DNA of 64,000 bases from a gamma proteobacterium symbiont of Stewartia floridana (GTDB lineage: Bacteria; Pseudomonadota; Gammaproteobacteria; Chromatiales; Chromatiaceae). Below are positions 1-64,000 of this stretch, in pieces (position 1 is the stretch's first letter; every line of letters starts with the position of its first letter). The stretch lies in the NCBI GenBank assembly GCA_003676145.1, contig NAUB01000020.1, positions 1-64,000 of the forward strand, read 5' to 3'. The notes beneath the pieces are model-generated. The model did not search any database, was not told the origin of the DNA, and worked only from the letters and a program-made list of their open reading frames with translations. Position numbers and translations under genes: made by a program.

Positions 1-113
1 CGCCCAGCGGCGTTATCATTCGCTCATGTAGAATGACTACACGACGCTCATTCTGCCTTGCTGGACACAAAAACAGACCCAGCAGGGCGTATTGGATTCG
101 TGTTAACAGGCCC
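1..113. repeat. Dispersed inverted-repeat element, copy 1 (cut by window edge)
   Basis: This segment matches the last 113 bases of the complete element at 49222-49368 with five mismatches by eye. It ends with the right terminal inverted repeat GTGTTAACAGGCCC. Its left end lies outside the window. It has no coding capacity, so it is a MITE-like, non-autonomous repeat if mobile at all. It abuts a coding-looking stretch at 113-328 whose frame is closed by a TAA inside the repeat. Confidence 0.85.
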
Positions 114-328
114 TAACTGATTCAGGAAATCTCGACCGCATCATTCTATCCTCCGTGGTCAGACGCCAACTGGTTGCAGATGATGCATCGGCTGATCAAG
201 AGAACGCCGAACAGCCCGGTGAAGCGCACCGTTTCTATGAGATATCCGGTGACCGCCTGGTATTTAAATACAAGGACATCACCAGCCTGAATATCGAATA
301 CTATAAAATTATCGAAAACAGCGACTGA
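113..328 (+). pseudogene. C-terminal remnant of an unrecognised protein, interrupted by the repeat
   Basis: An open frame of about 71 codons runs from the edge of the repeat to a TGA at 326-328. Its codon use resembles the neighbouring genes, with an acidic, charged middle and an end reading YYKIIENSD. No ATG with a ribosome-binding site lies at its head, and a TAA at 104-106 inside the repeat closes the frame upstream. I infer the tail of a gene whose upstream part was cut off by the repeat, though a short gene from an internal GTG (near 155) is possible. The family is not recognised. Bases 329-477 hold no gene that I can see. Confidence 0.4.
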
Positions 329-477
329 GCCTATTATCAAACCCGCTTCAGGAGTCGGTCTGATGGCGCGGCTTGTTTTCCATTGATCTTCAGCCACAAT
401 AAACAGAGTCTTTCACAGACTTACATAAGACAACTGAGTTTCGCACAGGGAAGAGCTGTATCTGATTCAAATACCGC

Positions 478-2580
478 ATGGCTCAAACCCATATGCCGCT
501 GAACCCACGCCTTCTGTTTGCCACCCTGTTGATGATCGCGGTCTGGGCTGCCATGGCAGGCTGGTTCAGACCATCCTCAACGCCCACTGTCGAGCAGCTG
601 CTCCCTGCACAGATCGTCGCTGACGCAAAACAGCTACGGGATTCCCTGCAAAACACCAGCCATTTCGTCTTGCTCTACTTTTCCGATAGCCTACCCATGG
701 AAAGAAGGCAGACGTTATTGCAACAGCTAGAGGCGTTACCGGAGAGCATAAAAATGCTCTGCCTATCAGCATCGGGTAACAGCTCCACTTCAGCGCAAGC
801 CCAACTCAGACTCAGCGAATGCAACAATGCTGAGCATTCCGATTTCGGATCAGCTCTTTTCTGGCACCAGAGCAATCGATCATCCAGACATACCCAAAGG
901 TCACTCCACCAGACCCTTGAAGCTGAGCTCGAGCAACGGCTTGAACCATCTGAACTGAAACAGATCGCACTCTACTCCCCAGAGTCGATCCGTTCGCAAT
1001 CATGGCAGGCTGCCAACGACGACCTGCCAAGAATCGCCCCGCTGCTGGGATTGATCATCCTGACGATTCCTCTGCTTGCCTTCAGATCCCTGCCGGCACC
1101 GGCTTTCATCTTTTTAACCGCCAGCAGCACAACCACCCTCACCCTGCTGATCTTCAATTTCAGTCTGGACGGAGGTTTCAATGCCCTGCTACTTGCGGTC
1201 ATACCTCTAATCTGGGCCGTCTCATCGATGGATGCGGCACACCTGGTGGACCGACTGGAGAGCCACCATCGACGTGGCACGCCCCAGCCATTCCGGCACG
1301 CATTTCAGGAGTTGATAGGGCCCTGCTCCGTCACCACCGCCACAACCTTTATCGGTTTTGGCGCCCTGGCCCTGCAGGATAGTTCGCCACTACTGCGCAG
1401 TTTCGGATTGACCGCAGCCGCCGGCACTGGACTTGCTCTGGTCATCACCTTTCTGCTCGGCTGGCTGTTGCTGGAACCAAACCATCGCAAACCCAGACGG
1501 CCGTCACGAGTCAATCGATTTGCCGCGCTGAGTCACTCCCTGGTCAGAACAACAGGCAGGTATCCGCTGCCGGTACTCATCGCCTGGTTAGTCATTACCC
1601 TGTCAATGGCACCGTTTGCGACGCGGGTTACAAGCGAGATCCCGTTTCCGAATATCTTTGCCAGTGATCACCCGATGAGCCATCAAACCGAGATACTGCA
1701 ACAGCGTTTCAGCAGTGATTTAAGACCGTTAACCCTCTATCTGACTCCAACAAAAAAGATCGGGAGTGAGAGAGACACGCTGCTACATGCGGTCAGTGCC
1801 ACATCAGATTACCTGAGTAAATTGCCTGAGGTCCGCCTGGTATTACCCACGGCGATCATCCCCACCCTGTGCGATGCTGAGTGCCGCAGCAAGGGCTCAA
1901 CCACTTCTCACCTGAAAGGGTATCTGGATGACTCGGGGGTGGTCAGGCTGGATGTCTTGCTTTCACCTACGGAACGAGTGCGACAACAGCAGATCATCGA
2001 TTGGCTGAGGCATTTCGATCAAACCATGCTCAGCTATCACCGGATCGTCTTTGACGGCCCCGGCTATCTCTACCCTAAAGTGGAGTCATTGGGTCTTACA
2101 GGTGCACTGAACGGTCTGCTGATCTCATTGAGCGGCATTATCTTGCTGCTTTTCGCGGTATTTCGTCAGCTCCGTTTAGTGATGGCTGCACTGCTGGTGA
2201 CCCTGTTACCGCTTTGGTTTGTGGTTGGCATCATGGGAACAACCGGCATCAATTGGTCACTCGCCCTGCTTGGCGTACCCGCGATGCTGTTTGGCCTGGC
2301 AGTCGACGACACCATTCACCTGTTATGGCATCGCAAGCGACCCACATCGTTTCGCCGTCTGCTTCGTTACAACGCCATCAAAAGCGGTACCGCACTGACA
2401 TCGACGACCCTGATGCTATGCCTGTGTGTTGCCACACTGGGCCTCTCATCACTGCAAGCCAATCAACACATTGCCATACTGTTATCTTTCGGTATGGCAC
2501 TTGCCCTGTTATTGGACCTGACCCTGCTGCCAGCACTGCTCAGCTTGATGAGACGCAAATCACCTCAACAGCAGCGGTAA
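478..2580 (+). CDS. MMPL/RND-superfamily transporter
   Basis: A 700-residue inner-membrane protein with the two-fold RND/MMPL plan. One membrane helix (about 11-29) precedes a large periplasmic domain (31-183), followed by five helices (186-335). A second half begins with a helix near 365-385, has a second periplasmic loop (386-540) and ends in a helix bundle to the C terminus. The paired relay motifs are visible: SMDAAH (D252, H255) and AVDDTIH (D610, D611, H614). The family exports lipids, hopanoids or hydrophobic compounds using proton motive force; the substrate here is unknown. No outer-membrane or fusion partner is adjacent. The last 41 bases overlap, tail to tail, the lipoprotein gene on the other strand. 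The ATG at 478 lacks a strong ribosome-binding site. Confidence 0.85.
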   Translation: MAQTHMPLNPRLLFATLLMIAVWAAMAGWFRPSSTPTVEQLLPAQIVADAKQLRDSLQNTSHFVLLYFSDSLPMERRQTLLQQLEALPESIKMLCLSASGNSSTSAQAQLRLSECNNAEHSDFGSALFWHQSNRSSRHTQRSLHQTLEAELEQRLEPSELKQIALYSPESIRSQSWQAANDDLPRIAPLLGLIILTIPLLAFRSLPAPAFIFLTASSTTTLTLLIFNFSLDGGFNALLLAVIPLIWAVSSMDAAHLVDRLESHHRRGTPQPFRHAFQELIGPCSVTTATTFIGFGALALQDSSPLLRSFGLTAAAGTGLALVITFLLGWLLLEPNHRKPRRPSRVNRFAALSHSLVRTTGRYPLPVLIAWLVITLSMAPFATRVTSEIPFPNIFASDHPMSHQTEILQQRFSSDLRPLTLYLTPTKKIGSERDTLLHAVSATSDYLSKLPEVRLVLPTAIIPTLCDAECRSKGSTTSHLKGYLDDSGVVRLDVLLSPTERVRQQQIIDWLRHFDQTMLSYHRIVFDGPGYLYPKVESLGLTGALNGLLISLSGIILLLFAVFRQLRLVMAALLVTLLPLWFVVGIMGTTGINWSLALLGVPAMLFGLAVDDTIHLLWHRKRPTSFRRLLRYNAIKSGTALTSTTLMLCLCVATLGLSSLQANQHIAILLSFGMALALLLDLTLLPALLSLMRRKSPQQQR

Positions 2581-3448
2581 AGATCACTGCCCCACCGGCA
2601 CTCTTTCGAACCTCAATGGTGGCCCCTGGGGCTGCGCTGCTACTGGCACTCATGGCGTTCACCAAGGCAGCAAAGACTCCATCATGATCGGTCTCCACAC
2701 CGTTGACATGATATACCAGCGTACTCAGCCCGGTGGATGGGGTGATACCCTCGGAGCTGAAGGTATTGCCTGCTGAGGTACCACTCACAACAGCCCTGAA
2801 TCGCAGATGATAGGTGGTTCCCTGATGCGACGCTTTGATCTCCTTGCGATAGGTACCCGCTACAGGAAATCCTTCACCAACCCCGAAACTGCTGTTGTTG
2901 AAACCATCCGCACAGATACCCGCATTGCCGAACAATACCAGATCGGTCACATTCGGCGCATTTGCCGGATCAAGTCCAATCGAGGAGAGACTGATCTCCG
3001 CACTGTTGTCAGCCGGATTCCAAAAGCCTTCCAGGCCGCACTTCTTTCGGTAGATATCACTGTCACTGCCGTTGAAAGGAACATCCAGGTAGAGCAAGGT
3101 GCCGGAAGACAATGCAGTACGCAGTGCCGCGATTGCGGTGCTGTCGGTCAGGATATCCTGCATTGGACACGGCGTTACATCAGGACTGTCAGCCGTCTGC
3201 AGCATCAGGTTACCTGAAATCGTCTCGCCCCCTGTGTCACCACCGGTATCACCTCCTGTGTCGCCTCCGCTATCGTCCCCCGCATCTCCCCCTGTATCGC
3301 TTCCGTTGTCATCCCCTGTATCACCATTATCACCACTATCGGTTGTGGTATCAGTACCGTTATTGTCATCATCATCGTTGTCACCCGGACAAGCGACCAG
3401 TGTCAGGGCAATAAAAAGCATCAGGAGAAGTTGCCGCAACTTTTTCAT
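2540..3448 (-). CDS. Asp/Gly/Thr-rich lipoprotein of unknown function
   Basis: The N terminus is a lipoprotein signal (MKKLRQLLLMLFIALTL then VAC), so Cys should be lipidated after cleavage by signal peptidase II. The ATG at 3448 was chosen because GAGG lies 6 bases upstream; an ATG one codon earlier is also possible. A low-complexity linker of about 55 residues rich in Asp, Gly and Thr follows, ending in repeats of GGDT. The C-terminal domain (about 220 residues) has several Cys residues and no family I recognise. The linker DNA is roughly 12-base periodic (about 3225-3350). The acidic linker resembles extended spacers of surface lipoproteins and could bind calcium, which is inference. The 3' end overlaps the MMPL gene by 41 bases. 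Confidence 0.75.
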   Translation of the reverse strand: MKKLRQLLLMLFIALTLVACPGDNDDDDNNGTDTTTDSGDNGDTGDDNGSDTGGDAGDDSGGDTGGDTGGDTGGETISGNLMLQTADSPDVTPCPMQDILTDSTAIAALRTALSSGTLLYLDVPFNGSDSDIYRKKCGLEGFWNPADNSAEISLSSIGLDPANAPNVTDLVLFGNAGICADGFNNSSFGVGEGFPVAGTYRKEIKASHQGTTYHLRFRAVVSGTSAGNTFSSEGITPSTGLSTLVYHVNGVETDHDGVFAALVNAMSASSSAAPGATIEVRKSAGGAVIFTAAVEVICVSSS

Positions 3449-3514
3449 CATCGACCTCGGTTTGAATCTTTCGTGTTCTGTTTTTCTGTTAACCAATAAC
3501 CCTAGCAGGGATTT

Positions 3515-3931
3515 TCAATTCTCCAACCTGACGCAGCTTTGTGCCAGATGCTCAGCCCAACGTTCTGTCGGGAAAGCACTGTAGGGCGTTTGCTGGAAGA
3601 GCCCTGCCTTTTTTACCAAAGCCCAACCGAGCGAAGGTACCCCAATCAATGGCAGATAGAGTGGCCCCAACAGCATCGACTGCCGATAGTGACCATATTC
3701 GTGATAGAGCATCTCATACCCGGCGACCGAAGCGTGAAAGAACAGAAAGGGTCCCAAGCTGACACCTCCGGACAATCGCTGGTAGCGGATAACGAGCAGG
3801 CCATCCCAGCGATTCACCTTTTGCGCCCCTCTATCCAGCAGCCGGGTAATCAGTAAGTACCAGCCAAGCCCTAGCAGGGATTGAGGCAGACACCAGCTCC
3901 AGTTCAGCAGATTTAAATGATTGATCTTCAC
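3515..3931 (-). CDS. Small membrane-associated protein with HEYGH metallopeptidase-like motif
   Basis: A 138-residue protein with a hydrophobic N-terminal region (about 10-30) and the motif YHEYGHYRQS, which fits the HEXXH zinc-site pattern. Further on is PTERWAE, whose Glu could be a third zinc ligand as in gluzincin-like enzymes. A second hydrophobic stretch (LYLPLIGVPSLGWAL) lies between them. I recall a loosely similar family with the order HEYGH, LGPLYL and TE-WA, but cannot name it. Proteolytic function is inferred from the motif only. The start is a GTG with a weak ribosome-binding site. It lies between the lipoprotein and nhaR on the same strand. Confidence 0.6.
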   Translation of the reverse strand: MKINHLNLLNWSWCLPQSLLGLGWYLLITRLLDRGAQKVNRWDGLLVIRYQRLSGGVSLGPFLFFHASVAGYEMLYHEYGHYRQSMLLGPLYLPLIGVPSLGWALVKKAGLFQQTPYSAFPTERWAEHLAQSCVRLEN

Positions 3932-3957
3932 AGTTCAGCAAACCGGGTCTGTTGACT

Positions 3958-4863
3958 CTAATTGAATAAATCAGCCTTCGCCGTTTGAGTAATGGTATTG
4001 ATCGCCGGATGTTTGATGTGCCGCTCAGGGGATATTACATAGAAGCTCTCAGTTATTTCGTCGGAGCGCCCGACAACCTCCACACGATACTTGTCGATCA
4101 CATCCTGCTCCACAGCGGTTGGGGTGGTGAATACCCCTGTACCCCGTTCACCAAAGGTCTTCATCAGCGCCCGATCCTCAAACTCCGCGACTACCACCGG
4201 TTCGATCTGCTGACGCTGGAACCAGATCTCCAGATTACGTCGCAGGCTGCTGCCACTGCTTGGCATCAGAATATTCTGCCCATGCAGACTCACAGGAAAC
4301 TCGCTACGCAGTCGTTGTGCATCATCAGGCGCGGCAAAAAAAGTAATGCCACTTTCGCCCAAGGCGTGATTATAGGCGCGAATGTTGAGCGTCGGATTGA
4401 TCGGGCTGTCGGCCAACACCATATCGAGTTTATGCACCGAGAGATCGGCCAGCAAATCGACCAGCGGCGCTTCATGACAGATCAGCTTCACCGGATCCTG
4501 CATCTGCAGCACCGGTTCGAGTACACGATAGGCGAGCAGTTTTGGGACGACCATCGCCACCCCCACTTTGAGTGTTATGACGGTTCCCTGGGTGCGACCG
4601 GTGAGCATATCCTGCAGCTCGATACCAAGACGAAACATCTCATCCGCGTAGGAGAAGACCAGTCGCCCGGTTTCGGTCAGCACCAGACGTCTGCCCTCTT
4701 TACGAAACAGTTCACTGCCGACCTGTGACTCCAACTCTCTCAACTGGCCACTGATCGTCTGCGGCGTAATAAACAGCGCCTCCGCTGCCTGCACAATCGT
4801 ACCGTGACTGGCGACAGCCCAGAAATAGCGCAGATGTTTAAGATTCAGTTTGAGATTCTGCAT
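3958..4863 (-). CDS. nhaR: LysR-family transcriptional activator NhaR
   Basis: A 301-residue LysR regulator, the same length as E. coli NhaR and recognisably similar throughout (LKHLRYFW near the start, AAEALFITPQTISGQ in the helix-turn-helix, HKLDM and an EF-D-ALMK-FG stretch in the effector domain). NhaR proteins activate sodium/proton antiporter genes in response to sodium. It lies downstream of, and on the same strand as, the Mrp antiporter operon and the Usp gene, after a 116-base gap, which makes the Mrp operon a natural candidate target. The ATG has GGAGG a few bases upstream. The first ~100 residues are DNA-binding and the rest is the substrate-binding-like domain. Confidence 0.88.
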   Translation of the reverse strand: MQNLKLNLKHLRYFWAVASHGTIVQAAEALFITPQTISGQLRELESQVGSELFRKEGRRLVLTETGRLVFSYADEMFRLGIELQDMLTGRTQGTVITLKVGVAMVVPKLLAYRVLEPVLQMQDPVKLICHEAPLVDLLADLSVHKLDMVLADSPINPTLNIRAYNHALGESGITFFAAPDDAQRLRSEFPVSLHGQNILMPSSGSSLRRNLEIWFQRQQIEPVVVAEFEDRALMKTFGERGTGVFTTPTAVEQDVIDKYRVEVVGRSDEITESFYVISPERHIKHPAINTITQTAKADLFN

Positions 4864-4927
4864 ATATCCTCCAGGTCAGGCAGACAAACCATTCCGAACA
4901 ACAGTTGCAGCAATCAGCCAATGACTT

Positions 4928-4946
4928 GGATCACCATCAATGATCC
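4928..4946. promoter_or_regulatory. Small palindrome between uspE-like gene and nhaR
   Basis: GGATCA and TGATCC form a 6-base inverted repeat around a 7-base loop in the 116-base gap. It could be a regulator site for the nhaR promoter or a weak terminator of the Mrp-Usp operon. There is no T tract on the minus strand. This rests on the symmetry alone. Confidence 0.25.
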
Positions 4947-4979
4947 TTGAGTTAAACTGACCTTTTGGATTAACGCAAC

Positions 4980-5909
4980 TCATTTCACCGGCGATACAAA
5001 ATTTGGTGGCTTGACCGCCAGTATCGAAGCTTTGGTCGTCTGCAATACATCTTCCGCCGTATTACCGATAAACAGTCCAGGCACACCCGTTCTTCCTACC
5101 GTACCCATGACGATCAGATCAGCATTGAGACTGTCGGAAAGCTGATGAATCACCTTTGAGGCATCGCCATGTACCAACTTTACCGCTGAGTCATCCGTTG
5201 ACATACCATAGTTTTCAAGTAGTGCCTGAAGTTTTCTCTTATGACTCATTTCAGTCATGTTGATCAACAGATTGAATTCGCTCTGCGAGAGACGCGAGCG
5301 GCCATCACGCAACATCGATTCACCTTTCATTTTCCAGGCGTGGGCAACGCTCAGTTGAGCCGACTCCCGATGCGCCAGGGATGTGGCCAGATCCATGACA
5401 AGCGAGGCACAGTTGTCACTCGCCTCGGCCATCGGATCGACAGCCGCCAACACCTGCTTGTATTCACTATCGGCACCCGGCCGATCAACCCAGACCGGAG
5501 AGGGGCACTTGCGCAACAGATGCAAGTCGGTACTCCCCAGCAGACGGTCGGACAGTCCGTCACAGCAGCGGGCGGATTTGATCACCAGATCGTAACCATG
5601 GGATATCACCGCCTTGATCACTTCGAGAAAAGGTTTACCCACTAACACCTTGGCATAGACCAGGTTATCAGCGGTCCGGAAAGGTTCGGCAAGCTCTTCT
5701 AACTGCTCCAGGCGTTGCTGTTTGAGTATCTCCTGCAGATCGAAATCAAAACGCTGGGAGAAATCCTGCGGTATGTCGATCGGCTCAATCACATCCAGCA
5801 AGGTCAGCCTGGCATGATTGCTTTCAGCCAGCAGAAACGCCCTTTCCAGTGCGTGGTCCGCCTGTTTACTGCCATCCGCGAAAAACAGAATATTCTTGAA
5901 TCGTTTCAT
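4980..5909 (-). CDS. Tandem-domain universal stress protein (UspE-like)
   Basis: A 309-residue protein with two consecutive Usp domains. The first (1-145) begins with KNILFFADGS and lacks a clean nucleotide loop. The second (about 152-300) carries GTVGRTGVPGLFIGNT, matching the G-2x-G-9x-G-[ST] ATP-binding pattern. This two-domain length is that of UspE. The role is stress survival, probably cytoplasmic. The ATG follows the stop of the third antiporter-like gene by only 10 bases, and its AGGAGG overlaps that stop codon, so it is almost certainly the last gene of the Mrp operon. Its placement suggests that the stress response and cation/pH homeostasis are co-expressed. Confidence 0.88.
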   Translation of the reverse strand: MKRFKNILFFADGSKQADHALERAFLLAESNHARLTLLDVIEPIDIPQDFSQRFDFDLQEILKQQRLEQLEELAEPFRTADNLVYAKVLVGKPFLEVIKAVISHGYDLVIKSARCCDGLSDRLLGSTDLHLLRKCPSPVWVDRPGADSEYKQVLAAVDPMAEASDNCASLVMDLATSLAHRESAQLSVAHAWKMKGESMLRDGRSRLSQSEFNLLINMTEMSHKRKLQALLENYGMSTDDSAVKLVHGDASKVIHQLSDSLNADLIVMGTVGRTGVPGLFIGNTAEDVLQTTKASILAVKPPNFVSPVK

Positions 5910-5919
5910 TACACGCCTC

Positions 5920-7518
5920 CTAGTTCCTCAAAGCCAGAGCCAGCAAAAGCATCAACATCAGCCACCAGACGGCGGTATCCCGCAGTCCCATGAGCTGCCA
6001 TCGAGCGAAGCCCTGGAGATAACGCTGGCGAAACCGTTTCACCAGTTGCCAATCGGACTCAGCTTTAACGCTCTCTCCGGCAAGCAGTGGAATTCGCCAG
6101 CTCATCGAATTACCCACGGACAACATGGGCTGTTGCAGTAGATCGAATCGTCGCCGCAAGAACTGCCCAATCAAAAGCAGAACAGCAGCTGACAACAGCG
6201 GCAGCAGAGCGCTGGCTTTAACTGACATGCCATCCCACGCAAAAGGCGCCCAGACAGCGAGCGGCAGCACCATCAGCCATGCCGAGAGAGTGAGCCGGTG
6301 ATACTCAGCCGACTGCTTGCTGTTCCACAGCAACCAGAGGAAACGACTCATCAGCAACGCGGCAGCAATGCCGCCGAGAAACAGCAGCCAGGCGAGGTTG
6401 TCATTCAGTGCATCAGACATGAGATTCTTCACCGCACCACCACCGGTCAGGGGAAACGCCATCAGGGAGAGGCTCAACAAGGTCAAAGCAGGCAGCAGCC
6501 AGTAAGCAGCTGCCTCTTTCCGCCAGAGATCCAGCCCCATGAAGAGCATCGGTTTAACCATCAGATGGTGCAGTGCCAACAGCACGATGACCGGCAACAG
6601 CTCAGCGGCCATCCCGGGGTGATTCAGAGTGAAACCGATCAGTGCACTGAACAGCCCCATCTTTGAGATACTCGAATAAGCCAGCACGCTGCGGGGATCC
6701 CGCTGAAACATGCCCACTGACATGCCCAGGACCACACCCGCCACTCCCAGCAACAGCAACAGATTTCCCCACAGCGGATCGAGCGGTTCACCAAGCGGGA
6801 GAAAGCGCAACCAACCCAACAGCCCCGCCTTCATCATCGGTCCACTGAGCAGTGCCACGCCGAAGATGGGCGCCAGGGTATAGGCTCCAGGCAGCCACAG
6901 GTGCAGTCCGGGAAGCGCAACCTTGATGCCGAACCCCAGCAGCAACAGCGCCACGGCAGCCTGAGGTAACGATTCGCTATGCAGCTCTGCGAACAGCAGT
7001 GATTGACTGTTCACCAACAACAGCAGCAATGCAGAGAAGAGTGCCAGTTCTCCGATCAGTGTAAACACCAGGTAGACACGCGCCGCCTTTCTGGCACGTT
7101 GGGACGGACCCCAGATCAAACCGTAAGCGCTCAATCCCATCAATGCGAAACCCACATAGAAGGTCAACATGTCGGCCGCAATGATCAACAGCAGATTGCC
7201 CGCCATGGCGAGAAGAAAACTCTGTTTACGATGACCCATCGCTCCCGGCATTAGATCACGGCCAGGTATATAGAGAGAGGCCAGCATCCAGATCATGGCG
7301 CCGAAAAGAAGAAACTGTTGAGCGGTGGCATCGAGACTCAAATGCATCCCCAGCATCAGCCAGGGCAGAGTGATGGTGCTCCCCTGCTCCCCCATCAGCC
7401 CCAGATAGAGTGCGGGCAAGGCAGCAGCGAAGAGCCACCAGCGGCTCTGCAGACGGTAGGCAAAACAGGCCAGCAACAGAGGTATCAGAGGCGCTAACAT
7501 CAGGATCAGTGCATTCAT
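5920..7518 (-). CDS. Third antiporter-like (NuoM/MrpD-family) subunit, TM5 glutamate replaced
   Basis: A 532-residue, highly hydrophobic proton-conducting transporter family protein. The ATG at 7518 overlaps the upstream stop in ATGA and has GGGAG upstream, so the 47 extra codons before it are not used. The family lysines are kept (K199 in GIKVALPGLHLWLP, a lysine in SGPMMKAG, and one in HHLMVKPM). The TM5 glutamate is not: YVGFALMGLS has Ala125 where the two sister subunits have Glu (VTLELLGLS at E134; VVFYELLTLA at E141). With no full-length MrpA in the operon, this or its neighbour probably fills the place of the MrpA N-terminal half. Whether it still pumps protons is open. Confidence 0.85.
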   Translation of the reverse strand: MNALILMLAPLIPLLLACFAYRLQSRWWLFAAALPALYLGLMGEQGSTITLPWLMLGMHLSLDATAQQFLLFGAMIWMLASLYIPGRDLMPGAMGHRKQSFLLAMAGNLLLIIAADMLTFYVGFALMGLSAYGLIWGPSQRARKAARVYLVFTLIGELALFSALLLLLVNSQSLLFAELHSESLPQAAVALLLLGFGIKVALPGLHLWLPGAYTLAPIFGVALLSGPMMKAGLLGWLRFLPLGEPLDPLWGNLLLLLGVAGVVLGMSVGMFQRDPRSVLAYSSISKMGLFSALIGFTLNHPGMAAELLPVIVLLALHHLMVKPMLFMGLDLWRKEAAAYWLLPALTLLSLSLMAFPLTGGGAVKNLMSDALNDNLAWLLFLGGIAAALLMSRFLWLLWNSKQSAEYHRLTLSAWLMVLPLAVWAPFAWDGMSVKASALLPLLSAAVLLLIGQFLRRRFDLLQQPMLSVGNSMSWRIPLLAGESVKAESDWQLVKRFRQRYLQGFARWQLMGLRDTAVWWLMLMLLLALALRN

Positions 7519-9017
7519 TGTCTGTACTCCCTGCCGGCAATCAGCTCGGCCCACTCCAGGGGACTGTAAGGTGCCGCAGCCAACAGGCCGATCAACAACG
7601 CCATCGCAGCGGTGGTCAGCGGAGGCCAAAGCAGGGCATCGGGCAACTCCCTGGTACAACCGGCCGTCTTATCCGCCGGCCAGGGCGTACTCTGGGATTT
7701 GAACCAGGCGCGATAGAGGATGGGCAGAAAATAGGCGGCATTGAGCAGACTGCTTGCTATCAGGACCGGCAGCACCCAGGCCGCAGCACCGGCTTCCACC
7801 GCCCCCAACCCCAGGTACCACTTGGAGATGAAACCGGCCACCGGGGGGATACCGATCATACCCAGCGCGCCGATGGTGAAAGCCAGGGTGGTGCCGGGCA
7901 TACGTCGCCCCACTCCATCCATCTCGCTGACCCGGTGGATGCCGAGCGCTTCCGCATAGTTACCGGCAGCAAAGAACAGGGTGATCTTCATCACCCCCTG
8001 ATGGACCAGATGGACCAGACCACCAATGGTCGCCAGAGGACCGACGATCGCCGTACCGAGCACGATGTAGGAGACCTGGCTCACCGTTGAATAGGCGAGT
8101 CTCTTTTTCAGGTGATCCTGGGAGAGTGCCTTCAGGGAACCGTAGATGATGGTGATCGCCGCAACCGCACCAAGCAGCGTCAGTACCCCCAGCTCAGCGG
8201 CAAACTCGACCCCGTAGACGTCATAGATCACCCGCACGATACCGAAGGCTCCCGCCTTGACCACCGCCACCGCATGCAGCAGGGCGCTGACCGGCGCCGG
8301 CGCCACCATCGCCTGGGGCAGCCAGCCATGCAGGGGTACCAGTGCCGCCTTCACGCCAAGCCCCACGATCAGCAGCAGAAAGATCCAGCGTAAGGTGCTC
8401 TGATCAAGATTCGCATACTGAAGAATGCCACCCTCAACAAATTCGACGCCACCGGTCAGGGTATGCAGCCAGACCGCCCCGATCATCAACAGCAGACCGC
8501 CGAACAGGGTGTAGCGCAGATAGATACGCGCCCCGCGCAGCGCCTCCGGCGAGCCCTTATGGGCAATCAACGGATAGGTGGCCAGGGTCAGCAACTCATA
8601 GAAGACCACGAAGGTGAACAGATTCCCCGCCAGGGCCAGGCCCACCGTAGCGGTCACACAGAGACTGAAGAAACCGAAGAAACGGCTGCGGTGGGGAGTC
8701 TGCTCCAGGTATCCAACGGCGTAGATGGTGGTGACCAACCACAGCAATGTGGAGAGGGAGACGAAAAGGACCGACAGGGCATCCGCATGCAGCACAAACT
8801 CGAGACCAGGTGCCATCGTCCAACGCGTCTCGAAGACCTGCTCATGAAATACCCCCCAGATGAGCATGCCCACCAGCAGCAGCTTGATCACTGCACCCAG
8901 CAGATTGAGCCAGGTTCTCAAACGGTGACGCTCTTCCGGCTGAAAGAAGATCAACACCCCGGGGATCAAGGAGCTGAGCAGAATCCCCACCGGTAACCAG
9001 ACCGACATCGCCATCAT
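7515..9017 (-). CDS. MrpD-like cation/proton antiporter subunit (second copy)
   Basis: A 500-residue membrane protein with about 14 helices of the NuoL/M/N-MrpA/D family. The channel residues are present: E141 in VVFYELLTLA, a Lys in GVKAALVPLHGWLP, a Lys in HAVAVVKAGAFGIVR and another in HQGVMKITLFFAAG. The GIPPVAGFISKWYL motif of the family is near the C-terminal third. It starts with ATG in an ATGATG whose first ATGA overlaps the stop of the upstream mrpD. It probably takes the role of the MrpA N-terminal antiporter module, since no MrpA of normal length (about 800 residues) exists here. Confidence 0.88.
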   Translation of the reverse strand: MMAMSVWLPVGILLSSLIPGVLIFFQPEERHRLRTWLNLLGAVIKLLLVGMLIWGVFHEQVFETRWTMAPGLEFVLHADALSVLFVSLSTLLWLVTTIYAVGYLEQTPHRSRFFGFFSLCVTATVGLALAGNLFTFVVFYELLTLATYPLIAHKGSPEALRGARIYLRYTLFGGLLLMIGAVWLHTLTGGVEFVEGGILQYANLDQSTLRWIFLLLIVGLGVKAALVPLHGWLPQAMVAPAPVSALLHAVAVVKAGAFGIVRVIYDVYGVEFAAELGVLTLLGAVAAITIIYGSLKALSQDHLKKRLAYSTVSQVSYIVLGTAIVGPLATIGGLVHLVHQGVMKITLFFAAGNYAEALGIHRVSEMDGVGRRMPGTTLAFTIGALGMIGIPPVAGFISKWYLGLGAVEAGAAAWVLPVLIASSLLNAAYFLPILYRAWFKSQSTPWPADKTAGCTRELPDALLWPPLTTAAMALLIGLLAAAPYSPLEWAELIAGREYRQ

Positions 9018-10468
9018 CCCTCCCCGCCAGCATAGGCACTGATTGGAACCAGCTCCCAGACCGCCGAGGCCCAGAAACCCAACACCAGGGTTGCTACGAG
9101 CGCCAACAGCACAGCCGGTATCTCTTCCCGCCCCACTGAGAGTGAGGGACCAACCCCTTCACCGGGTGCGAAGGCATACCCCAGCAGGCGGAATGTGTAG
9201 GCGCCGGCCAGCAGTGTGCCGATAGCGATCACCGGCAACCAGATCCACTGTCCGGTGATGAATACGCTGGAGAGCAGCTGCCACTTTGCCAGGAAGCTGC
9301 CGCTGGGAGGCAGGCCGATCAATGCCACACCGGCCAGCGCAAGGGTAAAAGCGGTCACCGGCAGAGCCCGTGCAGTGCCACCCAGCTCGGCGATGCGATC
9401 ATGACCCGCCCGCTGCATGATCACCCCTGCAGCGAGAAAAAAAGCGCTCTTGGCAAAGCCATGAGTCAGCGCCAACAGTACCAGCGCACCCAGGGCAACA
9501 TCTCTCGTCGTCCCTTCAGGCAGTGCGGCCAGCAGGGGTAGAAACAGGAACAGATAACCCACCTGGGCAACCGTGGAGTAAGCGGCCATCAGCTTCAGGC
9601 GCTCAGCCTGCAGGGCAGCCCAGGATCCCCACAGCACCGCAATCCCGCCCAGCAGGCCAAGGATCAGTGCCGCCGTCTGGGTGACCACTTCGTCGAACAA
9701 CGCCAGCCAGAGTCTGAGTATCAGATACAACGCCGCCTTCACCACCAGCGCCGAGAGTACCGCACTCACCGGCGCCGGCGCATTGGAGTGGGCCGGGGGC
9801 AGCCAGAAATGGAGCGGAAACAGGGCCGACTTGATCAGCAGTCCACCGGTCATCAGACTGAGGGCCAGCCAAGCGGTGGGGCCCGACTCGATGGCAACAG
9901 CCAAGGCAGCCATATCGAGAGTGCCGTAGCCGGCATAGATCAGAGCGACTCCGATCAGAAAGGCCATCGAGCCGAGCAGTCCCAACACCAGATAGTTCAA
10001 TGCCGCTTGCAGTGACTCACGGCTGCCGCCCAGGCAGGCCAGCACCACCGCCGACAGACCCAGCAGTTCCAGGGTGACATAGAGGTTAAAAAGGTCCCCG
10101 GAGAGAAACAGAGCATGCAGGGCGGTGATCAACAACAGCCACAACACCCAGAACTCGCTGCGTCGCTCTGAACGGGAGAAGTAGACACTGGCATAGACGG
10201 CCACCGCCATACTCACCAGCGTCGACATCAACAGCATCAACACACTCAACCCATCGGCACGCAGCGCAATGCCCAGGCCTGGCGACCAACCACCCAGCGC
10301 CAATTCAATCGCACCCGACTCAATCACCTGCCGGCTGACCAGCACGACGGCCAACAGGGACAGAGCGGTCCCCAGCACGCCGATCCAGGTGGACCTGCGC
10401 GGCCACAGCAGTGCCAACAATGCACTCAGCAGTGGTACGGCGACAGGCCATATCAGCAGGTTATTCAT
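9014..10468 (-). CDS. mrpD: Na+/H+ antiporter subunit D
   Basis: A 484-residue antiporter subunit. Glu134 lies in LYVTLELLGLS, and the broken-helix Lys in LLIKSALFPLHFWLPPAHS is followed by APAPVSAVLSALVVKAALYL. GLPPSGSFLAKWQL is the MrpD-type motif near the C-terminal third. Its first bases overlap mrpC by 8. It sits directly after mrpC as in standard mrp operons, which separates it from the two downstream paralogues. Confidence 0.9.
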   Translation of the reverse strand: MNNLLIWPVAVPLLSALLALLWPRRSTWIGVLGTALSLLAVVLVSRQVIESGAIELALGGWSPGLGIALRADGLSVLMLLMSTLVSMAVAVYASVYFSRSERRSEFWVLWLLLITALHALFLSGDLFNLYVTLELLGLSAVVLACLGGSRESLQAALNYLVLGLLGSMAFLIGVALIYAGYGTLDMAALAVAIESGPTAWLALSLMTGGLLIKSALFPLHFWLPPAHSNAPAPVSAVLSALVVKAALYLILRLWLALFDEVVTQTAALILGLLGGIAVLWGSWAALQAERLKLMAAYSTVAQVGYLFLFLPLLAALPEGTTRDVALGALVLLALTHGFAKSAFFLAAGVIMQRAGHDRIAELGGTARALPVTAFTLALAGVALIGLPPSGSFLAKWQLLSSVFITGQWIWLPVIAIGTLLAGAYTFRLLGYAFAPGEGVGPSLSVGREEIPAVLLALVATLVLGFWASAVWELVPISAYAGGEG

Positions 10469-10742
10469 CGGCCATCTCCCGCAAACGACGGTTGAGTGCC
10501 AACGCCAGCGCGGTGGCGCTGATCGCCACCACCAGGCCTGTCAGCACCAGGGCATGGGGAACCGGGTCCACCGGCAGTGAATCGCCCCGGTAGGCGAGGG
10601 AGACAAAGATCAGGAATACACCGGCGCCACAGACGTTCAATGCCAACAGCCTGGGTAAAAGGGCATCCCGTAACAGGGTAGCCCGCACCCCCAGCATGAA
10701 CAGAACCGCACCGGTCAATGCATAGATCAGAGCCTGTGTCAT
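10461..10742 (-). CDS. mrpC: Na+/H+ antiporter subunit C (NuoK-like)
   Basis: A 93-residue three-helix protein of the NuoK/MrpC family. The conserved DPVPHALVLTGLVV segment corresponds to the DPLPQALILTAIVI signature of MrpC. The following family glycine region reads AISATA, so the usual FG-V/T pattern is altered. It overlaps its neighbours by 4 bases (upstream) and 8 bases (downstream), with GGGAGG before its ATG. Confidence 0.88.
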   Translation of the reverse strand: MTQALIYALTGAVLFMLGVRATLLRDALLPRLLALNVCGAGVFLIFVSLAYRGDSLPVDPVPHALVLTGLVVAISATALALALNRRLREMADE

Positions 10743-11698
10743 GAGGAGACCTCCCGGTTTTCAGCCTTTTCATCCATCAGCGGCCAGCCATCGGTCCTGC
10801 CACCCCGGTAGGCCAATACCAGAGCAGCGGCAATCGACGCTGTGGCAGCGACTTCAATGATCAGGATCAGACTGCCGGACCAGGCTTCCGGGTATTGCAG
10901 GAAACCTCCACCGCTGAAGCTCATAGCAAGACCGAACAGCAGAAATACCCCGGTTCCGGCCACCAGTAACCAACGCAGCAGCCTGCCATCCGGCAAACCC
11001 GCTGCATCATATCCAGCCAGCCGCAGCACAATACCGGCGGCCGCCAGGGTTGCCCCTGCCTGGAAGGCTCCCCCAGGCGCATGGGCGCCAACCCAGAGCA
11101 GATAACCGGCGGTCACGATCAACAAAGGAACCAGCCAGTGAACCAGACCATGGAACACCGGGCCTGCCTCTCGGTAGCCTCTACGCTCCCGCCCGACCAC
11201 GACCACTCCGAGCACCGCAGCCAACACCACCACCAACTCAAGCAGGGTGTCGTAGGCCCGGTAGTTGAGAAGTACCGCAGTAACCGGGTTACTCACCCCA
11301 CTGCGATCCAGCATGGCGTTGGCAAGCTGGGCCAATCTCTCCACCGGCTCGGCGTAAATGGTGAGCCAGAGTACCCAACCGATCAGGCAGGTCATCACCA
11401 GCACGAACAGATCGATCAACCAACGGTTGAGTGTTGAAGGCTTTGTGGCGTGCTGATCAGCACCACCCCCATCCCTCAATGCGACCAGCAGCAAGGCGCC
11501 GGAGAGACCAGCCCCGATCGCCGCCTCGGCCAGGGCCAGGTCGGGGGCGAGCAGCCTCGCCCAGACAATCGCCAACAGCAGACCAAAGGCGATGAACAGA
11601 ACCACACCCCGCCTCAGGTCATCACTGCTGAGCGCCGCCCAGGCCAGTCCGATCAACATCCCCGCCAGCAGCAGATCCGGAAGCAGCGTCAGATTCAT
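10739..11698 (-). CDS. Fused MrpA C-terminal (DUF4040/MbhD-MbhE) and MrpB subunit
   Basis: A 319-residue membrane protein that joins three modules normally found in the MrpA C terminus and MrpB. An MbhD-like part (about 1-80, with APDLALAEAAIGAGLSGALL) is followed by an MbhE-like part (about 95-170, with NPVTAVLLNYRAYDTLLELVV). Last comes the MnhB domain (about 180-300, with GAHAPGGAFQAGATLAAAGIVL). The ATG at 11698 overlaps the mrpG stop by one base (TGATG) and has GAGGAG upstream; a GTG one codon earlier is less likely. The fusion explains why no separate MrpB or full MrpA is present. Confidence 0.88.
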   Translation of the reverse strand: MNLTLLPDLLLAGMLIGLAWAALSSDDLRRGVVLFIAFGLLLAIVWARLLAPDLALAEAAIGAGLSGALLLVALRDGGGADQHATKPSTLNRWLIDLFVLVMTCLIGWVLWLTIYAEPVERLAQLANAMLDRSGVSNPVTAVLLNYRAYDTLLELVVVLAAVLGVVVVGRERRGYREAGPVFHGLVHWLVPLLIVTAGYLLWVGAHAPGGAFQAGATLAAAGIVLRLAGYDAAGLPDGRLLRWLLVAGTGVFLLFGLAMSFSGGGFLQYPEAWSGSLILIIEVAATASIAAALVLAYRGGRTDGWPLMDEKAENREVSS

Positions 11699-11979
11699 CA
11701 CGACCGACTCCTCCTCAAGGCATACTGGGAGATCAAATGGGCCGATGTGGCACTGCCCAGCAGTACCAGCAACCAGATCAGCAGCAGTTTCAACGCCACC
11801 AGCAGAGAGCCATGCAGCAGTGCCACCCCGACAATCAGCAGCCCCAGGCCCAGGTTGTCCGCTTTGGTCAACGCATGCAGCCGGGCGTGCAGATCAGGCA
11901 GTCGCAACAGACCGATCGCCCCCAGGAAAAAGAAGGTGATACCACTTAAGATCAGGAGCAGCGCCATCAGATCAAGCAT
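11698..11979 (-). CDS. mrpG: Na+/H+ antiporter subunit G
   Basis: A 93-residue, three-helix protein with the MrpG signature GLLRLPDLHARLHALTKADN. The ATG at 11979 is preferred over a GTG two codons upstream because GGAG lies 7 bases before it. It overlaps mrpF by 8 bases and the next gene by one. Confidence 0.9.
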   Translation of the reverse strand: MLDLMALLLILSGITFFFLGAIGLLRLPDLHARLHALTKADNLGLGLLIVGVALLHGSLLVALKLLLIWLLVLLGSATSAHLISQYALRRSRS

Positions 11980-12250
11980 CGTCACTCTCCCGTCGTGTCA
12001 TGGCAGCAGCAACAACCGCCGCCAGCAGCACCAGCACCAACCCAACATCGAGCAGCGCAGTAAGCTGCATCGAAACAGAGAGCAGCAACAGAACTGCTAC
12101 TCCTCCGGTACCGAGCAACAGAATCGACAACAGCCGGTCTTCCAGAGTCGGTCCTTTCAACGCCCTGACCATTCCCAACACCAGGCTCAACAGCAACAGA
12201 ATCAGCGCCAATAACAACAGGGAGTCCAGGGAGAGGATCGGCAGATTCAT
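11972..12250 (-). CDS. mrpF: Na+/H+ antiporter subunit F
   Basis: A 92-residue three-helix protein with the MrpF signature RALKGPTLEDRLLSILL after the first helix. Its ATG overlaps the mrpE stop (ATGA) and is preceded by GAGGAGG. It is a small membrane subunit of the antiporter complex. Confidence 0.9.
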   Translation of the reverse strand: MNLPILSLDSLLLLALILLLLSLVLGMVRALKGPTLEDRLLSILLLGTGGVAVLLLLSVSMQLTALLDVGLVLVLLAAVVAAAMTRRESDDA

Positions 12251-12798
12251 ACATCCTCCTCATAGACGGCGGCGACCATATGCTCCAAACGTCTCAACTC
12301 ACCATCGGAATCGGTAGCACGATCCAACGCATGGATGTGCAGAGTCTCCCCATCCAGATCGGCCGCCAGGGTTCCGGGCAACAGGCTGAGACTGTTGACG
12401 AACAGCCGTCTTGCCGATGGATGGGAGAGCCGCATCCGGTAGCTGAGGAAGCCTGGTGCGATACGCATCTTCGGGCTGACCACTCGGGAGGCCACGTCGA
12501 TACCACCCAATACGGACTCCCAGATGAAGTAGGGCAGGAATCTGAGAAAGCCAGTCAGATTGAATCGTCCCTCAGTCGGAGCACGCAACAGCAGAATGCT
12601 CCAAGTGGCCAAAATCACCACCGGCAAACCGACCAGCCAGGAGCTCCAATCCTCCCCGGTGAGTAACAACCAAAGCAGGGATAACAGAGCCAGGATGGAT
12701 AGGGTATAGCGGGGATTGGCAACAATCAGGTCTCTGTTTGACAGAACATCACTGAGCGGCTTCTCAACCCTCCGGGAACTCTTATCGCTGTCACTCAT
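12247..12798 (-). CDS. mrpE: Na+/H+ antiporter subunit E
   Basis: About 183 residues: a hydrophilic head, two hydrophobic segments (about 35-80) and an MNHE domain with FLRFLPYFIWESVLGGIDVA and the end-region SLLPGTLAADLDGETLHIHALD. The ATG at 12798 has GAGG 9 bases upstream; an in-frame ATG at 12813 is an alternative. It is the first gene of the operon E-F-G-(A/B)-C-D-D'-D''-usp, all overlapping by 1-8 bases or 10 bases apart. The 275 bases upstream (to 13073) should hold the promoter, but I cannot point to a clear -35/-10 pair. Confidence 0.9.
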   Translation of the reverse strand: MSDSDKSSRRVEKPLSDVLSNRDLIVANPRYTLSILALLSLLWLLLTGEDWSSWLVGLPVVILATWSILLLRAPTEGRFNLTGFLRFLPYFIWESVLGGIDVASRVVSPKMRIAPGFLSYRMRLSHPSARRLFVNSLSLLPGTLAADLDGETLHIHALDRATDSDGELRRLEHMVAAVYEEDV

Positions 12799-13073
12799 GG
12801 AATCTGGCCTCATGGTTTCTCACTACCTGAAGGATCACCCCTCAGTGTTTTCAAAACGCTTGGTAGTAGTTATGAGACTTCACGAAGCAAAAGAAAATTC
12901 GAATTTACACAAAAAATAAGTCGGTTTTTTCGATCTTTTGGCAAACTTGCAGGGAAATACAACAGAGTAAGCAGGTCTTTTAAGACTATGCCAAAGAGGT
13001 TCATTGCTGGGAAACAGCCGCTCACTGTTCCCGCCGAAATGACCAAAGGAAGTAAAACCGGATTGGAGTGGCT

Positions 13074-13370
13074 TCAGAAGGAGTATCGGTTGAGCTGTCG
13101 ACGCATCAGGCCGCGAACAATACGCGCAAGTGCACGGTTCACCGTCAGGCTGATATCAGCATGCCTCTCCTCGACAGCCAGTTTGCCGGTGTGGGGATCC
13201 GTAACCACCACTCTGCAATGATAGAGCGGCTCTTGCGTCCCCTCATCGGTCTGTGCAACACGCATCTCCAGCTTATCGACCAGTTCGTCCATCGGTCCCA
13301 TATGCAGGTTCAGCAGCTCCTGTATCTGATGCTCCAGCCGCGGATCGTCACAATGTATCTGTTTGACCAT
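13074..13370 (-). CDS. HPF/RaiA-like ribosome-associated protein
   Basis: A 98-residue protein whose pattern fits the S30AE (hibernation promoting factor) fold: IHCDDPRLEHQIQELLNLH, then a CRVVVTDPHTGKLAVE strand pair, then HADISLTVNRALARIVRGLM as the second helix. It lacks the long C-terminal tail of long HPF. These proteins bind the 30S decoding centre in resting cells. It follows the release-factor-like gene by 12 bases, so the two are co-transcribed. The family call is by overall pattern, so moderately sure. Confidence 0.65.
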   Translation of the reverse strand: MVKQIHCDDPRLEHQIQELLNLHMGPMDELVDKLEMRVAQTDEGTQEPLYHCRVVVTDPHTGKLAVEERHADISLTVNRALARIVRGLMRRQLNRYSF

Positions 13371-13382
13371 GATGACACACCG

Positions 13383-14579
13383 CTAAGCGACCCTTTCAGT
13401 GGCTACCGAAGCGTTCGGCCTGGGCATCACAGCCACATTGGTTGCATCACTGAGCAATCCACCGACCCCGCCTTGACGAAACAGCTCCCGGGTATTGCTT
13501 ACGAGAATTTTGATACCCTGTTGACATGCCAGCCGGCTCAACTCAATCCCGGGATCCCAGTACCTACCCCGATTGATCAGAGTTGCCTGCCCACTCTCCT
13601 TGTCAACAGATGCCAGCACACTCGATTGTGTCGAGTCGATCAGAGTGGGGGTCGTGTTGCTGGTAATCAGCAAGGTATCCAGCACCCGGGATTCGATTGC
13701 CTCAAGTGTACTGCTTGGGCCGGTAACACATCGGCGCCTGACCAGCGGAACCTGCAGACAGGATTTGGTAAACAGATCCACCGCCGCACGACAACCGGCT
13801 GCAGAGTGATCGATAATCTGTCTCAAGGCCCTGCCCCGATCCAGAAACGGTGAGACTGTTACGGTTTGTGAGACAGCCTTCGAAAGATGGCGTGGCAACC
13901 ACTGCCGCAGTTTCTCAATCCGATTGGTGTCACCCGCCAAAACCAGTTTCAGTCTACCCGCCGATTTCAGAACCCTTGAGAAGGTCTGCAGGGCAAACCC
14001 GCCAAATTGTCGCCCGCTCTTTACAGGCCTGTTTCTCGATAACAGACTCTTCTGATTGGCGGCATGCCACTCCACTCGCTTCTCAGCCACCCAGGCCAGG
14101 GTTTGAACATCACCACCCTCAATTCGCAACAACTCGACCCCATCAGATGCGGCCCACAACAGATAACGCTCTGCGTAAGCATCCCTGAGACTCAACAGAG
14201 GCCGAATATCCGGCACCCGGTAGAAGCTCAATTGATTTCTGAAAGGGAGCATGCTGGGTATCACTTCACTGAAACGTCCACCCATCATGCTGCGGGTAAA
14301 AATTGCCACACCACGTATCCCTTCTCTAAAGACACCATCGAACTGCTCCTGCAATCTCTGATAGGCTTCATCAAAATCGAGCTGCGCTATATCGCCCAGT
14401 CCCGACCTTATGAATTCCGCCTCCGAGGCAAGAAACTCCCGGCAGGCTTCAGCGCCGGTTTCCAGGTCAAGGTAACAACTGAGGAATGGGGCATCCGCTG
14501 CATCAACCGAAGTCAATAGCTCGATACTTCTGTCGAGTGAATCGAGGGATACCTGGGTGACTGTTTCTGAACAAGCCAT
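13383..14579 (-). CDS. Archaeal/eukaryotic release factor 1-like (baeRF-type) protein
   Basis: A 398-residue protein resembling bacterial members of the aeRF1 superfamily. The N-terminal part has FLSCYLDLETGAEACREFL, the middle domain has FGGFALQTFSRVLKSAGRLKLVLAGDTNRI (compare the Q/Q-F-R...L-L-G region), and the C-terminal domain ends with ILVSNTRELFRQGGVGGLLS, resembling the GGIGA(I/L)LR end of eRF1 domain 3. No GGQ motif is visible, so peptide release is doubtful. Bacterial members are predicted to act in ribosome rescue or quality control. ATG with GGAGAAG upstream. It pairs with the HPF-like gene downstream. Confidence 0.65.
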   Translation of the reverse strand: MACSETVTQVSLDSLDRSIELLTSVDAADAPFLSCYLDLETGAEACREFLASEAEFIRSGLGDIAQLDFDEAYQRLQEQFDGVFREGIRGVAIFTRSMMGGRFSEVIPSMLPFRNQLSFYRVPDIRPLLSLRDAYAERYLLWAASDGVELLRIEGGDVQTLAWVAEKRVEWHAANQKSLLSRNRPVKSGRQFGGFALQTFSRVLKSAGRLKLVLAGDTNRIEKLRQWLPRHLSKAVSQTVTVSPFLDRGRALRQIIDHSAAGCRAAVDLFTKSCLQVPLVRRRCVTGPSSTLEAIESRVLDTLLITSNTTPTLIDSTQSSVLASVDKESGQATLINRGRYWDPGIELSRLACQQGIKILVSNTRELFRQGGVGGLLSDATNVAVMPRPNASVATERVA

Positions 14580-14721
14580 GAATCTTCTCCATAATGTCTT
14601 TACACTATGGATTATCGTATGAAGTCATGATTGGCACATTCGGAATCGGGCTCGATATGATTCACTTTTTTCGATTCTTGAGATGACAGGTATAACGGCC
14701 AAACAATCTGTTGAATAAACT

Positions 14722-16155
14722 ATGACCATCAGCACCACCGGCTGGCTCAATCTTTCGTGGATTCTCCTCGACCTTGCCATTGTGGCGATTTTGATCCCCA
14801 CAATATTGCTTCAACGCAGAGAGTCTGGTGCCACCCTGGCTTGGATTCTGGTGATCGTCTTCATACCCTTTTTGGGGCTACTCGCTTTCTGGCTGTTGGG
14901 AACAACCCGTTTACACCTGAGGCGCAGAAAACGCCATCGAATAGAGACACGCCTGGCACCGGAAATTCAACGTTTACAAGCTAAAGCCAAACGCCATTCA
15001 GAGCCCGATCTGGCCCCCCGGTCCTTAATCCACCTGGCTCGGCAATTCGATGGCAATGGCCCTCTGTCCGGTAACCGGATCGAGATCTTCAGGTCCGGTC
15101 AATTGTTGTTCGACAATCTGCAGCAGGCGATCGACAAGGCAACTCAGCATGTCCACCTCGATTACTACATCTGGCAGGCGGACAGCACCGGACAAAGAAT
15201 TCTGCACGCCCTTGTGCGCGCTGCCAAGCGAGGGGTTGAAGTCCGACTGCTGATTGACGATGTGGGCTCGCGTGCAGTCAAACACGCTTTCTTTCAGCCT
15301 CTGCAACAGGCCGGGGGATGCATCAAACGCTTTCTCCCAGTCAATCCGCTGAATCGCCAACTCGCCCTGAACAATAGAAATCACCGTAAGCTGGTGATTA
15401 TCGATGGTGACCAGGCTTTCATTGGTGGCATGAATATCGGTGATCAGTATGCGGCCATCAGTGAACCATGGATCGATCTGCATGCACGCGTGGAAGGGCC
15501 GGTGGTGCATTCCATACAAGAGACCTTCTGCCAGGACTGGTTTCATGCCTCGGCTGAAGATTTGGTCAGACGCGACTATTTTCCGCAACCGACACACTAT
15601 GGACCGGTTCATGCACAGTTACTATCGAGCGGACCGGCAGACGAACGCTGGAAAAGTATTCATCTGTTCATCTTCACCGCAATCACCCTTGCCCGGCAGA
15701 AGGTATTCATCGAAACACCCTACTTCGTTCCTGACCAACCGATACTGCTCGCGTTACGAACCGCAGCCCTTAGAGGCATCGATGTACGCTTACTCCTACC
15801 CAGCCAATCGGATCATCCACTTGTACTCCATGCGGGACGTTCATTTCAGGATCAACTGCTGGAGGCCGGGGTAAAAATATTCGAACTGAAAAACAGCATG
15901 ACACACGCAAAAACCATTACCATTGACGGATACCTCTCCACCATCGGCTCAGCCAATCTCGACCAACGCAGCTTTCGCTTGAATTTTGAATCCAACTTGT
16001 TTTTTCTGGACCAGGCCATAACCAGTCAAATGGAGCAGGACTTCGTAAAACTCTGCGCCACAGCGGATGAAATCAAGCTCGATTACAGGAAGAGCCTACC
16101 CCGATCAAGAAGAATGGTTGAGTCGGCGTGTAGGCTCTTATCACCACTGTTGTAA
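14722..16155 (+). CDS. cls: Cardiolipin synthase
   Basis: A 477-residue phospholipase-D-family enzyme that joins two phosphatidylglycerol molecules, or a related pair, into cardiolipin at the inner membrane. Two N-terminal helices (about 9-30 and 38-60) anchor it. The two HKD motifs are intact: H221-x-K223-x4-D228 (HRKLVIIDGD) followed by GGMN, and H395-x-K397-x4-D402 (THAKTITIDG) followed by GSANLDQRS. The length matches ClsA. It is a single-gene unit transcribed away from the release-factor-like operon; its 3' end faces the DUF2189 gene across 18 bases. Confidence 0.93.
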   Translation: MTISTTGWLNLSWILLDLAIVAILIPTILLQRRESGATLAWILVIVFIPFLGLLAFWLLGTTRLHLRRRKRHRIETRLAPEIQRLQAKAKRHSEPDLAPRSLIHLARQFDGNGPLSGNRIEIFRSGQLLFDNLQQAIDKATQHVHLDYYIWQADSTGQRILHALVRAAKRGVEVRLLIDDVGSRAVKHAFFQPLQQAGGCIKRFLPVNPLNRQLALNNRNHRKLVIIDGDQAFIGGMNIGDQYAAISEPWIDLHARVEGPVVHSIQETFCQDWFHASAEDLVRRDYFPQPTHYGPVHAQLLSSGPADERWKSIHLFIFTAITLARQKVFIETPYFVPDQPILLALRTAALRGIDVRLLLPSQSDHPLVLHAGRSFQDQLLEAGVKIFELKNSMTHAKTITIDGYLSTIGSANLDQRSFRLNFESNLFFLDQAITSQMEQDFVKLCATADEIKLDYRKSLPRSRRMVESACRLLSPLL

Positions 16156-16173
16156 AGAGGCTTTGAGTGGTTA

Positions 16174-16941
16174 TCAATCAGCAACTGCCGCCTTATAAGC
16201 ATGCCAACTAGCATGACCCAACAGAGGCATGATGATAAGCAGACCGATAAACCCGGTAACCATTCCGACAATGGTCAATAAGGCAATTATAAAAGCCCAG
16301 CGGGCCATCACTGCCGGGTTCTTATGAACCACTCTCAAACTGGTCATCGCAGCGGTTATCACATCGATCTTACGCTCGACCAGCATCGGTATTGATACCA
16401 CGCTGATACTGAAGACCAGTGCCGCCAGTGCAAAACCCACCACGGCGTAGAGAACCATGAAACCTGGATCCGACAGGGCCTGCCAACTCAACAGATCGTT
16501 GAATGGTCCGAATGTCGGCAGGGAAAGAGCAACCAGCAATCCGGTCAACCTACCCCAGGCAACCATCACGATACCCAGGATCAGACCAAACAGCAGCACC
16601 GCCCAGCCATTATTTTTCCAACTGTAGACGATTGATTTGAAGCCAACAGGCTCGCCTTGCTGAATGCGTCTGCTGATCTCATAGAAACCCAATGCGAACA
16701 CCGGAGCGACAAGTAAGAATCCTGTGACGAAAGTGATCGTCAACAGCGGCGTGTTCCAGCTTGCTGAGACCAGGGCATAACCTGCCACAACAAACAGCAA
16801 CCCAAGCGTCAGACTCGGCAAGCTAGCCTGTCGAAAATCCTGCCAGCCATTACGCAACCAGTCGTATGGTGCCCGTTCACTCAGAGTGCGGACCTCAGGT
16901 GTGTTGGAACTGTTTAACCTTTCAGAATATGTAGTATCCAT
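16174..16941 (-). CDS. DUF2189-family integral membrane protein
   Basis: A 255-residue protein with a soluble N terminus (1-45, YDWLRNGWQDFRQ) and about six membrane helices. The pattern of helices and the segment FVTGFLLVAPVFALGFYEISRR fits DUF2189, a family of unknown function common in proteobacteria and sometimes next to respiratory genes. The ATG has GGAG upstream. The gene stands alone. Confidence 0.75.
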   Translation of the reverse strand: MDTTYSERLNSSNTPEVRTLSERAPYDWLRNGWQDFRQASLPSLTLGLLFVVAGYALVSASWNTPLLTITFVTGFLLVAPVFALGFYEISRRIQQGEPVGFKSIVYSWKNNGWAVLLFGLILGIVMVAWGRLTGLLVALSLPTFGPFNDLLSWQALSDPGFMVLYAVVGFALAALVFSISVVSIPMLVERKIDVITAAMTSLRVVHKNPAVMARWAFIIALLTIVGMVTGFIGLLIIMPLLGHASWHAYKAAVAD

Positions 16942-17356
16942 TTTCTCCTCCGACTCGCTTCATCTGCGATATCAGTCTATTGAATCTTAGTCACATCCAT
17001 ATTGACTCTTCTGTCTCAATTTCAGTTCTTCAATTTGAGTCGTATTTCGTCGCTGAATATTTCGATTATTCCGATCATCAGAATGATCATATCCACGCAA
17101 TACCCAAAGGAAGGGGTAGTTGAAGAGGAAGGTTTACTGACTGAAAGCCTCTCTCCCTTGATGGGAGAGGGGTTGGGGAGAGGGTGTACGCGAAGCGTTA
17201 GAGCAGACCAAAGAAAAGCTTACTCAACTCTTACACCTATCTCATTGAGATTTCATATAGGGAAATGAGCCATGCTACCCCTGTCCCCCAAGGGGAGAGG
17301 GGAGTTCATATATCTGCCTAACTGACAGTCGGACAATTATTGCAGCCTTATCGACC
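16942..17356. other. Intergenic region with CTCTCCC palindromes
   Basis: This 415-base gap is AT-rich at first and then contains a palindrome at 17149-17170 (CTCTCCC-TTGAT-GGGAGAG) with a trailing GGTTGGGGAGAGGGTG. A related fragment sits near 17278-17302. These resemble widespread intergenic palindromes that create false open frames reading SLSPLMGEGLGRG. I see no gene. Confidence 0.6.
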
Positions 17357-17545
17357 TTAGGGCTTGTAAGAACCTTGCAGCCGAGCCTCAAGCGGGAGTT
17401 CTGCATAGTTCGGATCCATCGAACCAGGATGCGCGGCACGCATGGTTCCCCTTACAAGCAACAGCAGGGCAAATGCGATCAGTCCGATCTTCAGCAGTAT
17501 CACACTACCGGTCATCGCCAAAAAAAGCATTGTAGTCAATGTCAT
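17357..17545 (-). CDS. Small single-span membrane protein in sulfide operon
   Basis: A 62-residue protein with a hydrophobic N-terminal half (about 3-33, probably one long helix or a tight hairpin) and a hydrophilic, likely periplasmic or cytoplasmic tail ending LQGSYKP. An AGGAGGG sits 9 bases before the ATG, so translation should be strong. It follows the persulfide dioxygenase gene by 49 bases on the same strand and is probably co-transcribed. I do not recognise the family. Confidence 0.6.
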   Translation of the reverse strand: MTLTTMLFLAMTGSVILLKIGLIAFALLLLVRGTMRAAHPGSMDPNYAELPLEARLQGSYKP

Positions 17546-17594
17546 GATATCACCCTCCTATTCAGTGTGAATCAAAAAGAGTCTGTTGACTGAC

Positions 17595-18287
17595 CTAAGC
17601 AGCAGACTTCAGGCCACAGTTACGATTCGCCGGAACAGCAACATCCATCAAGCGTGGATTATCCAACTGCAGACCGTTCATCAACTCCACATAGGCCTGT
17701 TTATTCGCTACCTGCAATCTTGGATTGAAGAGCTTCTCTTCCTGGATGGTACTCACTGTCATGCCGTTATAGTCATGCGCCGGATAGACCAGTGTTTTAT
17801 CAGGAAGCCTGAGTAATTTATCGAACAGACTGTCGTATTGATCTGCCGGATCTCCATTCTGAAAATCAGTACGTCCGGTACCACGAATCAACAGCGTATC
17901 TCCGGTAAGCACCCGGTCCGGCAATACAAAACTGTAGGAATCATCTGTATGCCCCGGCGTATAGAGCACATCCAGACGCAGATTGTCCACCTTGAGTTTG
18001 TCACCCTCTTTGAAATGGATCGAGACACATTCAGTATTCGACATCTCGCCCATTGCACTGGCACATCCAGTAGCATGCCTCAGATCGCCAAGACCGGTAA
18101 CATGATCTGCATGGATATGCGTATCGACAGCCAATACCAGTTTCATCTCCATTTCACCGATCGAATGCATGTACTGGTCAACGTTAGACTTCACCGGATC
18201 GATCAGTAACGCTTCACCACCCATGCGCTCAGCAATTAAATAGGTGTATGTGGAAGACTCATGGTCGAAAAATTGACGAAAGATCAT
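17595..18287 (-). CDS. Persulfide dioxygenase (ETHE1/SdoA-like)
   Basis: A 230-residue metallo-beta-lactamase-fold enzyme that oxidises glutathione persulfide to sulfite. The metal ligands are clear: THIHADH (H57, H59, D61, H62), TPGHTDDS, TGDTLLIRGTGRTDFQ and YPAHDY. The GTGRTDFQNGD block is the ETHE1 signature that separates it from glyoxalase II. The ATG at 18287 has AGGAG at the right distance; a GTG three codons upstream does not. It lies 28 bases after the rhodanese gene, giving a sulfide or sulfane-sulfur oxidation unit in the cytoplasm. Confidence 0.9.
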   Translation of the reverse strand: MIFRQFFDHESSTYTYLIAERMGGEALLIDPVKSNVDQYMHSIGEMEMKLVLAVDTHIHADHVTGLGDLRHATGCASAMGEMSNTECVSIHFKEGDKLKVDNLRLDVLYTPGHTDDSYSFVLPDRVLTGDTLLIRGTGRTDFQNGDPADQYDSLFDKLLRLPDKTLVYPAHDYNGMTVSTIQEEKLFNPRLQVANKQAYVELMNGLQLDNPRLMDVAVPANRNCGLKSAA

Positions 18288-18315
18288 CTTGATCACTCCT
18301 ATGTATTAAACCTTA

Positions 18316-18891
18316 TCAAACCAATGCTTTTTCACGGCAATTGATATTTCTGTTCCAAGGCATCATTGCTATCAGTTTGGCCATTCCACACCAACGGGTT
18401 ATCCCGGCCATAATCAAACCTGCTCCGATCAAGGCTCCTGTGAGGAAGAACATCTCATGCAATGTAAATCCAAACACCACCTTCAGGAGAAGTATGCTGC
18501 CTATGACAATCTGTACCTGTCGTTCCAGTGAGATGACTCCGCCACATCGTTTTAAAGGCAGACCTGATTGTTCCCAGCTATCGGTACCACCTTCCACAAG
18601 CACAGGATTCTGATATCCGGAGTCGAGCAACTTATCCACTGCCTGTTCAGCACGAAAACCACCTTTACAGGTAAGGTAGATAGAGGTCTGCTCCGTCTCG
18701 TTTGGCTGACCAACTTCCCGTGCCAGAGATTCTTTACTGATCTCATCAAGCGACAACAGTTTTGCTCCTGGAATATGGCCAGCTCTGTACTCAACAGGTG
18801 TGCGCACATCAAGTAGCTCTATCTTTACCCCCTGATTCTGCTTGGCAAACAGATCTGATGGAGAAATTGTTGGTACGCTGTTTATTGCCAT
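18316..18891 (-). CDS. Rhodanese with C-terminal DUF2892 membrane domain (YgaP-like)
   Basis: A 191-residue protein. The N-terminal rhodanese domain (8-115) has the active-site loop CKGGFR (C75), which takes up sulfane sulfur. Two membrane helices (about 122-143 and 147-166) form a DUF2892 domain, as in E. coli YgaP. GAGGTGG precedes the ATG. With the persulfide dioxygenase it forms the usual persulfide transfer and oxidation pair, often controlled by ArsR-type sulfide sensors, but no regulator gene is adjacent here. Confidence 0.88.
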   Translation of the reverse strand: MAINSVPTISPSDLFAKQNQGVKIELLDVRTPVEYRAGHIPGAKLLSLDEISKESLAREVGQPNETEQTSIYLTCKGGFRAEQAVDKLLDSGYQNPVLVEGGTDSWEQSGLPLKRCGGVISLERQVQIVIGSILLLKVVFGFTLHEMFFLTGALIGAGLIMAGITRWCGMAKLIAMMPWNRNINCREKALV

Positions 18892-19343
18892 TTGATGCCA
18901 CCTCTACTCGATGATTGATCTTGTATTAAATGGTATGGGCAACAACCGCGGATTAAAAATCGATTTCTTTATGCACTATGCTCGAAAATTCCGAGCTTAA
19001 ACCAGTTATAAACAACAGGGTTATTGCTTCACATACGACCTGGGTCACCTCGAGACCAAGCTTAAGCCGCACCAATCGGGCACCGAGATCACACCAGAAA
19101 TCTCACAGGCAAGGAGTCAGCCACAGTTCAAGACGCACCAACTGATATAGGAATGAATTGGATATAAGGGCATCCACGACAGAACTCAAAGATAAAAGTC
19201 CATACAAAAAACCGTTCTTTGAGGGTAGTGGCAACCAGTTGACCCTACCTCACCAGCCAACGCAACAGGTCGCCATCAGCATTGAAACAGACAAATACCC
19301 TACTAAAATTAGACTAACTAAGATAAGAAAAGGGGAGAGGGAC
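18892..19343. other. Divergent intergenic region upstream of sulfide operon and diguanylate cyclase
   Basis: This 452-base stretch separates two divergent genes and must carry both promoters. A 5-base inverted repeat GCTCG-AAAATTC-CGAGC lies near 18980 and might be an operator. The open frame can be extended to a TTG at 19158, but the strong AGGGGAGAGG before 19344 argues that this part is leader sequence. No RNA gene or further element was recognised. Confidence 0.45.
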
Positions 19344-21362
19344 ATGCCGATCCCAGGAGCAACAACAATACCGGAGGTAAAGAGAACCAGCTATGCCGGG
19401 GAAATTCTGCAAATATTCATTCCCATACTGCTTGTGCTCATCTTCATATTGGGTGTTTTTTTCTACCTGGAATATTCAGTCGAAACAGAGCTACTGGCAG
19501 AGCGGGAGAATAATCAGGTCCTGCTCGGCAGTCGAAGTATTACCCGAATCCTGGAAAACATTGCCAAGGATGTACACGTACTTTCCCAATCCACCAATCT
19601 TCAAAACCTGCTCAATGGTCAGGGCCCCCAATCCAAGCGCCAATTGGAGGAGGAGTTTCTCAATTTCGCCCGCAATAAGGCTTCCTTCGATCAGATCCGC
19701 TTTTTGGATACAACAGGCAAAGAGGTTGTACGGGTCAACTATAACCGGGGAAGCGTAGCCGCAGTCAGTGAGGAGAAGTTGCAGAACAAAGGCACGCGCT
19801 ATTACTTTCGCGACACCTTTAAGCTCGATCCTGGCACACTGTTTATCTCACCCTTTGATCTCAATGTGGAGCAGGGGCGCATTGAACAGCCCCTAAAACC
19901 CATGATCCGCGTTGGCACTCCCGTTTTCGATACAAGGGGAGAGAAACGGGGGATAGTACTGGTCAACTATTTTGGCAATGAGTTGGTCGCCTACCTGAAG
20001 AGCGCAATGTCTGGCTCCACGGGTGGCGTGATGCTGCTGAACAGCGATGGTTACTGGCTAAGCGCCCCAAGCCCGGCCGATGAATGGGGTTTTATGTTCA
20101 AGAACGAGCGACGTTTTTCCACGCGCTATCCTGATGTTTGGCAGGAAATGCTGGCGCAGGACAGCAGCCAAAGGACCAGCGAAGCAGGCATCTTCACCTG
20201 GCGCACAGTCTATCCACTAAGCCAGGAAGCCACTTCCAGCACCGGCAGTGTGGATCCCGATGGTGCCAGCGGGGCAGCTGTCGGCAATCAGGAATATTTC
20301 TGGAAGGTGGTCTCTCATGTGCCACAGGAGATCCTCGATAGGGCATCGCTTAAACGCTTGGGCTACGGTCTGGCATTGTTATTGGCATTGTCTCTGCTGG
20401 CCCTTATCGGAAGTGTCTTCATGGCGTCTGCCCGCCTTCAGGAGAAGGCGGCCATCTTGAGTTTGAGAAGGAATGAGCAACGTCTGCGAAGCATCACCTC
20501 TGAATTGGCTGAGGGGCTGATCGTGCTGGATGCCGATGGCAATCTGGTTATGATGAACCGGGAAGCGGAAGAGATATTGGGCTGGCGAGAGAAACACCAC
20601 AAAGGCCTCCCACTGCTGGATCAACTGCTCGAAGCAGACACAGGCAAATCGGGCGCAACCCCAATTGAAGATGCGCTTGATTTGCAAAAAGTCTATCGAG
20701 TGGAGGAAGGTGTGTTCCGCCGCCAGGATGGCAGTTCACTGCCAGTTACCTACACTGCTGCACCAGTCAGCATAGATGATACCCTGCACGGGGTGGTGGT
20801 CTCTTTTCAGGATATAACCGATCGCAAACGGATGCAGGATGAGTTGAAACGCATGGCAACCCACGATGCTCTGACTGGTCTGTGTAACCGTCGCATGACG
20901 GAAGAATTTTTGAAACAAAGCTTCATTCAAGCTCAGCGCTACAAAAAGGAGCTGGCGATTTGTATGCTGGATATCGACCTGTTCAAACAGGTTAATGACT
21001 CCCACGGCCACCAAATTGGTGACCAGGTGTTGCGGGAGGTAAGTCATATCATCAGCAACATGACCCGTGATGTGGACTGTGCAGGACGTTATGGGGGAGA
21101 AGAGTTTATTCTGGTGTTACCTGAAACTCCCGTTGAAGGGGCATTGGCCTTGGCAGAACGAATCCGTAGCCAGGTGGCCCATAACACGGTTATGGAAGAC
21201 GAGCAGGGTAACCCTCTCAAGATCACCATCAGCGCCGGTGTGGCTGGCATTCAGGAGAAGATCCAGGGGCCCGATCAACTGGTATCTCTTGCAGACAGTG
21301 CGCTTTATCATGCAAAGGAATCAGGGCGGAATCGAGTGGAGCAAGCGACCCATCCACTCTGA
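19344..21362 (+). CDS. Membrane diguanylate cyclase with Cache, PAS and GGDEF domains
   Basis: A 672-residue enzyme that makes cyclic di-GMP. Helix 1 (about 21-42) and helix 2 (about 339-360) bracket a periplasmic Cache-like sensor with the family pattern IRFLDTTGKEVVRVNY and a later GGVMLLNSDGYWL. A PAS domain (about 380-495, LIVLDADGNLVMMNREAEEI) is followed by GGDEF (about 505-670). The catalytic motif reads GGEEF near residue 582, the common active variant, after AGRY. The start was set at the ATG with AGGGGAGAGG just upstream. The promoter region is shared with the sulfide operon, but no functional link is shown. Confidence 0.9.
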   Translation: MPIPGATTIPEVKRTSYAGEILQIFIPILLVLIFILGVFFYLEYSVETELLAERENNQVLLGSRSITRILENIAKDVHVLSQSTNLQNLLNGQGPQSKRQLEEEFLNFARNKASFDQIRFLDTTGKEVVRVNYNRGSVAAVSEEKLQNKGTRYYFRDTFKLDPGTLFISPFDLNVEQGRIEQPLKPMIRVGTPVFDTRGEKRGIVLVNYFGNELVAYLKSAMSGSTGGVMLLNSDGYWLSAPSPADEWGFMFKNERRFSTRYPDVWQEMLAQDSSQRTSEAGIFTWRTVYPLSQEATSSTGSVDPDGASGAAVGNQEYFWKVVSHVPQEILDRASLKRLGYGLALLLALSLLALIGSVFMASARLQEKAAILSLRRNEQRLRSITSELAEGLIVLDADGNLVMMNREAEEILGWREKHHKGLPLLDQLLEADTGKSGATPIEDALDLQKVYRVEEGVFRRQDGSSLPVTYTAAPVSIDDTLHGVVVSFQDITDRKRMQDELKRMATHDALTGLCNRRMTEEFLKQSFIQAQRYKKELAICMLDIDLFKQVNDSHGHQIGDQVLREVSHIISNMTRDVDCAGRYGGEEFILVLPETPVEGALALAERIRSQVAHNTVMEDEQGNPLKITISAGVAGIQEKIQGPDQLVSLADSALYHAKESGRNRVEQATHPL

Positions 21363-21683
21363 TGGCAACATTTCACACAGCTCCATTAAAGCGCGTCACT
21401 GATTCCGCTAGCACTCTCAACTTGAATTGCACACCAAAGACACCTAAGTGCTGTAGGTCAGAAGTTAAAAATCGGCTGGTCTTGTTAGACCATCGATCAG
21501 AACCAATTACTACACACGAGTCAGCAGCTGTGCGTCGCGGCTAATTGCAGCAGGCTACGGTGTATCTGATTGTGGCAATGGAAACCAGGAACGGATGACA
21601 ATGTACAAGTTAAGCGGATTGTAAGTTCATGCAAAGGAACAATGCACGAGGAACATCGAGAAGGCTAAGTCTTTGATAAAAAA
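21363..21683. other. Intergenic region between diguanylate cyclase and tRNA-Phe
   Basis: A 321-base gap without a credible gene. A short hairpin TGGTCT-TGTT-AGACCA occurs at 21477-21492, too far from the upstream stop and without a T tract to call a terminator. Confidence 0.4.
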
Positions 21684-21759
21684 TGGTGGCCAGGGACAGA
21701 ATCGAACTGCCGACACGGGGATTTTCAGTCCCCTGCTCTACCGACTGAGCTACCTGGCC
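21684..21759 (-). tRNA. tRNA-Phe (GAA)
   Basis: Read on the minus strand, the 76 bases form a full cloverleaf. It has acceptor GGCCAGG paired with CCTGGCC, D-arm GCTCAGTCGGTAGAGC, anticodon loop CTGAAAATC with anticodon GAA, T-arm GGTTCGATTC-type (here CAGTTCGATTCTG) and an encoded CCA. Confidence 0.97.
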
Positions 21760-21849
21760 TCGGTGAGAGGGCCGTATTAAACCGAGGTTACCGGGCCGAG
21801 TCAAGTTGGATTGCCATTCCGGCACCAGGTTTTCCCATCGGAGGGTTGT

Positions 21850-22119
21850 TCAGGCCTGTGGTTTGTAATCCGGGGGCAGCTCCGATCCTTCGCCGAAAAA
21901 GAACTGCTCCATCTGCTCTTCAAGAAACTTTCTTGCCTTGGGATCCACCGGGCTCAGCCGGTTTTCGTTGATCAGCATAGTCTGATGCCGCAACCACTCC
22001 TGCCAGGCCTGTTTGGAGACATTATCGAAAATCCGCTGGCCCAGGTCGCCCGGATAGGGTTGCCGATCCAGCCCTTCGGCCTCTCGTTTCAATTTGACAC
22101 ACTCTACTGTACGGCTCAT
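21850..22119 (-). CDS. yggX: Iron-sulfur trafficking/oxidative-damage protection protein YggX
   Basis: An 89-residue protein matching YggX from end to end: [28 protein letters not shown] and [16 protein letters not shown]. It protects Fe-S proteins such as MutY from oxidation. It lies 12 bases after mutY, the arrangement seen in E. coli. Confidence 0.93.
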
Positions 22120-22131
22120 CTGGCCTCTCCT

Positions 22132-23238
22132 TCATTGTTTTCCGCGATCGGGCTTGGAGTCAATCTGTTGCAGGATCGTCGACACCGGCGCCGCCAGACC
22201 GAGATCCTCGGGTTCCGACAGGTTATACCAAACCAGGGAATTCTCATCCATGACCGCTTTGAGTGGTTTTTCCATTTTCAACACAACCGGGGTGATATCC
22301 AGATGGAAGTGGCTGAATGTGTGTCGGCGGGGAGCCAATAGGCGTAGCTGCTTCACCCGTAACCCCAGATTGGCCTGGCACCAGTGCTCTCCCCGCTGTT
22401 CCACAGGGCACTCGGGCAAACTCCATAACCCGCCCCAAATGCCACTGGGCGGCCGTTTCTGCAGCAACACATTGTCAGCTCCATCCAGAACAACCAGCAG
22501 TTGCGCTGAGCGTTCCGGCTTACTCGTTTTGGGCTTTTTACCAGGATACCGTTCGATCTCGTGCCGCGCTCTGGCGACACAACTGTTCGCCAACGGGCAG
22601 GTTCCGCATAGAGGTTTCGTGCGAACGCAGACCATCGCACCAAGATCCATCATGGCCTGATTGTAATCGGCGCACTGACGCTGGGGAGTCAGTTGCTCAC
22701 TCAACTGCCACAACCTTTTCATCACCGCCGCCTGTCCTGGCCAGCCTTCGACGGCGTAGTGACGGGCCAGTACCCGCTTCACATTGCCGTCCAGTATCGC
22801 TGCGTAGCGTCCGAATCCCAGTGAGCGAATCGCACCGGCAGTGGACCGTCCGATACCGGGCAGGGATTGCAGGCTCTCAATCTCCTCTGGCAACTTGCCC
22901 TGGTATCCGGCCATCACCTGTTGAGCACAGCGGTGCAGATTGCGTGCCCGGGCGTAGTAACCCAGCCCGGACCAGTGGTGCATGACCAGATCCGAATCCG
23001 CCTCAGCCAGGGATTTGAGCTGCGGAAAGGTCTCCATGAAACGATTGAAGTAGTCGATCACCGTGGTGACCTGAGTCTGCTGCAGCATGATCTCTGAGAC
23101 CCATACCCGATAGGGATCCCGGGGGTTCTGCCAGGGGAGGTGTTTACGGCCATGTTGAGCAAACCAGGCGAGAACCTGCTCAACGAATCGGCTGCTTTCC
23201 GTGCTGTCGGGCAGAGCGGCTGGGGGCGTGTTGCTCAA
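22132..23238 (-). CDS. mutY: A/G-specific adenine DNA glycosylase
   Basis: A 368-residue base-excision repair enzyme that removes adenine opposite 8-oxoguanine. Visible features are LPWQ near the start, the catalytic Glu in SEIMLQQTQ, the helix-hairpin-helix LPGIGRSTAGAI with catalytic Asp in ILDGNVKRV, and the 4Fe-4S ligands in C-VRTKPL-C-GT-C-PLANS-C. The C-terminal Nudix-like domain (about 235-355) recognises 8-oxoG. Translation starts with TTG overlapping the asmA stop (TTGA); no other start gives the full N terminus. The gene is coupled to asmA upstream and yggX downstream. Confidence 0.95.
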   Translation of the reverse strand: MSNTPPAALPDSTESSRFVEQVLAWFAQHGRKHLPWQNPRDPYRVWVSEIMLQQTQVTTVIDYFNRFMETFPQLKSLAEADSDLVMHHWSGLGYYARARNLHRCAQQVMAGYQGKLPEEIESLQSLPGIGRSTAGAIRSLGFGRYAAILDGNVKRVLARHYAVEGWPGQAAVMKRLWQLSEQLTPQRQCADYNQAMMDLGAMVCVRTKPLCGTCPLANSCVARARHEIERYPGKKPKTSKPERSAQLLVVLDGADNVLLQKRPPSGIWGGLWSLPECPVEQRGEHWCQANLGLRVKQLRLLAPRRHTFSHFHLDITPVVLKMEKPLKAVMDENSLVWYNLSEPEDLGLAAPVSTILQQIDSKPDRGKQ

Positions 23239-25379
23239 AGCAGGTTTTTCAGCTTGTCCTTCAACTGATCCTGCAACTCTTCGGGCAGCTTCTCTTCCAA
23301 CTCTTCACTGACCTTCTCGTCGATCTTGTCATCGAATTTCTTTTTCAGCTTGGCCTTCTGCTGCTCTTCCAGAATCTTGGAGAGCTGTACCGAGAACTCG
23401 GGATCATTCCAATCGCCTTTGATCTTCACCGGTATTGGAATGCCTTTCAGGTCTTCCAGGGCCTTGCCCCCCTGCCCGGTCGAGGTATTCACGATCACCG
23501 GCCGGATGGTATATTTGAGCCGCTCCTCCAGCAGATAGGCTTTGCCGCTGCCTTCCAGCCGGATATAGGGGGATTTGGCCTGCAGGCGTTGATTGTCGAC
23601 CACCCCGTTGATGATCTTGAGGACACCGGTCAGTTCGGAAAAATCGGTCTGTTCAGGCTCATTGAATACCGGGATCGGCTCACCGCTCAAACGGGCTTTG
23701 GTATCGCGGATCATTTTCGCCAGATTGAATCCCTTCACAGCCCCATCACGAAAGTCGAACGAAACATCCCCATTCAACCAGCGCTTGAGCTCACCGACGG
23801 TCTCCCCTCGGCTGGTCAGGGCCATCTCCAGATCACCACTGCCCAGCAGGGTGTCCTCCCCGGTCAGGTCTTTCAGCAGTGGACCCGACAATATTCTCGA
23901 TATCGACTGATTCAGCTTCAAACGGGGCTCGGCGCCTTTCACATCCAGCTCCATATCCCCCTTCAGCAGGCCATCGTAAAAGCGACCGATCTCATGCTCC
24001 ACGCTGAGCTTGCCATCGCGGCTTCTGAGCTTCACCAGAATCGCCTCGGAGTGGAGATTGTTGACCGTCAGATTATCGATACGGATGGTGCCGTTGAGCT
24101 TCAGCTTTCTTAGCATTTCGGTCGGGAACAGGGGCTCCTCTTTACCCCCTTTCTGTTTCCCCGGACGACCGGCAGGTGGTGGCGTCTGCTCACTGGGTGG
24201 AGGAAGATAGCGATCCAGATTGATGCTGCTTACGTCCAGATTGAACAGATAGGTGGGATCGGCAAAATCGACAATTTCAAATTTGCCCCTCAGGTTGGTC
24301 TGATCCAGGGTCGCCACCAGGTCATCCAGTTGCAGCTGTTCAGGATTGGCGACGAAGCTGGTGGAGAAGTGAAGTTTCTCCAGCACGGTCTCATCGGCTG
24401 TATCCGGCGCAGCCATACCGAACTGTTCCATCCACTCCCTCAGATTGAATTCAGCCAGCCGAAGCTCTCCCTTCATGCTGGGATTGTTATGGATATCGAG
24501 GCCTTCCAGACGGCCAGTGAGTTTGAGGTTGCCCGACACCAGGCTGAGATCCTGGATATCCAGAGTGCCGCTACTCATGCTGAGCGCCACATCCGACTGC
24601 AGAGAAACAGCCACGCCCTTCTCGGGCAAACCCTCACCGCTGACCTCGACATCAAGATCCAGATCATCCATACCGATCGACTGAGTGTCGGGATTTACCA
24701 CCAGTTGGGTGGTCATGGAGAGCTTGCCGTCCATTAACGGCTTTTGGCTGCCGGCCGAGAGGCTGAACTTCAGATCCACCGGCTCACCCGGCGCCACCTC
24801 GCCAGTCTCCAGCTGGATGTTTTCCACGCTGTAGCGCTCACCGGTGGACTGATCGTCCCACACAACACTCGCCTGATTGATATTCAGGCCACCAATGGTG
24901 AAAGCGAGCAAGCCCATGTCTTTGGACTCTCCGCTCTCAGGAGCCGACCCAGGCTTTTTGTCTGTCGCCTTACCACCGGCCATATCCTCCCAGTTGGTGG
25001 TGCCGTTTTTGCTTTTCGCCAGATTCAACCTGGCCCCATCCACCTGAACCGTATCAACCTCCAGCAGCTGTTTGAACAACAGGGGCAGCAGGTTGACACT
25101 TACCGAGGCGTGATTGACCGAAGCGAATTCGGAACCGTTGAAACCAGGTGCATTACTCAAGGTCAGACCGTTCAGTTCCAGTGCCAAGCGGGGAAATACA
25201 GACAGGCCGATATCGCCATTGATGGTCAGATCCCTGCCGGTGGCCCTTTTCACTTCGGCAACGATGCGATCCTTGTGGTCATTGGGATCGACAAACATCG
25301 GTATCAGGATGATGGCAGCGATAACCAGCACCACGACCATCCCGACCAACCAGCCTAACACTTTCAGGGTCTTACCCAT
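23235..25379 (-). CDS. AsmA-family inner-membrane/periplasmic protein
   Basis: A 714-residue protein with one N-terminal anchor helix (about 7-30, LGWLVGMVVVLVIAAIILIP) and a long periplasmic body of beta strands. The AsmA start pattern RATGRDLTINGDIGLSVFPRLALEL-like and the C-terminal AsmA_2 region with FDFRDGAVKGFNLAKMI are present. It ends in a Lys/Glu-rich coil. The family is linked to outer-membrane assembly and phospholipid transport. A Lys/Gly/Pro-rich stretch (about 395-410) is an insert in the middle. It lies between the DUF2007 gene and mutY in one operon. Confidence 0.88.
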   Translation of the reverse strand: MGKTLKVLGWLVGMVVVLVIAAIILIPMFVDPNDHKDRIVAEVKRATGRDLTINGDIGLSVFPRLALELNGLTLSNAPGFNGSEFASVNHASVSVNLLPLLFKQLLEVDTVQVDGARLNLAKSKNGTTNWEDMAGGKATDKKPGSAPESGESKDMGLLAFTIGGLNINQASVVWDDQSTGERYSVENIQLETGEVAPGEPVDLKFSLSAGSQKPLMDGKLSMTTQLVVNPDTQSIGMDDLDLDVEVSGEGLPEKGVAVSLQSDVALSMSSGTLDIQDLSLVSGNLKLTGRLEGLDIHNNPSMKGELRLAEFNLREWMEQFGMAAPDTADETVLEKLHFSTSFVANPEQLQLDDLVATLDQTNLRGKFEIVDFADPTYLFNLDVSSINLDRYLPPPSEQTPPPAGRPGKQKGGKEEPLFPTEMLRKLKLNGTIRIDNLTVNNLHSEAILVKLRSRDGKLSVEHEIGRFYDGLLKGDMELDVKGAEPRLKLNQSISRILSGPLLKDLTGEDTLLGSGDLEMALTSRGETVGELKRWLNGDVSFDFRDGAVKGFNLAKMIRDTKARLSGEPIPVFNEPEQTDFSELTGVLKIINGVVDNQRLQAKSPYIRLEGSGKAYLLEERLKYTIRPVIVNTSTGQGGKALEDLKGIPIPVKIKGDWNDPEFSVQLSKILEEQQKAKLKKKFDDKIDEKVSEELEEKLPEELQDQLKDKLKNLL

Positions 25380-25382
25380 CCT

Positions 25383-25709
25383 CTACTCCTTATTGTTATC
25401 TTTTGGGCCAGGGGTGGAACAATTCCAGCAAATCTCATATCCGCCATCGATCTGTTCACCGCAGGCCGGGCAGCGCCATGCGGCGGCCTTCGGGGCATGC
25501 AGGTTTAAAAACTGCTGTTTCAGTCTCCTGGCCTTGCTCAGGTCCTGGTCTTCCAATAACCAAAGCGTTGGGAATATATTAGCCGGTAGTTCACCCAGTG
25601 CGCCACTGAGGTGATCGTTGAGTATCACTGTTTCGATTCCCTGATCCTGCAGATAATCTTTCAGCATCTGCGCCTCAATCCGGTCCTGCGCCTGAAAAAG
25701 CTCAATCAT
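25383..25709 (-). CDS. DUF2007 domain plus C-terminal zinc ribbon protein
   Basis: A 108-residue protein. The N-terminal DUF2007 signal-transducing-like fold has AQDRIEAQMLKDYLQDQGIE and PTLWLLEDQDLSKARRL. A zinc ribbon follows (CPACGEQ...CWNCS). The ATG at 25709 fits the DUF2007 start; a TTG eight codons upstream is possible. It ends 3 bases before asmA, so it heads the DUF2007-asmA-mutY-yggX operon. Its role is unknown; DUF2007 proteins may bind GlnB-like signals or act as adaptors. Confidence 0.75.
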   Translation of the reverse strand: MIELFQAQDRIEAQMLKDYLQDQGIETVILNDHLSGALGELPANIFPTLWLLEDQDLSKARRLKQQFLNLHAPKAAAWRCPACGEQIDGGYEICWNCSTPGPKDNNKE

Positions 25710-25827
25710 CTTTGCCACATACCAACAGTTCAAGCCCCATGAATCCCGACCTGAGACAGCCCCACAATAACGTTATATTTTTATTTAAAAACATAGCGTT
25801 AATAACCCTTTACCGGTCTACCGGCAA

Positions 25828-26202
25828 TCAGTCGGAGGGCGTCCTGCCCATGGCTTTCCACTCACCGCTCGGCATCTGACAGAAGCGATAGTCCCCACGG
25901 GCGCTGGCCGGCCCAGCCTTATGTTTTATCAACAGGTCGCCGCAGTTCCGCCCGTCGAGCTCCACTCGACGCAACACCGTGTATGAGCCACGATGACCGG
26001 TAGACTCATTATGCCAGTCAAAGGTTTCATCGAGTTTGCCCTGCTCGAGCGCTGTTTTCGCCACCTGTTTGGCCTGACTCCAATCCTCTTTGGTAAAGTA
26101 CTTGACCGGGGTAAACTCCTCCAGGCGCAGTCCCAACGCAGAAGCTGTTGCCGTTAGCGCCATCAAGTTAAGGATAGCGACCAGGTTTTTGATTGTTCTC
26201 AC
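25828..26202 (-). CDS. Secreted protein, 17-kDa-surface-antigen-like C terminus
   Basis: About 124 residues starting at GTG (26202) with a GGGGG ribosome-binding site. A signal peptide (TIKNLVAILNLMALTATASA) is followed by a domain with TFDWHNESTGHRGSYTVLRR, NCGDLL and YRFCQMPSGEWK. This pattern resembles the common RT0821/Lpp0805-type surface protein domain (WRNPDTGNSGSVTP... C...CR-DG-W). Two Cys may form a disulfide. Periplasmic or surface location is expected; its function is unknown. Confidence 0.65.
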   Translation of the reverse strand: MRTIKNLVAILNLMALTATASALGLRLEEFTPVKYFTKEDWSQAKQVAKTALEQGKLDETFDWHNESTGHRGSYTVLRRVELDGRNCGDLLIKHKAGPASARGDYRFCQMPSGEWKAMGRTPSD

Positions 26203-26546
26203 GAGCCCCCCTGCAGTTCCACTTCGTCTCAGGACCAGGCTGGTCCCAGCGGTGTCTTGAATTGATTCAGGTGACAGCCGGATTGAGAGACCAACGGCCG
26301 TCATTTCAGTATTTGTCCAAGAGTCCTGAATAGCTTAAATCATACATGCTATCAAGACATACAAGAGAATATCCTCACTTTGACTGTGTAACATTGTGTA
26401 AATTTAGTGATACATTGGTTCCAATGCATGGGTCTGGCAGCCGGATCAGGATAGAACTGATGAACTATTCAGCACAGTACCACTGCGCCTTGCTGCTCCC
26501 GCATCACCGTTCATTAAGCTGATTGAAACAGTGCAACAAAGAGAAT
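26203..26546. other. Divergent intergenic region, nothing recognised
   Basis: A 344-base gap between two divergent small secreted-protein genes. It is AT-rich around 26330-26420, as expected for promoters, but no consensus pair, repeat or RNA was seen. Confidence 0.4.
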
Positions 26547-26798
26547 ATGAGACACAATTCAACCCGATTGATCCTGTCACTGACACTATTCACCCTACCC
26601 CTCTCCAATGCGATTGCCGAACGGGGTGATTCAGTGATGTTCGAACCCAAAGCACATCCGTTTACCGAGCCACCGCCAGAACAGCAGAGCGAGGCTGAGA
26701 AATGCCAGCAGTTGCAGCAGCAGATCGAAGCGCTGAAGGGCAAACCGCAACGTCGCCACGCAGCGATTGAACGGCACAAAAAGAGCTGTTTGAAATAG
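26547..26798 (+). CDS. Small secreted coiled-coil protein of unknown function
   Basis: An 83-residue protein with a signal peptide (about 1-24, LILSLTLFTLPLSNAIA) and a charged C-terminal half with CQQLQQQIEALKGKPQRRH and a terminal KSCLK. The two Cys flank a likely short coiled coil. The chosen ATG follows AAAGAG. No family is recognised with certainty. Confidence 0.6.
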   Translation: MRHNSTRLILSLTLFTLPLSNAIAERGDSVMFEPKAHPFTEPPPEQQSEAEKCQQLQQQIEALKGKPQRRHAAIERHKKSCLK

Positions 26799-26850
26799 CC
26801 TGTCGCCCGAATAAGCGGGTTGTCAGTGACAGGCCGTTGAGGGGAATGAA

Positions 26851-26924
26851 TGGAGCGGGTGATGGGAATCGAACCCACGTTAGTAGCTTGGGAAGCTACA
26901 GTTCTACCATTGAACTACACCCGC
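26851..26924 (-). tRNA. tRNA-Gly (CCC)
   Basis: On the minus strand the 74 bases fold as a tRNA: acceptor GCGGGTG with CACCCGC, D-arm with GTTCAATGGTAGAAC, anticodon stem GTAGC around the loop TTCCCAA (anticodon CCC, reading GGG), a GGGTTCGATTCCC T-arm and encoded CCA. Confidence 0.95.
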
Positions 26925-26992
26925 TGAGTGGCGCTTACGCGAATCCTACACCAGCCCAGACTCTAATTGCCACCCGCACAGAGCCGCACCAA

Positions 26993-28825
26993 TCACACCG
27001 GCCCACCTTTATAGAGGGTTTCGATCAGCGCCTGATGATGCTGCGTGACTTTCTGCCGTTTGATCTTCATGGTCGGTGTCATCAAACCATTCTCAATACT
27101 CCAGGGCTCCAGTAACACGGCAACCCGCCTGATCTTGGCGTAGCCTGGAAAATCCTTTAGCGCACCCCGTATGCGCTTGAGCAACACCCCCTGAATCTTT
27201 TCGTCATTCAGGCTCTGCTCATTTGAGGAATCCAGATCAAACTCATCGGCCAGGCCTCCCCAAAGATCCGGATTGAGCACCACCAGTGCGCCCAGATAGG
27301 GCTTGCCCTCACCCACCACCATCGCCTGTTCCACCAGCGGGTCCAGTGCAATGGCCATCTCCATGTCCGATGGGGGAATCTTCTCCCCGTTGGAGAGCAC
27401 CAGAATATCCTTGATTCGGCCGGTAATGTGGATATGACCATCTTCGTCGATACGTGCCTGATCGCCGGTATGCAGCCAGCCCTGCGGGTCGATCATCGCA
27501 GCGGTGGCGGCGTGGTTGTTCCAGTAGCCGAGCATCATGCCCGGAGTCTTTACCAGCAACTCATCATCTTCACCGATCTTGGTGGTTACCCCGCGCAGCG
27601 GCACGCCGACACTCTCCGGCTTGATGTTATCCATTGGATTGACACTGATCACCGGGCTGGTCTCCGTCAGGCCATAGCCCTGCAGCATCGGCAACCCCAG
27701 GCCAAGGAACACTTTGGCAATCTCCGGTGAGATGGCGGCCCCGCCACTCACCGCGACCCGCAGTCGGCCACCCAGCTTGTCGAGAATCTTTGCCGACACC
27801 AGATGCCGCAACAGGGGATAGACCAGCAGGCCGGGAAACCAGCGCTGGCGTCCCATGCGATACTCGAACTCCTTGAAACCCACCGACAACGCCATCTGAA
27901 ACAGCATCCGGGCAAAAGCCGGTTTGTGTTTCAGTTGGTCCTGAACCCGCGCATAGACCCGTTCGAAGATCCTCGGAACGGCAATAATCGCCGTGGGTTG
28001 AATGGTTTGCAGATCTTCCGCCAGCTGCGGGATGGAACGGGCGAATGAGACCGAAGCACCCGCCATCATCGGCAGGTAGTATCCCCCGGTCCGCTCCAGG
28101 GTATGGGAGAGGGGCAGAAACGAGAGAAAGCTGTCCTGCTGATAGCAATCCACCACCGTCACCGAAGCGTGGGCGATGGAGAGCATGTTGTAGTGACTCA
28201 ACATCACCCCCTTGGGTCGCCCGGTGGTGCCGGATGTATAGACAATCGAGGCAAGCGCATGGGGGTCCGCCTTGCGCTTTTGCAGCGCCTCACCACGGGG
28301 CGGCAACCAGCTCCTGGCTTCCCGCACCAGGTCATCCTCTCCCGGATCGGGCTGCCTGGCCGTCTCGAGTACCACCACCCGCCGCAGATCGGGCAGCTCC
28401 TCGACCACATTCGCCATCCGGTTCCAGCGCCCGGTATCCTGCACCAACAGCAGCTTTACCGCGGCATCTTTGAGGATGTAGGCGATCGCATCCGCCCGAT
28501 CATCTGTATAGAGAGGGACCACCACCAACCCCAGGGAGAGGGCGGCTTGATCGAACATCACCCACTCCGGACTGTTGCGCAGCAGTACCGCCACCCGGTC
28601 ACCCGGCTCCAGATCCTCACCACTCAGCGCCTGGCGCCAGCGGGCCACATGACGGGCCATGTCATCCCAGCTCAACTCATACCACTGTTTTTTGGTACGG
28701 TCGTAATTCCGGTAGGCAATCGTATCCGGGGTGCGACGCACCCGCTGGAAAAAGAGCCCATCCAGGGTTCCAGCCTGATCCAAGGGTATGAGGTCTTCAC
28801 TCCAATCCACATTTTTCTCCTGCAT
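26993..28825 (-). CDS. Long-chain fatty-acid-CoA ligase (AMP-forming)
   Basis: A 610-residue adenylate-forming enzyme that activates fatty acids to acyl-CoA. The P-loop YTSGTTGRPKG, the GYGLTETSP motif, the GWLHTGD motif and ITGRIKDILVLSNGEKI hinge region are intact. The length and LSHTLERTGGYY stretch place it with the FAA1/FadD15-like long-chain ligases. The ATG at 28825 was preferred over a TTG three codons earlier. It stands alone downstream of a large inverted repeat. Confidence 0.9.
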   Translation of the reverse strand: MQEKNVDWSEDLIPLDQAGTLDGLFFQRVRRTPDTIAYRNYDRTKKQWYELSWDDMARHVARWRQALSGEDLEPGDRVAVLLRNSPEWVMFDQAALSLGLVVVPLYTDDRADAIAYILKDAAVKLLLVQDTGRWNRMANVVEELPDLRRVVVLETARQPDPGEDDLVREARSWLPPRGEALQKRKADPHALASIVYTSGTTGRPKGVMLSHYNMLSIAHASVTVVDCYQQDSFLSFLPLSHTLERTGGYYLPMMAGASVSFARSIPQLAEDLQTIQPTAIIAVPRIFERVYARVQDQLKHKPAFARMLFQMALSVGFKEFEYRMGRQRWFPGLLVYPLLRHLVSAKILDKLGGRLRVAVSGGAAISPEIAKVFLGLGLPMLQGYGLTETSPVISVNPMDNIKPESVGVPLRGVTTKIGEDDELLVKTPGMMLGYWNNHAATAAMIDPQGWLHTGDQARIDEDGHIHITGRIKDILVLSNGEKIPPSDMEMAIALDPLVEQAMVVGEGKPYLGALVVLNPDLWGGLADEFDLDSSNEQSLNDEKIQGVLLKRIRGALKDFPGYAKIRRVAVLLEPWSIENGLMTPTMKIKRQKVTQHHQALIETLYKGGPV

Positions 28826-28861
28826 CCACACCAAAGGCGAAATGCACTTGACTATAAAAGA

Positions 28862-28968
28862 ATTAACCGCAAATAGACGCTAATCACCGCAAAATGACGC
28901 GAATAAATTTCACCATGCAGCCACTCGTAGCGTGGATTCCCGGTGATTAGCATTTATTTGCGGTTAAT
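28862..28968. repeat. MITE-like inverted repeat, 28-base arms
   Basis: Arms at 28862-28889 and 28941-28968 are reverse complements with about two mismatches (ATTAACCGCAAAT...CTAATCACCG). They surround a 51-base centre that contains its own small hairpin (CCAC-TCGTAGC-GTGG). It lies in the 314-base gap between the acyl-CoA ligase and thiS, upstream of both. It is a possible non-autonomous mobile repeat or a long transcribed hairpin. The rest of the gap holds only a 10-base match to the end of the other repeat family (29040-29049). Confidence 0.7.
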
Positions 28969-29139
28969 CTCTTACAGCGGCCCAACTACACCAATAGAAT
29001 TGGGGCGTAATACCCTTAAGTCAGCACCATTTACCTCTGGGGCCTGTTAGCATTTTCTCCTTTGCATAGGTTGTCTCCTTGAGTTGAGGTAGAATCCAGA
29101 AACTGAACCTGACTCTACTCCTGACAGAGATCATATGAG

Positions 29140-29340
29140 ATGCAGATTTACTTAAACGGCTTGGAAAAGCAAATTCCTGACTCACTGGATATGGCCGGAT
29201 TGATTGAAATGCTCGATTTGACTGACCAGCGCATCGCCGTCGAGGTCAATGAGGAGCTGGTTCCGCGCACGACTTTCAGTGGCCATATCCTCAACGACCA
29301 GGACCGCATCGAGATCATCCATGCGGTCGGTGGTGGTTGA
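29140..29340 (+). CDS. thiS: Sulfur carrier protein ThiS
   Basis: A 66-residue ubiquitin-fold protein that carries sulfur as a C-terminal thiocarboxylate for thiazole synthesis. It ends in the required Gly-Gly (HAVGGG) and has IAVEVNEELVPR, typical of ThiS. It is followed 44 bases later by thiG. No TPP riboswitch was recognised in the short upstream region. Confidence 0.93.
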   Translation: MQIYLNGLEKQIPDSLDMAGLIEMLDLTDQRIAVEVNEELVPRTTFSGHILNDQDRIEIIHAVGGG

Positions 29341-29384
29341 GTTGCAGGCAGACTTTTTAGTTCAACTTCTACAGATAGAATCCG

Positions 29385-30179
29385 ATGTCAAACGATAACC
29401 AGACAGACAGCTTTAGCGTCGCCGGACGCACATTTACATCCCGACTCTTGGTGGGAACCGGCAAGTACAAGGACATGGCGGAGACCCGAGCGGCAATCGA
29501 CGCCAGTGGCGCGGAGATCGTCACCATTGCGGTCAGACGCACCAATATCGGTCAGAACCAGGATGAGCCAAATATCCTGGAGACCCTACCGCCGAGCGAG
29601 TATACCTATCTGCCCAACACGGCGGGGTGCTACGACGCGAAAACAGCCATCCGCACCTGCCGTCTCGCCAGAGAGCTGCTGGATGGCCACAATCTGGTCA
29701 AACTCGAAGTACTCGGCGACGAACAGACCCTGTTTCCCGATGTGGTGCAGACCCTGGAAGCGGCCGAGGTTCTGATCAAAGAGGGTTTTGATGTGATGGT
29801 CTATACCAACGACGATCCGATCATGGCCAAGCGCCTCGAAGAGTTGGGTTGTGCGGCCGTGATGCCGCTGGCGGCGCCGATCGGTTCCGGCCTTGGGGTA
29901 CGCAATCGCCTCAACATCCGCACCATCGTTGAAAATGCCAAGGTACCGATTCTGGTCGACGCGGGAGTGGGTACTGCCTCCGATGCGGCTGTTGCCATGG
30001 AGCTGGGTTGTGACGGGGTATTGATGAATACCGCCATTGCCGCGGCCCAGAACCCGGTACTGATGGCCTCGGCGATGAAGAAGGGCATCCAGGCGGGTCG
30101 CGAGGCCTATCTCGCAGGCCGTATGCCGGCAAAGCGTTTTGCCTCCGCCTCATCCCCGACGGACGGACTCTTTTTCTGA
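29385..30179 (+). CDS. thiG: Thiazole synthase
   Basis: A 264-residue TIM-barrel enzyme that makes the thiamin thiazole phosphate from deoxyxylulose phosphate, dehydroglycine and ThiS-thiocarboxylate. The Schiff-base lysine is K106 in [26 protein letters not shown]-type [18 protein letters not shown] and [12 protein letters not shown] are all family blocks, and the end reads [14 protein letters not shown] as in other ThiG. The start ATG has only a weak ribosome-binding site. Confidence 0.96.
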
Positions 30180-30266
30180 CGGATATGCGTCCACTCATCA
30201 AATCGGCGAACTCCGGTGCGACAGTGTCGCACCCGGTCGCCAGCGGAAACCCGACCAGCGACCCTT

Positions 30267-30959
30267 ATGCCCCAATCTGAGCAAAAGTCACGTCCGATTC
30301 GCAGCTATGTGCTGCGCCAGGGTCGCATGACCGAAGGCCAGCAAAAGGCCTACGAGGCCCTCTGGCCCCGTTATGGCTTGGAGCTTGAGAGTGGTCCGCT
30401 CGATCTCTCCGGAGTGTTCGAACAGACACAACCGGTCACCCTTGAGATCGGTTTCGGCAACGGTGAGAGCCTGCGTCAGATGGCGCAGCACCAGCCGCAG
30501 CATAACTTCCTCGGGGTTGAGGTGCATGGTCCAGGGGTTGGCCATCTGATGATTCAGCTGGATCAATATCAACTCAACAACGTCCGCATCCTCAAACAGG
30601 ATGCCATGGAGCTGCTGCGCCACCACCTTCAGCCCGGCTCTCTGCAACGGGTGCAGCTCTACTTTCCAGACCCATGGCATAAACGCAAACACAACAAACG
30701 GCGCATCGTGCAGGATGAGTTTGCCGAACTGATCCAGCGGGCGTTGATCCCTGGCGGCGTTCTGCATATGGCAACCGACTGGGGAGATTACGCACGCCAG
30801 ATGATGCGCGTATTGTCAGCCCACCAGGGATTCCAGAATCAGGCGGGTGAAGGCAATTTCTCCCCCCGCCCCGAAACCCGGCCATTAACCAAATTCGAAC
30901 AGCGTGGCGAACGTCTTGGCCATGGGGTCTGGGATCTGCTTTTCGAGCGGCTTGCGTAA
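30267..30959 (+). CDS. trmB: tRNA (guanine-N7-)-methyltransferase
   Basis: A 230-residue SAM-dependent enzyme that methylates G46 of tRNAs. EIGFGNGESL is the SAM loop and FPDPWHKRKHNKRRIVQ the TrmB signature. The ATG at 30267 gives the normal length; a GTG 17 codons upstream is less likely. It follows thiG as in many gammaproteobacteria and its stop overlaps the ATG of the next gene (TAATG). Confidence 0.94.
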   Translation: MPQSEQKSRPIRSYVLRQGRMTEGQQKAYEALWPRYGLELESGPLDLSGVFEQTQPVTLEIGFGNGESLRQMAQHQPQHNFLGVEVHGPGVGHLMIQLDQYQLNNVRILKQDAMELLRHHLQPGSLQRVQLYFPDPWHKRKHNKRRIVQDEFAELIQRALIPGGVLHMATDWGDYARQMMRVLSAHQGFQNQAGEGNFSPRPETRPLTKFEQRGERLGHGVWDLLFERLA

Positions 30960-31555
30960 TGGGCAGCCTGACCCTGAAGCAGTTCCGCGCACCCCTGCTG
31001 GAGCCGATCGACCTGCACCTGCGGGCGGGCGAATGCCAGACCCTCAGCGGCCCTTCCGGATCGGGCAAAACCCGCCTGTTAAGAGCCCTGGCCGATCTTG
31101 ATCCGTGCGCAGGAGAGGTGTCGCTCAACGATCAGGAGAGATCAACCTTCAGCGCCCCCCAGTGGCGCAGTAAAGTGGGTCTGCTGCTGGCTGAGAGCGG
31201 TTGGTGGCTGGAGCGGGTCGGCGACCATTTCAAGCAACCGCAGACAGAACTGTTCGAACAGCTGGAGTTACCGAAGGAATCGCTCAACTGGGAGGTCAGC
31301 CGCCTCTCCAGCGGTGAACGCCAGCGACTCTCCCTGATCCGACTGCTCAGCAACCAGCCCCAGGTTCTGCTGCTGGATGAAGCCACAGCCAACCTGGACC
31401 AGGCCAATACGGCCAAAGTGGAAGCACTGATTGCTGATTGGCGTAAACGACATCAGGTGGCCGTTCTCTGGGTCACCCATGATCCGCAACAGCGACAACG
31501 GGTCAGCGACCGCAGCTGGCTGATCGAATCGGGACGACTCAGGGAGGCCTCTTGA
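30959..31555 (+). CDS. fetA: ABC transporter ATPase, FetA (YbbL)-like
   Basis: A 198-residue ATPase with Walker A GPSGSGKT, signature SRLSSGERQRLSL, Walker B VLLLDEATANLD and a switch histidine in VTHDP. The short length and the FetB-like partner point to FetAB, an iron exporter that guards against oxidative stress. Coupled to trmB upstream (one-base overlap) and to fetB downstream (four-base overlap). Confidence 0.85.
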   Translation: MGSLTLKQFRAPLLEPIDLHLRAGECQTLSGPSGSGKTRLLRALADLDPCAGEVSLNDQERSTFSAPQWRSKVGLLLAESGWWLERVGDHFKQPQTELFEQLELPKESLNWEVSRLSSGERQRLSLIRLLSNQPQVLLLDEATANLDQANTAKVEALIADWRKRHQVAVLWVTHDPQQRQRVSDRSWLIESGRLREAS

Positions 31556-32355
31556 ACCTGATCCTGCTGACCCCCCTCGATCTTGCCATCGCCGCAACCC
31601 TGGTGGTGGCACTGGCGCTGATCTCACTGCGACTCTCCCTGGGAATCGAAGGCAAGCTGCTGATTGCCGCCCTGAGGACCGTGATCCAGCTCAGCCTGCT
31701 CGGTCTGGTATTGAAGTTCCTGTTCGTTCAATCCCATCCACTGCTGATCAGTGCTCTGGCAATATTCATGCTGTTCGTCGCCGGCTATGAGGTGATGGCG
31801 AGACAGCAGCGCCGTTTCAGCGGCATCTGGGGATTTGGCGTCGGCACCCTCTCGATGTTCATCTCATCATTCAGTGTCACCATCCTCGCCCTGATCGTCA
31901 TCATCCAGGCGGAGCCCTGGTATTCGGTGCAGTATCTGATTCCGTTGCTCGGCATGATGCTGGGCAACACCATGTCGGGGGTCGCCATCGCGCTGGACAA
32001 CCTGACCCAGAACGCCTGGCAGAGACGCCAGGAGATCGAGGCCCGTCTGATTCTCGGCCACACCTGGGACCAGGCGATCCGGGAGATTCGCCGCAACGCC
32101 CTGCGCAGTGGCCTGATTCCGATCATCAATGCGATGGCTGCAGCCGGCATCGTCAGCCTGCCCGGTATGATGACCGGCCAGATCCTCGCCGGCACACCAC
32201 CGATGGAAGCCTCGAAGTACCAGATTCTGATCATGCTGCTGATTGCGGCGGGAACCGGTTTCGGCGCCACCGCGGCGGTATGGATCGGCGCCAAACGGCT
32301 GTTCGATGATCGGGAGCGCCTACGACTCGACCGGTTGGGAAAAAAGCACGCCTGA
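31552..32355 (+). CDS. fetB: ABC transporter permease, FetB (YbbM)-like
   Basis: A 267-residue UPF0014-family permease with about seven helices. The family blocks LLIAALRTVIQLSLLG, LIPLLGMMLGNTMSGVA and SLPGMMTGQILAG are visible. Translation starts at TTG in TTGA overlapping the fetA stop, with GGAGG just upstream. It probably exports iron with FetA. Confidence 0.88.
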   Translation: MNLILLTPLDLAIAATLVVALALISLRLSLGIEGKLLIAALRTVIQLSLLGLVLKFLFVQSHPLLISALAIFMLFVAGYEVMARQQRRFSGIWGFGVGTLSMFISSFSVTILALIVIIQAEPWYSVQYLIPLLGMMLGNTMSGVAIALDNLTQNAWQRRQEIEARLILGHTWDQAIREIRRNALRSGLIPIINAMAAAGIVSLPGMMTGQILAGTPPMEASKYQILIMLLIAAGTGFGATAAVWIGAKRLFDDRERLRLDRLGKKHA

Positions 32356-32383
32356 CAGAGTGAGTAATTCGTCAATCGAGAAG

Positions 32384-32608
32384 CTATTCGGGCTCCCGCT
32401 CACCCCGGATCACTTTGATCACCAGCAGAATTACCGGAATGCCGTGCAACAGCAGGTCAAAGATATCGATTGGGCGATGCAGAGTACCGGCCACCAGCAT
32501 CTTCAGCTTCTCCCACAAATGGGGCTCAGGGACGAATGGTGCCAGCCCAAGCAGCAGCGCAGGCAGTACGACCATATGCATGGGAATGCGATCAAGCCAA
32601 TTGAACAT
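32384..32608 (-). CDS. Small two-helix membrane protein
   Basis: A 74-residue protein with two hydrophobic segments (about 10-27 and 46-66) around PEPHLWEKLKMLVAGTLHRPIDIFDLLLHG, a pattern I remember from short proteobacterial proteins sometimes labelled as transporter-related without evidence. ATG with AACGAG upstream. It lies alone between fetB and a dehydrogenase on the opposite side. Function unknown. Confidence 0.6.
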   Translation of the reverse strand: MFNWLDRIPMHMVVLPALLLGLAPFVPEPHLWEKLKMLVAGTLHRPIDIFDLLLHGIPVILLVIKVIRGEREPE

Positions 32609-32725
32609 CTCGTTTTGTTTCCTCTACATCAACACCATTGCCGCCAAGGCAGCCGTCCTTTTGCTTGATAAGGGTTCGGATCCTGACAGACAGCTGCGCC
32701 ATTATTACCGATTTCCATGGGACTT

Positions 32726-33544
32726 TCAGTCCCGACCGCCCGGCTTGAAGTGTCGTTGCATCTCCAGCGCCATGGCACTCAGACCACCCAGCGACCAGCC
32801 CCCATCCACCGGCATTACCGCACCGGTGATATAGCTGGCCATCGGTGACGCGAGAAACAGTGCCAGATTGGCCACATCCCCGGTTTTGCCCAACCGCTTC
32901 AGAGGCACGGAGTCGGTGATCATCGCCCTGGCTTCGGCGGTAGGCGCCAGGCGCTTCATCCCTTCGGTGTCGGCAATCGGACCGGGCACGATCGAGTTGA
33001 CCCTTACCCCGGACTTACCCCACTCCATCGCCAGCACCCGGGTCAGCATGTCCACCCCCGCCTTGGCTGCACAGACATGCAGCTGTAAGGGCATGGGTAT
33101 GTAGGCTTGGGGCGCTGAGATATTGATTACACAGGCACCCGGTTTCGACAGGTAGGCATAGGCGGTGCGCAGGACATGGTAACTACCCAACAGATCGATA
33201 TCGACCACAGCGGAAAAACCCGCCGGGGACATATCCAGGGCGCTGGCTGGAAAGTTACCGGCTGCTCCGGAGACCAACACATCGATACCACCGAAGTGAT
33301 CGCTGATTTCGCCGATCACCTGCTCCACAGCCGACAGATCCCGCACATCGGCACAGCGACCAATGGCCTCACCCCCAGATGCTGAAAGAAGCGACAAAGC
33401 ACGCTCCATCCGCTCTCGGGAACGGCCGACAACCGCCACCCTCGCCCCATTCGCGGCAAAGGCTTCAGCGATACCCAGATTGATGCCACTGGTTCCGCCA
33501 ACCACCAATACCGACTGTCCGGAGAAGTCGATCTGCTGAGCCAT
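32726..33544 (-). CDS. SDR-family 2,4-dienoyl-CoA reductase-like enzyme
   Basis: A 272-residue short-chain dehydrogenase. The cofactor loop is GGTSGINLGIA, followed by VVGRSRE, suggesting NADPH. At the catalytic site the usual Tyr-x-x-x-Lys is HVCAAK, with His in place of Tyr. This and LTRVLAMEWGKSGVRVNSIVPGPIADTEG closely resemble peroxisomal-type dienoyl-CoA reductases (DECR2), which also lack the Tyr. That would link it to oxidation of unsaturated fatty acids. A small hairpin (GGGACT-TTC-AGTCCC, 32719-32733) overlaps its stop codon. Confidence 0.75.
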   Translation of the reverse strand: MAQQIDFSGQSVLVVGGTSGINLGIAEAFAANGARVAVVGRSRERMERALSLLSASGGEAIGRCADVRDLSAVEQVIGEISDHFGGIDVLVSGAAGNFPASALDMSPAGFSAVVDIDLLGSYHVLRTAYAYLSKPGACVINISAPQAYIPMPLQLHVCAAKAGVDMLTRVLAMEWGKSGVRVNSIVPGPIADTEGMKRLAPTAEARAMITDSVPLKRLGKTGDVANLALFLASPMASYITGAVMPVDGGWSLGGLSAMALEMQRHFKPGGRD

Positions 33545-33626
33545 AGCTACCTCCAGGATCCGTTATCCATGTAATTTTATCAGTTCTAACCTGACACTGA
33601 TCCCAGCGCTGTTGAACGAGGTAAAG

Positions 33627-34217
33627 TTACAGCTCACCCAGCATGCGTTTCGCCTCTCTGCCGACACTGTTATCCGCACCCAGTTCGATGGCTTTATTGA
33701 AGGCTGCCGCAGCCCCCTCTTTATCGCCGATCTGAGCCAGGATGAATCCCAATGACAAGCGGATACGTTGAAACTCACCATCCTGCTGAATGCCTGCCAA
33801 CAGGATATCGACCGCCTGTGCATTCTGGCCGGTATAGAACAGCGCCAGGCCAAGATCGTTATAGGTTTCCACATCCTTTGGGTCGATGGTCAATGCGCGC
33901 TCGTAGAGCTCAATCGCCTGAGGGTAGTTTTTCTGTGCGAAATAACTGTCCGCCAGCCTGGCGATCAGCTTTGGATCCTCCTCCTTGAGATCCTCGATCG
34001 TAGGGGTATAGCCCATTCCAGGATTCAAAGCGGCCTGACTGGGACTGGAACCGGGATTGGGCATTGGATGGGGGGCAACCGGAGCGGAAGGTGTGGGTGT
34101 CACAGCAACCACCGGTTTCTGTTCATAGTAGCTTCGGGTGATTGCGTAGACCATCAGGCCATAGGTGATCTGCGCAACGATGATAACCAGCCATGTGAGT
34201 GCACTGAATTTTGGCAT
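33627..34217 (-). CDS. Membrane-anchored TPR protein
   Basis: A 196-residue protein with one N-terminal helix (about 8-28), a Pro/Ser-rich linker (38-70), and three tetratricopeptide repeats (about 85-190; for example AQKNYPQAIELYERALTIDP). The repeats probably face the periplasm and serve protein contacts. The ATG at 34217 was chosen over a TTG three codons upstream. No partner is evident nearby. Confidence 0.75.
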   Translation of the reverse strand: MPKFSALTWLVIIVAQITYGLMVYAITRSYYEQKPVVAVTPTPSAPVAPHPMPNPGSSPSQAALNPGMGYTPTIEDLKEEDPKLIARLADSYFAQKNYPQAIELYERALTIDPKDVETYNDLGLALFYTGQNAQAVDILLAGIQQDGEFQRIRLSLGFILAQIGDKEGAAAAFNKAIELGADNSVGREAKRMLGEL

Positions 34218-34427
34218 ATCTGTCAATATCTTAATTGTGTTTTATCGATTGTGATCCTGACGCTCTGTAGAGCGTTCATGGGCCAAGACTGCGCCCAGAG
34301 CCGGCTCCCTGTCAACCGGGATGCCCATTAGTTTTGTACATCAAATCCGAAAACAATTAAAATGAACTTAGTGACATTGGAGTGTCAACAGGCAGCTTCA
34401 AGCATCATAACTGAGGGAGTAGATCAG

Positions 34428-34670
34428 ATGGCCAGAGAAAAACGCACAGGCATACCACCGGTTCCGGAGAACTTCGCGGAACTCCTCAATCAGTGGCAAC
34501 AGAACACGCTACAGAGAATTGAAAATTTTGGCTGGCGGGTGAAATTCATCCGACGCCCACTGTTTCAGGATGTCACCATTGTGGTGACCAATCCGACCGG
34601 TGACCAGATCGGCACACTGGAACTGGATGGCGAAGTCAGCGTACATCCGGTTTCCGACTTTCGCCGCTGA
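34428..34670 (+). CDS. Small conserved-looking hypothetical protein
   Basis: An 80-residue soluble protein. The ATG at 34428 has GAGGGAG 9 bases upstream, so the longer frame from 34362 is not used. It begins MAREKRTGIPPVPENFAEL and ends in a compact beta-like part (FIRRPLFQDVTIVV, GTLELDGEV). No family recognised and no operon partner. Confidence 0.55.
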   Translation: MAREKRTGIPPVPENFAELLNQWQQNTLQRIENFGWRVKFIRRPLFQDVTIVVTNPTGDQIGTLELDGEVSVHPVSDFRR

Positions 34671-34671
34671 C

Positions 34672-34695
34672 CTGATGCTATCTACCCGGCATCAG
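34672..34695. terminator. Weak hairpin between convergent genes
   Basis: CTGATGC and GCATCAG form a 7-base stem with a 10-base loop between the stops of the 80-residue protein gene and the solute-binding protein gene. No T tract. It may serve as a bidirectional terminator. Confidence 0.35.
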
Positions 34696-34721
34696 AGTAT
34701 GCCAGGTCAATAAGAGCAGGC

Positions 34722-35648
34722 TCACTCAATCACTTCATCGGCCAGATGAAGTACATCTTCCGCCAGCTTGACACCGATCTTACTGGCTGTTTTGGCATTC
34801 AGTGTCAGGCGGGTACCCAAGGGATCCTGCACACCGATCTGTGTCGGCTTGACTCCCAGAGAGAGTATCTGTGTCGCCAGGGAAGCGGCCTGTCCTCCAA
34901 TACTCGGGATATCCGGGTTGACGGCCAACAGCAACCCAAGCTTGACCACATTGTCCGACTGACCGATACAGATCAGCCGGTCCTTGACACACTGTCGCTT
35001 CAGCCAGTGGATGTTTTCCAGGGTATAGAGCACCGGATCTGTCGGCAGCCAGATCGCATCCACCTCACCAGCCAGCCTGCGATAGGCCTGCTTCAGCTCT
35101 TTCGCCCGTTCAATCGACCTGGCGTTGATCTCGATACCCACCAGTTCCGCGGCGCTCTTCGCTTCCTGGACACTCATTTCACTGTGTGACTTGCTGTAGA
35201 TCACCCCTAGTCGGCCAACCTCCGGAAACAGCAGATTCATGGAGAGCAACTGGGTACCGGGTGAAACCTCCGCGTTGATACCGGCCAGATTCTCCTGCCC
35301 CTCCAACAGGCGATAGCGCTGCCAGTTCAGCACCATGGCAAAAATCACCGGCACCTGCTGGCTGTTCTGCGTTGCGGCTTTGGCAAAGTAGGCTGCCTTG
35401 GCGCCAAACGCCACGATCAGTGAAGGATTTGACGACATCACTCGACCCAACACCTGCGGTGCCTGCTGGATGTCCCCCTGTAGATTGAAGACCTCGATCG
35501 GACGTTTCACTTTCGCCCTGAACTCATCCAGAGGCTGTTGGTAAACAGCCTCCGAATCCGACAGCAGCACGGCTATCGTCTGTTGGGCCGACCAAACTGG
35601 CTGGGTGAACAACAGCAAGATAAAAATCAGCAGATATCTATCTTTCAT
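34722..35648 (-). CDS. ABC_sub_bind (TrpX-like) periplasmic binding protein, without ABC partners
   Basis: A 308-residue protein with signal peptide (about 1-20, LLIFILLLFTQPVWSA) and a periplasmic-binding fold. The blocks SNPSLIVAFGAKAAYFAK, NLAGINAEVSPG and DAIWLPTDPVLYT match the ABC_sub_bind family (TrpX/YtxL type). It normally works with a permease and ATPase, but none is in the operon. The ATG has GGAG 6 bases upstream and overlaps the previous gene by 11 bases. It is the last gene of the histidine kinase operon, suggesting a sensing role. Confidence 0.8.
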   Translation of the reverse strand: MKDRYLLIFILLLFTQPVWSAQQTIAVLLSDSEAVYQQPLDEFRAKVKRPIEVFNLQGDIQQAPQVLGRVMSSNPSLIVAFGAKAAYFAKAATQNSQQVPVIFAMVLNWQRYRLLEGQENLAGINAEVSPGTQLLSMNLLFPEVGRLGVIYSKSHSEMSVQEAKSAAELVGIEINARSIERAKELKQAYRRLAGEVDAIWLPTDPVLYTLENIHWLKRQCVKDRLICIGQSDNVVKLGLLLAVNPDIPSIGGQAASLATQILSLGVKPTQIGVQDPLGTRLTLNAKTASKIGVKLAEDVLHLADEVIE

Positions 35649-36435
35649 GACTGCTCCACCCTTCAATCTGAAGTGTTTGCATGACAGTACTGTTTTGAGA
35701 GGAAAACATGAATTGTTTGAGTGCAGCCGCCTGTTCCTTAGTCACAACCCCATCGATATAGCCCAGCACAGGCATATCGATCGGCGTCGATTCACTGATG
35801 ACTTTGAGAGAATCAATCAGTCTCGGGTTGATCTTCCGAAACAACTTCATGTTGGCCTTGGAAACCAGGGCCACATCAACCTGCCCCAAGGCCGCCGCAA
35901 AAATCGCATCGGCGTCTTTAGGCACTTCAACAATACTCAGCTTATCGAATGCCACGAAGCTGTCGGAGTTGAGCATATGTGCCAGTAACTGTTTTGACCC
36001 TGGGCCAAGACTGGTCATGGCCAGGGTCAGTCGTTCAGGCCTGTTGATCTCATCATCGCGGCCAAGCCTGGCGACCAACAATTTACGATAGCTGTTTTGC
36101 TGCTGATGAACGGATTGCAACAGGGGATTAAAGCGAATCTCATCCGCATTACGTTTCAGGTACCAGTGAGGGGCAAAGACAAAAGCCGGGCGATCACTGC
36201 GTACCCGGGAGTCAAAATCGGTTAAGTGTGCGAACGGTTGAAACTCGATGGCCAGATCGAATCCTTCCAGCAGCGACTCCATGTCGCTCTTCAGGCGGCC
36301 AAGATTGTTTTGTGGCGAGTCGGGATTGAAGTAATAGAAACGCAACCCATCATCCCCGGTCACTTGACCAGGCACGATCAGCAGGTGTAGCCATAGCAAC
36401 CACCACCCCAGGTTAAGTCGTTTCAGGTTATGCAA
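35638..36435 (-). CDS. PhnD/SsuA-like periplasmic binding protein, without ABC partners
   Basis: A 265-residue type-II solute-binding protein with a signal sequence (about 10-27). The blocks SDRPAFVFAPHWYLKRN, TLAMTSLGPGSKQLLAH and ALGQVDVALVSKANM resemble phosphonate/oxyanion binding proteins. It starts at TTG with GGGAG 8 bases upstream, and no ATG is available. It lies 31 bases after the histidine kinase, with a half-copy of the dispersed repeat in the gap, and overlaps the next gene by 11 bases. It may deliver a ligand signal to the kinase. Confidence 0.7.
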   Translation of the reverse strand: MHNLKRLNLGWWLLWLHLLIVPGQVTGDDGLRFYYFNPDSPQNNLGRLKSDMESLLEGFDLAIEFQPFAHLTDFDSRVRSDRPAFVFAPHWYLKRNADEIRFNPLLQSVHQQQNSYRKLLVARLGRDDEINRPERLTLAMTSLGPGSKQLLAHMLNSDSFVAFDKLSIVEVPKDADAIFAAALGQVDVALVSKANMKLFRKINPRLIDSLKVISESTPIDMPVLGYIDGVVTKEQAAALKQFMFSSQNSTVMQTLQIEGWSSHER

Positions 36436-36453
36436 TCAGTCTGCTCCCTGGGA

Positions 36454-36467
36454 GTGTTAACAGGCCC
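36454..36467. repeat. Solo right end of the dispersed inverted-repeat family
   Basis: The 14-base terminal repeat GTGTTAACAGGCCC occurs alone in the 31-base gap between the histidine kinase and the PhnD-like gene. The following TA supplies part of the kinase stop codon (TAG on the minus strand). It suggests an excision footprint or a decayed copy. Confidence 0.6.
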
Positions 36468-38071
36468 TAAGGCAGTTGGAAGTAAAACGTTGCGCCTGCA
36501 TCCACTTCGGATTCCGCCCATACGGAACCACCATGTCGATGTATTATTCTGGCGACAGTCGCCAGACCGATACCGGTACCTTCAAAATCACTGCTTTTAT
36601 GTAGCCGCTGAAATGCACCGAACAGCTTATCGGCATAACGCATATCGAACCCGGCGCCATTATCCTGTACAAAGTAGCAGGATTTGCCCTCCTTTACAGC
36701 TTTACCGAAAACAATCTCGGCTTTTTCCCGGCGACCGGTGTACTTCCAGGCATTGCCGATCAGATTGTCCAGCGCGATCGCCAACAATTGACTATCGCCC
36801 TGGACCACCAGGCCGGGCTCAACCTGAAAACTTACCTGACGTTCCGGCTCACTCTCTTTCAGCTTGCTGAGGGTGGCATTGGCCAGTTCACTCAAATCGA
36901 CCTCACCGGTCTGCATCTCCTGTCGCCCAAGCCTTGAGAGTCTCAGCATGTCGTCGATCAACACCCCCATTCGGGATGCTGCGGCCCTGACCCGACGCAG
37001 GTAGTCGAGTCCGGTCTCGTCAAGACTCTCCTGATACTCTTCTGAAAGTACCTGACTGAAGCCTTCAATACTGCGCAACGGGGCACGCAGATCATGGGAT
37101 ACCGAGTAGTTGAAGGCTTCAAGCTCTTTGTTGCTGCGGGCCAGCTCGACGGTTCTCTCCTCTACCTTGTACTCCAGTGAACGGTTGTACTCATCCAGCG
37201 TCCGATGTGAACTTTCCAGATTGCTGGCCATACGGTTGAACGAGGTGGCAAAAGTGCCGAACTCTGCACACATCAACCCCTGCATGCTCAGGCGGTAGTT
37301 GAGATCACCGGCAGAGACCTCCTTGACACCCGCATCAAGCTGGTCGACTGCCCTTAGCAGACGCCTTGTGATAAACAGTGAAACCATGAAACCGAACAGG
37401 ATGAAGATCGCTGCGACAGTGATGTAGAAAATCCAGATCCGGGTAATCTCCTGACCCCATTCGGCGGTCCTTTCATCGATGCGCTCCTGCATACCCGCCA
37501 ATGAGATACCGCAATACAAAATGCCCCACAGCTCCTGGCCATTGAATACCGGTGTCACAACCTGCATCGATTGGCTCTGCGTCTCCACTGAGCCCGGCGT
37601 GTCGATGATCTGAATCGAAAAATCCGTTACCTGATCATCAATGAACTCACCTTTCAGCAAGGCCAATGCCTGCTTATCGACCGGCCTGCCCGCAAGATTA
37701 CCAACCTGGTCAACCCGGTTGTGAGCCACTACCTGTCCCAAATTGCTGAGCACTGAGCAGTACTGGATATCCTGATCACCATCCGTGACCTGTTTCATCA
37801 GGTTGATGAGAAAACTGAAATCGTATCCGGTGATTGCCTGATTGGCACTCAGGGCCATACTGCGAACCAGTGAAGCACTGCGGGCTTGCATGGCTTCATG
37901 AATCGAGACGATATCCTCGGCCTGTTCAGTTTGATAGAAGTTGCTTATCTGCTGCCAGAACAACAGACTGATCGCCATAAAAAGCAGCAGCAATGCCAGG
38001 TTCATCGACACCAGATAGACCCGGATCGAAGGCAGCTTGCCGGCAGGATAACGAATACTTTTAAGTCCCAT
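36467..38071 (-). CDS. HAMP-containing sensor histidine kinase
   Basis: A 534-residue membrane kinase. Helix 1 (about 20-42) and helix 2 (about 213-236) flank a periplasmic sensor with IQYCSVLSNLGQVVAHN, then HAMP (about 235-290) and a coil. The H-box NYSVSHDLRAPLRSIEGF has H326, and the ATPase has N (ALDNLIGNAWKYTG), G1 (DNGAGFDM), F and G2 (FEGTGIGLATV) boxes. It belongs to the phytochrome-like SVSHDLRAPLR group that commonly signals to single-domain Rcp1-type regulators, such as the one at 44324. No receiver is adjacent on its own operon. Confidence 0.9.
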   Translation of the reverse strand: MGLKSIRYPAGKLPSIRVYLVSMNLALLLLFMAISLLFWQQISNFYQTEQAEDIVSIHEAMQARSASLVRSMALSANQAITGYDFSFLINLMKQVTDGDQDIQYCSVLSNLGQVVAHNRVDQVGNLAGRPVDKQALALLKGEFIDDQVTDFSIQIIDTPGSVETQSQSMQVVTPVFNGQELWGILYCGISLAGMQERIDERTAEWGQEITRIWIFYITVAAIFILFGFMVSLFITRRLLRAVDQLDAGVKEVSAGDLNYRLSMQGLMCAEFGTFATSFNRMASNLESSHRTLDEYNRSLEYKVEERTVELARSNKELEAFNYSVSHDLRAPLRSIEGFSQVLSEEYQESLDETGLDYLRRVRAAASRMGVLIDDMLRLSRLGRQEMQTGEVDLSELANATLSKLKESEPERQVSFQVEPGLVVQGDSQLLAIALDNLIGNAWKYTGRREKAEIVFGKAVKEGKSCYFVQDNGAGFDMRYADKLFGAFQRLHKSSDFEGTGIGLATVARIIHRHGGSVWAESEVDAGATFYFQLP

Positions 38072-38232
38072 AGAGGCACAAGTTTAGATAGCACATTGAG
38101 TCATGTCAGCTAAGAATGCGTTTTCTCTTGATTTTTCTCAATCACCCTCCTAGGTTTACAACTTCCGTCATAGATTTGCTGGTAGATTTCAGCCTCGAAT
38201 CACTCTCCAACCAGGGGTAATGATGCAGAGTA

Positions 38233-40437
38233 ATGAATAGGAACAAACAGAGATTCAATATGTCACGCACTCTCTGCAAGAGCCTGATACCGATACTCTT
38301 CTCAAGCTACCCGCTTGCCGCCCAGGCAAGCGACACTTCGCTCATCACAGACCAACAGATGGAGGAGGCGGAGCGTCTGTTCAGTGGACCGGTTGAAGAG
38401 GACTACTACAGAACCGATGCCGTATTGGTCAGTGCCACCGGCAGTGCCAAGCCGATATTCCTGGCACCCTCTGTTGCCAGCGTGATCACCAAGGAAGAGA
38501 TCAAAGCGATGGGTGCCACCACCCTGGATGAAGTTCTGGAGAGCGTACCCGGCTTGCATGTCTCTATGTCACCCTCACCCAACTATCAGGCCCAGTGGTC
38601 GATTCGCGGTATCCATTCCAATGCCAATCCTCATGTGCTTCTACTGATCAATGGCCAACCGGTTCAGGATTTTCATCAGGGGGGACGTCCCAGTCAGTTT
38701 CGGCTGCCTGTCAGTATGATCTCCAGGGTCGAGGTGATCCGGGGCCCCGGCTCGGCGGTCCATGGTGCCGACGCCTTTGCAGGCACCATCAATGTCATCA
38801 CTAAAGATGGCCAGGAGATCGCTGGAACACAAGGCGGATACCGGGGTGGCTCCTTTGCAAGAAAGGATGCCTGGGCGATGACTGGCGGCCAATACCAGGG
38901 CTGGGACATTGCCATGACCCTGGATATGATGAAATCGGATGGGGATGACGAACGAATCATCGAGCGGGATTTTCAGACCCTGCTGGATGAGGGCTTCAAT
39001 ACCTCCGCTTCACTGGCCCCCCGCGCCATGGATACCCAGCACAACATCCTGAATGCCTATCTTGGTCTGAACCGGGAGAATTGGCAGATCTATCTGTGGG
39101 GCTGGCGGGAGAACGATCGTGGTGCCGGTGCGGGTCTGGCCAATGCCATGGCTGACGGTAACCGTCTTGAAAGTGATGTCGTGCTGGGAAGTGTCGCCTA
39201 CCATAACGATCACTGGTTTGACGGCTGGGAGTTCGATTTAGACTTCAACTATTTCTACCATCAGGCAATAACCAACCTGCAACTCTTTCCCCCAGGATCC
39301 GTACTGCCGATTGGCAGCGACGGTAATCTCAGCTTCACCAATCCCGCCGGATTCACCCTGTTCACGGATGGCTTTATCGGCTTTCCAATCCGCACCCAGA
39401 ACCAATACAGCACAGAGGCTGTCGCCCTGTATGACGGCATCGCTCAACATCAAATGCGCTTCTCGGTTGGCTATCAATATACGGATGTTACCTATAAGGC
39501 GTACCAGAACTGGGGACCCGGCGTCCTGGATGGCACGCAGACTGTTGTCGATGGCAGCCTGACTGATCTGACCGGCGATCCAAGAATCTTCATGCCCGAT
39601 GTGGATCGCCGCCTCTGGTATCTCTCCGCACAGGATGAGTGGAACTTCAGCAAAGGCTGGGAACTGACCCTGGGCGCACGCTACGACCACTATTCGGATT
39701 TTGGCGGCACTTTCAATCCACGCGCCGCGTTGGTCTGGCAGACCCGCTATGACCTGACCACCAAACTGCTCTATGGACGCGCATTCCGGGCACCCAGCTT
39801 TACCAACATCCATGCGCAGAACAACCCCATCGGTCTGGGCAATCCGGATCTGGACCCGGCCATTCTGGATACCTTGGAGCTGGTTTTCGACTACCGGCCC
39901 ACCCCTGATCTGCGATTGGCCGCCAATCTCTTCGCCTATACAATCGACGGCCTGATCGAGTTTCTGCCGGATCAAGGTGAGGCCACCACAACATCGCAAA
40001 ATGCCAGGGATCAGAAAGGCCACGGAATAGAGCTCGAGGCAGAGTGGCAGGTGACCAACAGCCTGCAACTGTCTTCGAATATGGCCTGGCAGGACTCGGA
40101 AGACAAGGCGAGCGGTGACCCGGTACCGAACGCCCCCGGCCTGCAGGCCTATCTGGCCGGTGATTGGCAATTTATGCCGGACTGGGCAATCAATGCCCAA
40201 TGGATATGGATCGGCCAGCGTGAACGGGCCAGGGGCGATAGCCGCAAAGCGGTTGACGACTACTCGATCACCAATCTGACACTACGCCGACAGGCCCTGT
40301 TTGAACATCTCGATCTGGCCCTGGCGGTACGCAACCTGTTCGATGAGGACGTGCGGGAACCCAGCACCTCAGTAATTCCCGACGACTACCCGATGAATGG
40401 ACGCGAGATCTGGGCAGAATTGCAGATCAATCTATGA
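38233..40437 (+). CDS. TonB-dependent outer-membrane receptor (copy 1)
   Basis: A 734-residue receptor with signal peptide (to about residue 32) and an extra N-terminal segment (QQMEEAERLFSGPVEEDYY) before the TonB-box-like DAVLVSATG. The plug domain follows (VITKEEIKAMGATTLDEVLE, VEVIRGPGSAVHGADAFAGT), then a 22-strand barrel ending in an aromatic-rich strand (WAELQINL). ATG at 38233 or an internal one at 38260. Its substrate is unknown. The next gene is a paralogue overlapping in ATGA, so both are made from one transcript. It faces away from the kinase-binding protein operon. Confidence 0.9.
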   Translation: MNRNKQRFNMSRTLCKSLIPILFSSYPLAAQASDTSLITDQQMEEAERLFSGPVEEDYYRTDAVLVSATGSAKPIFLAPSVASVITKEEIKAMGATTLDEVLESVPGLHVSMSPSPNYQAQWSIRGIHSNANPHVLLLINGQPVQDFHQGGRPSQFRLPVSMISRVEVIRGPGSAVHGADAFAGTINVITKDGQEIAGTQGGYRGGSFARKDAWAMTGGQYQGWDIAMTLDMMKSDGDDERIIERDFQTLLDEGFNTSASLAPRAMDTQHNILNAYLGLNRENWQIYLWGWRENDRGAGAGLANAMADGNRLESDVVLGSVAYHNDHWFDGWEFDLDFNYFYHQAITNLQLFPPGSVLPIGSDGNLSFTNPAGFTLFTDGFIGFPIRTQNQYSTEAVALYDGIAQHQMRFSVGYQYTDVTYKAYQNWGPGVLDGTQTVVDGSLTDLTGDPRIFMPDVDRRLWYLSAQDEWNFSKGWELTLGARYDHYSDFGGTFNPRAALVWQTRYDLTTKLLYGRAFRAPSFTNIHAQNNPIGLGNPDLDPAILDTLELVFDYRPTPDLRLAANLFAYTIDGLIEFLPDQGEATTTSQNARDQKGHGIELEAEWQVTNSLQLSSNMAWQDSEDKASGDPVPNAPGLQAYLAGDWQFMPDWAINAQWIWIGQRERARGDSRKAVDDYSITNLTLRRQALFEHLDLALAVRNLFDEDVREPSTSVIPDDYPMNGREIWAELQINL

Positions 40438-42626
40438 CGCACGCCTCTACGCCCCTGACTAATAGCTTCTTCGTCCCACTCTTGCCACTGCTGTTTTCTG
40501 TGGCCGCAATGGCCAACCCACCGGTGATCACAGAGCAACAGATGAGTGAGGCTGAAAGCCTCTTCAGCGGACCGGGAGAAGAGGACTACTACCGGACCGA
40601 CGCCGAGCTGGTAACCGCCACCGGCAGCGCCAAACCGGTGTTTCTGGCCCCTTCGGTGACGAGCGTCATCAGCAAGCAGAAGATCCGGGAGATGGGGGCG
40701 AGGAGTCTCTATGAAGTATTGGAGACGGTGCCCGGACTGCATGTCACCCCCTCCAGCAACTTCGGCCCGTTGATTACCAACATCAACATTCGAGGCATCA
40801 CCACCGCGCTGAACCCGCAAGTACTGGTGTTGATCAACGGTGTGCCGATCAAGGACCTGTGGAACGGCAATCTCGGTCACCGTTTTGAGATGCCGGTGGA
40901 GATGATCTCCAGGATCGAGGTGGTCAGAGGACCGGGTTCCGCAATCCATGGCGCTGATGCCTTTGCCGGCACGATCAACATCATCACCAAGGATGGCCAG
41001 GAGATCGGTGGCGCCCGTGTCGGCTACCGGCAGGGGTCATTCGATAGCCACAGTGGCTGGCTGCAATATGGCGGCAATCATCAGGGTTGGGATCTGGTCG
41101 CCAGCATCGAGGCGTTGCAACAGGAGACCGATGACCAGCGGATCATTCAGCAGGATCTGCAAACCACGCTGGATGAGGGTTTCGGCACCCAGGCCTCCCA
41201 GGCTCCTGGCGCCATGAATCTGGATAATCGCCTGATCAATTACCACCTCGGCCTGCGCAAGGATGAGTGGACCGCCCGCCTATGGGGAATAAGGCAGCGG
41301 GATGCCGGTGTCGGTGTAGGGGCCGCTCCAGTGCTGGATAGCGAAGGTTCTCACGACAAGGATATCTATAACTTCGACCTGCTCTACCAGAATCAGGAAT
41401 TTCACCCGGACTGGAATCTGGAGCTTCGCTTCAACTACAACTACGCCGACTATGTGAGCCGCTTCAATCTCTTCCCGCCAGGCGCAACCCTGCCGATCGG
41501 CGCTGACGGTAATCTGGACTTCATCAATCCAGTGGGCGTCACCCGCTTCAGTGACGGTTACATTGGCCACCCGTCGGCAACCAACCGTATCTACCGTAAC
41601 AATATCATCGCTGTCTATGATGGCCTGGCGCACCATCTGATTCGCCTCTCAGTGGGTTACGACAGTATGGAATACAAGGCCGGGGCGAAACAGAATTTCG
41701 GTCCCGGTGTGCTCGACGGAAGCCCACAGGAGGTGGATGGCAACCTGACCGATGTCACCGGTACTCCCTATAACTACAGCCCAAATGTTAAACGGGAACT
41801 CTGGTATCTCTCCCTGCAGGACGAATGGGCATTGGCCAAGAACTGGGATCTGACCCTCGGCGCCCGCTATGATCACTACTCGGACTTCGGTGACACCTTC
41901 AACCCCAGGCTGGCATTGGTCTGGCAGACACGCTACGACCTGACCACCAAACTGCTCTATGGCCGGGCCTTCCGCCCCCCCTCATTCTCCGAACTCTATG
42001 CACAGAACAATCCGGTTCAACTGGGTAATCGGGAGCTGGATCCGGAGACCATCGACACCCTGGAGTTTGCCGTCGACTGGCGACCCACCCCGGACCTGAG
42101 ACTGGCCAGCAACCTGTTCGTTTATGAGATCAAGGACCTGATCGAGGCGGTACCCGATGAGGGTGGCGCCAGCAACACCAATCAGAACGCCAGGGACCAG
42201 CGGGGACACGGCATCGAATTCGAGCTCGACTGGCAGATCAACCAGCAACTCCGGCTACAGAGCAACGGTGCCTGGCAACACAGCGAAGACAGTGACAGCG
42301 GCAAACATCTGGCCAACTCCCATGGATTTCAGTACTACGCCCGGGCGAATTGGCAGTTTTTGCCGAACTGGTCCCTCGACGGCCAGTGGTTCTGGATCGG
42401 AGAACAGAAACGGGCGGAAGGGGACAGCCGGGACGATATCGACGCCTACCATCTGCTCAATCTGACACTGCGTAAAGATCGCGTGATCGACCATCTGGAT
42501 CTGGCATTCGGTATCAGGAATCTGCTGGACGATGAGATTGCGGAACCCGCCAGTTCAACCATCATCAATGAGTACCCCATGGACAGCCGGGCCTATTGGC
42601 TGGCGCTCGAGGTCAACTACCATTAA
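40434..42626 (+). CDS. TonB-dependent outer-membrane receptor (copy 2, tandem paralogue)
   Basis: A 730-residue receptor nearly colinear with its upstream neighbour. Shared blocks include EEDYYRTDA, ATGSAKP-FLAPSV, GPGSA-HGADAFAGTIN-ITKDGQEI and a barrel stretch with LGARYDHYSDFG-TFNPR and VWQTRYDLTTKLLYGRAFR. The N-terminal signal reads FFVPLLPLLFSVAAMA. Differences cluster in extracellular loops, for instance SNFGPLITNINIRGI in place of PNYQAQWSIRGI, which suggests different or broadened ligand range. ATGA overlap with the upstream stop; the 3' end overlaps the GGDEF-EAL gene by 4 bases. Confidence 0.9.
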   Translation: MTHASTPLTNSFFVPLLPLLFSVAAMANPPVITEQQMSEAESLFSGPGEEDYYRTDAELVTATGSAKPVFLAPSVTSVISKQKIREMGARSLYEVLETVPGLHVTPSSNFGPLITNINIRGITTALNPQVLVLINGVPIKDLWNGNLGHRFEMPVEMISRIEVVRGPGSAIHGADAFAGTINIITKDGQEIGGARVGYRQGSFDSHSGWLQYGGNHQGWDLVASIEALQQETDDQRIIQQDLQTTLDEGFGTQASQAPGAMNLDNRLINYHLGLRKDEWTARLWGIRQRDAGVGVGAAPVLDSEGSHDKDIYNFDLLYQNQEFHPDWNLELRFNYNYADYVSRFNLFPPGATLPIGADGNLDFINPVGVTRFSDGYIGHPSATNRIYRNNIIAVYDGLAHHLIRLSVGYDSMEYKAGAKQNFGPGVLDGSPQEVDGNLTDVTGTPYNYSPNVKRELWYLSLQDEWALAKNWDLTLGARYDHYSDFGDTFNPRLALVWQTRYDLTTKLLYGRAFRPPSFSELYAQNNPVQLGNRELDPETIDTLEFAVDWRPTPDLRLASNLFVYEIKDLIEAVPDEGGASNTNQNARDQRGHGIEFELDWQINQQLRLQSNGAWQHSEDSDSGKHLANSHGFQYYARANWQFLPNWSLDGQWFWIGEQKRAEGDSRDDIDAYHLLNLTLRKDRVIDHLDLAFGIRNLLDDEIAEPASSTIINEYPMDSRAYWLALEVNYH

Positions 42627-44320
42627 GCCAGGTCGATAAGCGGCTGCGGCCTCTGGATGCCGTAACCCTGAGCGAAGTCGACCCCCATCGACTGCAGCAC
42701 CTCCCGGGTCTGTTGCCGTTCGACAAATTCGGCAATGGTCTTCAAACCGGCCACATGACCGATGGTGTTGATCGCATCGACAATCGCCCGGCTCATCTGA
42801 TCCTCTTCAACCTGCTTGACGAACGATCCATCCACCTTGAGAAAATCCACCGAGAGGGATTTCAGATAGGAGAAGGAGCTGAGCCCGGCGCCAAAGTCAT
42901 CCAGCGCAAAGTGACACCCCATCTCGCGGATCTCCTGAATAAAGCTCTCGGTGATCTCAAGATTGTTGATGGCGGCGGTTTCAGTCACCTCGAAACAGAT
43001 CGATCGGGGCGGCACCTTGAGGCTGTTCATCCGCTCCCGAATAAACTCGAAAAAGTCGGGGTCACTCAGCGAAGTCCCGGACAGGTTGATAAAGAACAGC
43101 TGCCCCTGATCCCGGTCCTGCCTGTGTTCTCCCAGATAGGTGAAGATGGAGTTGACCACCCAGCGGTCCAACCGCTGCATCAGATCGTAACGCTCTGCCG
43201 CCGGTATGAATGCCCCGGGTGAGATGATCTCCCCATCCGGACCCTGCATACGCAGCAACACCTCGGTATGACTCGGCCCATCCACCTCCACCAAAGGCAC
43301 GATCTGCTGCTGATAGAGCAGAAAACGATCTTCGCTCAGCGCACTGTTGATGCGACTGACCCACTGCATCTCATCCCTTCGCAGCGCCAGCTCATCATCT
43401 TCAGCGGTATAGATATGCACCCGGTTACGGCCACGGCTCTTAGCCGCAAAACAGGCCATATCCGCATTACTCAGGACTTCGATACCACTCTTGGTCATCG
43501 GTGTGATGTCGACCAGGCCGATGCTCACGCTGGTATTGAACGGCCGCCCCTCCCAGATAAACCGAAACGCTTCCACCGTCTCTCTGAGAATATTGGCCAA
43601 CTGCTCTGCCCGGTCGAGGGGACAGTTGAGCAGTAGGACACCAAACTCATCGCCACCAAGTCGGGCCAGCAGATCACTCTCCCGTACCCGTTTTTTCAAT
43701 ACCGCAGAGACCTGTCGCAACAGCTCGTCACCGGCCATGTGGCCACAGGTATCATTCACCACTTTGAACTGATCCAGGTCCAGATACATGAAGGCGTGGG
43801 ATTGGTTCGCGTGACGCGACTCTTCCAGTGCCTTCTGCAGCGCCTGCTCCAGTTCATGTCGGTTTTTCAGGTTGGTCAGAGAGTCGTGAAAGGCCATATG
43901 CTGCAACCGGTCTTCCGCCCGGCGCCTGGCCTCGCGGGACTTAGCCTCTTGCAACTCCCGTTCGATGGCGGCACCCAGACGGGTCAGATTGCTCTTCATG
44001 ATGTAGTCGGCAGCGCCACACTTCATCATCGAGACCGCCAGCTCTTCACCAATACTTCCCGAGACGATGATCACCGGAATGTCGCCATTCGCCTCGTTCA
44101 CCATCCTCAGCACCTCTTCAGAGTCGAAGGAGGGCATGTTGTGATCGGTAATCACCAGATCCCAGGATGGGTCGGTCAATGCATTGGCCAGGGCTTGCGG
44201 ACTGTCCACACGCACATGGTGTTCAATCGTCCACTGATCTTTCTTCAGATAGTGCAGCAGTAGCAGCGCATCATCTTCCGAGTCCTCAGCCAGCAACAGA
44301 CGTAGTGGCGGCTTATCCAT
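42623..44320 (-). CDS. REC-GGDEF-EAL response regulator
   Basis: A 565-residue cytoplasmic protein. The receiver (1-125) has D59 in LVITDHNMPS as phospho-acceptor. The GGDEF domain (about 140-305) has an intact ARLGGDEFG, so cyclase activity is possible. The EAL domain (about 320-560) reads EVL at the signature but keeps INLSG, EVTETAAI, DDFGAGLSS, KVDGSFV and AEFVE, so phosphodiesterase activity is plausible. It lies 3 bases after a single-domain receiver gene. The pair probably links a histidine kinase to cyclic di-GMP. Confidence 0.9.
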   Translation of the reverse strand: MDKPPLRLLLAEDSEDDALLLLHYLKKDQWTIEHHVRVDSPQALANALTDPSWDLVITDHNMPSFDSEEVLRMVNEANGDIPVIIVSGSIGEELAVSMMKCGAADYIMKSNLTRLGAAIERELQEAKSREARRRAEDRLQHMAFHDSLTNLKNRHELEQALQKALEESRHANQSHAFMYLDLDQFKVVNDTCGHMAGDELLRQVSAVLKKRVRESDLLARLGGDEFGVLLLNCPLDRAEQLANILRETVEAFRFIWEGRPFNTSVSIGLVDITPMTKSGIEVLSNADMACFAAKSRGRNRVHIYTAEDDELALRRDEMQWVSRINSALSEDRFLLYQQQIVPLVEVDGPSHTEVLLRMQGPDGEIISPGAFIPAAERYDLMQRLDRWVVNSIFTYLGEHRQDRDQGQLFFINLSGTSLSDPDFFEFIRERMNSLKVPPRSICFEVTETAAINNLEITESFIQEIREMGCHFALDDFGAGLSSFSYLKSLSVDFLKVDGSFVKQVEEDQMSRAIVDAINTIGHVAGLKTIAEFVERQQTREVLQSMGVDFAQGYGIQRPQPLIDLA

Positions 44321-44323
44321 CCG

Positions 44324-44749
44324 TCAGCAATTCCCCGGTGTCAGATTCATCGTCATCCAATAGGCCACCAACTGACCTATCAGATCAGTGAACTGGGTAA
44401 AGTCCACCGGCTTTCTGATAAAGCTGTTCGCACCCAGCCGGTAACTCTCTATCATGTCCCGCTGCTCGTCGGATGAGGTGAGTATCACCACCGGTAACAA
44501 CTGGGTTCGCGGGTATTCGCGTATCGCTTTCAATACATCAAAACCACTCATTTTCGGTAATTGCAGATCCAGTAGTACAACTTTCGGCAGGGACTGGGCC
44601 TGATCCATCCTGAACAGGTAATTCACCGCTTCACTGCCATCACGGGCCACTTCGATCCGATGAGAGATGTTCGACTTTTTAAACGCACGTAACGCCAGCA
44701 GCTCATCATCGGGATTGTCTTCAACCAGCAAAATATGATTTTCGTTCAT
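44324..44749 (-). CDS. Single-domain response regulator (Rcp1-like)
   Basis: A 141-residue receiver with HILLVEDNPDDELL at the start, D61 in VVLLDLQLPKMSG, and T/S and K in LTSSDEQRD and RKPVDF. There is no output domain. Such regulators are often phosphorylated by phytochrome-type kinases like the one at 36467. The ATG at 44749 gives the standard start; seven upstream codons are not needed. It leads the two-gene unit with the REC-GGDEF-EAL gene. Confidence 0.88.
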   Translation of the reverse strand: MNENHILLVEDNPDDELLALRAFKKSNISHRIEVARDGSEAVNYLFRMDQAQSLPKVVLLDLQLPKMSGFDVLKAIREYPRTQLLPVVILTSSDEQRDMIESYRLGANSFIRKPVDFTQFTDLIGQLVAYWMTMNLTPGNC

Positions 44750-45088
44750 AACCGTAATCCAGTCGGTCATTCACAACCCATCCAGACCGAGAGTATCGCT
44801 CCGCCATGACCCAAGATGGTGCCATTTTGTGCGGTTACCGACATTGATCTGAGGCATTAACAGATCCTATGAATCTGAAGTCGATCAATCATCTCTGTCT
44901 ATATCGTCCAATCGTCTGGAAATCTGTAGATTGGCAGCAGGATGGATGGGGAAGCGGTTAAATTGAACGGTGATAAGACAACAGGGGATCCCCCTGCCGG
45001 TGTTGAAGCGTAGCTGTGTGAGGTTGTGGATTATCCGGCGTGATCAACCCGGCAACCGGATCCAGGGTTACCGGGTTAACAGGCTCAG
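44750..45088. other. Intergenic region with hairpin downstream of ilvE operon
   Basis: A 339-base gap. Near its right end, at 45046-45077, AACCCGGCAACC and GGTTACCGGGTT form a 12-base stem with one mismatch around an 8-base loop, placed 11 bases past the stop of the CHCC zinc-finger gene. It is probably the terminator of glnE-ilvE-zf, although a T tract is missing. The remainder should hold the promoter of the response regulator pair, but nothing clear was seen. Confidence 0.5.
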
Positions 45089-45277
45089 TTATTCGGTCAG
45101 TTGATACCTGGCGCCGCAATAGGGACAGGTGGCGCTGCCGGTCTTTTCGATCGGCAGATAGACCCGCGGGTGGAGTGCCGCCAGGGTTTCGCCGGGGCGA
45201 GGGCAGCAGAGCGGCAGGTCCTTTCGGGTGACCTTGTGTATCTCCTGCTGGGTGGATTGTGTTTCTGCCTGAGTCAT
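45089..45277 (-). CDS. Small CHCC zinc-finger protein
   Basis: A 62-residue protein with the CHCC pattern: CCPRPGETLAALHPRVYLPI followed by CPYCGARYQL. This is the zf-CHCC family, related to the NDUFS6 complex I subunit in eukaryotes and often next to ilvE in gammaproteobacteria. The ATG at 45277 has GAGGAG upstream, so the longer frame is not used. It lies 25 bases after ilvE. Confidence 0.85.
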   Translation of the reverse strand: MTQAETQSTQQEIHKVTRKDLPLCCPRPGETLAALHPRVYLPIEKTGSATCPYCGARYQLTE

Positions 45278-45302
45278 ATACGATTCTCCTCTGACCTGTC
45301 GA

Positions 45303-46229
45303 TCAGACATAGTCCAACCATTCCGGATGGGATGCCAAGCGACCATGTACCAGGTCGAAATAGCGCTTTTGCAGCTCACCGGTGATCGGCCCCCGACCAC
45401 CCGTACCGATGGCCCGGTTGTCGACCTCGCGGATCGGCGTCACTTCCGCCGCGGTACCGGTGAAAAAGGCCTCGTCAGCAATATAGACCTCATCCCGGGT
45501 AATGCGCTTCTCAACCACTTTGTAATTCAGCTCTTCGGCCAGCTCGATCACCGTCTTGCGGGTTATCCCGTCCAGCGCCGAAGTCAGATCCGGGGTATAG
45601 ATCACGCCATCGCGAACGATGAAGATGTTCTCTCCCGAACCCTCCATGACATAGCCTTCAGCGTCGAGCAGCAGAGCCTCGTCATAGCCGTCATGCAGCG
45701 CTTCCTGCAGGGCCATCATGGAGTTCATGTAGTTGCCGTTGGCCTTTGCCCGGCACATGGTGATATTCACATGGTGACGGGTAAACGAGGAGACCCGGAT
45801 ACGGATACCCTTCTCCATGTTTTCCGCCCCCAGATAGGCGCCCCACTCCCAGGCGGCAACCATGCAGTGGACTTTCAGATTGTCCGCCCGCAGCCCCATG
45901 CCTTCGGAGCCATAGAAGCACATCGGCCGGATATAGGCCGAGTCGAGATTGTTCTCCCGCACCACTGCTCGCTGGGCCTCATTGATGGTCTCGCGATCGA
46001 AGGGAATGGTCATATTCAGGATATGGCCGGAACGAAACAGCCGGTCGGTATGTTCCTGCAGACGGAAGATCGCCGTGCCCTTTTCGGCATGGTAGGCGCG
46101 CACCCCTTCGAATACCCCCATCCCATAGTGCAGGGTGTGGGTCAGCACATGGGTTTTCGCCTCGCGCCAGGGAACCATTTTGCCATCCAGCCAGATGACA
46201 CCGTCACGGTCAGCCATTGTCGACATCAT
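45303..46229 (-). CDS. ilvE: Branched-chain-amino-acid aminotransferase
   Basis: A 308-residue fold-type-IV PLP enzyme that makes leucine, isoleucine and valine from their keto acids. MADRDGVIWLDGKMVPW and THTLHYGMGVFEGVRAY are the family N terminus, and the Schiff-base Lys is in the CRAKANGNYMNSM region. MEGSGENIF and FFTGTAAEVTPI complete the site. It starts in the end of glnE (20-base overlap from the first ATG; another ATG four codons on gives an 8-base overlap). Confidence 0.95.
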   Translation of the reverse strand: MMSTMADRDGVIWLDGKMVPWREAKTHVLTHTLHYGMGVFEGVRAYHAEKGTAIFRLQEHTDRLFRSGHILNMTIPFDRETINEAQRAVVRENNLDSAYIRPMCFYGSEGMGLRADNLKVHCMVAAWEWGAYLGAENMEKGIRIRVSSFTRHHVNITMCRAKANGNYMNSMMALQEALHDGYDEALLLDAEGYVMEGSGENIFIVRDGVIYTPDLTSALDGITRKTVIELAEELNYKVVEKRITRDEVYIADEAFFTGTAAEVTPIREVDNRAIGTGGRGPITGELQKRYFDLVHGRLASHPEWLDYV

Positions 46230-49104
46230 GAAAACTTCTCTCGTTCAACTCTTCATTGTGCATCAGACAGGACCAGAGATCCTGCACCAGTGCCCGCTCT
46301 TCGGCAAGCTTCTCACTCTCCACCAGCGCCGGCTGATCCTGTAGCGCACTGCGATGGTAGACCGCCCGCAGCACCTTGTAGATCCCCATCATGCGATCTG
46401 CGGCTTGATTGTCGAGCAATCCCAGTTTGGAAAGCGTCTCCAGCAGGCGAATGTTATCCGTCCAGACCAACAGTTCTGGGTGGTGATGCGCCCACCGAAG
46501 GACCGTGTATTGAACCATAAATTCAATATCGACGATACCGCCCCGGCCCTGCTTCAGGTCAAACAGCTCCTGGTTGCTCTTATCCAGCGCGGAACGCATC
46601 TTCTCCCGCATCTCGACAACCTCACCACGCAGCTTATCCGGCTCCCGCTCGGAACCGATGATGCCGCGCCGTATCTCATCGAAGCGCTCAGCCAGCCTGG
46701 CATCCCCGGCGACCACTCTGGCCCGCACCAACGCCTGATGTTCCCAGGTCCAGGCGCTGTTCTTCTGGTAGGTCTCGAAGGTCTCCAGGGAGGCCACCAT
46801 CATGCCGGAGTTGCCGTTCGGCCGCAGACGCATATCCACTTCATAGAGTATCCCCGACGGGGTTCGGGTGGTCATGATATGGATGAACCGCTGCGCCATG
46901 CGGGCATAGAAAACGTCCACTGAGACCGGTTTCCTGCCTTTGGTATAGGCATTCCGATCGGCACAGCCATGCAGAAACACCATATCCAGGTCTGAGCCGA
47001 AGCCCAATTCGATACCCCCCAGCTTGCCGTAGCCGACCACAGCGAAGCCGGTCTCTCCCGGCTCGATCCCAGGCGGTTCTCCATGTCGCCGCACCATCTC
47101 CTGGTAAGTCAGCTGAATCACCTGCTCGATGATGCTTTCAGCGATCCAGGTGAGATAGTCACTGACCACCATCAGCGGGATCTGATCGGCGATGTCCGCC
47201 GCTGCCACTCTCAGGCGGTTACTCTGGGCAAACTGGCGGAGCCGCTCCATCTGGCTCTCCAGGTCATCCGCATCGATACGGGATATCTGCTCGGCCAGCT
47301 CTGCGCTGAGCGCCTCCCGCTTGAGGGGTGAATAGAGCCGGCGCGGATCGAGTAACTCATCCATCAGGATCGGATGACGGGTCAGCATGCTCGCCACCCA
47401 GTGGCTGATACCGGCCAGCTTGACCAGTTGGGAGAGCACCATCGGATTTTCGATCAACAGGGCAATATAGGCGGTTCGGCGGGCAACCGCCTCCAGCAGA
47501 TTGAGCACTCTGGGCAGGGTGACGTCGGCACTCTCGGACTGTCCGACCGCCTGCAACAACAGCGGCATCAACTGATCGAGACGCTCCCGGCCCTTGCTGC
47601 TCAGCTGACGGCAGGCGTGACTGTTGCGCAGGTGATTCAAAAGATGAAGCGCCTGATCCGGCTTACCGAAGCCATATTGATGGAGCACCGATTCGGCCTG
47701 CTCCTCATCCAACATATCGTTCCATACCGCAGCAAACGGCTGATTCTCCTGATCCGCTTCAGCCTGCGGGGCAGCGAAAACCATATCGAAATGGCCCTGT
47801 ACCCGTTTGCGATGCTGCTCCAGCACCTCTGAGAAAAGCCTCCAGTCGTCAAATCCCATGGATCGTGCCAGACGCAATCTCAGCGTCTCGTCCGATGGCA
47901 ATAGATGGGTCTGCTTGTCCTGCCAGGCTTGAATGCGGTTTTCCACCAGGCGCAGAAACTCGTAGGCTTCGGTCAGTTCCCGCACCGCATACTCCGGCAG
48001 CAGCTTACGCGCCTGCAACAGCTTCAATACTGAGAGTATGGGACGGATCTGCAGATCTTTATCCCGCCCACCCCGGATCAACTGAAAGGCCTGCCCGATG
48101 AACTCGATCTCACGGATTCCACCAGGTCCAAGTTTGATGTTGGCTTCCATCCCTTTCTTATGCAGTTCACTGCTGATCAGCTGCTTCATCTCCCGCAGTG
48201 ACTCGATGGCGCTGAAATCCAGGTAGCGGCGGTAGACGAAGGGCCTCAGCATCCCCATCAGCTCATCGCCCGCATCCACATCGCCGGCAACCACCCTGGC
48301 CTTGATCATGGCATAGCGCTCCCACTCACGGGCCTGGGAACCGTAGTAGCTCTCCATCGCGGAGAAGCTCATCGCCAGCGGGCCAACCGTGCCAAACGGA
48401 CGCAAGCGGGTATCCACCCGGAAGACGAAGCCATCCGCCGTATGGTTATCCAGCGCCTGCACCAGCTTCTGGCAGAGGCGGATGAAAAACTGCTCATTGG
48501 TAAGGCGTCGCGCGCCATCGGTCTGGCCTGACTCGGGATAGGCGAAGATCAGATCGATGTCGGAGGAGAGGTTGAGCTCACGGGCGCCCAGCTTACCCAT
48601 CCCCAACACCACCAGGGGCTGAGCCTCCCCTTGTTCGTTTCTCGGCACCCCCATCTCGTTGCAACACCACTCATAGAGGTGCTGCAGAGCCAGCTCAATC
48701 GAAGCGTCCGCCAGTGCAGAGAGATCCTCCAGGGTCTCAGCCAGCTCAGCCAGGCCGGTCAGGTCGCGCCAGATGATGCGCACCATCTGCTCACGGCGGA
48801 ATTTGCGAAGTTGCCTGCCCAGTGCCTGCTCATCGCTGATTCCACTCAGATGGTCCGCCAGACGGGAGGCCATTTCACCCGTCTCGAAACTGCCTCCCAG
48901 CAGGCCCTGCTGGTGCAGCTCCGGCAACAGTTCCGGAAAACGGTTGGCCACCTGGAGGACAAAATCACTGCCCTCCCAGACCCGCCTCAATTGGTTGATA
49001 AACAGCCGGTCCTCCGGTGGACTCAGTTCCGCATCAGCCAGTTTCTCACACCACTGCTGCCACTGTTGTTCGTGCTCTTGGTCTAGCTCCACGCCTCTTC
49101 TCAT
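46210..49104 (-). CDS. glnE: Bifunctional glutamine synthetase adenylyltransferase/deadenylylase
   Basis: A 964-residue enzyme controlling glutamine synthetase by adding and removing AMP, in answer to PII. Both nucleotidyltransferase halves are intact: GMGKLGARELNLSSDIDLIF (N-terminal, deadenylylating) and GYGKLGGIELGFGSDLDMVF (C-terminal, adenylylating). The helical linker includes KLGPGGIREIEFI and GRGGIVDIEFMVQY. The ATG at 49104 follows an in-frame TTG; a GTG four codons on is an alternative. Operon with ilvE and the zinc-finger gene. Confidence 0.95.
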   Translation of the reverse strand: MRRGVELDQEHEQQWQQWCEKLADAELSPPEDRLFINQLRRVWEGSDFVLQVANRFPELLPELHQQGLLGGSFETGEMASRLADHLSGISDEQALGRQLRKFRREQMVRIIWRDLTGLAELAETLEDLSALADASIELALQHLYEWCCNEMGVPRNEQGEAQPLVVLGMGKLGARELNLSSDIDLIFAYPESGQTDGARRLTNEQFFIRLCQKLVQALDNHTADGFVFRVDTRLRPFGTVGPLAMSFSAMESYYGSQAREWERYAMIKARVVAGDVDAGDELMGMLRPFVYRRYLDFSAIESLREMKQLISSELHKKGMEANIKLGPGGIREIEFIGQAFQLIRGGRDKDLQIRPILSVLKLLQARKLLPEYAVRELTEAYEFLRLVENRIQAWQDKQTHLLPSDETLRLRLARSMGFDDWRLFSEVLEQHRKRVQGHFDMVFAAPQAEADQENQPFAAVWNDMLDEEQAESVLHQYGFGKPDQALHLLNHLRNSHACRQLSSKGRERLDQLMPLLLQAVGQSESADVTLPRVLNLLEAVARRTAYIALLIENPMVLSQLVKLAGISHWVASMLTRHPILMDELLDPRRLYSPLKREALSAELAEQISRIDADDLESQMERLRQFAQSNRLRVAAADIADQIPLMVVSDYLTWIAESIIEQVIQLTYQEMVRRHGEPPGIEPGETGFAVVGYGKLGGIELGFGSDLDMVFLHGCADRNAYTKGRKPVSVDVFYARMAQRFIHIMTTRTPSGILYEVDMRLRPNGNSGMMVASLETFETYQKNSAWTWEHQALVRARVVAGDARLAERFDEIRRGIIGSEREPDKLRGEVVEMREKMRSALDKSNQELFDLKQGRGGIVDIEFMVQYTVLRWAHHHPELLVWTDNIRLLETLSKLGLLDNQAADRMMGIYKVLRAVYHRSALQDQPALVESEKLAEERALVQDLWSCLMHNEELNERSFHDVDNG

Positions 49105-49221
49105 CAATCTGAATTATTCTTTTGGCACCGTGTTCAGGTTACACCGGCAACGGGATTCTACCAACCTGTTATTGGCCGCTGCTATCGATCCTGCGAAACC
49201 AGGCAGGCGGCACAAAGACTG

Positions 49222-49368
49222 GGGCCTGTTAACACGAATCCAATGCGCCCTGTTGCGCCCAGCGGCGTTATCATTCGCTCATGTCGAATGGCTACGCTAC
49301 GCTCATTCTGCCTTGCTGGACACAAAAACAGACCCAGCAGGGCGTATTGGATTAGTGTTAACAGGCCC
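49222..49368. repeat. Dispersed inverted-repeat element, complete copy
   Basis: This 147-base element has long terminal inverted repeats. The outer 14 bases GGGCCTGTTAACAC are mirrored exactly by GTGTTAACAGGCCC, and the symmetry continues through GAATCCAAT...GCGCCCTG against CAGGGCGTATTGGATT for about 30 bases. The centre includes a small hairpin (CATTCG-CTCATGT-CGAATG). There is no open frame. It lies in the 351-base gap between glnE and the biosynthetic cluster. Copies or ends also occur at 1-113, 36454-36467 and 57494-57520. It is MITE-like, with possible TA at its ends (CCCTA). Confidence 0.85.
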
Positions 49369-49455
49369 TAGCTGGGGATAACGATTATTGCCAAGGCGTT
49401 ACAAATCACATAGGGTTGCTCTCTCCGCAAACTGGCGCCAGAGACCAGATCAGGC

Positions 49456-50379
49456 ATGATCAAGCTGCAGCAAATAGCGTATCACTACCCACACCATCCC
49501 CCGCTCTTCGAGGGCGTGGACCTGGCTGTTGCCAAGGGGTCCCTGTTTGGCTTGCTCGGCCCAAACGGAGCGGGTAAAACGACCCTCATCTCGTTGATGA
49601 CCGGTCAGCTGCAACCCTCAGCCGGCGAAATCGAGATCGATGGTGAAAGCTACCCGGCAGACCGCACATCGATTCTGCAAAAGCTGGCCCACATCCCCCA
49701 GGAATATGCCTTCTACCCACAGTTGAGCGTACTGGAAAATCTGCAGTTCTTCGCCAGCCTCTATCCCGCACAGGAGAGTAACAGGGCCCAGCTGATCGAT
49801 CAGGCGCTGGAGCTGACCGGACTGACAGAACAGAGGCGAAGGCTGGCAAAACACTTCTCCGGTGGTTTGAAACGTCGCCTCAACCTGGCGATCGGTCTAC
49901 TCAACAAACCGCGATTGATCTTTCTCGATGAACCCACCGTGGGGATAGATCCTCAATCCCGCCATTTCATCCTGCAATCGATCCGGGAACTGAACAAGGC
50001 CGGCAGCACCATCGTCTACACCAGCCACTACATGGAAGAGATCGAACAGCTGTGCGACCAGGTGGCCATCATGGATCATGGCAGGATCCTGGTGCAGGGT
50101 GCGCTCCGCCAGATCCTCAAACGGGACCCTCAGCTGGTCGTCGAACTGGCACCAATAGACGACCAGAACCGATACGCACAGCTGAACAACACCCTGCAGA
50201 CCAGGGGCTTCAGCCTCTCCGAACTGACCATCAGCGGGTATCCGAAAGATCAGACGGAGATCGGCGAACTGCTACAGGTAGTGGCTTCACTCAACCTCTC
50301 TGTGGTCAATCTTTCCTACGGTAAACATACCCTGGAAAAGCTGTTTTTCGAATTGACCCATACCCGCTTGAGAGATTGA
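49456..50379 (+). CDS. ABC-2 type exporter ATPase
   Basis: A 307-residue ATPase of the DrrA/CcmA class: Walker A GPNGAGKT, signature HFSGGLKRRLNL, Walker B LIFLDEPTVGID and VYTSHYMEE. The C-terminal 80 residues are the usual extension of lipid and drug exporters. It starts an operon of five genes with an ABC-2 permease, ACP and two ketosynthase-like proteins, so it probably exports the product of this cluster. Confidence 0.88.
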   Translation: MIKLQQIAYHYPHHPPLFEGVDLAVAKGSLFGLLGPNGAGKTTLISLMTGQLQPSAGEIEIDGESYPADRTSILQKLAHIPQEYAFYPQLSVLENLQFFASLYPAQESNRAQLIDQALELTGLTEQRRRLAKHFSGGLKRRLNLAIGLLNKPRLIFLDEPTVGIDPQSRHFILQSIRELNKAGSTIVYTSHYMEEIEQLCDQVAIMDHGRILVQGALRQILKRDPQLVVELAPIDDQNRYAQLNNTLQTRGFSLSELTISGYPKDQTEIGELLQVVASLNLSVVNLSYGKHTLEKLFFELTHTRLRD

Positions 50380-50383
50380 AAGT

Positions 50384-51574
50384 ATGCTGTTTGCAGTGAT
50401 CAAGAAAGAGCTGTTGCTGGTCTCCCGGGACATCCATGCCCTGCTGGTGCTGTTCCTGCTGCCGATCGTATTCATCCTGATCATGTCCCTGGCACTGCAG
50501 GACCGGATGGGCGGCGAGTCCAAGGACCGCCCTGCAGTGGGCCTGTGGATGGCAGCCGACAATCATGACAATGGGGAGCTGATCCAGCATTTCCAACAGC
50601 TTGAAGGGGTAAGGGTTGAAAACTTCGAAAGCCCGGCAGAGCTGACCCGCGCCCTGCAGCAGGGAGCGATCATCGCTGGCGTCATGCTGCCCGCACGGTT
50701 TGAGAAGATCATCCAGGCCCCGGTGACCGAAAGCAGTGAAAAACTGCGGGTGCTCTATGGGGCCACCCTGCCAGGTTCAATGCGTCGATCGATCCTGGGT
50801 GCGGTACGGCAGGCCCTCGGCGCCTATCAGGTCAATCAACTGTTCAAACATGACGACCTCACTGAAACAGAGCGCCAGCAGCGGGTCGACCATCTGCTGG
50901 GTAAATCCCTGGTTGTCACAGAGACACTTGGCGCCGAGACGCAATCCCAGCCCAATTCGGTTCAGCAGAGTGTTCCCGCCTGGCTGATTTTTGCAATGTT
51001 CTTTGTGGTGCTGCCGATCTCCACAACCCTGCTGACAGAACGCCAGCAAGGCACGCTGCATCGCCTGCAGACCCTGCCGGTACCCCGCAGCTATCTGCTG
51101 ATCGGCAAACTGATACCCTACCTGGGAATCAACCTGATACAGGCGGCATTGATGCTGCTGGTCGGCATCCATCTGGTACCGCTGCTGACCGGTGAGGGAC
51201 TGCAACTCAACGGGCAGAGCTGGTTGCTGCTGCCGTTGATCATAGCCACCAGTCTGTCGGCGATCAGCTTCGCCCTGCTGATCGCCACCCAGGCCAAGAC
51301 CACTGAGCAGGCCACCACGCTTGGCGGAATCAGCAACCTTATTCTGGCCGCCATTGGTGGTATCATGGTGCCGACTTTTGTAATGCCTGAGCTGATGCAG
51401 CAGATCGCCGCTCTCTCTCCCATGAACTGGGCGCTGGAAGGCTTCTTCTCCATCCTGTTGAGACAAGGTGGATGGGCCATGGCCGGGCCCGAGATTCTCA
51501 AGTTGTTGGCATTCTCCGGCTGTTTGTTTTTACTTTCACTCCATTCATATAAAGGCCTGACGGAAATCAAATAA
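50384..51574 (+). CDS. ABC-2 type exporter permease
   Basis: A 396-residue permease with one helix (about 13-35), a periplasmic domain (36-195) and a C-terminal set of five or six helices. The ABC2_membrane pattern LLTERQQGTLHRLQTLPVPRS and GGIMVPTFVMP are visible. It begins 4 bases after the ATPase gene, and its stop overlaps the ACP start (TAATG). That overlap ties transport to acyl-ACP chemistry. Confidence 0.85.
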   Translation: MLFAVIKKELLLVSRDIHALLVLFLLPIVFILIMSLALQDRMGGESKDRPAVGLWMAADNHDNGELIQHFQQLEGVRVENFESPAELTRALQQGAIIAGVMLPARFEKIIQAPVTESSEKLRVLYGATLPGSMRRSILGAVRQALGAYQVNQLFKHDDLTETERQQRVDHLLGKSLVVTETLGAETQSQPNSVQQSVPAWLIFAMFFVVLPISTTLLTERQQGTLHRLQTLPVPRSYLLIGKLIPYLGINLIQAALMLLVGIHLVPLLTGEGLQLNGQSWLLLPLIIATSLSAISFALLIATQAKTTEQATTLGGISNLILAAIGGIMVPTFVMPELMQQIAALSPMNWALEGFFSILLRQGGWAMAGPEILKLLAFSGCLFLLSLHSYKGLTEIK

Positions 51575-51843
51575 TGAAAGGTTCAACGGATACTCAGTTC
51601 AAATCGGAACTCAAACAGATGATCGTTGAAGAGTGCCGGTTAGATGATTTCGATCCCCAGGATATCAAGGACGACGAATATCTGGCCGGACCGGAGGCTC
51701 GTTTTGGACTCGACTCCATCGATATGCTTCAAGTCATCGTCACGATCAAAAACCGCTACGGCGTACACATCCAGAATGACGCCGAATCAAGAGAGATTCT
51801 TGCCACCATCAACAACCTGGCGGACCATTTACGCCCAGAGTAA
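51574..51843 (+). CDS. Acyl carrier protein
   Basis: An 89-residue ACP with the phosphopantetheine serine S48 in ARFGLDSIDML. The acidic helix pattern is normal, and a short insertion (EYLAGPEA) sits before the serine helix. It is encoded between the exporter and the ketosynthase, one base overlapping the former and 4 bases before the latter. It is probably the dedicated carrier for the cluster, distinct from the fatty-acid AcpP. Confidence 0.9.
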   Translation: MKGSTDTQFKSELKQMIVEECRLDDFDPQDIKDDEYLAGPEARFGLDSIDMLQVIVTIKNRYGVHIQNDAESREILATINNLADHLRPE

Positions 51844-51847
51844 GGAA

Positions 51848-52996
51848 ATGGAGTCAACCAAGCTTCCCATCATCGGATATGCCTGCGCATCCCACCTCGG
51901 CGAATCACTCAGCAATCCGTCGGGTCCGCACGGTGCAAGCGGGCAGTTCGGACCGCCCACGCTGCAACTCGATTCCACCCGACTGCAGCTGCCCTACTAT
52001 TCGCTCGACGATGATTTCGACGATCCGGATCGAACCGAACGCATCCTCTTCGAAGTCATCGAAAAGGCTCTGCAGAGGAGTCAGTTGAGCCCAGCTGAGA
52101 TCCGTCACACCGGTCTGTTCATCGGCTCATCCTCCTATGACCTGCGCGACAGTGAGATCGATTACAGACAGAAGCTTGAGGCGGGGGATCAATCCGCGGT
52201 GCCAATGCCGTTTACCGGTTACAACCGCCTGGGCGAATCGATCTGCCGCAAATTTGCTATCGACAGTGAACCTTTCAATATCAACTCGGCCTGCACCTCC
52301 AGTGCGAATGCCCTGTTGCTGGCCCAGAGTATGGTGCAGCAGGGTTTTTACGAGCATGCGCTGGTGGTGGGCATCGAACTCTATAACGAGACCACCCTTA
52401 ACGGTTTCGCCGGCATGCAACTGATCGCCGAGCAGCGTGTTGCCCCCTTCGACAAAACCCGGGACGGCATCATCCTGGGCGAATCCTGCTCCGCTGTGAT
52501 CATCAGCAGGCAGAGCAAAGGTTCAGCCTCTCTGATGCTGCGCGGTGGTGGCAGCTGCTTCGACCCCTACAGTATCACCACATCGAACCCGGATGGTTCG
52601 ACCATCGCCCGGACGCTGGAAAATGCACTGCACCAGACGGGTACCGAAAGATCCGATGTGGTTGCGATCAAAACCCACGGTACAGCGACCTATATGAATG
52701 ACATTTCAGAGTCGCAGGGGATTCTCAGCGCATTTCCCGAACAGACACCACCGATCACCGCCATCAAACCCTATGTAGGTCATACTCTCGGGGCATGTGG
52801 CACACTGGAACTGATTCTGTTTGCCGAGGCACTTGAACAGGGGTACATACCCAAGACCCCCAACTTTGAAATCTCCGATCCGGAGCTCTCTCTAACCCCA
52901 CTGCAAGAGGATCTTGACGCTACGGATGGCGTCTATCTTCTCAACTATTTTGGATTCGGCGGTAGCAATACCGTACTCGTCGTGGAAAAGGTCTAA
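51848..52996 (+). CDS. Beta-ketoacyl-ACP synthase (FabF-like)
   Basis: A 382-residue ketosynthase with the catalytic triad Cys-His-His: C149 in NSACTSSANALL, H277 in KTHGTATYMND and H312 in PYVGHTLGACG. The G-S-N end NYFGFGGSNTVLV is intact. It should condense malonyl-ACP with an acyl chain. It is 20-30 residues shorter than FabF at the N terminus. AAGGA lies close before the ATG. Its stop overlaps the next gene (TAATG), which encodes a KS-like partner, recalling KS/chain-length-factor pairs. Confidence 0.9.
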   Translation: MESTKLPIIGYACASHLGESLSNPSGPHGASGQFGPPTLQLDSTRLQLPYYSLDDDFDDPDRTERILFEVIEKALQRSQLSPAEIRHTGLFIGSSSYDLRDSEIDYRQKLEAGDQSAVPMPFTGYNRLGESICRKFAIDSEPFNINSACTSSANALLLAQSMVQQGFYEHALVVGIELYNETTLNGFAGMQLIAEQRVAPFDKTRDGIILGESCSAVIISRQSKGSASLMLRGGGSCFDPYSITTSNPDGSTIARTLENALHQTGTERSDVVAIKTHGTATYMNDISESQGILSAFPEQTPPITAIKPYVGHTLGACGTLELILFAEALEQGYIPKTPNFEISDPELSLTPLQEDLDATDGVYLLNYFGFGGSNTVLVVEKV

Positions 52997-53865
52997 TGGA
53001 TTTGAACCTCTCTCTGTTTGCTTATGGTGGCTTTAGTCAGACTGTTGACCAGCAGCTGCCCGATCTGAACCAGGCGTTGAAGGCGCTACCCTATAAGCTG
53101 CCTCGCCGCTCGGATCGACTCACCCAGCTGAGCCTGTTGGGCCTGCACCAGAGCTCTGGCGATGCCGGTTTCGATGCCGGGATGCATCTGGTTCTGGCAA
53201 GTGGTGACGCCAACCTCAACAGCACCATCCTCAATAGCGAGCAGATCTTTGACAGCGGCACCCTGCCCAATCCGATCGGTTTCATCAATACCGTCAACAA
53301 CTCAACCGCCTACCATATCTGTGTCACCCTAGGGGTCCAGGGACAGGCGATCAGCGTATCCAGGGACCACTGCTCCCTCGAGGCCGGACTGCAGATTGCG
53401 GCAACCCTACAACACAGCGACCCATCGCCGATCCTGCTCGGCACCGTCGATGAAGTACCCAATGATCCGGATCAGCATCGGCAGCGTTTGAACATGCCAG
53501 CGGCGACTCCGCTGGCGGAAGGCAGTTTCTGGTTCCACTGTGGCCACCCACAGCAACAGGAAACCGCCCTTGCCACAATCGAATATTGCGGACCGCTGCG
53601 CGACAGTGGGCGCATCGAAGAATTTCTAGAGCAACGTCAGATCAGCCACCACCTGATCGGGGATTTCCTGCACAACAGTGCGGTGAGTGAGATGCAATTG
53701 CCGGGAGCGCGGCTCGTCACCCAGAGCCTGGGCCACTATCTGACGCAAAATGCGGACTACCTGCAGCAATGGCTGGATCAGGCGCAATCCGGTGAGCGTC
53801 TGGGGATGCTGAACGGTACCGCCGGCAGCGACCGACTGACCGTCACTTTGATTCTAAAACACTGA
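52996..53865 (+). CDS. Half-length ketosynthase-like protein
   Basis: A 289-residue protein resembling the N-terminal thiolase-fold half of ketosynthases (the Ketoacyl-synt_2 type found in aryl-polyene clusters). PNPIGFINTVNNSTAYH and ISVSRDHCSLEAGLQIA look like the region around a KS active site, with C126 in the place of the nucleophile, but the two catalytic histidine motifs are absent. It is likely a structural or chain-length partner of the complete ketosynthase just upstream. Its last 23 bases overlap, tail to tail, the BtrH-like gene. Confidence 0.7.
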   Translation: MDLNLSLFAYGGFSQTVDQQLPDLNQALKALPYKLPRRSDRLTQLSLLGLHQSSGDAGFDAGMHLVLASGDANLNSTILNSEQIFDSGTLPNPIGFINTVNNSTAYHICVTLGVQGQAISVSRDHCSLEAGLQIAATLQHSDPSPILLGTVDEVPNDPDQHRQRLNMPAATPLAEGSFWFHCGHPQQQETALATIEYCGPLRDSGRIEEFLEQRQISHHLIGDFLHNSAVSEMQLPGARLVTQSLGHYLTQNADYLQQWLDQAQSGERLGMLNGTAGSDRLTVTLILKH

Positions 53866-54844
53866 GGCGGGCAAACAACTCAGCTTCACGCAAGGCGATC
53901 TTATCCAACTGGTCGGCGATTGAGTCGAAGGTATCGTCATAGCGGGCTTTGCTCTTGCGCGCACACATCAGGGCGAACAGCCGCCACTCATCACCGATCG
54001 ACGACATCTCATCGGCCGCTTCGGCCAGCTGATCCGACGCCAGAATCTCCGCCGCCTCCTGCAGGAAGGCAGCATACATAAAGCGAAAACCGCCACCTCC
54101 GGTGCCGATCTCCTCCTGCATACGCACTATATGGCCGAGATAGAGATGGGCATAGCGCTCCTCCGCATCGACCAGTTTGCGGATGTTTCTGGCCACCCGC
54201 TGAATCCCCTTCGCCCCCGCAATGGGTACAGGACTTCGCTTGCCATTGATCTTGGCGGTGAAACGGATCGCTTTCGGCAGGACGGTTTTGAAATCGATCT
54301 CAGCGGGTACCTCGGCCGGGTAGTAGAGCAGCCCTTTGGGGGCCAGCGCGCCTTTGGCAAAACGCGCCTTGTTGAGACTCGGCCTGTCCACCGTCACCAG
54401 GTGGGAAAACACCGGATCACTGACCTGGAACGCTTCACCCTCACGGCCGTAGACCAGCAGATTATGCGCATTGAAATGGAAGCGCATATCCTCGGGGAAA
54501 TAGGGCAGAAAGAAGACCGAAGTCTGCAGACCGACAATCCGCCCATCATCCAGCAACCGATCAAGCGCGGCTTCACCCTGGGCCGGTTTACGAAATTTCT
54601 GAAACGCCATTTTCAGCCCGCCAATACGCCGCGAGAGGGCACGGATGATCATCCGTGGGGGAGTTCGATAGGCGATCAACGGCAGTCCGTTGATTTTTAC
54701 CATCGGGATATAGGCATAGGTCAGGCCGCTTGCCAGACCGAAGGCCATGGGCTCGGACACCTCCAGTCCATGATATCGAAGCATGGCGGACATGACGCCT
54801 GTCTCACAATGCGCCGCATGCCGGTGCTCGAGTGGTTTATTCAT
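53843..54844 (-). CDS. BtrH-like acyltransferase (BtrH_N plus DUF4872)
   Basis: A 333-residue protein. The N-terminal BtrH domain has the Cys near the start (RHAAHCETGVMSAMLRYHG, C13) with H127 (FNAHNLLVYG) and D143 (VSDP), a papain-like arrangement. The C-terminal part is DUF4872-like, with TGGGGFRFMYAAFLQEAA. BtrH moves an acyl group from an ACP to an amine in butirosin synthesis. By analogy this enzyme may transfer the product from the ACP of this cluster. The ATG at 54844 overlaps the preceding gene by 8 bases. Confidence 0.75.
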   Translation of the reverse strand: MNKPLEHRHAAHCETGVMSAMLRYHGLEVSEPMAFGLASGLTYAYIPMVKINGLPLIAYRTPPRMIIRALSRRIGGLKMAFQKFRKPAQGEAALDRLLDDGRIVGLQTSVFFLPYFPEDMRFHFNAHNLLVYGREGEAFQVSDPVFSHLVTVDRPSLNKARFAKGALAPKGLLYYPAEVPAEIDFKTVLPKAIRFTAKINGKRSPVPIAGAKGIQRVARNIRKLVDAEERYAHLYLGHIVRMQEEIGTGGGGFRFMYAAFLQEAAEILASDQLAEAADEMSSIGDEWRLFALMCARKSKARYDDTFDSIADQLDKIALREAELFARLSVLESK

Positions 54845-55244
54845 AGGTCTCAGGTAGTTGTTTGAGTGTATCACGATCGATACCCAGTACGTCGGCATAG
54901 CCATCCAGCTTCTCGGCCGAGAGTCTGGCAAAGCGTTGTGGTGAAAAGTCCCGTTTCACCATCCATTGAAAGCGACCTACCGCCTGAGCCAGCATCGGCA
55001 GATCCATACGCTGATGATACATATGAAATTCCAGTGCCGAGGTTTTTCCCTGTCTGGCCCGCTGATAGGCATCCAGGGTGAGCCGTTTGATCTCATCCAG
55101 CGCCTGACCGAGCACGATCTCCTCGACTTCCCACCCATTGGTCTCGGACGACTCGATCCGGCCGGAGTCCGACTCCGCATAGATCACCTTGGTCTCGCCA
55201 CCCAGGGATCCTGCTCTATCCTGCGGAATGTCTTTGATCTTCAT
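54837..55244 (-). CDS. Unrecognised 135-residue protein in biosynthetic cluster
   Basis: A soluble protein with no signal peptide or membrane helix. It is predicted mostly helical (ALDEIKRLTLDAYQRARQGK, DLPMLAQAVGRFQWMVKRDF). It overlaps both neighbours (ATGA with the KAS III gene, 8 bases with the BtrH-like gene), so it is an integral part of the operon. The motif FHMYHQRMDLPMLAQ is striking. I do not recognise the family; a role as cyclase, docking or regulatory partner is speculative. Confidence 0.7.
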   Translation of the reverse strand: MKIKDIPQDRAGSLGGETKVIYAESDSGRIESSETNGWEVEEIVLGQALDEIKRLTLDAYQRARQGKTSALEFHMYHQRMDLPMLAQAVGRFQWMVKRDFSPQRFARLSAEKLDGYADVLGIDRDTLKQLPETYE

Positions 55245-56389
55245 ACCACGCTCAATAACATGAATGAACTGGAAAAGCGCCCGCTCTCCGGGACGAAACA
55301 GAGCAGCCGCTCACCGCTTTTCAACTGTCCGGATTTTAGCAGTTCATCCAGCATGATGTAGATCGAGGCGGAGCCGGTATTGCCCCGGGTGGTCAGATTG
55401 GTGAACCAGCGCTCACGGGGAATCTCGAAATCGAGCTCCACCAGCGCCTCGTAGACCTTCTCATCGAAATACATGGAGGAGATGTGAGGCAGAAAATAGT
55501 CCACCTGATCCGCCTGCAGGCCGGTTTTGGCGATCACCCGCTTGAGGGTCTCCTTGACCGCCATGGGTACGATGTTCTCATTCAGCAGCTTGACGTCCTG
55601 TTTGATGCTCATCACCGAGTGATCGATCAAGCCCTGCTGGGTGTAGAGCTTCCAGCTCTCCAGACTGCCATCCTCCAGCTTTTCCGCACCGGAGTACATG
55701 CAGGTCTCAAGCTCATTCGCATAGGAGTAGATCTCAATCCACTCGATCTCCACCACCGGCTGTTGCGCCCGCTGGTTGGGCTCGCTTTCGACACGAAAGG
55801 CACCGGCGCCATCGGACAGCATCCAGCGCAGAAAATCTTTCTCAAAGGCGATTTCCGGGTTTTTCTTAAGGTTTTCGATTTTGTACTTCGACTCGCCCTC
55901 GAAATGGCTGGCCCGCAATACCGGCGAAACCAGCTCCGAGCCGGTGGAGACCGCCTGTTTGAATTCGCCGCTTTTCACCGCCAGATAGGCATATTTGAGT
56001 GCCGCCGCACCACTCAGACAGATCCCGGATGTGGAGATAACCTCGCAACACTGATTCCCCAGCTCCCCATGCACCATCAACCCATGGCCCGGCATCACCT
56101 GGTCCGGAATCGAGGTACCGGAGACCAGACACTGCATCTGATTGAGCTCAGCCTCTGAAGCAAACAACTGTCGTACGCAGAGTGCGGTCATTTCGGCATT
56201 GCTGTGACTCAGCTCGCCACTCTCCGGATCAATCGCATAGTAGCGCTGCTTGATACCGTTACTGCGCAATACCAGACGCTTGGCACGGGAGGGTTTACCG
56301 CCCACCATGCCCAGCACATCCTCGATCTGCTCATTCTCAACAGGCTGATTCGGCAGAAATGCCGACGTATTGGTTATGTATGCCCTCAT
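55241..56389 (-). CDS. KAS III-like ketosynthase (DarB-type)
   Basis: A 382-residue FabH-fold enzyme with intact Cys-His-Asn triad: C124 in STSGICLSGAAAL, H302 in YFLPHISSMYFDEK, N337 in TTRGNTGSASIYIML. It is longer than FabH (about 320) and resembles the DarB group, which condenses two beta-ketoacyl units to a cyclohexanedione during dialkylresorcinol formation. Its neighbour upstream, a flavodoxin-like DarA-type protein, fits that pathway. ATGA overlap with that gene. Confidence 0.78.
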   Translation of the reverse strand: MRAYITNTSAFLPNQPVENEQIEDVLGMVGGKPSRAKRLVLRSNGIKQRYYAIDPESGELSHSNAEMTALCVRQLFASEAELNQMQCLVSGTSIPDQVMPGHGLMVHGELGNQCCEVISTSGICLSGAAALKYAYLAVKSGEFKQAVSTGSELVSPVLRASHFEGESKYKIENLKKNPEIAFEKDFLRWMLSDGAGAFRVESEPNQRAQQPVVEIEWIEIYSYANELETCMYSGAEKLEDGSLESWKLYTQQGLIDHSVMSIKQDVKLLNENIVPMAVKETLKRVIAKTGLQADQVDYFLPHISSMYFDEKVYEALVELDFEIPRERWFTNLTTRGNTGSASIYIMLDELLKSGQLKSGERLLCFVPESGRFSSSFMLLSVV

Positions 56390-57339
56390 TTACCGCAACC
56401 GAATTCTTCCATGCGCTCACTCCCTGAACCGGAAGGCGCCTCAAAATATGTTTTAATCTGTTGGTGTCTTTGCTTCATCAGCGGCGCCAGTAGCGCCTTG
56501 AGAAGCATGCTCAATGGCACCACGGTGACAATCATCAGAATCAGAAATACCACATAGACCGCCAACACGGGTGTCCGTCTGGAATCACCCTGTTTGCCGA
56601 TCCTGCGCAACAACTTACCCCAAATCAGGAAACTACGATAACCCACTTTTTCTGATTGAATTTGGCTCACATCCGCTTCCACTGCCTGCAGCCCCTGTAA
56701 CAATGGGCCGTCGCTCCTCTCCGCATCCTCACCAAGCGCCTGTTCAATCGCCTGACCGAAGCGGCAGCAGGCCTGAATCTCCTGATCGGAGACCCCGGCG
56801 GCGGGAAACCCCCAGAAGGGCTCCTTTTTACCTGTCCACAGCCATCTTGGGGTGGTGACGAAGGAGGCCAGCAGGGAGCCCTGATCTGTCAGCACCACAT
56901 TATCGATTAAACGCGCGCCACAGTCATCCAGCATCACCTTCATGGTCTCTTGCGCCCGTGTCCACATATTGCGGCAGCCGATGACCGTGATCACCGGTTT
57001 ACCGTTGAGTAACCGCTTGGCCTGCTCACTCTGCAGGAAGCCGGTTATCGGCAGGGCCGGGGCCAGAAACCAGACCTGATAGGCGAGGATCACCAGGTCC
57101 GCATCGTAATCAGCATCGATCTGCAGTGGCATCAACTCTGGGGCATCCAGATAGACGCACTCTGGAAAAACATCCAAAAACCGGAAAAACGGCCAGGGAA
57201 ATGGATAGGGATCCAACGGTCTGAGGGTCTCTGTTTTCAGCTCAATAGCGGCCGATTCCTGCAGCGGCGCACTGATCGACTGAACAATGCTGGAGAGCTG
57301 ACCGGTTTGCGAATATTGAAGTACTAGGATCTTTTTCAT
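56386..57339 (-). CDS. Flavodoxin-like DarA-type protein with C-terminal membrane helix
   Basis: A 317-residue protein. The first residues MKKILVLQYSQTGQLSSI form a flavodoxin phosphate loop (YSQTGQ) for FMN. DADLVILAYQVWFLAPALPI and KPVITVIGCRNMW are further flavodoxin-fold blocks. A helix near 265-290 (VYVVFLILMIVTVVPLSMLL) may anchor it. Similar proteins are known as dialkylresorcinol aromatase DarA, which acts after DarB. It is the first gene of the minus-strand arm. The product class is inferred from the DarA/DarB pairing. Confidence 0.7.
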   Translation of the reverse strand: MKKILVLQYSQTGQLSSIVQSISAPLQESAAIELKTETLRPLDPYPFPWPFFRFLDVFPECVYLDAPELMPLQIDADYDADLVILAYQVWFLAPALPITGFLQSEQAKRLLNGKPVITVIGCRNMWTRAQETMKVMLDDCGARLIDNVVLTDQGSLLASFVTTPRWLWTGKKEPFWGFPAAGVSDQEIQACCRFGQAIEQALGEDAERSDGPLLQGLQAVEADVSQIQSEKVGYRSFLIWGKLLRRIGKQGDSRRTPVLAVYVVFLILMIVTVVPLSMLLKALLAPLMKQRHQQIKTYFEAPSGSGSERMEEFGCGK

Positions 57340-57493
57340 ATCTGGATTGGTATCAATCAGGCACTCTCACCGGGAACGCTCATGGCGCGGCTCAATTCGC
57401 CAAACTCGAGGCGACAGCTCGTTTTATGTTACCGGGTAACCCCATTCTCAGTCGGGTGTAATTCAACATGATCCAATTGTTCGGCCTGTTGGA

Positions 57494-57520
57494 CCCTGTC
57501 AGCACGAATCCAATTGGCCC
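57494..57520. repeat. Degenerate end of the dispersed inverted-repeat family
   Basis: The stretch CCCTGTCAGCACGAATCC, continuing AATTGGCCC, matches the left terminal repeat of the element at 49222 (CCTGTTAACACGAATCCAAT, then GCGCCC) with a few changes. Only this end is present. It lies on the far side of the biosynthetic cluster from the complete copy. Confidence 0.5.
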
Positions 57521-57814
57521 TAATACTAATCCGTTTGTTTGAAGCTGTCTCTCACCACCCATGATAATGGGCAGCAGCAAGCAGTTAACCCTGCCCGGCT
57601 ACACCATCAGAGACAGGTATGACAACCCTCTGACAAAGGGAGCCTCTCACACTCTGCAAACCTCGCCTTGATCAGGCGCATGTCTGAAGCCCTGACTGGA
57701 GTTAATCAGTCGCCAGGTTGAAACATATGAAGGTGATGGAGACCGCCTCAGTCTGCCTATAGCGGGGGATTCTGTCAATTGAGCCGGAATCGGCTCAAAG
57801 AGGGGGAATGCTCA

Positions 57815-57852
57815 CTTCAACCAGCGGGAGGTGATTGCCCCGCTGGTTGAAG
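57815..57852 (-). terminator. Hairpin downstream of the chemoreceptor gene
   Basis: CTTCAACCAGCGGG and its exact reverse complement form a 14-base stem with a 10-base loop, beginning 11 bases after the chemoreceptor stop. No T tract follows on the minus strand, but position and stability favour a terminator or 3' end stabiliser. Confidence 0.6.
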
Positions 57853-57863
57853 GCTCGGATTGG

Positions 57864-60125
57864 TTAGAGTTTACCTTTGATACTGCGCATCAGATTGACG
57901 ATATTCTCCGACATCGGTCCAACACGTTCATACTCCCTTTCCGCACCAGCCATGTCGCCGTTGCGCTTCAGGTCGGCAATGGTCTTGATCAGCTCGTGCA
58001 GCTCTTTATGGGGCTTCTCTATCTGATTGATCTCGCTGATATGGCTCAACTCATGTTTACCATGTTCGTGATACCACTTGCCGAAGCCGCACTGGGTATG
58101 GTCGAAGGCTACCCGTTCGTCGAGCGCTCCCTTGCCATCCAGAAAACCTCTCAACTTGGTCTTCCAGCTCAGATGGGCAACCATCGCCTGCTGCAACTGT
58201 TTGGCATGGCCATCGCCGATATTGAACTGATCCAGCAGGTGACTCAACTTGTCCACTTCGACCGACATGTCGGTACTCGCCTCATAGCTACGATCGGAAT
58301 CCCTGGAGGTATGATCGGCAATCTGAGTAATCTCGATGATGTTGCGATTGATATCCTCAGCCACCGCACTCTGCTCTTCCGCAGCGGTCGCAATCTGAGC
58401 GCTCATGCTGGAGATCGAATCGATTACCTGGGTAATCTCTTCGAGTGACTGATGGGCCCGCTCAGCCTGCTCCACACTCTCAGCCGCCTGCTGTTGACTG
58501 GTCTCCATCACGGATACCGTCTGATGCACCCCGGACTGCAGACTCTCGATCATCTCCTGAATCTCTTCGGTGGAATCCTGGGTCCGCTTGGCCAGCGTGC
58601 GAACCTCGTCGGCCACCACGGCGAATCCCCGACCCTGTTCACCGGCGCGTGCTGCCTCGATGGCGGCGTTGAGCGCCAGCAGGTTGGTCTGATCGGCGAT
58701 ACCGCGGATCACATCCAGTACGGAACCGATCCGTTCACTGTCCTGGGCCACGTGCTGCACGGTATCGACCGCCTTGCCCACATCAGTTGCCAGACGATCG
58801 ATACTCTTGGTCACATCCATCACCACTTGCCGACCGGAGTTCGCCTGCTTATCGGCCTCATGGGCCGCTTCGGCAGTCTGGGTGGTGTTCTGTGCCACTT
58901 CGTGTACCGTCGCAGACATCTCGGTCATCGCGGTGGCGACCTGGGTGGTCTGCTCATGCTGCTTGCGGATACCGCTGTTGGTATGTTCGGCCAGATTGGC
59001 GAACTCGCCGATCTGCACACTCAGATTGCCCGCCGAGTTGGAGACGTTCTTGACCATCCCCTCGATCTTGTCAGCAAAACGGTTGTAACCCTTGGACAGG
59101 CGGGCCACCTCATCCTCACCGGTCTCATCCATGCGTACCGTCAGATCGCCATCCGCGGAAGCGATCCCCTCCATGGCCTGAGCGGCGTTGCAGATCGGTT
59201 GTACCACACCACGACTGATCAGCCACACCAGCAGACCGATCACCGCCACCGATACCAGACCCAGAGCAAACAGTATCCAGGTCAGCTGAGAAAACGCTTC
59301 AGCGGCTTCGGAGCGATCTTTCGCCACCAGCAGCACGCCGATCGGATCACCGGAATAGTTGGTAACGTTGGCAGCGTAATAAGCTACCGGCTTGCCGCTC
59401 AACTCACCGCGCCCATATTGAGCTTCACCCCTGAGAATCTGACCCAGTTGATCCTTGGCAATCAGCTCATTGCCCTCCATGGTGGTGGCGAAGCGGTCCA
59501 TACTGCCTTTACGCTCGATGTAGAGCTCCAGATCCACGTCATGGCTCTGGGCGTACTCATCGAAAAAGGCCTGACCAAAGGACATACCGAACTCGACCGT
59601 ACCGATATGCTTGCCCTGGCTACTGACTGGTACCAGACCGCGAATTCCCAGACCGGCAACACCAACCTCCAATCCCTGAATCGGTTTTTTGCTGTTATTG
59701 CCTTCCACCACGGTGAGGCGGAAACTGGAGAGGTCATCGCCGAATTTAGCCGGCTTGTGAACGCGCAAATAGGAGGTAGCCGGGGGCTCATGAAACTGGA
59801 ACTGACGCACGCCGTACTCTTTCTTCAGCTTGGCGAAGCCGGGCACGAACAGGTCGTGCAGGGTCTCCCGGTCCTTGTCGGCAAATGCCTCCTGGACATC
59901 AGGGATACCGGCCACAAGGGCACTCATCGCTCGCGCCAGGCGCCCTTCCGAATCGATACCAGCAACCACATTCTGGTAGATTTCATTCATCTCATTCTTC
60001 TCGGAGGTACTCAGAATACCTCCCATGTAGTTGAATGTGGTGACAAGGGTAATAGCCAGAACAACCATTACAGCAACAACGGTAGCAATCACAAACCGCG
60101 CGGAAATGCCGATATTGCGGAACAT
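57864..60125 (-). CDS. Methyl-accepting chemotaxis protein with CZB domain
   Basis: A 753-residue chemoreceptor. Helix 1 (about 11-33) and helix 2 (about 283-306) enclose a periplasmic Cache-like sensor ([19 protein letters not shown], then [21 protein letters not shown]). HAMP and the methyl-accepting coil follow, with the hairpin tip [18 protein letters not shown] and [12 protein letters not shown]. The C terminus (about 650-745) is a zinc-binding CZB domain with [10 protein letters not shown] and nearby His residues, linked to sensing of zinc or hypochlorous acid. A single-gene unit. Confidence 0.92.
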
Positions 60126-60232
60126 TTTTTAACACCTCAGGAAAGAATTGCGCGTCCCTGTGCGTTAATTACTCAGCCATAAGAGGTAACGGCAAAATCC
60201 GAAATTTATTTAGCTTCCTATACAGAATTCAC

Positions 60233-60267
60233 AAAAAAACCCCGACTCCTGACGAAGACGGGGTTTT
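60233..60267 (-). terminator. Rho-independent terminator of groES-groEL
   Basis: AAAACCCCG and CGGGGTTTT form a 9-base stem with a 14-base loop. On the minus strand it follows the groEL stop by about 50 bases and is succeeded by a run of T. It separates groEL from the chemoreceptor gene. Confidence 0.85.
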
Positions 60268-60317
60268 CAGAGGCGATTCAGGGCCGGTCATCCGGCCCCA
60301 AGCGCGTTGAGAGGCAA

Positions 60318-61964
<1,647 letters not shown>

Positions 61965-62033
61965 TTAATTTCCTTGGAAAATGTTGAGATTCGTCATCAG
62001 GCTCTGCCTGATCGGGTCATCGCTGATACGGGA

Positions 62034-62324
62034 TCAGCCCTCGATCACACCCATGATGTCTTCTTCGCGCATGACCAGAACTTCCTCGCCACCCACTTTC
62101 ACTTCGGTACCGGAGTATTTGCCGAACAGGACTCTGTCTCCGACTTTGACATCCAGCGGACGGGACTCGCCGCTGTTGGTTACTTTGCCGTTACCCACGG
62201 CCAGCACTTCACCCTCTACGGGCTTCTCAGTGGCTGCATCAGGGAGCACGATGCCACCTGGGCTGGTGCGCTCTTCTTCCATACGACGAACGATTACGCG
62301 ATCGTGCAGCGGACGAATATTCAT
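62034..62324 (-). CDS. groES: Co-chaperonin GroES
   Basis: A 96-residue lid subunit of Gro[20 protein letters not shown], the mobile loop [16 protein letters not shown], and [25 protein letters not shown] lies before the ATG. It is transcribed from the CIRCE-controlled promoter just upstream. Confidence 0.98.
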
Positions 62325-62395
62325 CGACTGTTTCTCCTAAGCTAAATATTTGGTGTTTTTAATCGAATGATTTGATTTGTCAGTTGGCAAGCTTG

Positions 62396-62422
62396 TTAGC
62401 ACTCGCCTTTACTGAGTGCTAA
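62396..62422. promoter_or_regulatory. CIRCE operator (HrcA binding site)
   Basis: TTAGCACTC, nine bases, then GAGTGCTAA: a perfect match to the CIRCE inverted repeat. It lies immediately downstream of the -10 box of the groES promoter and in the untranslated leader, so HrcA should repress initiation at normal temperature. hrcA itself is not in the window. Confidence 0.95.
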
Positions 62423-62449
62423 TAATAGAGGCAAAACTCCGAGAGTCAA
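62422..62449 (-). promoter_or_regulatory. groES: Sigma70-type promoter of groES-groEL
   Basis: On the minus strand TTGACT (62444-62449) and TATTAT (62422-62427) are 16 bases apart, a near-consensus housekeeping promoter. The CIRCE operator starts right after the -10. This fits HrcA repression rather than a sigma32-only promoter. Confidence 0.85.
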
Positions 62450-62680
62450 GGCCGTCGCGGAATATTTTCAGACTCCCGCTTGAGTTCGGAATCAATTTAC
62501 CGCTATTTTGTGTGATAATAGAGAGCTTGATAATGATAAGGGGAGGCAATTCCGGACAGCCAGCGTGATCCAATCACCATGGCCGACCACGCTTTTTTTC
62601 AAATTTCCAACATCAATACCATCACCCTGCATTACCATTCAATGCAGTGCAACTCATCAGCCATACTCCGGGAGATCACC

Positions 62681-63505
62681 ATGGCAGACGCGAAGCCAGA
62701 GAAAAAAGAGAAAAGTAAGAAGCCTAAGAAGATCGACAACAAAGTCTATGAGAAAGAGCTTTTTAAGCTTCAATTGGAGCTGGTCAAACTCCAGGAGTGG
62801 ATAAAACACAAAGGCCTGAAGGTCGTTGTCATCTTCGAAGGTCGCGATGCCGCTGGCAAAGGGGGCGTGATCAAACGTATCACCCAGCACCTCAACCCAC
62901 GCATCTGTCGCGTTGTCGCCCTGCCGGCCCCAACCGAACGGGAACAGACCCAATGGTATTTTCAACGCTATGTCCCCCATCTACCCGCAGCCGGTGAGAT
63001 GGTGCTGTTCGACCGCAGTTGGTACAACCGCGCCGGTGTTGAAAAGGTCATGGGATTCTGTAATGCGGATGAGTATCAGGAGTTCATGCGCTCCTGCCCG
63101 GAATTCGAAAGAATGCTGGTGCGTTCAGGCATCATACTTCTGAAATACTGGTTCTCAGTCTCTGACGAAGAGCAGGAACGTCGATTCCAGAGTCGCCTGG
63201 AAGAGCCACACAAACGTTGGAAACTGAGTCCGATGGATCTGGAGTCACGCTCCCGCTGGCTTGAATACTCAAGGGCCAAGGATGAGATGTTCGCCCACAC
63301 CGATATCAAGCAGGCCCCCTGGTACGTGGTCCACTCAGACGTCAAAAAGCATGCTCGGCTGAACTGTATCGCCCATCTGCTGGACCAGATTCCCTACGAG
63401 GACCTGACACCGGAGTCTATCGAACTGCCGCATCGCACGGAAAACACCGGCTATGTCAGACCACCGATCACCGATCAGACTTTCGTACCGGACGTCTATC
63501 CCTAA
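62681..63505 (+). CDS. ppk2: Polyphosphate kinase 2 family protein
   Basis: A 274-residue single-domain PPK2 that moves phosphate between polyphosphate and nucleotides. Walker A is FEGRDAAGKGG and Walker B is LFDRSWYNRAG; the RRFQSRLEEPHKRWKLSP lid region and WYVVHSDVKKHARLN are family blocks. The ATG at 62681 has GGGAG 7 bases upstream; the frame is open further upstream but begins with non-typical residues. The length and motifs fit class I (nucleoside-diphosphate phosphorylating). Divergent from groES. Confidence 0.92.
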   Translation: MADAKPEKKEKSKKPKKIDNKVYEKELFKLQLELVKLQEWIKHKGLKVVVIFEGRDAAGKGGVIKRITQHLNPRICRVVALPAPTEREQTQWYFQRYVPHLPAAGEMVLFDRSWYNRAGVEKVMGFCNADEYQEFMRSCPEFERMLVRSGIILLKYWFSVSDEEQERRFQSRLEEPHKRWKLSPMDLESRSRWLEYSRAKDEMFAHTDIKQAPWYVVHSDVKKHARLNCIAHLLDQIPYEDLTPESIELPHRTENTGYVRPPITDQTFVPDVYP

Positions 63506-63553
63506 CCTACCGACCCGCAGGCCAGGCATCCATGAGATGACTGGCCCACATCA

Positions 63554-63574
63554 GGGTGGGGCCTCGCCCCACCC
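63554..63574. terminator. Bidirectional terminator between ppk2 and fxsA
   Basis: GGGTGGGGC-CTC-GCCCCACCC is a perfect 9-base stem with a 3-base loop between the convergent stops of ppk2 and fxsA. Confidence 0.7.
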
Positions 63575-63588
63575 ATAATCGTCGACAG

Positions 63589-64000
63589 TTACTCGTCCTC
63601 GCGACGAAACTCCCCTTCGATCACCCGTTTCCGCTCACCGCTCTGTGGCTCATAATGGTCCGATTGCATCGGACGCATGACTCCACTACTCTGTAGGCCG
63701 ACGGTCAATAACCAGCGTCTGACCCAAGGAATGAGGAAGATGAAGCCTACGATATCGGTAACGAACCCGGGCAACAGCAGCAGAAAACCACAGACCAGCA
63801 ATACCGCGCCCTCCATCATATCGATGGCCGGCACCTCGCCGCGATCCATGGCATCCCGCACCCGGCCAAAGGTGGAAACACCCTGGGCACGCACCATCCA
63901 GCCGCCCAACACGGCGGTAAAAAGGGTCAGGGAGAGAGTGGCGATCACACCGATCTGCCCACCCACCTTGATCAGAAAATAGAGTTCGACAAGAGGAATG
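63589..64000 (-). CDS. fxsA: FxsA family membrane protein (5' end outside window)
   Basis: The visible 136 residues or so read IPLVELYFLIKVGGQIGVIA at the window edge, so the true start lies beyond base 64000. The family blocks TLFTAVLGGWMVRAQG, AVLLVCGFLLLLPGFVTDIVGF and LIPWVRR are present, followed by a polar tail. FxsA (suppressor of F exclusion of phage T7) is a small inner-membrane protein usually upstream of groES. Here ppk2 lies between it and groES on the other strand. Confidence 0.88.
   Translation of the reverse strand, partial: IPLVELYFLIKVGGQIGVIATLSLTLFTAVLGGWMVRAQGVSTFGRVRDAMDRGEVPAIDMMEGAVLLVCGFLLLLPGFVTDIVGFIFLIPWVRRWLLTVGLQSSGVMRPMQSDHYEPQSGERKRVIEGEFRREDE

Follow-up and report, generated by a model that had tools for sequence, protein, structure and literature searches.

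What can be made by nine tightly packed genes that include a DarA/DarB-type pair but no ketoreductase, dehydratase, ammonia lyase or AMP ligase? These genes occupy positions 49456-57339 of the window, the whole 64,000-nucleotide stretch analysed here. All nine ORFs are intact and form two converging arms: DarF, DarI, DarC, DarJ and DarK (arm 1, in the Azoarcus naming) run toward DarA, DarB, DarD and DarE. The spacings between successive genes are +4, -1, +4, -1, -23, -8, -4 and -4 bases, the -23 being the stop-to-stop overlap between the arms; the coordinates, the 1-23 base overlaps and the 4-base gaps given in a preliminary description of this DNA all agree with them, and its naming of an ABC-2 exporter, an ACP, a KS/KS-like pair, a DarA/DarB-type pair and a BtrH-like transferase has also stood. 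The set is not a chance assembly, since it recurs in many other genomes: far from rarely co-occurring, the two arms are found together, with all nine genes, in 41 of the 48 named loci whose flanks extend at least 7 kb to either side of the BtrH-like gene.

The converging arm supplies the clearest family assignments. DarB (55241..56389, minus strand) is a KAS III of the StlD/DarB ketosynthase-cyclase type, scoring 598 bits where the NF005293 cut-off is 450, though it reaches only 522 of the 550 bits set by that group's stricter resorcinol_DarB exception model. Its profile matches the StlD structures 5gk0-5gk2 at E 9e-181, and the C-H-N triad already described as intact is present as Cys124, His302 and Asn331/Asn337, all four residues being invariant in the 20 DarB rows of the alignment. 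DarA (56386..57339, minus strand), whose gene overlaps darB by 4 bases, has a flavodoxin-like domain and a C-terminal helical region in its predicted model (pLDDT 91.1), which matches PnpB, WrbA and flavodoxin folds with a best E of 4.6e-7. No curated Pfam or NCBIfam model is matched over cut-off, so the name DarA rests on fold and on position; among 17 class relatives, 16 have this protein next to DarB, and a contig end cuts the remaining one.

DarD and the BtrH-like DarE adjoin darB, and both are over curated cut-offs. The 135-residue DarD (54837..55244, minus strand) was earlier listed as unknown, but NF053536, the NCBIfam DarG family, already names it (149 bits, cut-off 70); it does not reach the flexirubin-specific model of the same family (109 bits, cut-off 170). 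The C-terminal part of its model (pLDDT 86.6) is predicted to be helix-turn-helix-like, with a best Foldseek match at E 0.012 (none at or below 0.001) and a best PDB sequence match at only E 0.77. DarE (53843..54844, minus strand; DarH in NCBIfam) scores 462 bits against the NF053550 cut-off of 300. Like the butirosin acyltransferase BtrH it has BtrH_N and DUF4872 (PF14399 and PF16169) over cut-off, but unlike BtrH it belongs to a separate curated family, DarH_acyl. A PDB sequence search gave no convincing solved relative for it (coiled-coil designs from E 0.0021, Azi29/AziU3 at E 0.6). His12, Cys13, His123, His127 and Asp143 are invariant in all 20 DarE rows of the alignment.

Arm 1 opens with the ABC transporter ATPase DarF (49456..50379, plus strand, as for the whole arm; PF00005 at 110 bits, with DrrA the best NCBIfam model, under cut-off) and the ABC-2 permease DarI (50384..51574; PF12698, 132 bits). 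The acyl carrier protein DarC (51574..51843) just passes PF00550 (24 bits, cut-off 20.8) and lies under the cut-off of 70 for its nearest subfamily, PRK09184 (55.5 bits). Its Ser48, and the Cys149, His277 and His312 of the ketosynthase DarJ (51848..52996; PF02801 and PF00109), are where the preliminary description placed them; Cys149 and His312 are invariant in all 16 rows of an alignment of 14 DarJ proteins with the aryl-polyene (APE) KS and the FabF of the same genome, and His277 in 15 of them. By sequence DarJ is related to the APE KS but has diverged from it, scoring 194 bits where the PRK09185 cut-off is 407; the ApeO chain 7f28_B is its top PDB hit, and 6qsp_A is also among the 49 KS chains matched.

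DarK (52996..53865; PF13723 at E 0.0029, under cut-off) is a half-length KS-like protein, by its sequence chain-length-factor-like and without the KS catalytic cysteine. The DarJ-DarK order, with a half-size KS-like protein after a KS, is that of ApeO-ApeC (PDB 7F28, 6QSP), but DarJ stays under the PRK09185 cut-off and DarK under that of PF13723. The DarK profile matches the ApeC-type chains 7f28_A (5.7e-6) and 6qsp_B (2.5e-5), as well as ordinary FabF chains (best 1e-7), and its RR pair, which aligns with Arg30-Arg31 of Acinetobacter ApeC, is not diagnostic, since an RR pair is also present in an aligned FabF (1j3n). In all 11 class relatives with arm 1, DarJ is succeeded by a K-type frame, nine of them by tblastn (L081 with only a short frame) and two, L079 and L076, by eye from ORF lists. 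The idea that DarK might be a broken full-length KS was rejected; the half-length frame is open in the 7 genomes of the genus that carry it.

On a different contig of the same genome lies an APE-type cluster (G000:C1:57000-76000), the single APE-KS locus found there. It has an ACP (110 bits, cut-off 70), a KS (548 bits, cut-off 407), a CLF-like protein, a KR, a FabA-like dehydratase, an AMP-ligase-like protein, a LolA-like protein, an MMPL-like exporter, a glycosyltransferase and a halogenase-like protein. The absence of ketoreductase, dehydratase, ammonia lyase and AMP ligase, as first reported, thus holds for the dar locus, but genome-wide it holds only for the aromatic ammonia lyase (no PF00221 match, in an assembly 96.97% complete). 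Because of this unlinked cluster, the reductases that the locus was supposed to borrow from core metabolism are unneeded for the polyene half. UbiC, a source of 4-hydroxybenzoate, is encoded in the genome; the chorismatase model PF21168 gave no match in it, nor in any control.

A close parallel is found in Azoarcus sp. BH72, whose dar locus, azo0283-azo0293, appears in Table 1 of PMC3949708 (2014), where DarB is named the DAR-cyclase and DarA the DAR-aromatase (DAR, dialkylresorcinol). The nine genes correspond by annotation to darA-F plus darI-K of that table, in which darD and darK are only "hypothetical"; BH72 differs in having two extra genes, PilT- and Phd-like, there called darH and darG. 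As here, its polyene genes are unlinked to dar, although they lie at two loci, including a XanB2-type chorismatase, rather than at one (PMC3949708). For arcuflavin, the pigment of BH72, MS led to the assignment of a DAR-polyene hybrid carrying an aryl-polyene acyl group, its ester being predicted without NMR, and the mutants shown for Azoarcus affect polyene loci (arcK, arcT) and not dar (PMC3949708). What had been proposed as a possibly undescribed cluster is therefore largely of a known and chemically characterised type, that of BH72 dar and arcuflavin. The flexirubin clusters of Bacteroidota likewise combine darA-darB with polyene genes, flexirubin being a polyene-DAR ester (PMC3992019), and the 135-residue family has a flexirubin branch in NCBIfam; those clusters use a tyrosine ammonia-lyase starter, unlike the genome studied here.

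We consider it likely, at a probability of about 0.72, that an aryl-polyene-DAR pigment pathway resembling those of arcuflavin and flexirubin is divided here between two unlinked loci, and that these nine genes are its DAR arm. In this reading the arm produces a dialkylresorcinol, which is probably esterified with the aryl polyene by the BtrH-like enzyme; the resorcinol lipid proposed earlier as a product is retained as probable. DarC with DarJ-DarK, a KS and its half-size CLF-like partner, would make a ketoacyl chain. Following the general chemistry of these enzymes, DarB would condense and cyclise this chain with another thioester of fatty-acid origin, and aromatisation of the ring to a 2,5-dialkylresorcinol would fall to the flavodoxin-like DarA. 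To judge by its gene content, the G000:C1 cluster would provide an aryl-polyenoyl-ACP, and DarE, as its family and co-occurrence suggest, would take the polyenoyl group on Cys13 and esterify a phenolic hydroxyl. DarF-DarI would export the product or an intermediate, and DarD, from its predicted fold, may be a regulator or scaffold.

The distribution of the genes bears on whether the two halves are in fact joined. Among the 369 class genomes the BtrH-like gene passes its cut-off in 18, and the APE KS does so in all 18 of these, as against 82 of the 369 overall (Fisher p 3.5e-13, kinship ignored); within the genus the APE KS is present in 7 of 7 dar-positive and 4 of 15 dar-negative genomes (p 0.0019, related genomes treated as independent). 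In 7 of the 18 the two loci share a contig, within 30 kb. This nesting and proximity argue against a free DAR, released through the ABC transporter as a signal or antibiotic lipid independently of any aryl polyene, with the BtrH-like enzyme acting on some other substrate, which we regard as unlikely. The dar and APE loci being on different contigs here would fit a free DAR, as would three deltaproteobacterial MAGs whose records contain D-E but no DarB that passes its cut-off (a split DarB-like match occurs in one of them), and so would three class genomes (G254, G231 and G138) with DarB over cut-off, an adjoining darA and an APE KS, whose whole assemblies yielded nothing from the BtrH-like family. 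In these last three, either another enzyme forms the ester or DAR and aryl polyene stay separate. The joined pathway also has against it the FlxW proposal for flexirubin, the restriction of the Azoarcus mutants to the polyene loci, and the class loci in which arm 1 is lacking from the examined stretch.

There is only a slim chance that DarC-DarJ-DarK make a separate acyl chain which DarE puts on the DAR, giving an acylated DAR rather than an aryl-polyene ester. The divergence of DarJ from the APE KS, together with an operon that gives it an ACP and a CLF-like partner of its own, is in keeping with that, as is L174, where arm 1 accompanies D-E without adjacent darA/darB; yet arm 1 has no KR or DH, it is absent from the examined stretch in 3 of the 14 class loci that are uncut on the arm 1 side and keep A, B, D and E (L087 judged by tblastn only), and the acyl group of arcuflavin is an aryl polyene (PMC3949708). 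The minimal variant originally envisaged, borrowing core reductases and exporting a resorcinol- or acyl-type lipid, drew on the gene content of the locus and could point to core fatty-acid synthesis in this genome, represented by matches of the FabH and FabF types. It is very improbable and has been rejected: a dedicated, unlinked APE cluster is present, the gene set was already in print for BH72 in 2014 (PMC3949708), and its frequency among the uncut named loci contradicts its novelty. A broader conjecture, rather unlikely as it stands, is that D-E is a portable two-gene module that joins aryl-polyene chains, or related acyl-ACP chains, in ester linkage to various lipids (DAR beside darA-darB, another acceptor in the deltaproteobacterial loci), with DarD a repurposed helix-turn-helix scaffold or specificity subunit and not a transcription factor.

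If the split aryl-polyene-DAR pathway is correct, an unlinked cluster can supply what a seemingly incomplete locus lacks. The genus is probably Candidatus Thiodiazotropha, which comprises clam symbionts, and this genome would join the likely makers of polyene-dialkylresorcinol pigments; no paper treating Thiodiazotropha together with dialkylresorcinol was found in the literature searched. Since the BtrH-like gene is nested in genomes with darAB and the APE ketosynthase, DarE is the enzyme to test for the ester bond, a candidate different from the ligase-like FlxW proposed for the flexirubin ester in 2014 (PMC3992019), and the three darAB- and APE-positive genomes without DarE offer a natural contrast.

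Four further class genomes (G111, G335, G053 and G257) encode DarB-like proteins under cut-off, with no A, D or E in the examined stretch (only 5.8 kb for L219); they have neither a BtrH-like match nor an APE KS over cut-off. D-E pairs without adjacent darA/darB are rare.

The nine open reading frames are intact, lie where the preliminary description placed them and form two tightly packed arms, which converge with a 23-base overlap of their stops; the active-site residues it named are also correct. Using Pfam and NCBIfam models, the forward-strand arm was found to encode an ABC ATPase (DarF), an ABC-2 permease (DarI), an acyl carrier protein (ACP; DarC), a FabF-type ketosynthase (KS; DarJ) and a half-length KS-like protein (DarK), the letters being those of the Azoarcus dar genes. 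The start of darJ was set at the ATG at 51848, in a reading frame open from 51644; its best NCBIfam model is PRK09185, with 194 bits against a cut-off of 407, and the Ketoacyl-synt_2 match of DarK (E 0.0029) is likewise below cut-off. On the reverse strand, DarB matches the StlD/DarB model (598 bits, cut-off 450), the BtrH-like DarE combines BtrH_N and DUF4872 as NCBIfam DarH_acyl (462 bits, cut-off 300), and the 135-residue DarD belongs to the family that NCBIfam calls DarG (149 bits, cut-off 70); darD, at 54837-55244, shares 8 bases with the transferase gene. Among the best 80 of 565 confirmed loci, the best named match to DarE is that of Candidatus Thiodiazotropha sp. 'RUGA', at 100% over 243 residues, and the window probably belongs to that genus.

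The suggestion that this might be a minimal, possibly undescribed variant is not supported, as the same set is already in print for Azoarcus sp. BH72, though matched by annotation rather than sequence. As listed in PMC3949708, the dar locus comprises darK (hypothetical), darJ (KS), darC (ACP), darI (ABC permease), darH and darG (PilT- and Phd-like), darF (ABC ATPase), darE (BtrH-like), darD (hypothetical), darB (cyclase) and darA (aromatase), with the polyene genes at two further loci unlinked to each other. The paper reports that the BH72 dialkylresorcinol (DAR) proteins produced DAR 7 in E. coli, and that the native pigment arcuflavin was assigned by MS as a polyene-DAR hybrid, its ester bond being predicted from fragmentation since NMR was not possible. 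Of the 39 genomes in its Table S7, 16 are recorded as having a DAR cluster, which in nine cases lies inside the polyene cluster or borders on it. The cluster described here was well spotted but is ordinary, its kind already known.

The aryl polyene (APE) genes of the present genome are also unlinked. One of its five PF00109 matches, at 66.8 kb of contig C1, falls within a gene cluster (positions 2885-16348 of the stretch C1:57000-76000) on a different contig from the dar locus and, from the positions on both contigs, more than 100 kb away. This cluster encodes an ACP (110 bits, cut-off 70), a FabA-like dehydratase, lipid-A-acyltransferase-like and LolA-like proteins, an MMPL-like exporter (below cut-offs), an AMP-ligase-like protein (best model 4-coumarate-CoA ligase, below cut-off), a KS that passes PRK09185 with 548 bits, a chain-length-factor (CLF)-like protein (PF13723, 107 bits), a 150-residue ORF with no family match where a second dehydratase is expected, a FabG-type ketoreductase (351 bits, cut-off 273), a glycosyltransferase and a DUF218 protein. 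At its end (15110-16348 of the stretch, minus strand) lies a tryptophan-halogenase-like flavoprotein, given which the polyene ring might be halogenated. UbiC is present in the genome; no aromatic ammonia lyase was found there.

A search of 56 genomes detected DarK in seven, which are all among the 22 of the genus, our own included, and the APE KS passes its cut-off in all seven as against 4 of the 15 others (Fisher p 0.0019). A, B, D and E are found in the window and in five fetched stretches (in L020 the contig ends inside A), while the seventh locus, L019, stops within E at a contig end. In a set of 369 genomes of the class, 82 pass the cut-off of the APE KS model and 18 that of DarH_acyl, and all 18 of the latter have the APE KS (p 3.5e-13, kinship ignored), within 30 kb on one contig in seven; the APE KS likewise accompanies all 21 occurrences of DarB over cut-off. 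Three further DarH_acyl matches lie under cut-off, one a 35-residue piece, and none of A, B, C, D, J or K was seen in the stretches around two of them (L093, L094). Sixteen of 17 class relatives have A, B, D and E together (in the other, L084, A would fall past the contig end) and 11 have the other arm (F, I, C, J); in L077, L080 and L086 the BtrH-like gene is less than 2 kb from a contig end, and in L087, L091 and L092 that arm is absent from the fetched stretch despite some 9 kb beyond.

Co-occurrence of the nine genes was tabulated, with our own score thresholds and a 10-kb radius, in the 48 of the best 80 loci where E is flanked by at least 7 kb on either side. All nine are present in 41. 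The full set is widespread, the records that carry it including those of Pseudomonas, Vibrio, Photobacterium, Dechloromonas, Sulfurimonas, Neisseria, Aggregatibacter and Desulfobulbus. K is missing in two (in L138 it is present just beyond the radius), J and K in two, and one each has A, B, D and E alone, D and E with KS genes, or F, I, C and J with D-E and without A or B. Where F, I, C and J are all present (59 loci), this arm has the strand opposite to that of E, the arrangement seen here, in 29 loci and shares its strand in 30; in L138 the opposite-strand arm sits on the far side of darA. Three deltaproteobacterial MAG records (L147, L156, L174) have the D-E pair with both darA and darB missing from the stretch covered, which for L156 extends only 2.5 kb on one side; DarB was over cut-off in none of these possibly incomplete records, though a split DarB-like match lies elsewhere in that of L156.

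From gene content, intact residues and co-occurrence, the dar locus is probably (about 0.7) the DAR arm of an aryl polyene-DAR pathway. DarA and DarB have been reported to make DARs heterologously (PMC3949708, PMC3992019); DarC, DarJ and DarK would carry out a supply step, DarE would esterify through Cys13, the product would be exported, and DarD would also have a role. Cys13 is the likely nucleophile, judging from its invariance and from what is known of the BtrH family. Two observations lower our confidence in this pathway. The Azoarcus mutants shown in PMC3949708 affect arcK and arcT, which are polyene genes, and not the dar genes. Also, three of the 21 class genomes with DarB and the APE KS (G254, G231 and G138; completeness 82, 96 and 85%) lack any BtrH-like match across the whole assembly, their darA and darB lying without D, E or the exporter-KS arm in stretches of about 17 kb (L215, L216, L217), which argues against a need for DarE in every genome that combines DAR and APE. 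These loci offer a natural comparison for judging what DarE does.

We read DarJ and DarK as a putative KS-CLF heterodimer. In the PDB, DarJ matches 7f28_B best, with 6qsp_A also among 49 chains of many KS kinds under E 1e-20, and a profile built from 14 DarK rows and the CLF-like protein of our APE cluster finds 7f28_A (E 5.7e-6) and 6qsp_B (2.5e-5), though also ordinary FabF chains (best E 1e-7). The KS catalytic Cys is absent from DarK. An RR pair, where Arg30-Arg31 of Acinetobacter ApeC fall in the HMMER alignment, is invariant in all 15 rows, but is not diagnostic because an aligned FabF (1j3n) has RR at the same place.

No family was over cut-off for DarA, nor any within E 0.01 for the window's protein, and 4 of 19 rows of its alignment match a flavodoxin model (best E 0.002). 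The AlphaFold prediction for DarA (pLDDT 91.1) has PnpB, WrbA and flavodoxins among its structural matches (best E 4.6e-7), which bears out the earlier term "flavodoxin-like"; we take the receptor structures also matched to reflect its predicted long C-terminal helices. In the DarD model (pLDDT 86.6, lower over the first 50 residues) the C-terminal 60 or so residues match many helix-turn-helix proteins, e.g. C.BclI, SinR and 434 Cro, and phosphonate enzymes such as HppE are matched as well; with a best E of 0.012 and none reaching 0.001, a helix-turn-helix-like C-terminal part is suggestive only.

Adjoining the cluster, at 49222-49368, is an element of about 150 bases with 29-base inverted terminal repeats (49222-49250 and 49340-49368), a repeat also seen at 85-113 of the window. 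BLAST finds 91 match pieces of it across the genome, many of them at the ends of contigs, so it appears to be a MITE-like repeat that interrupts the assembly.
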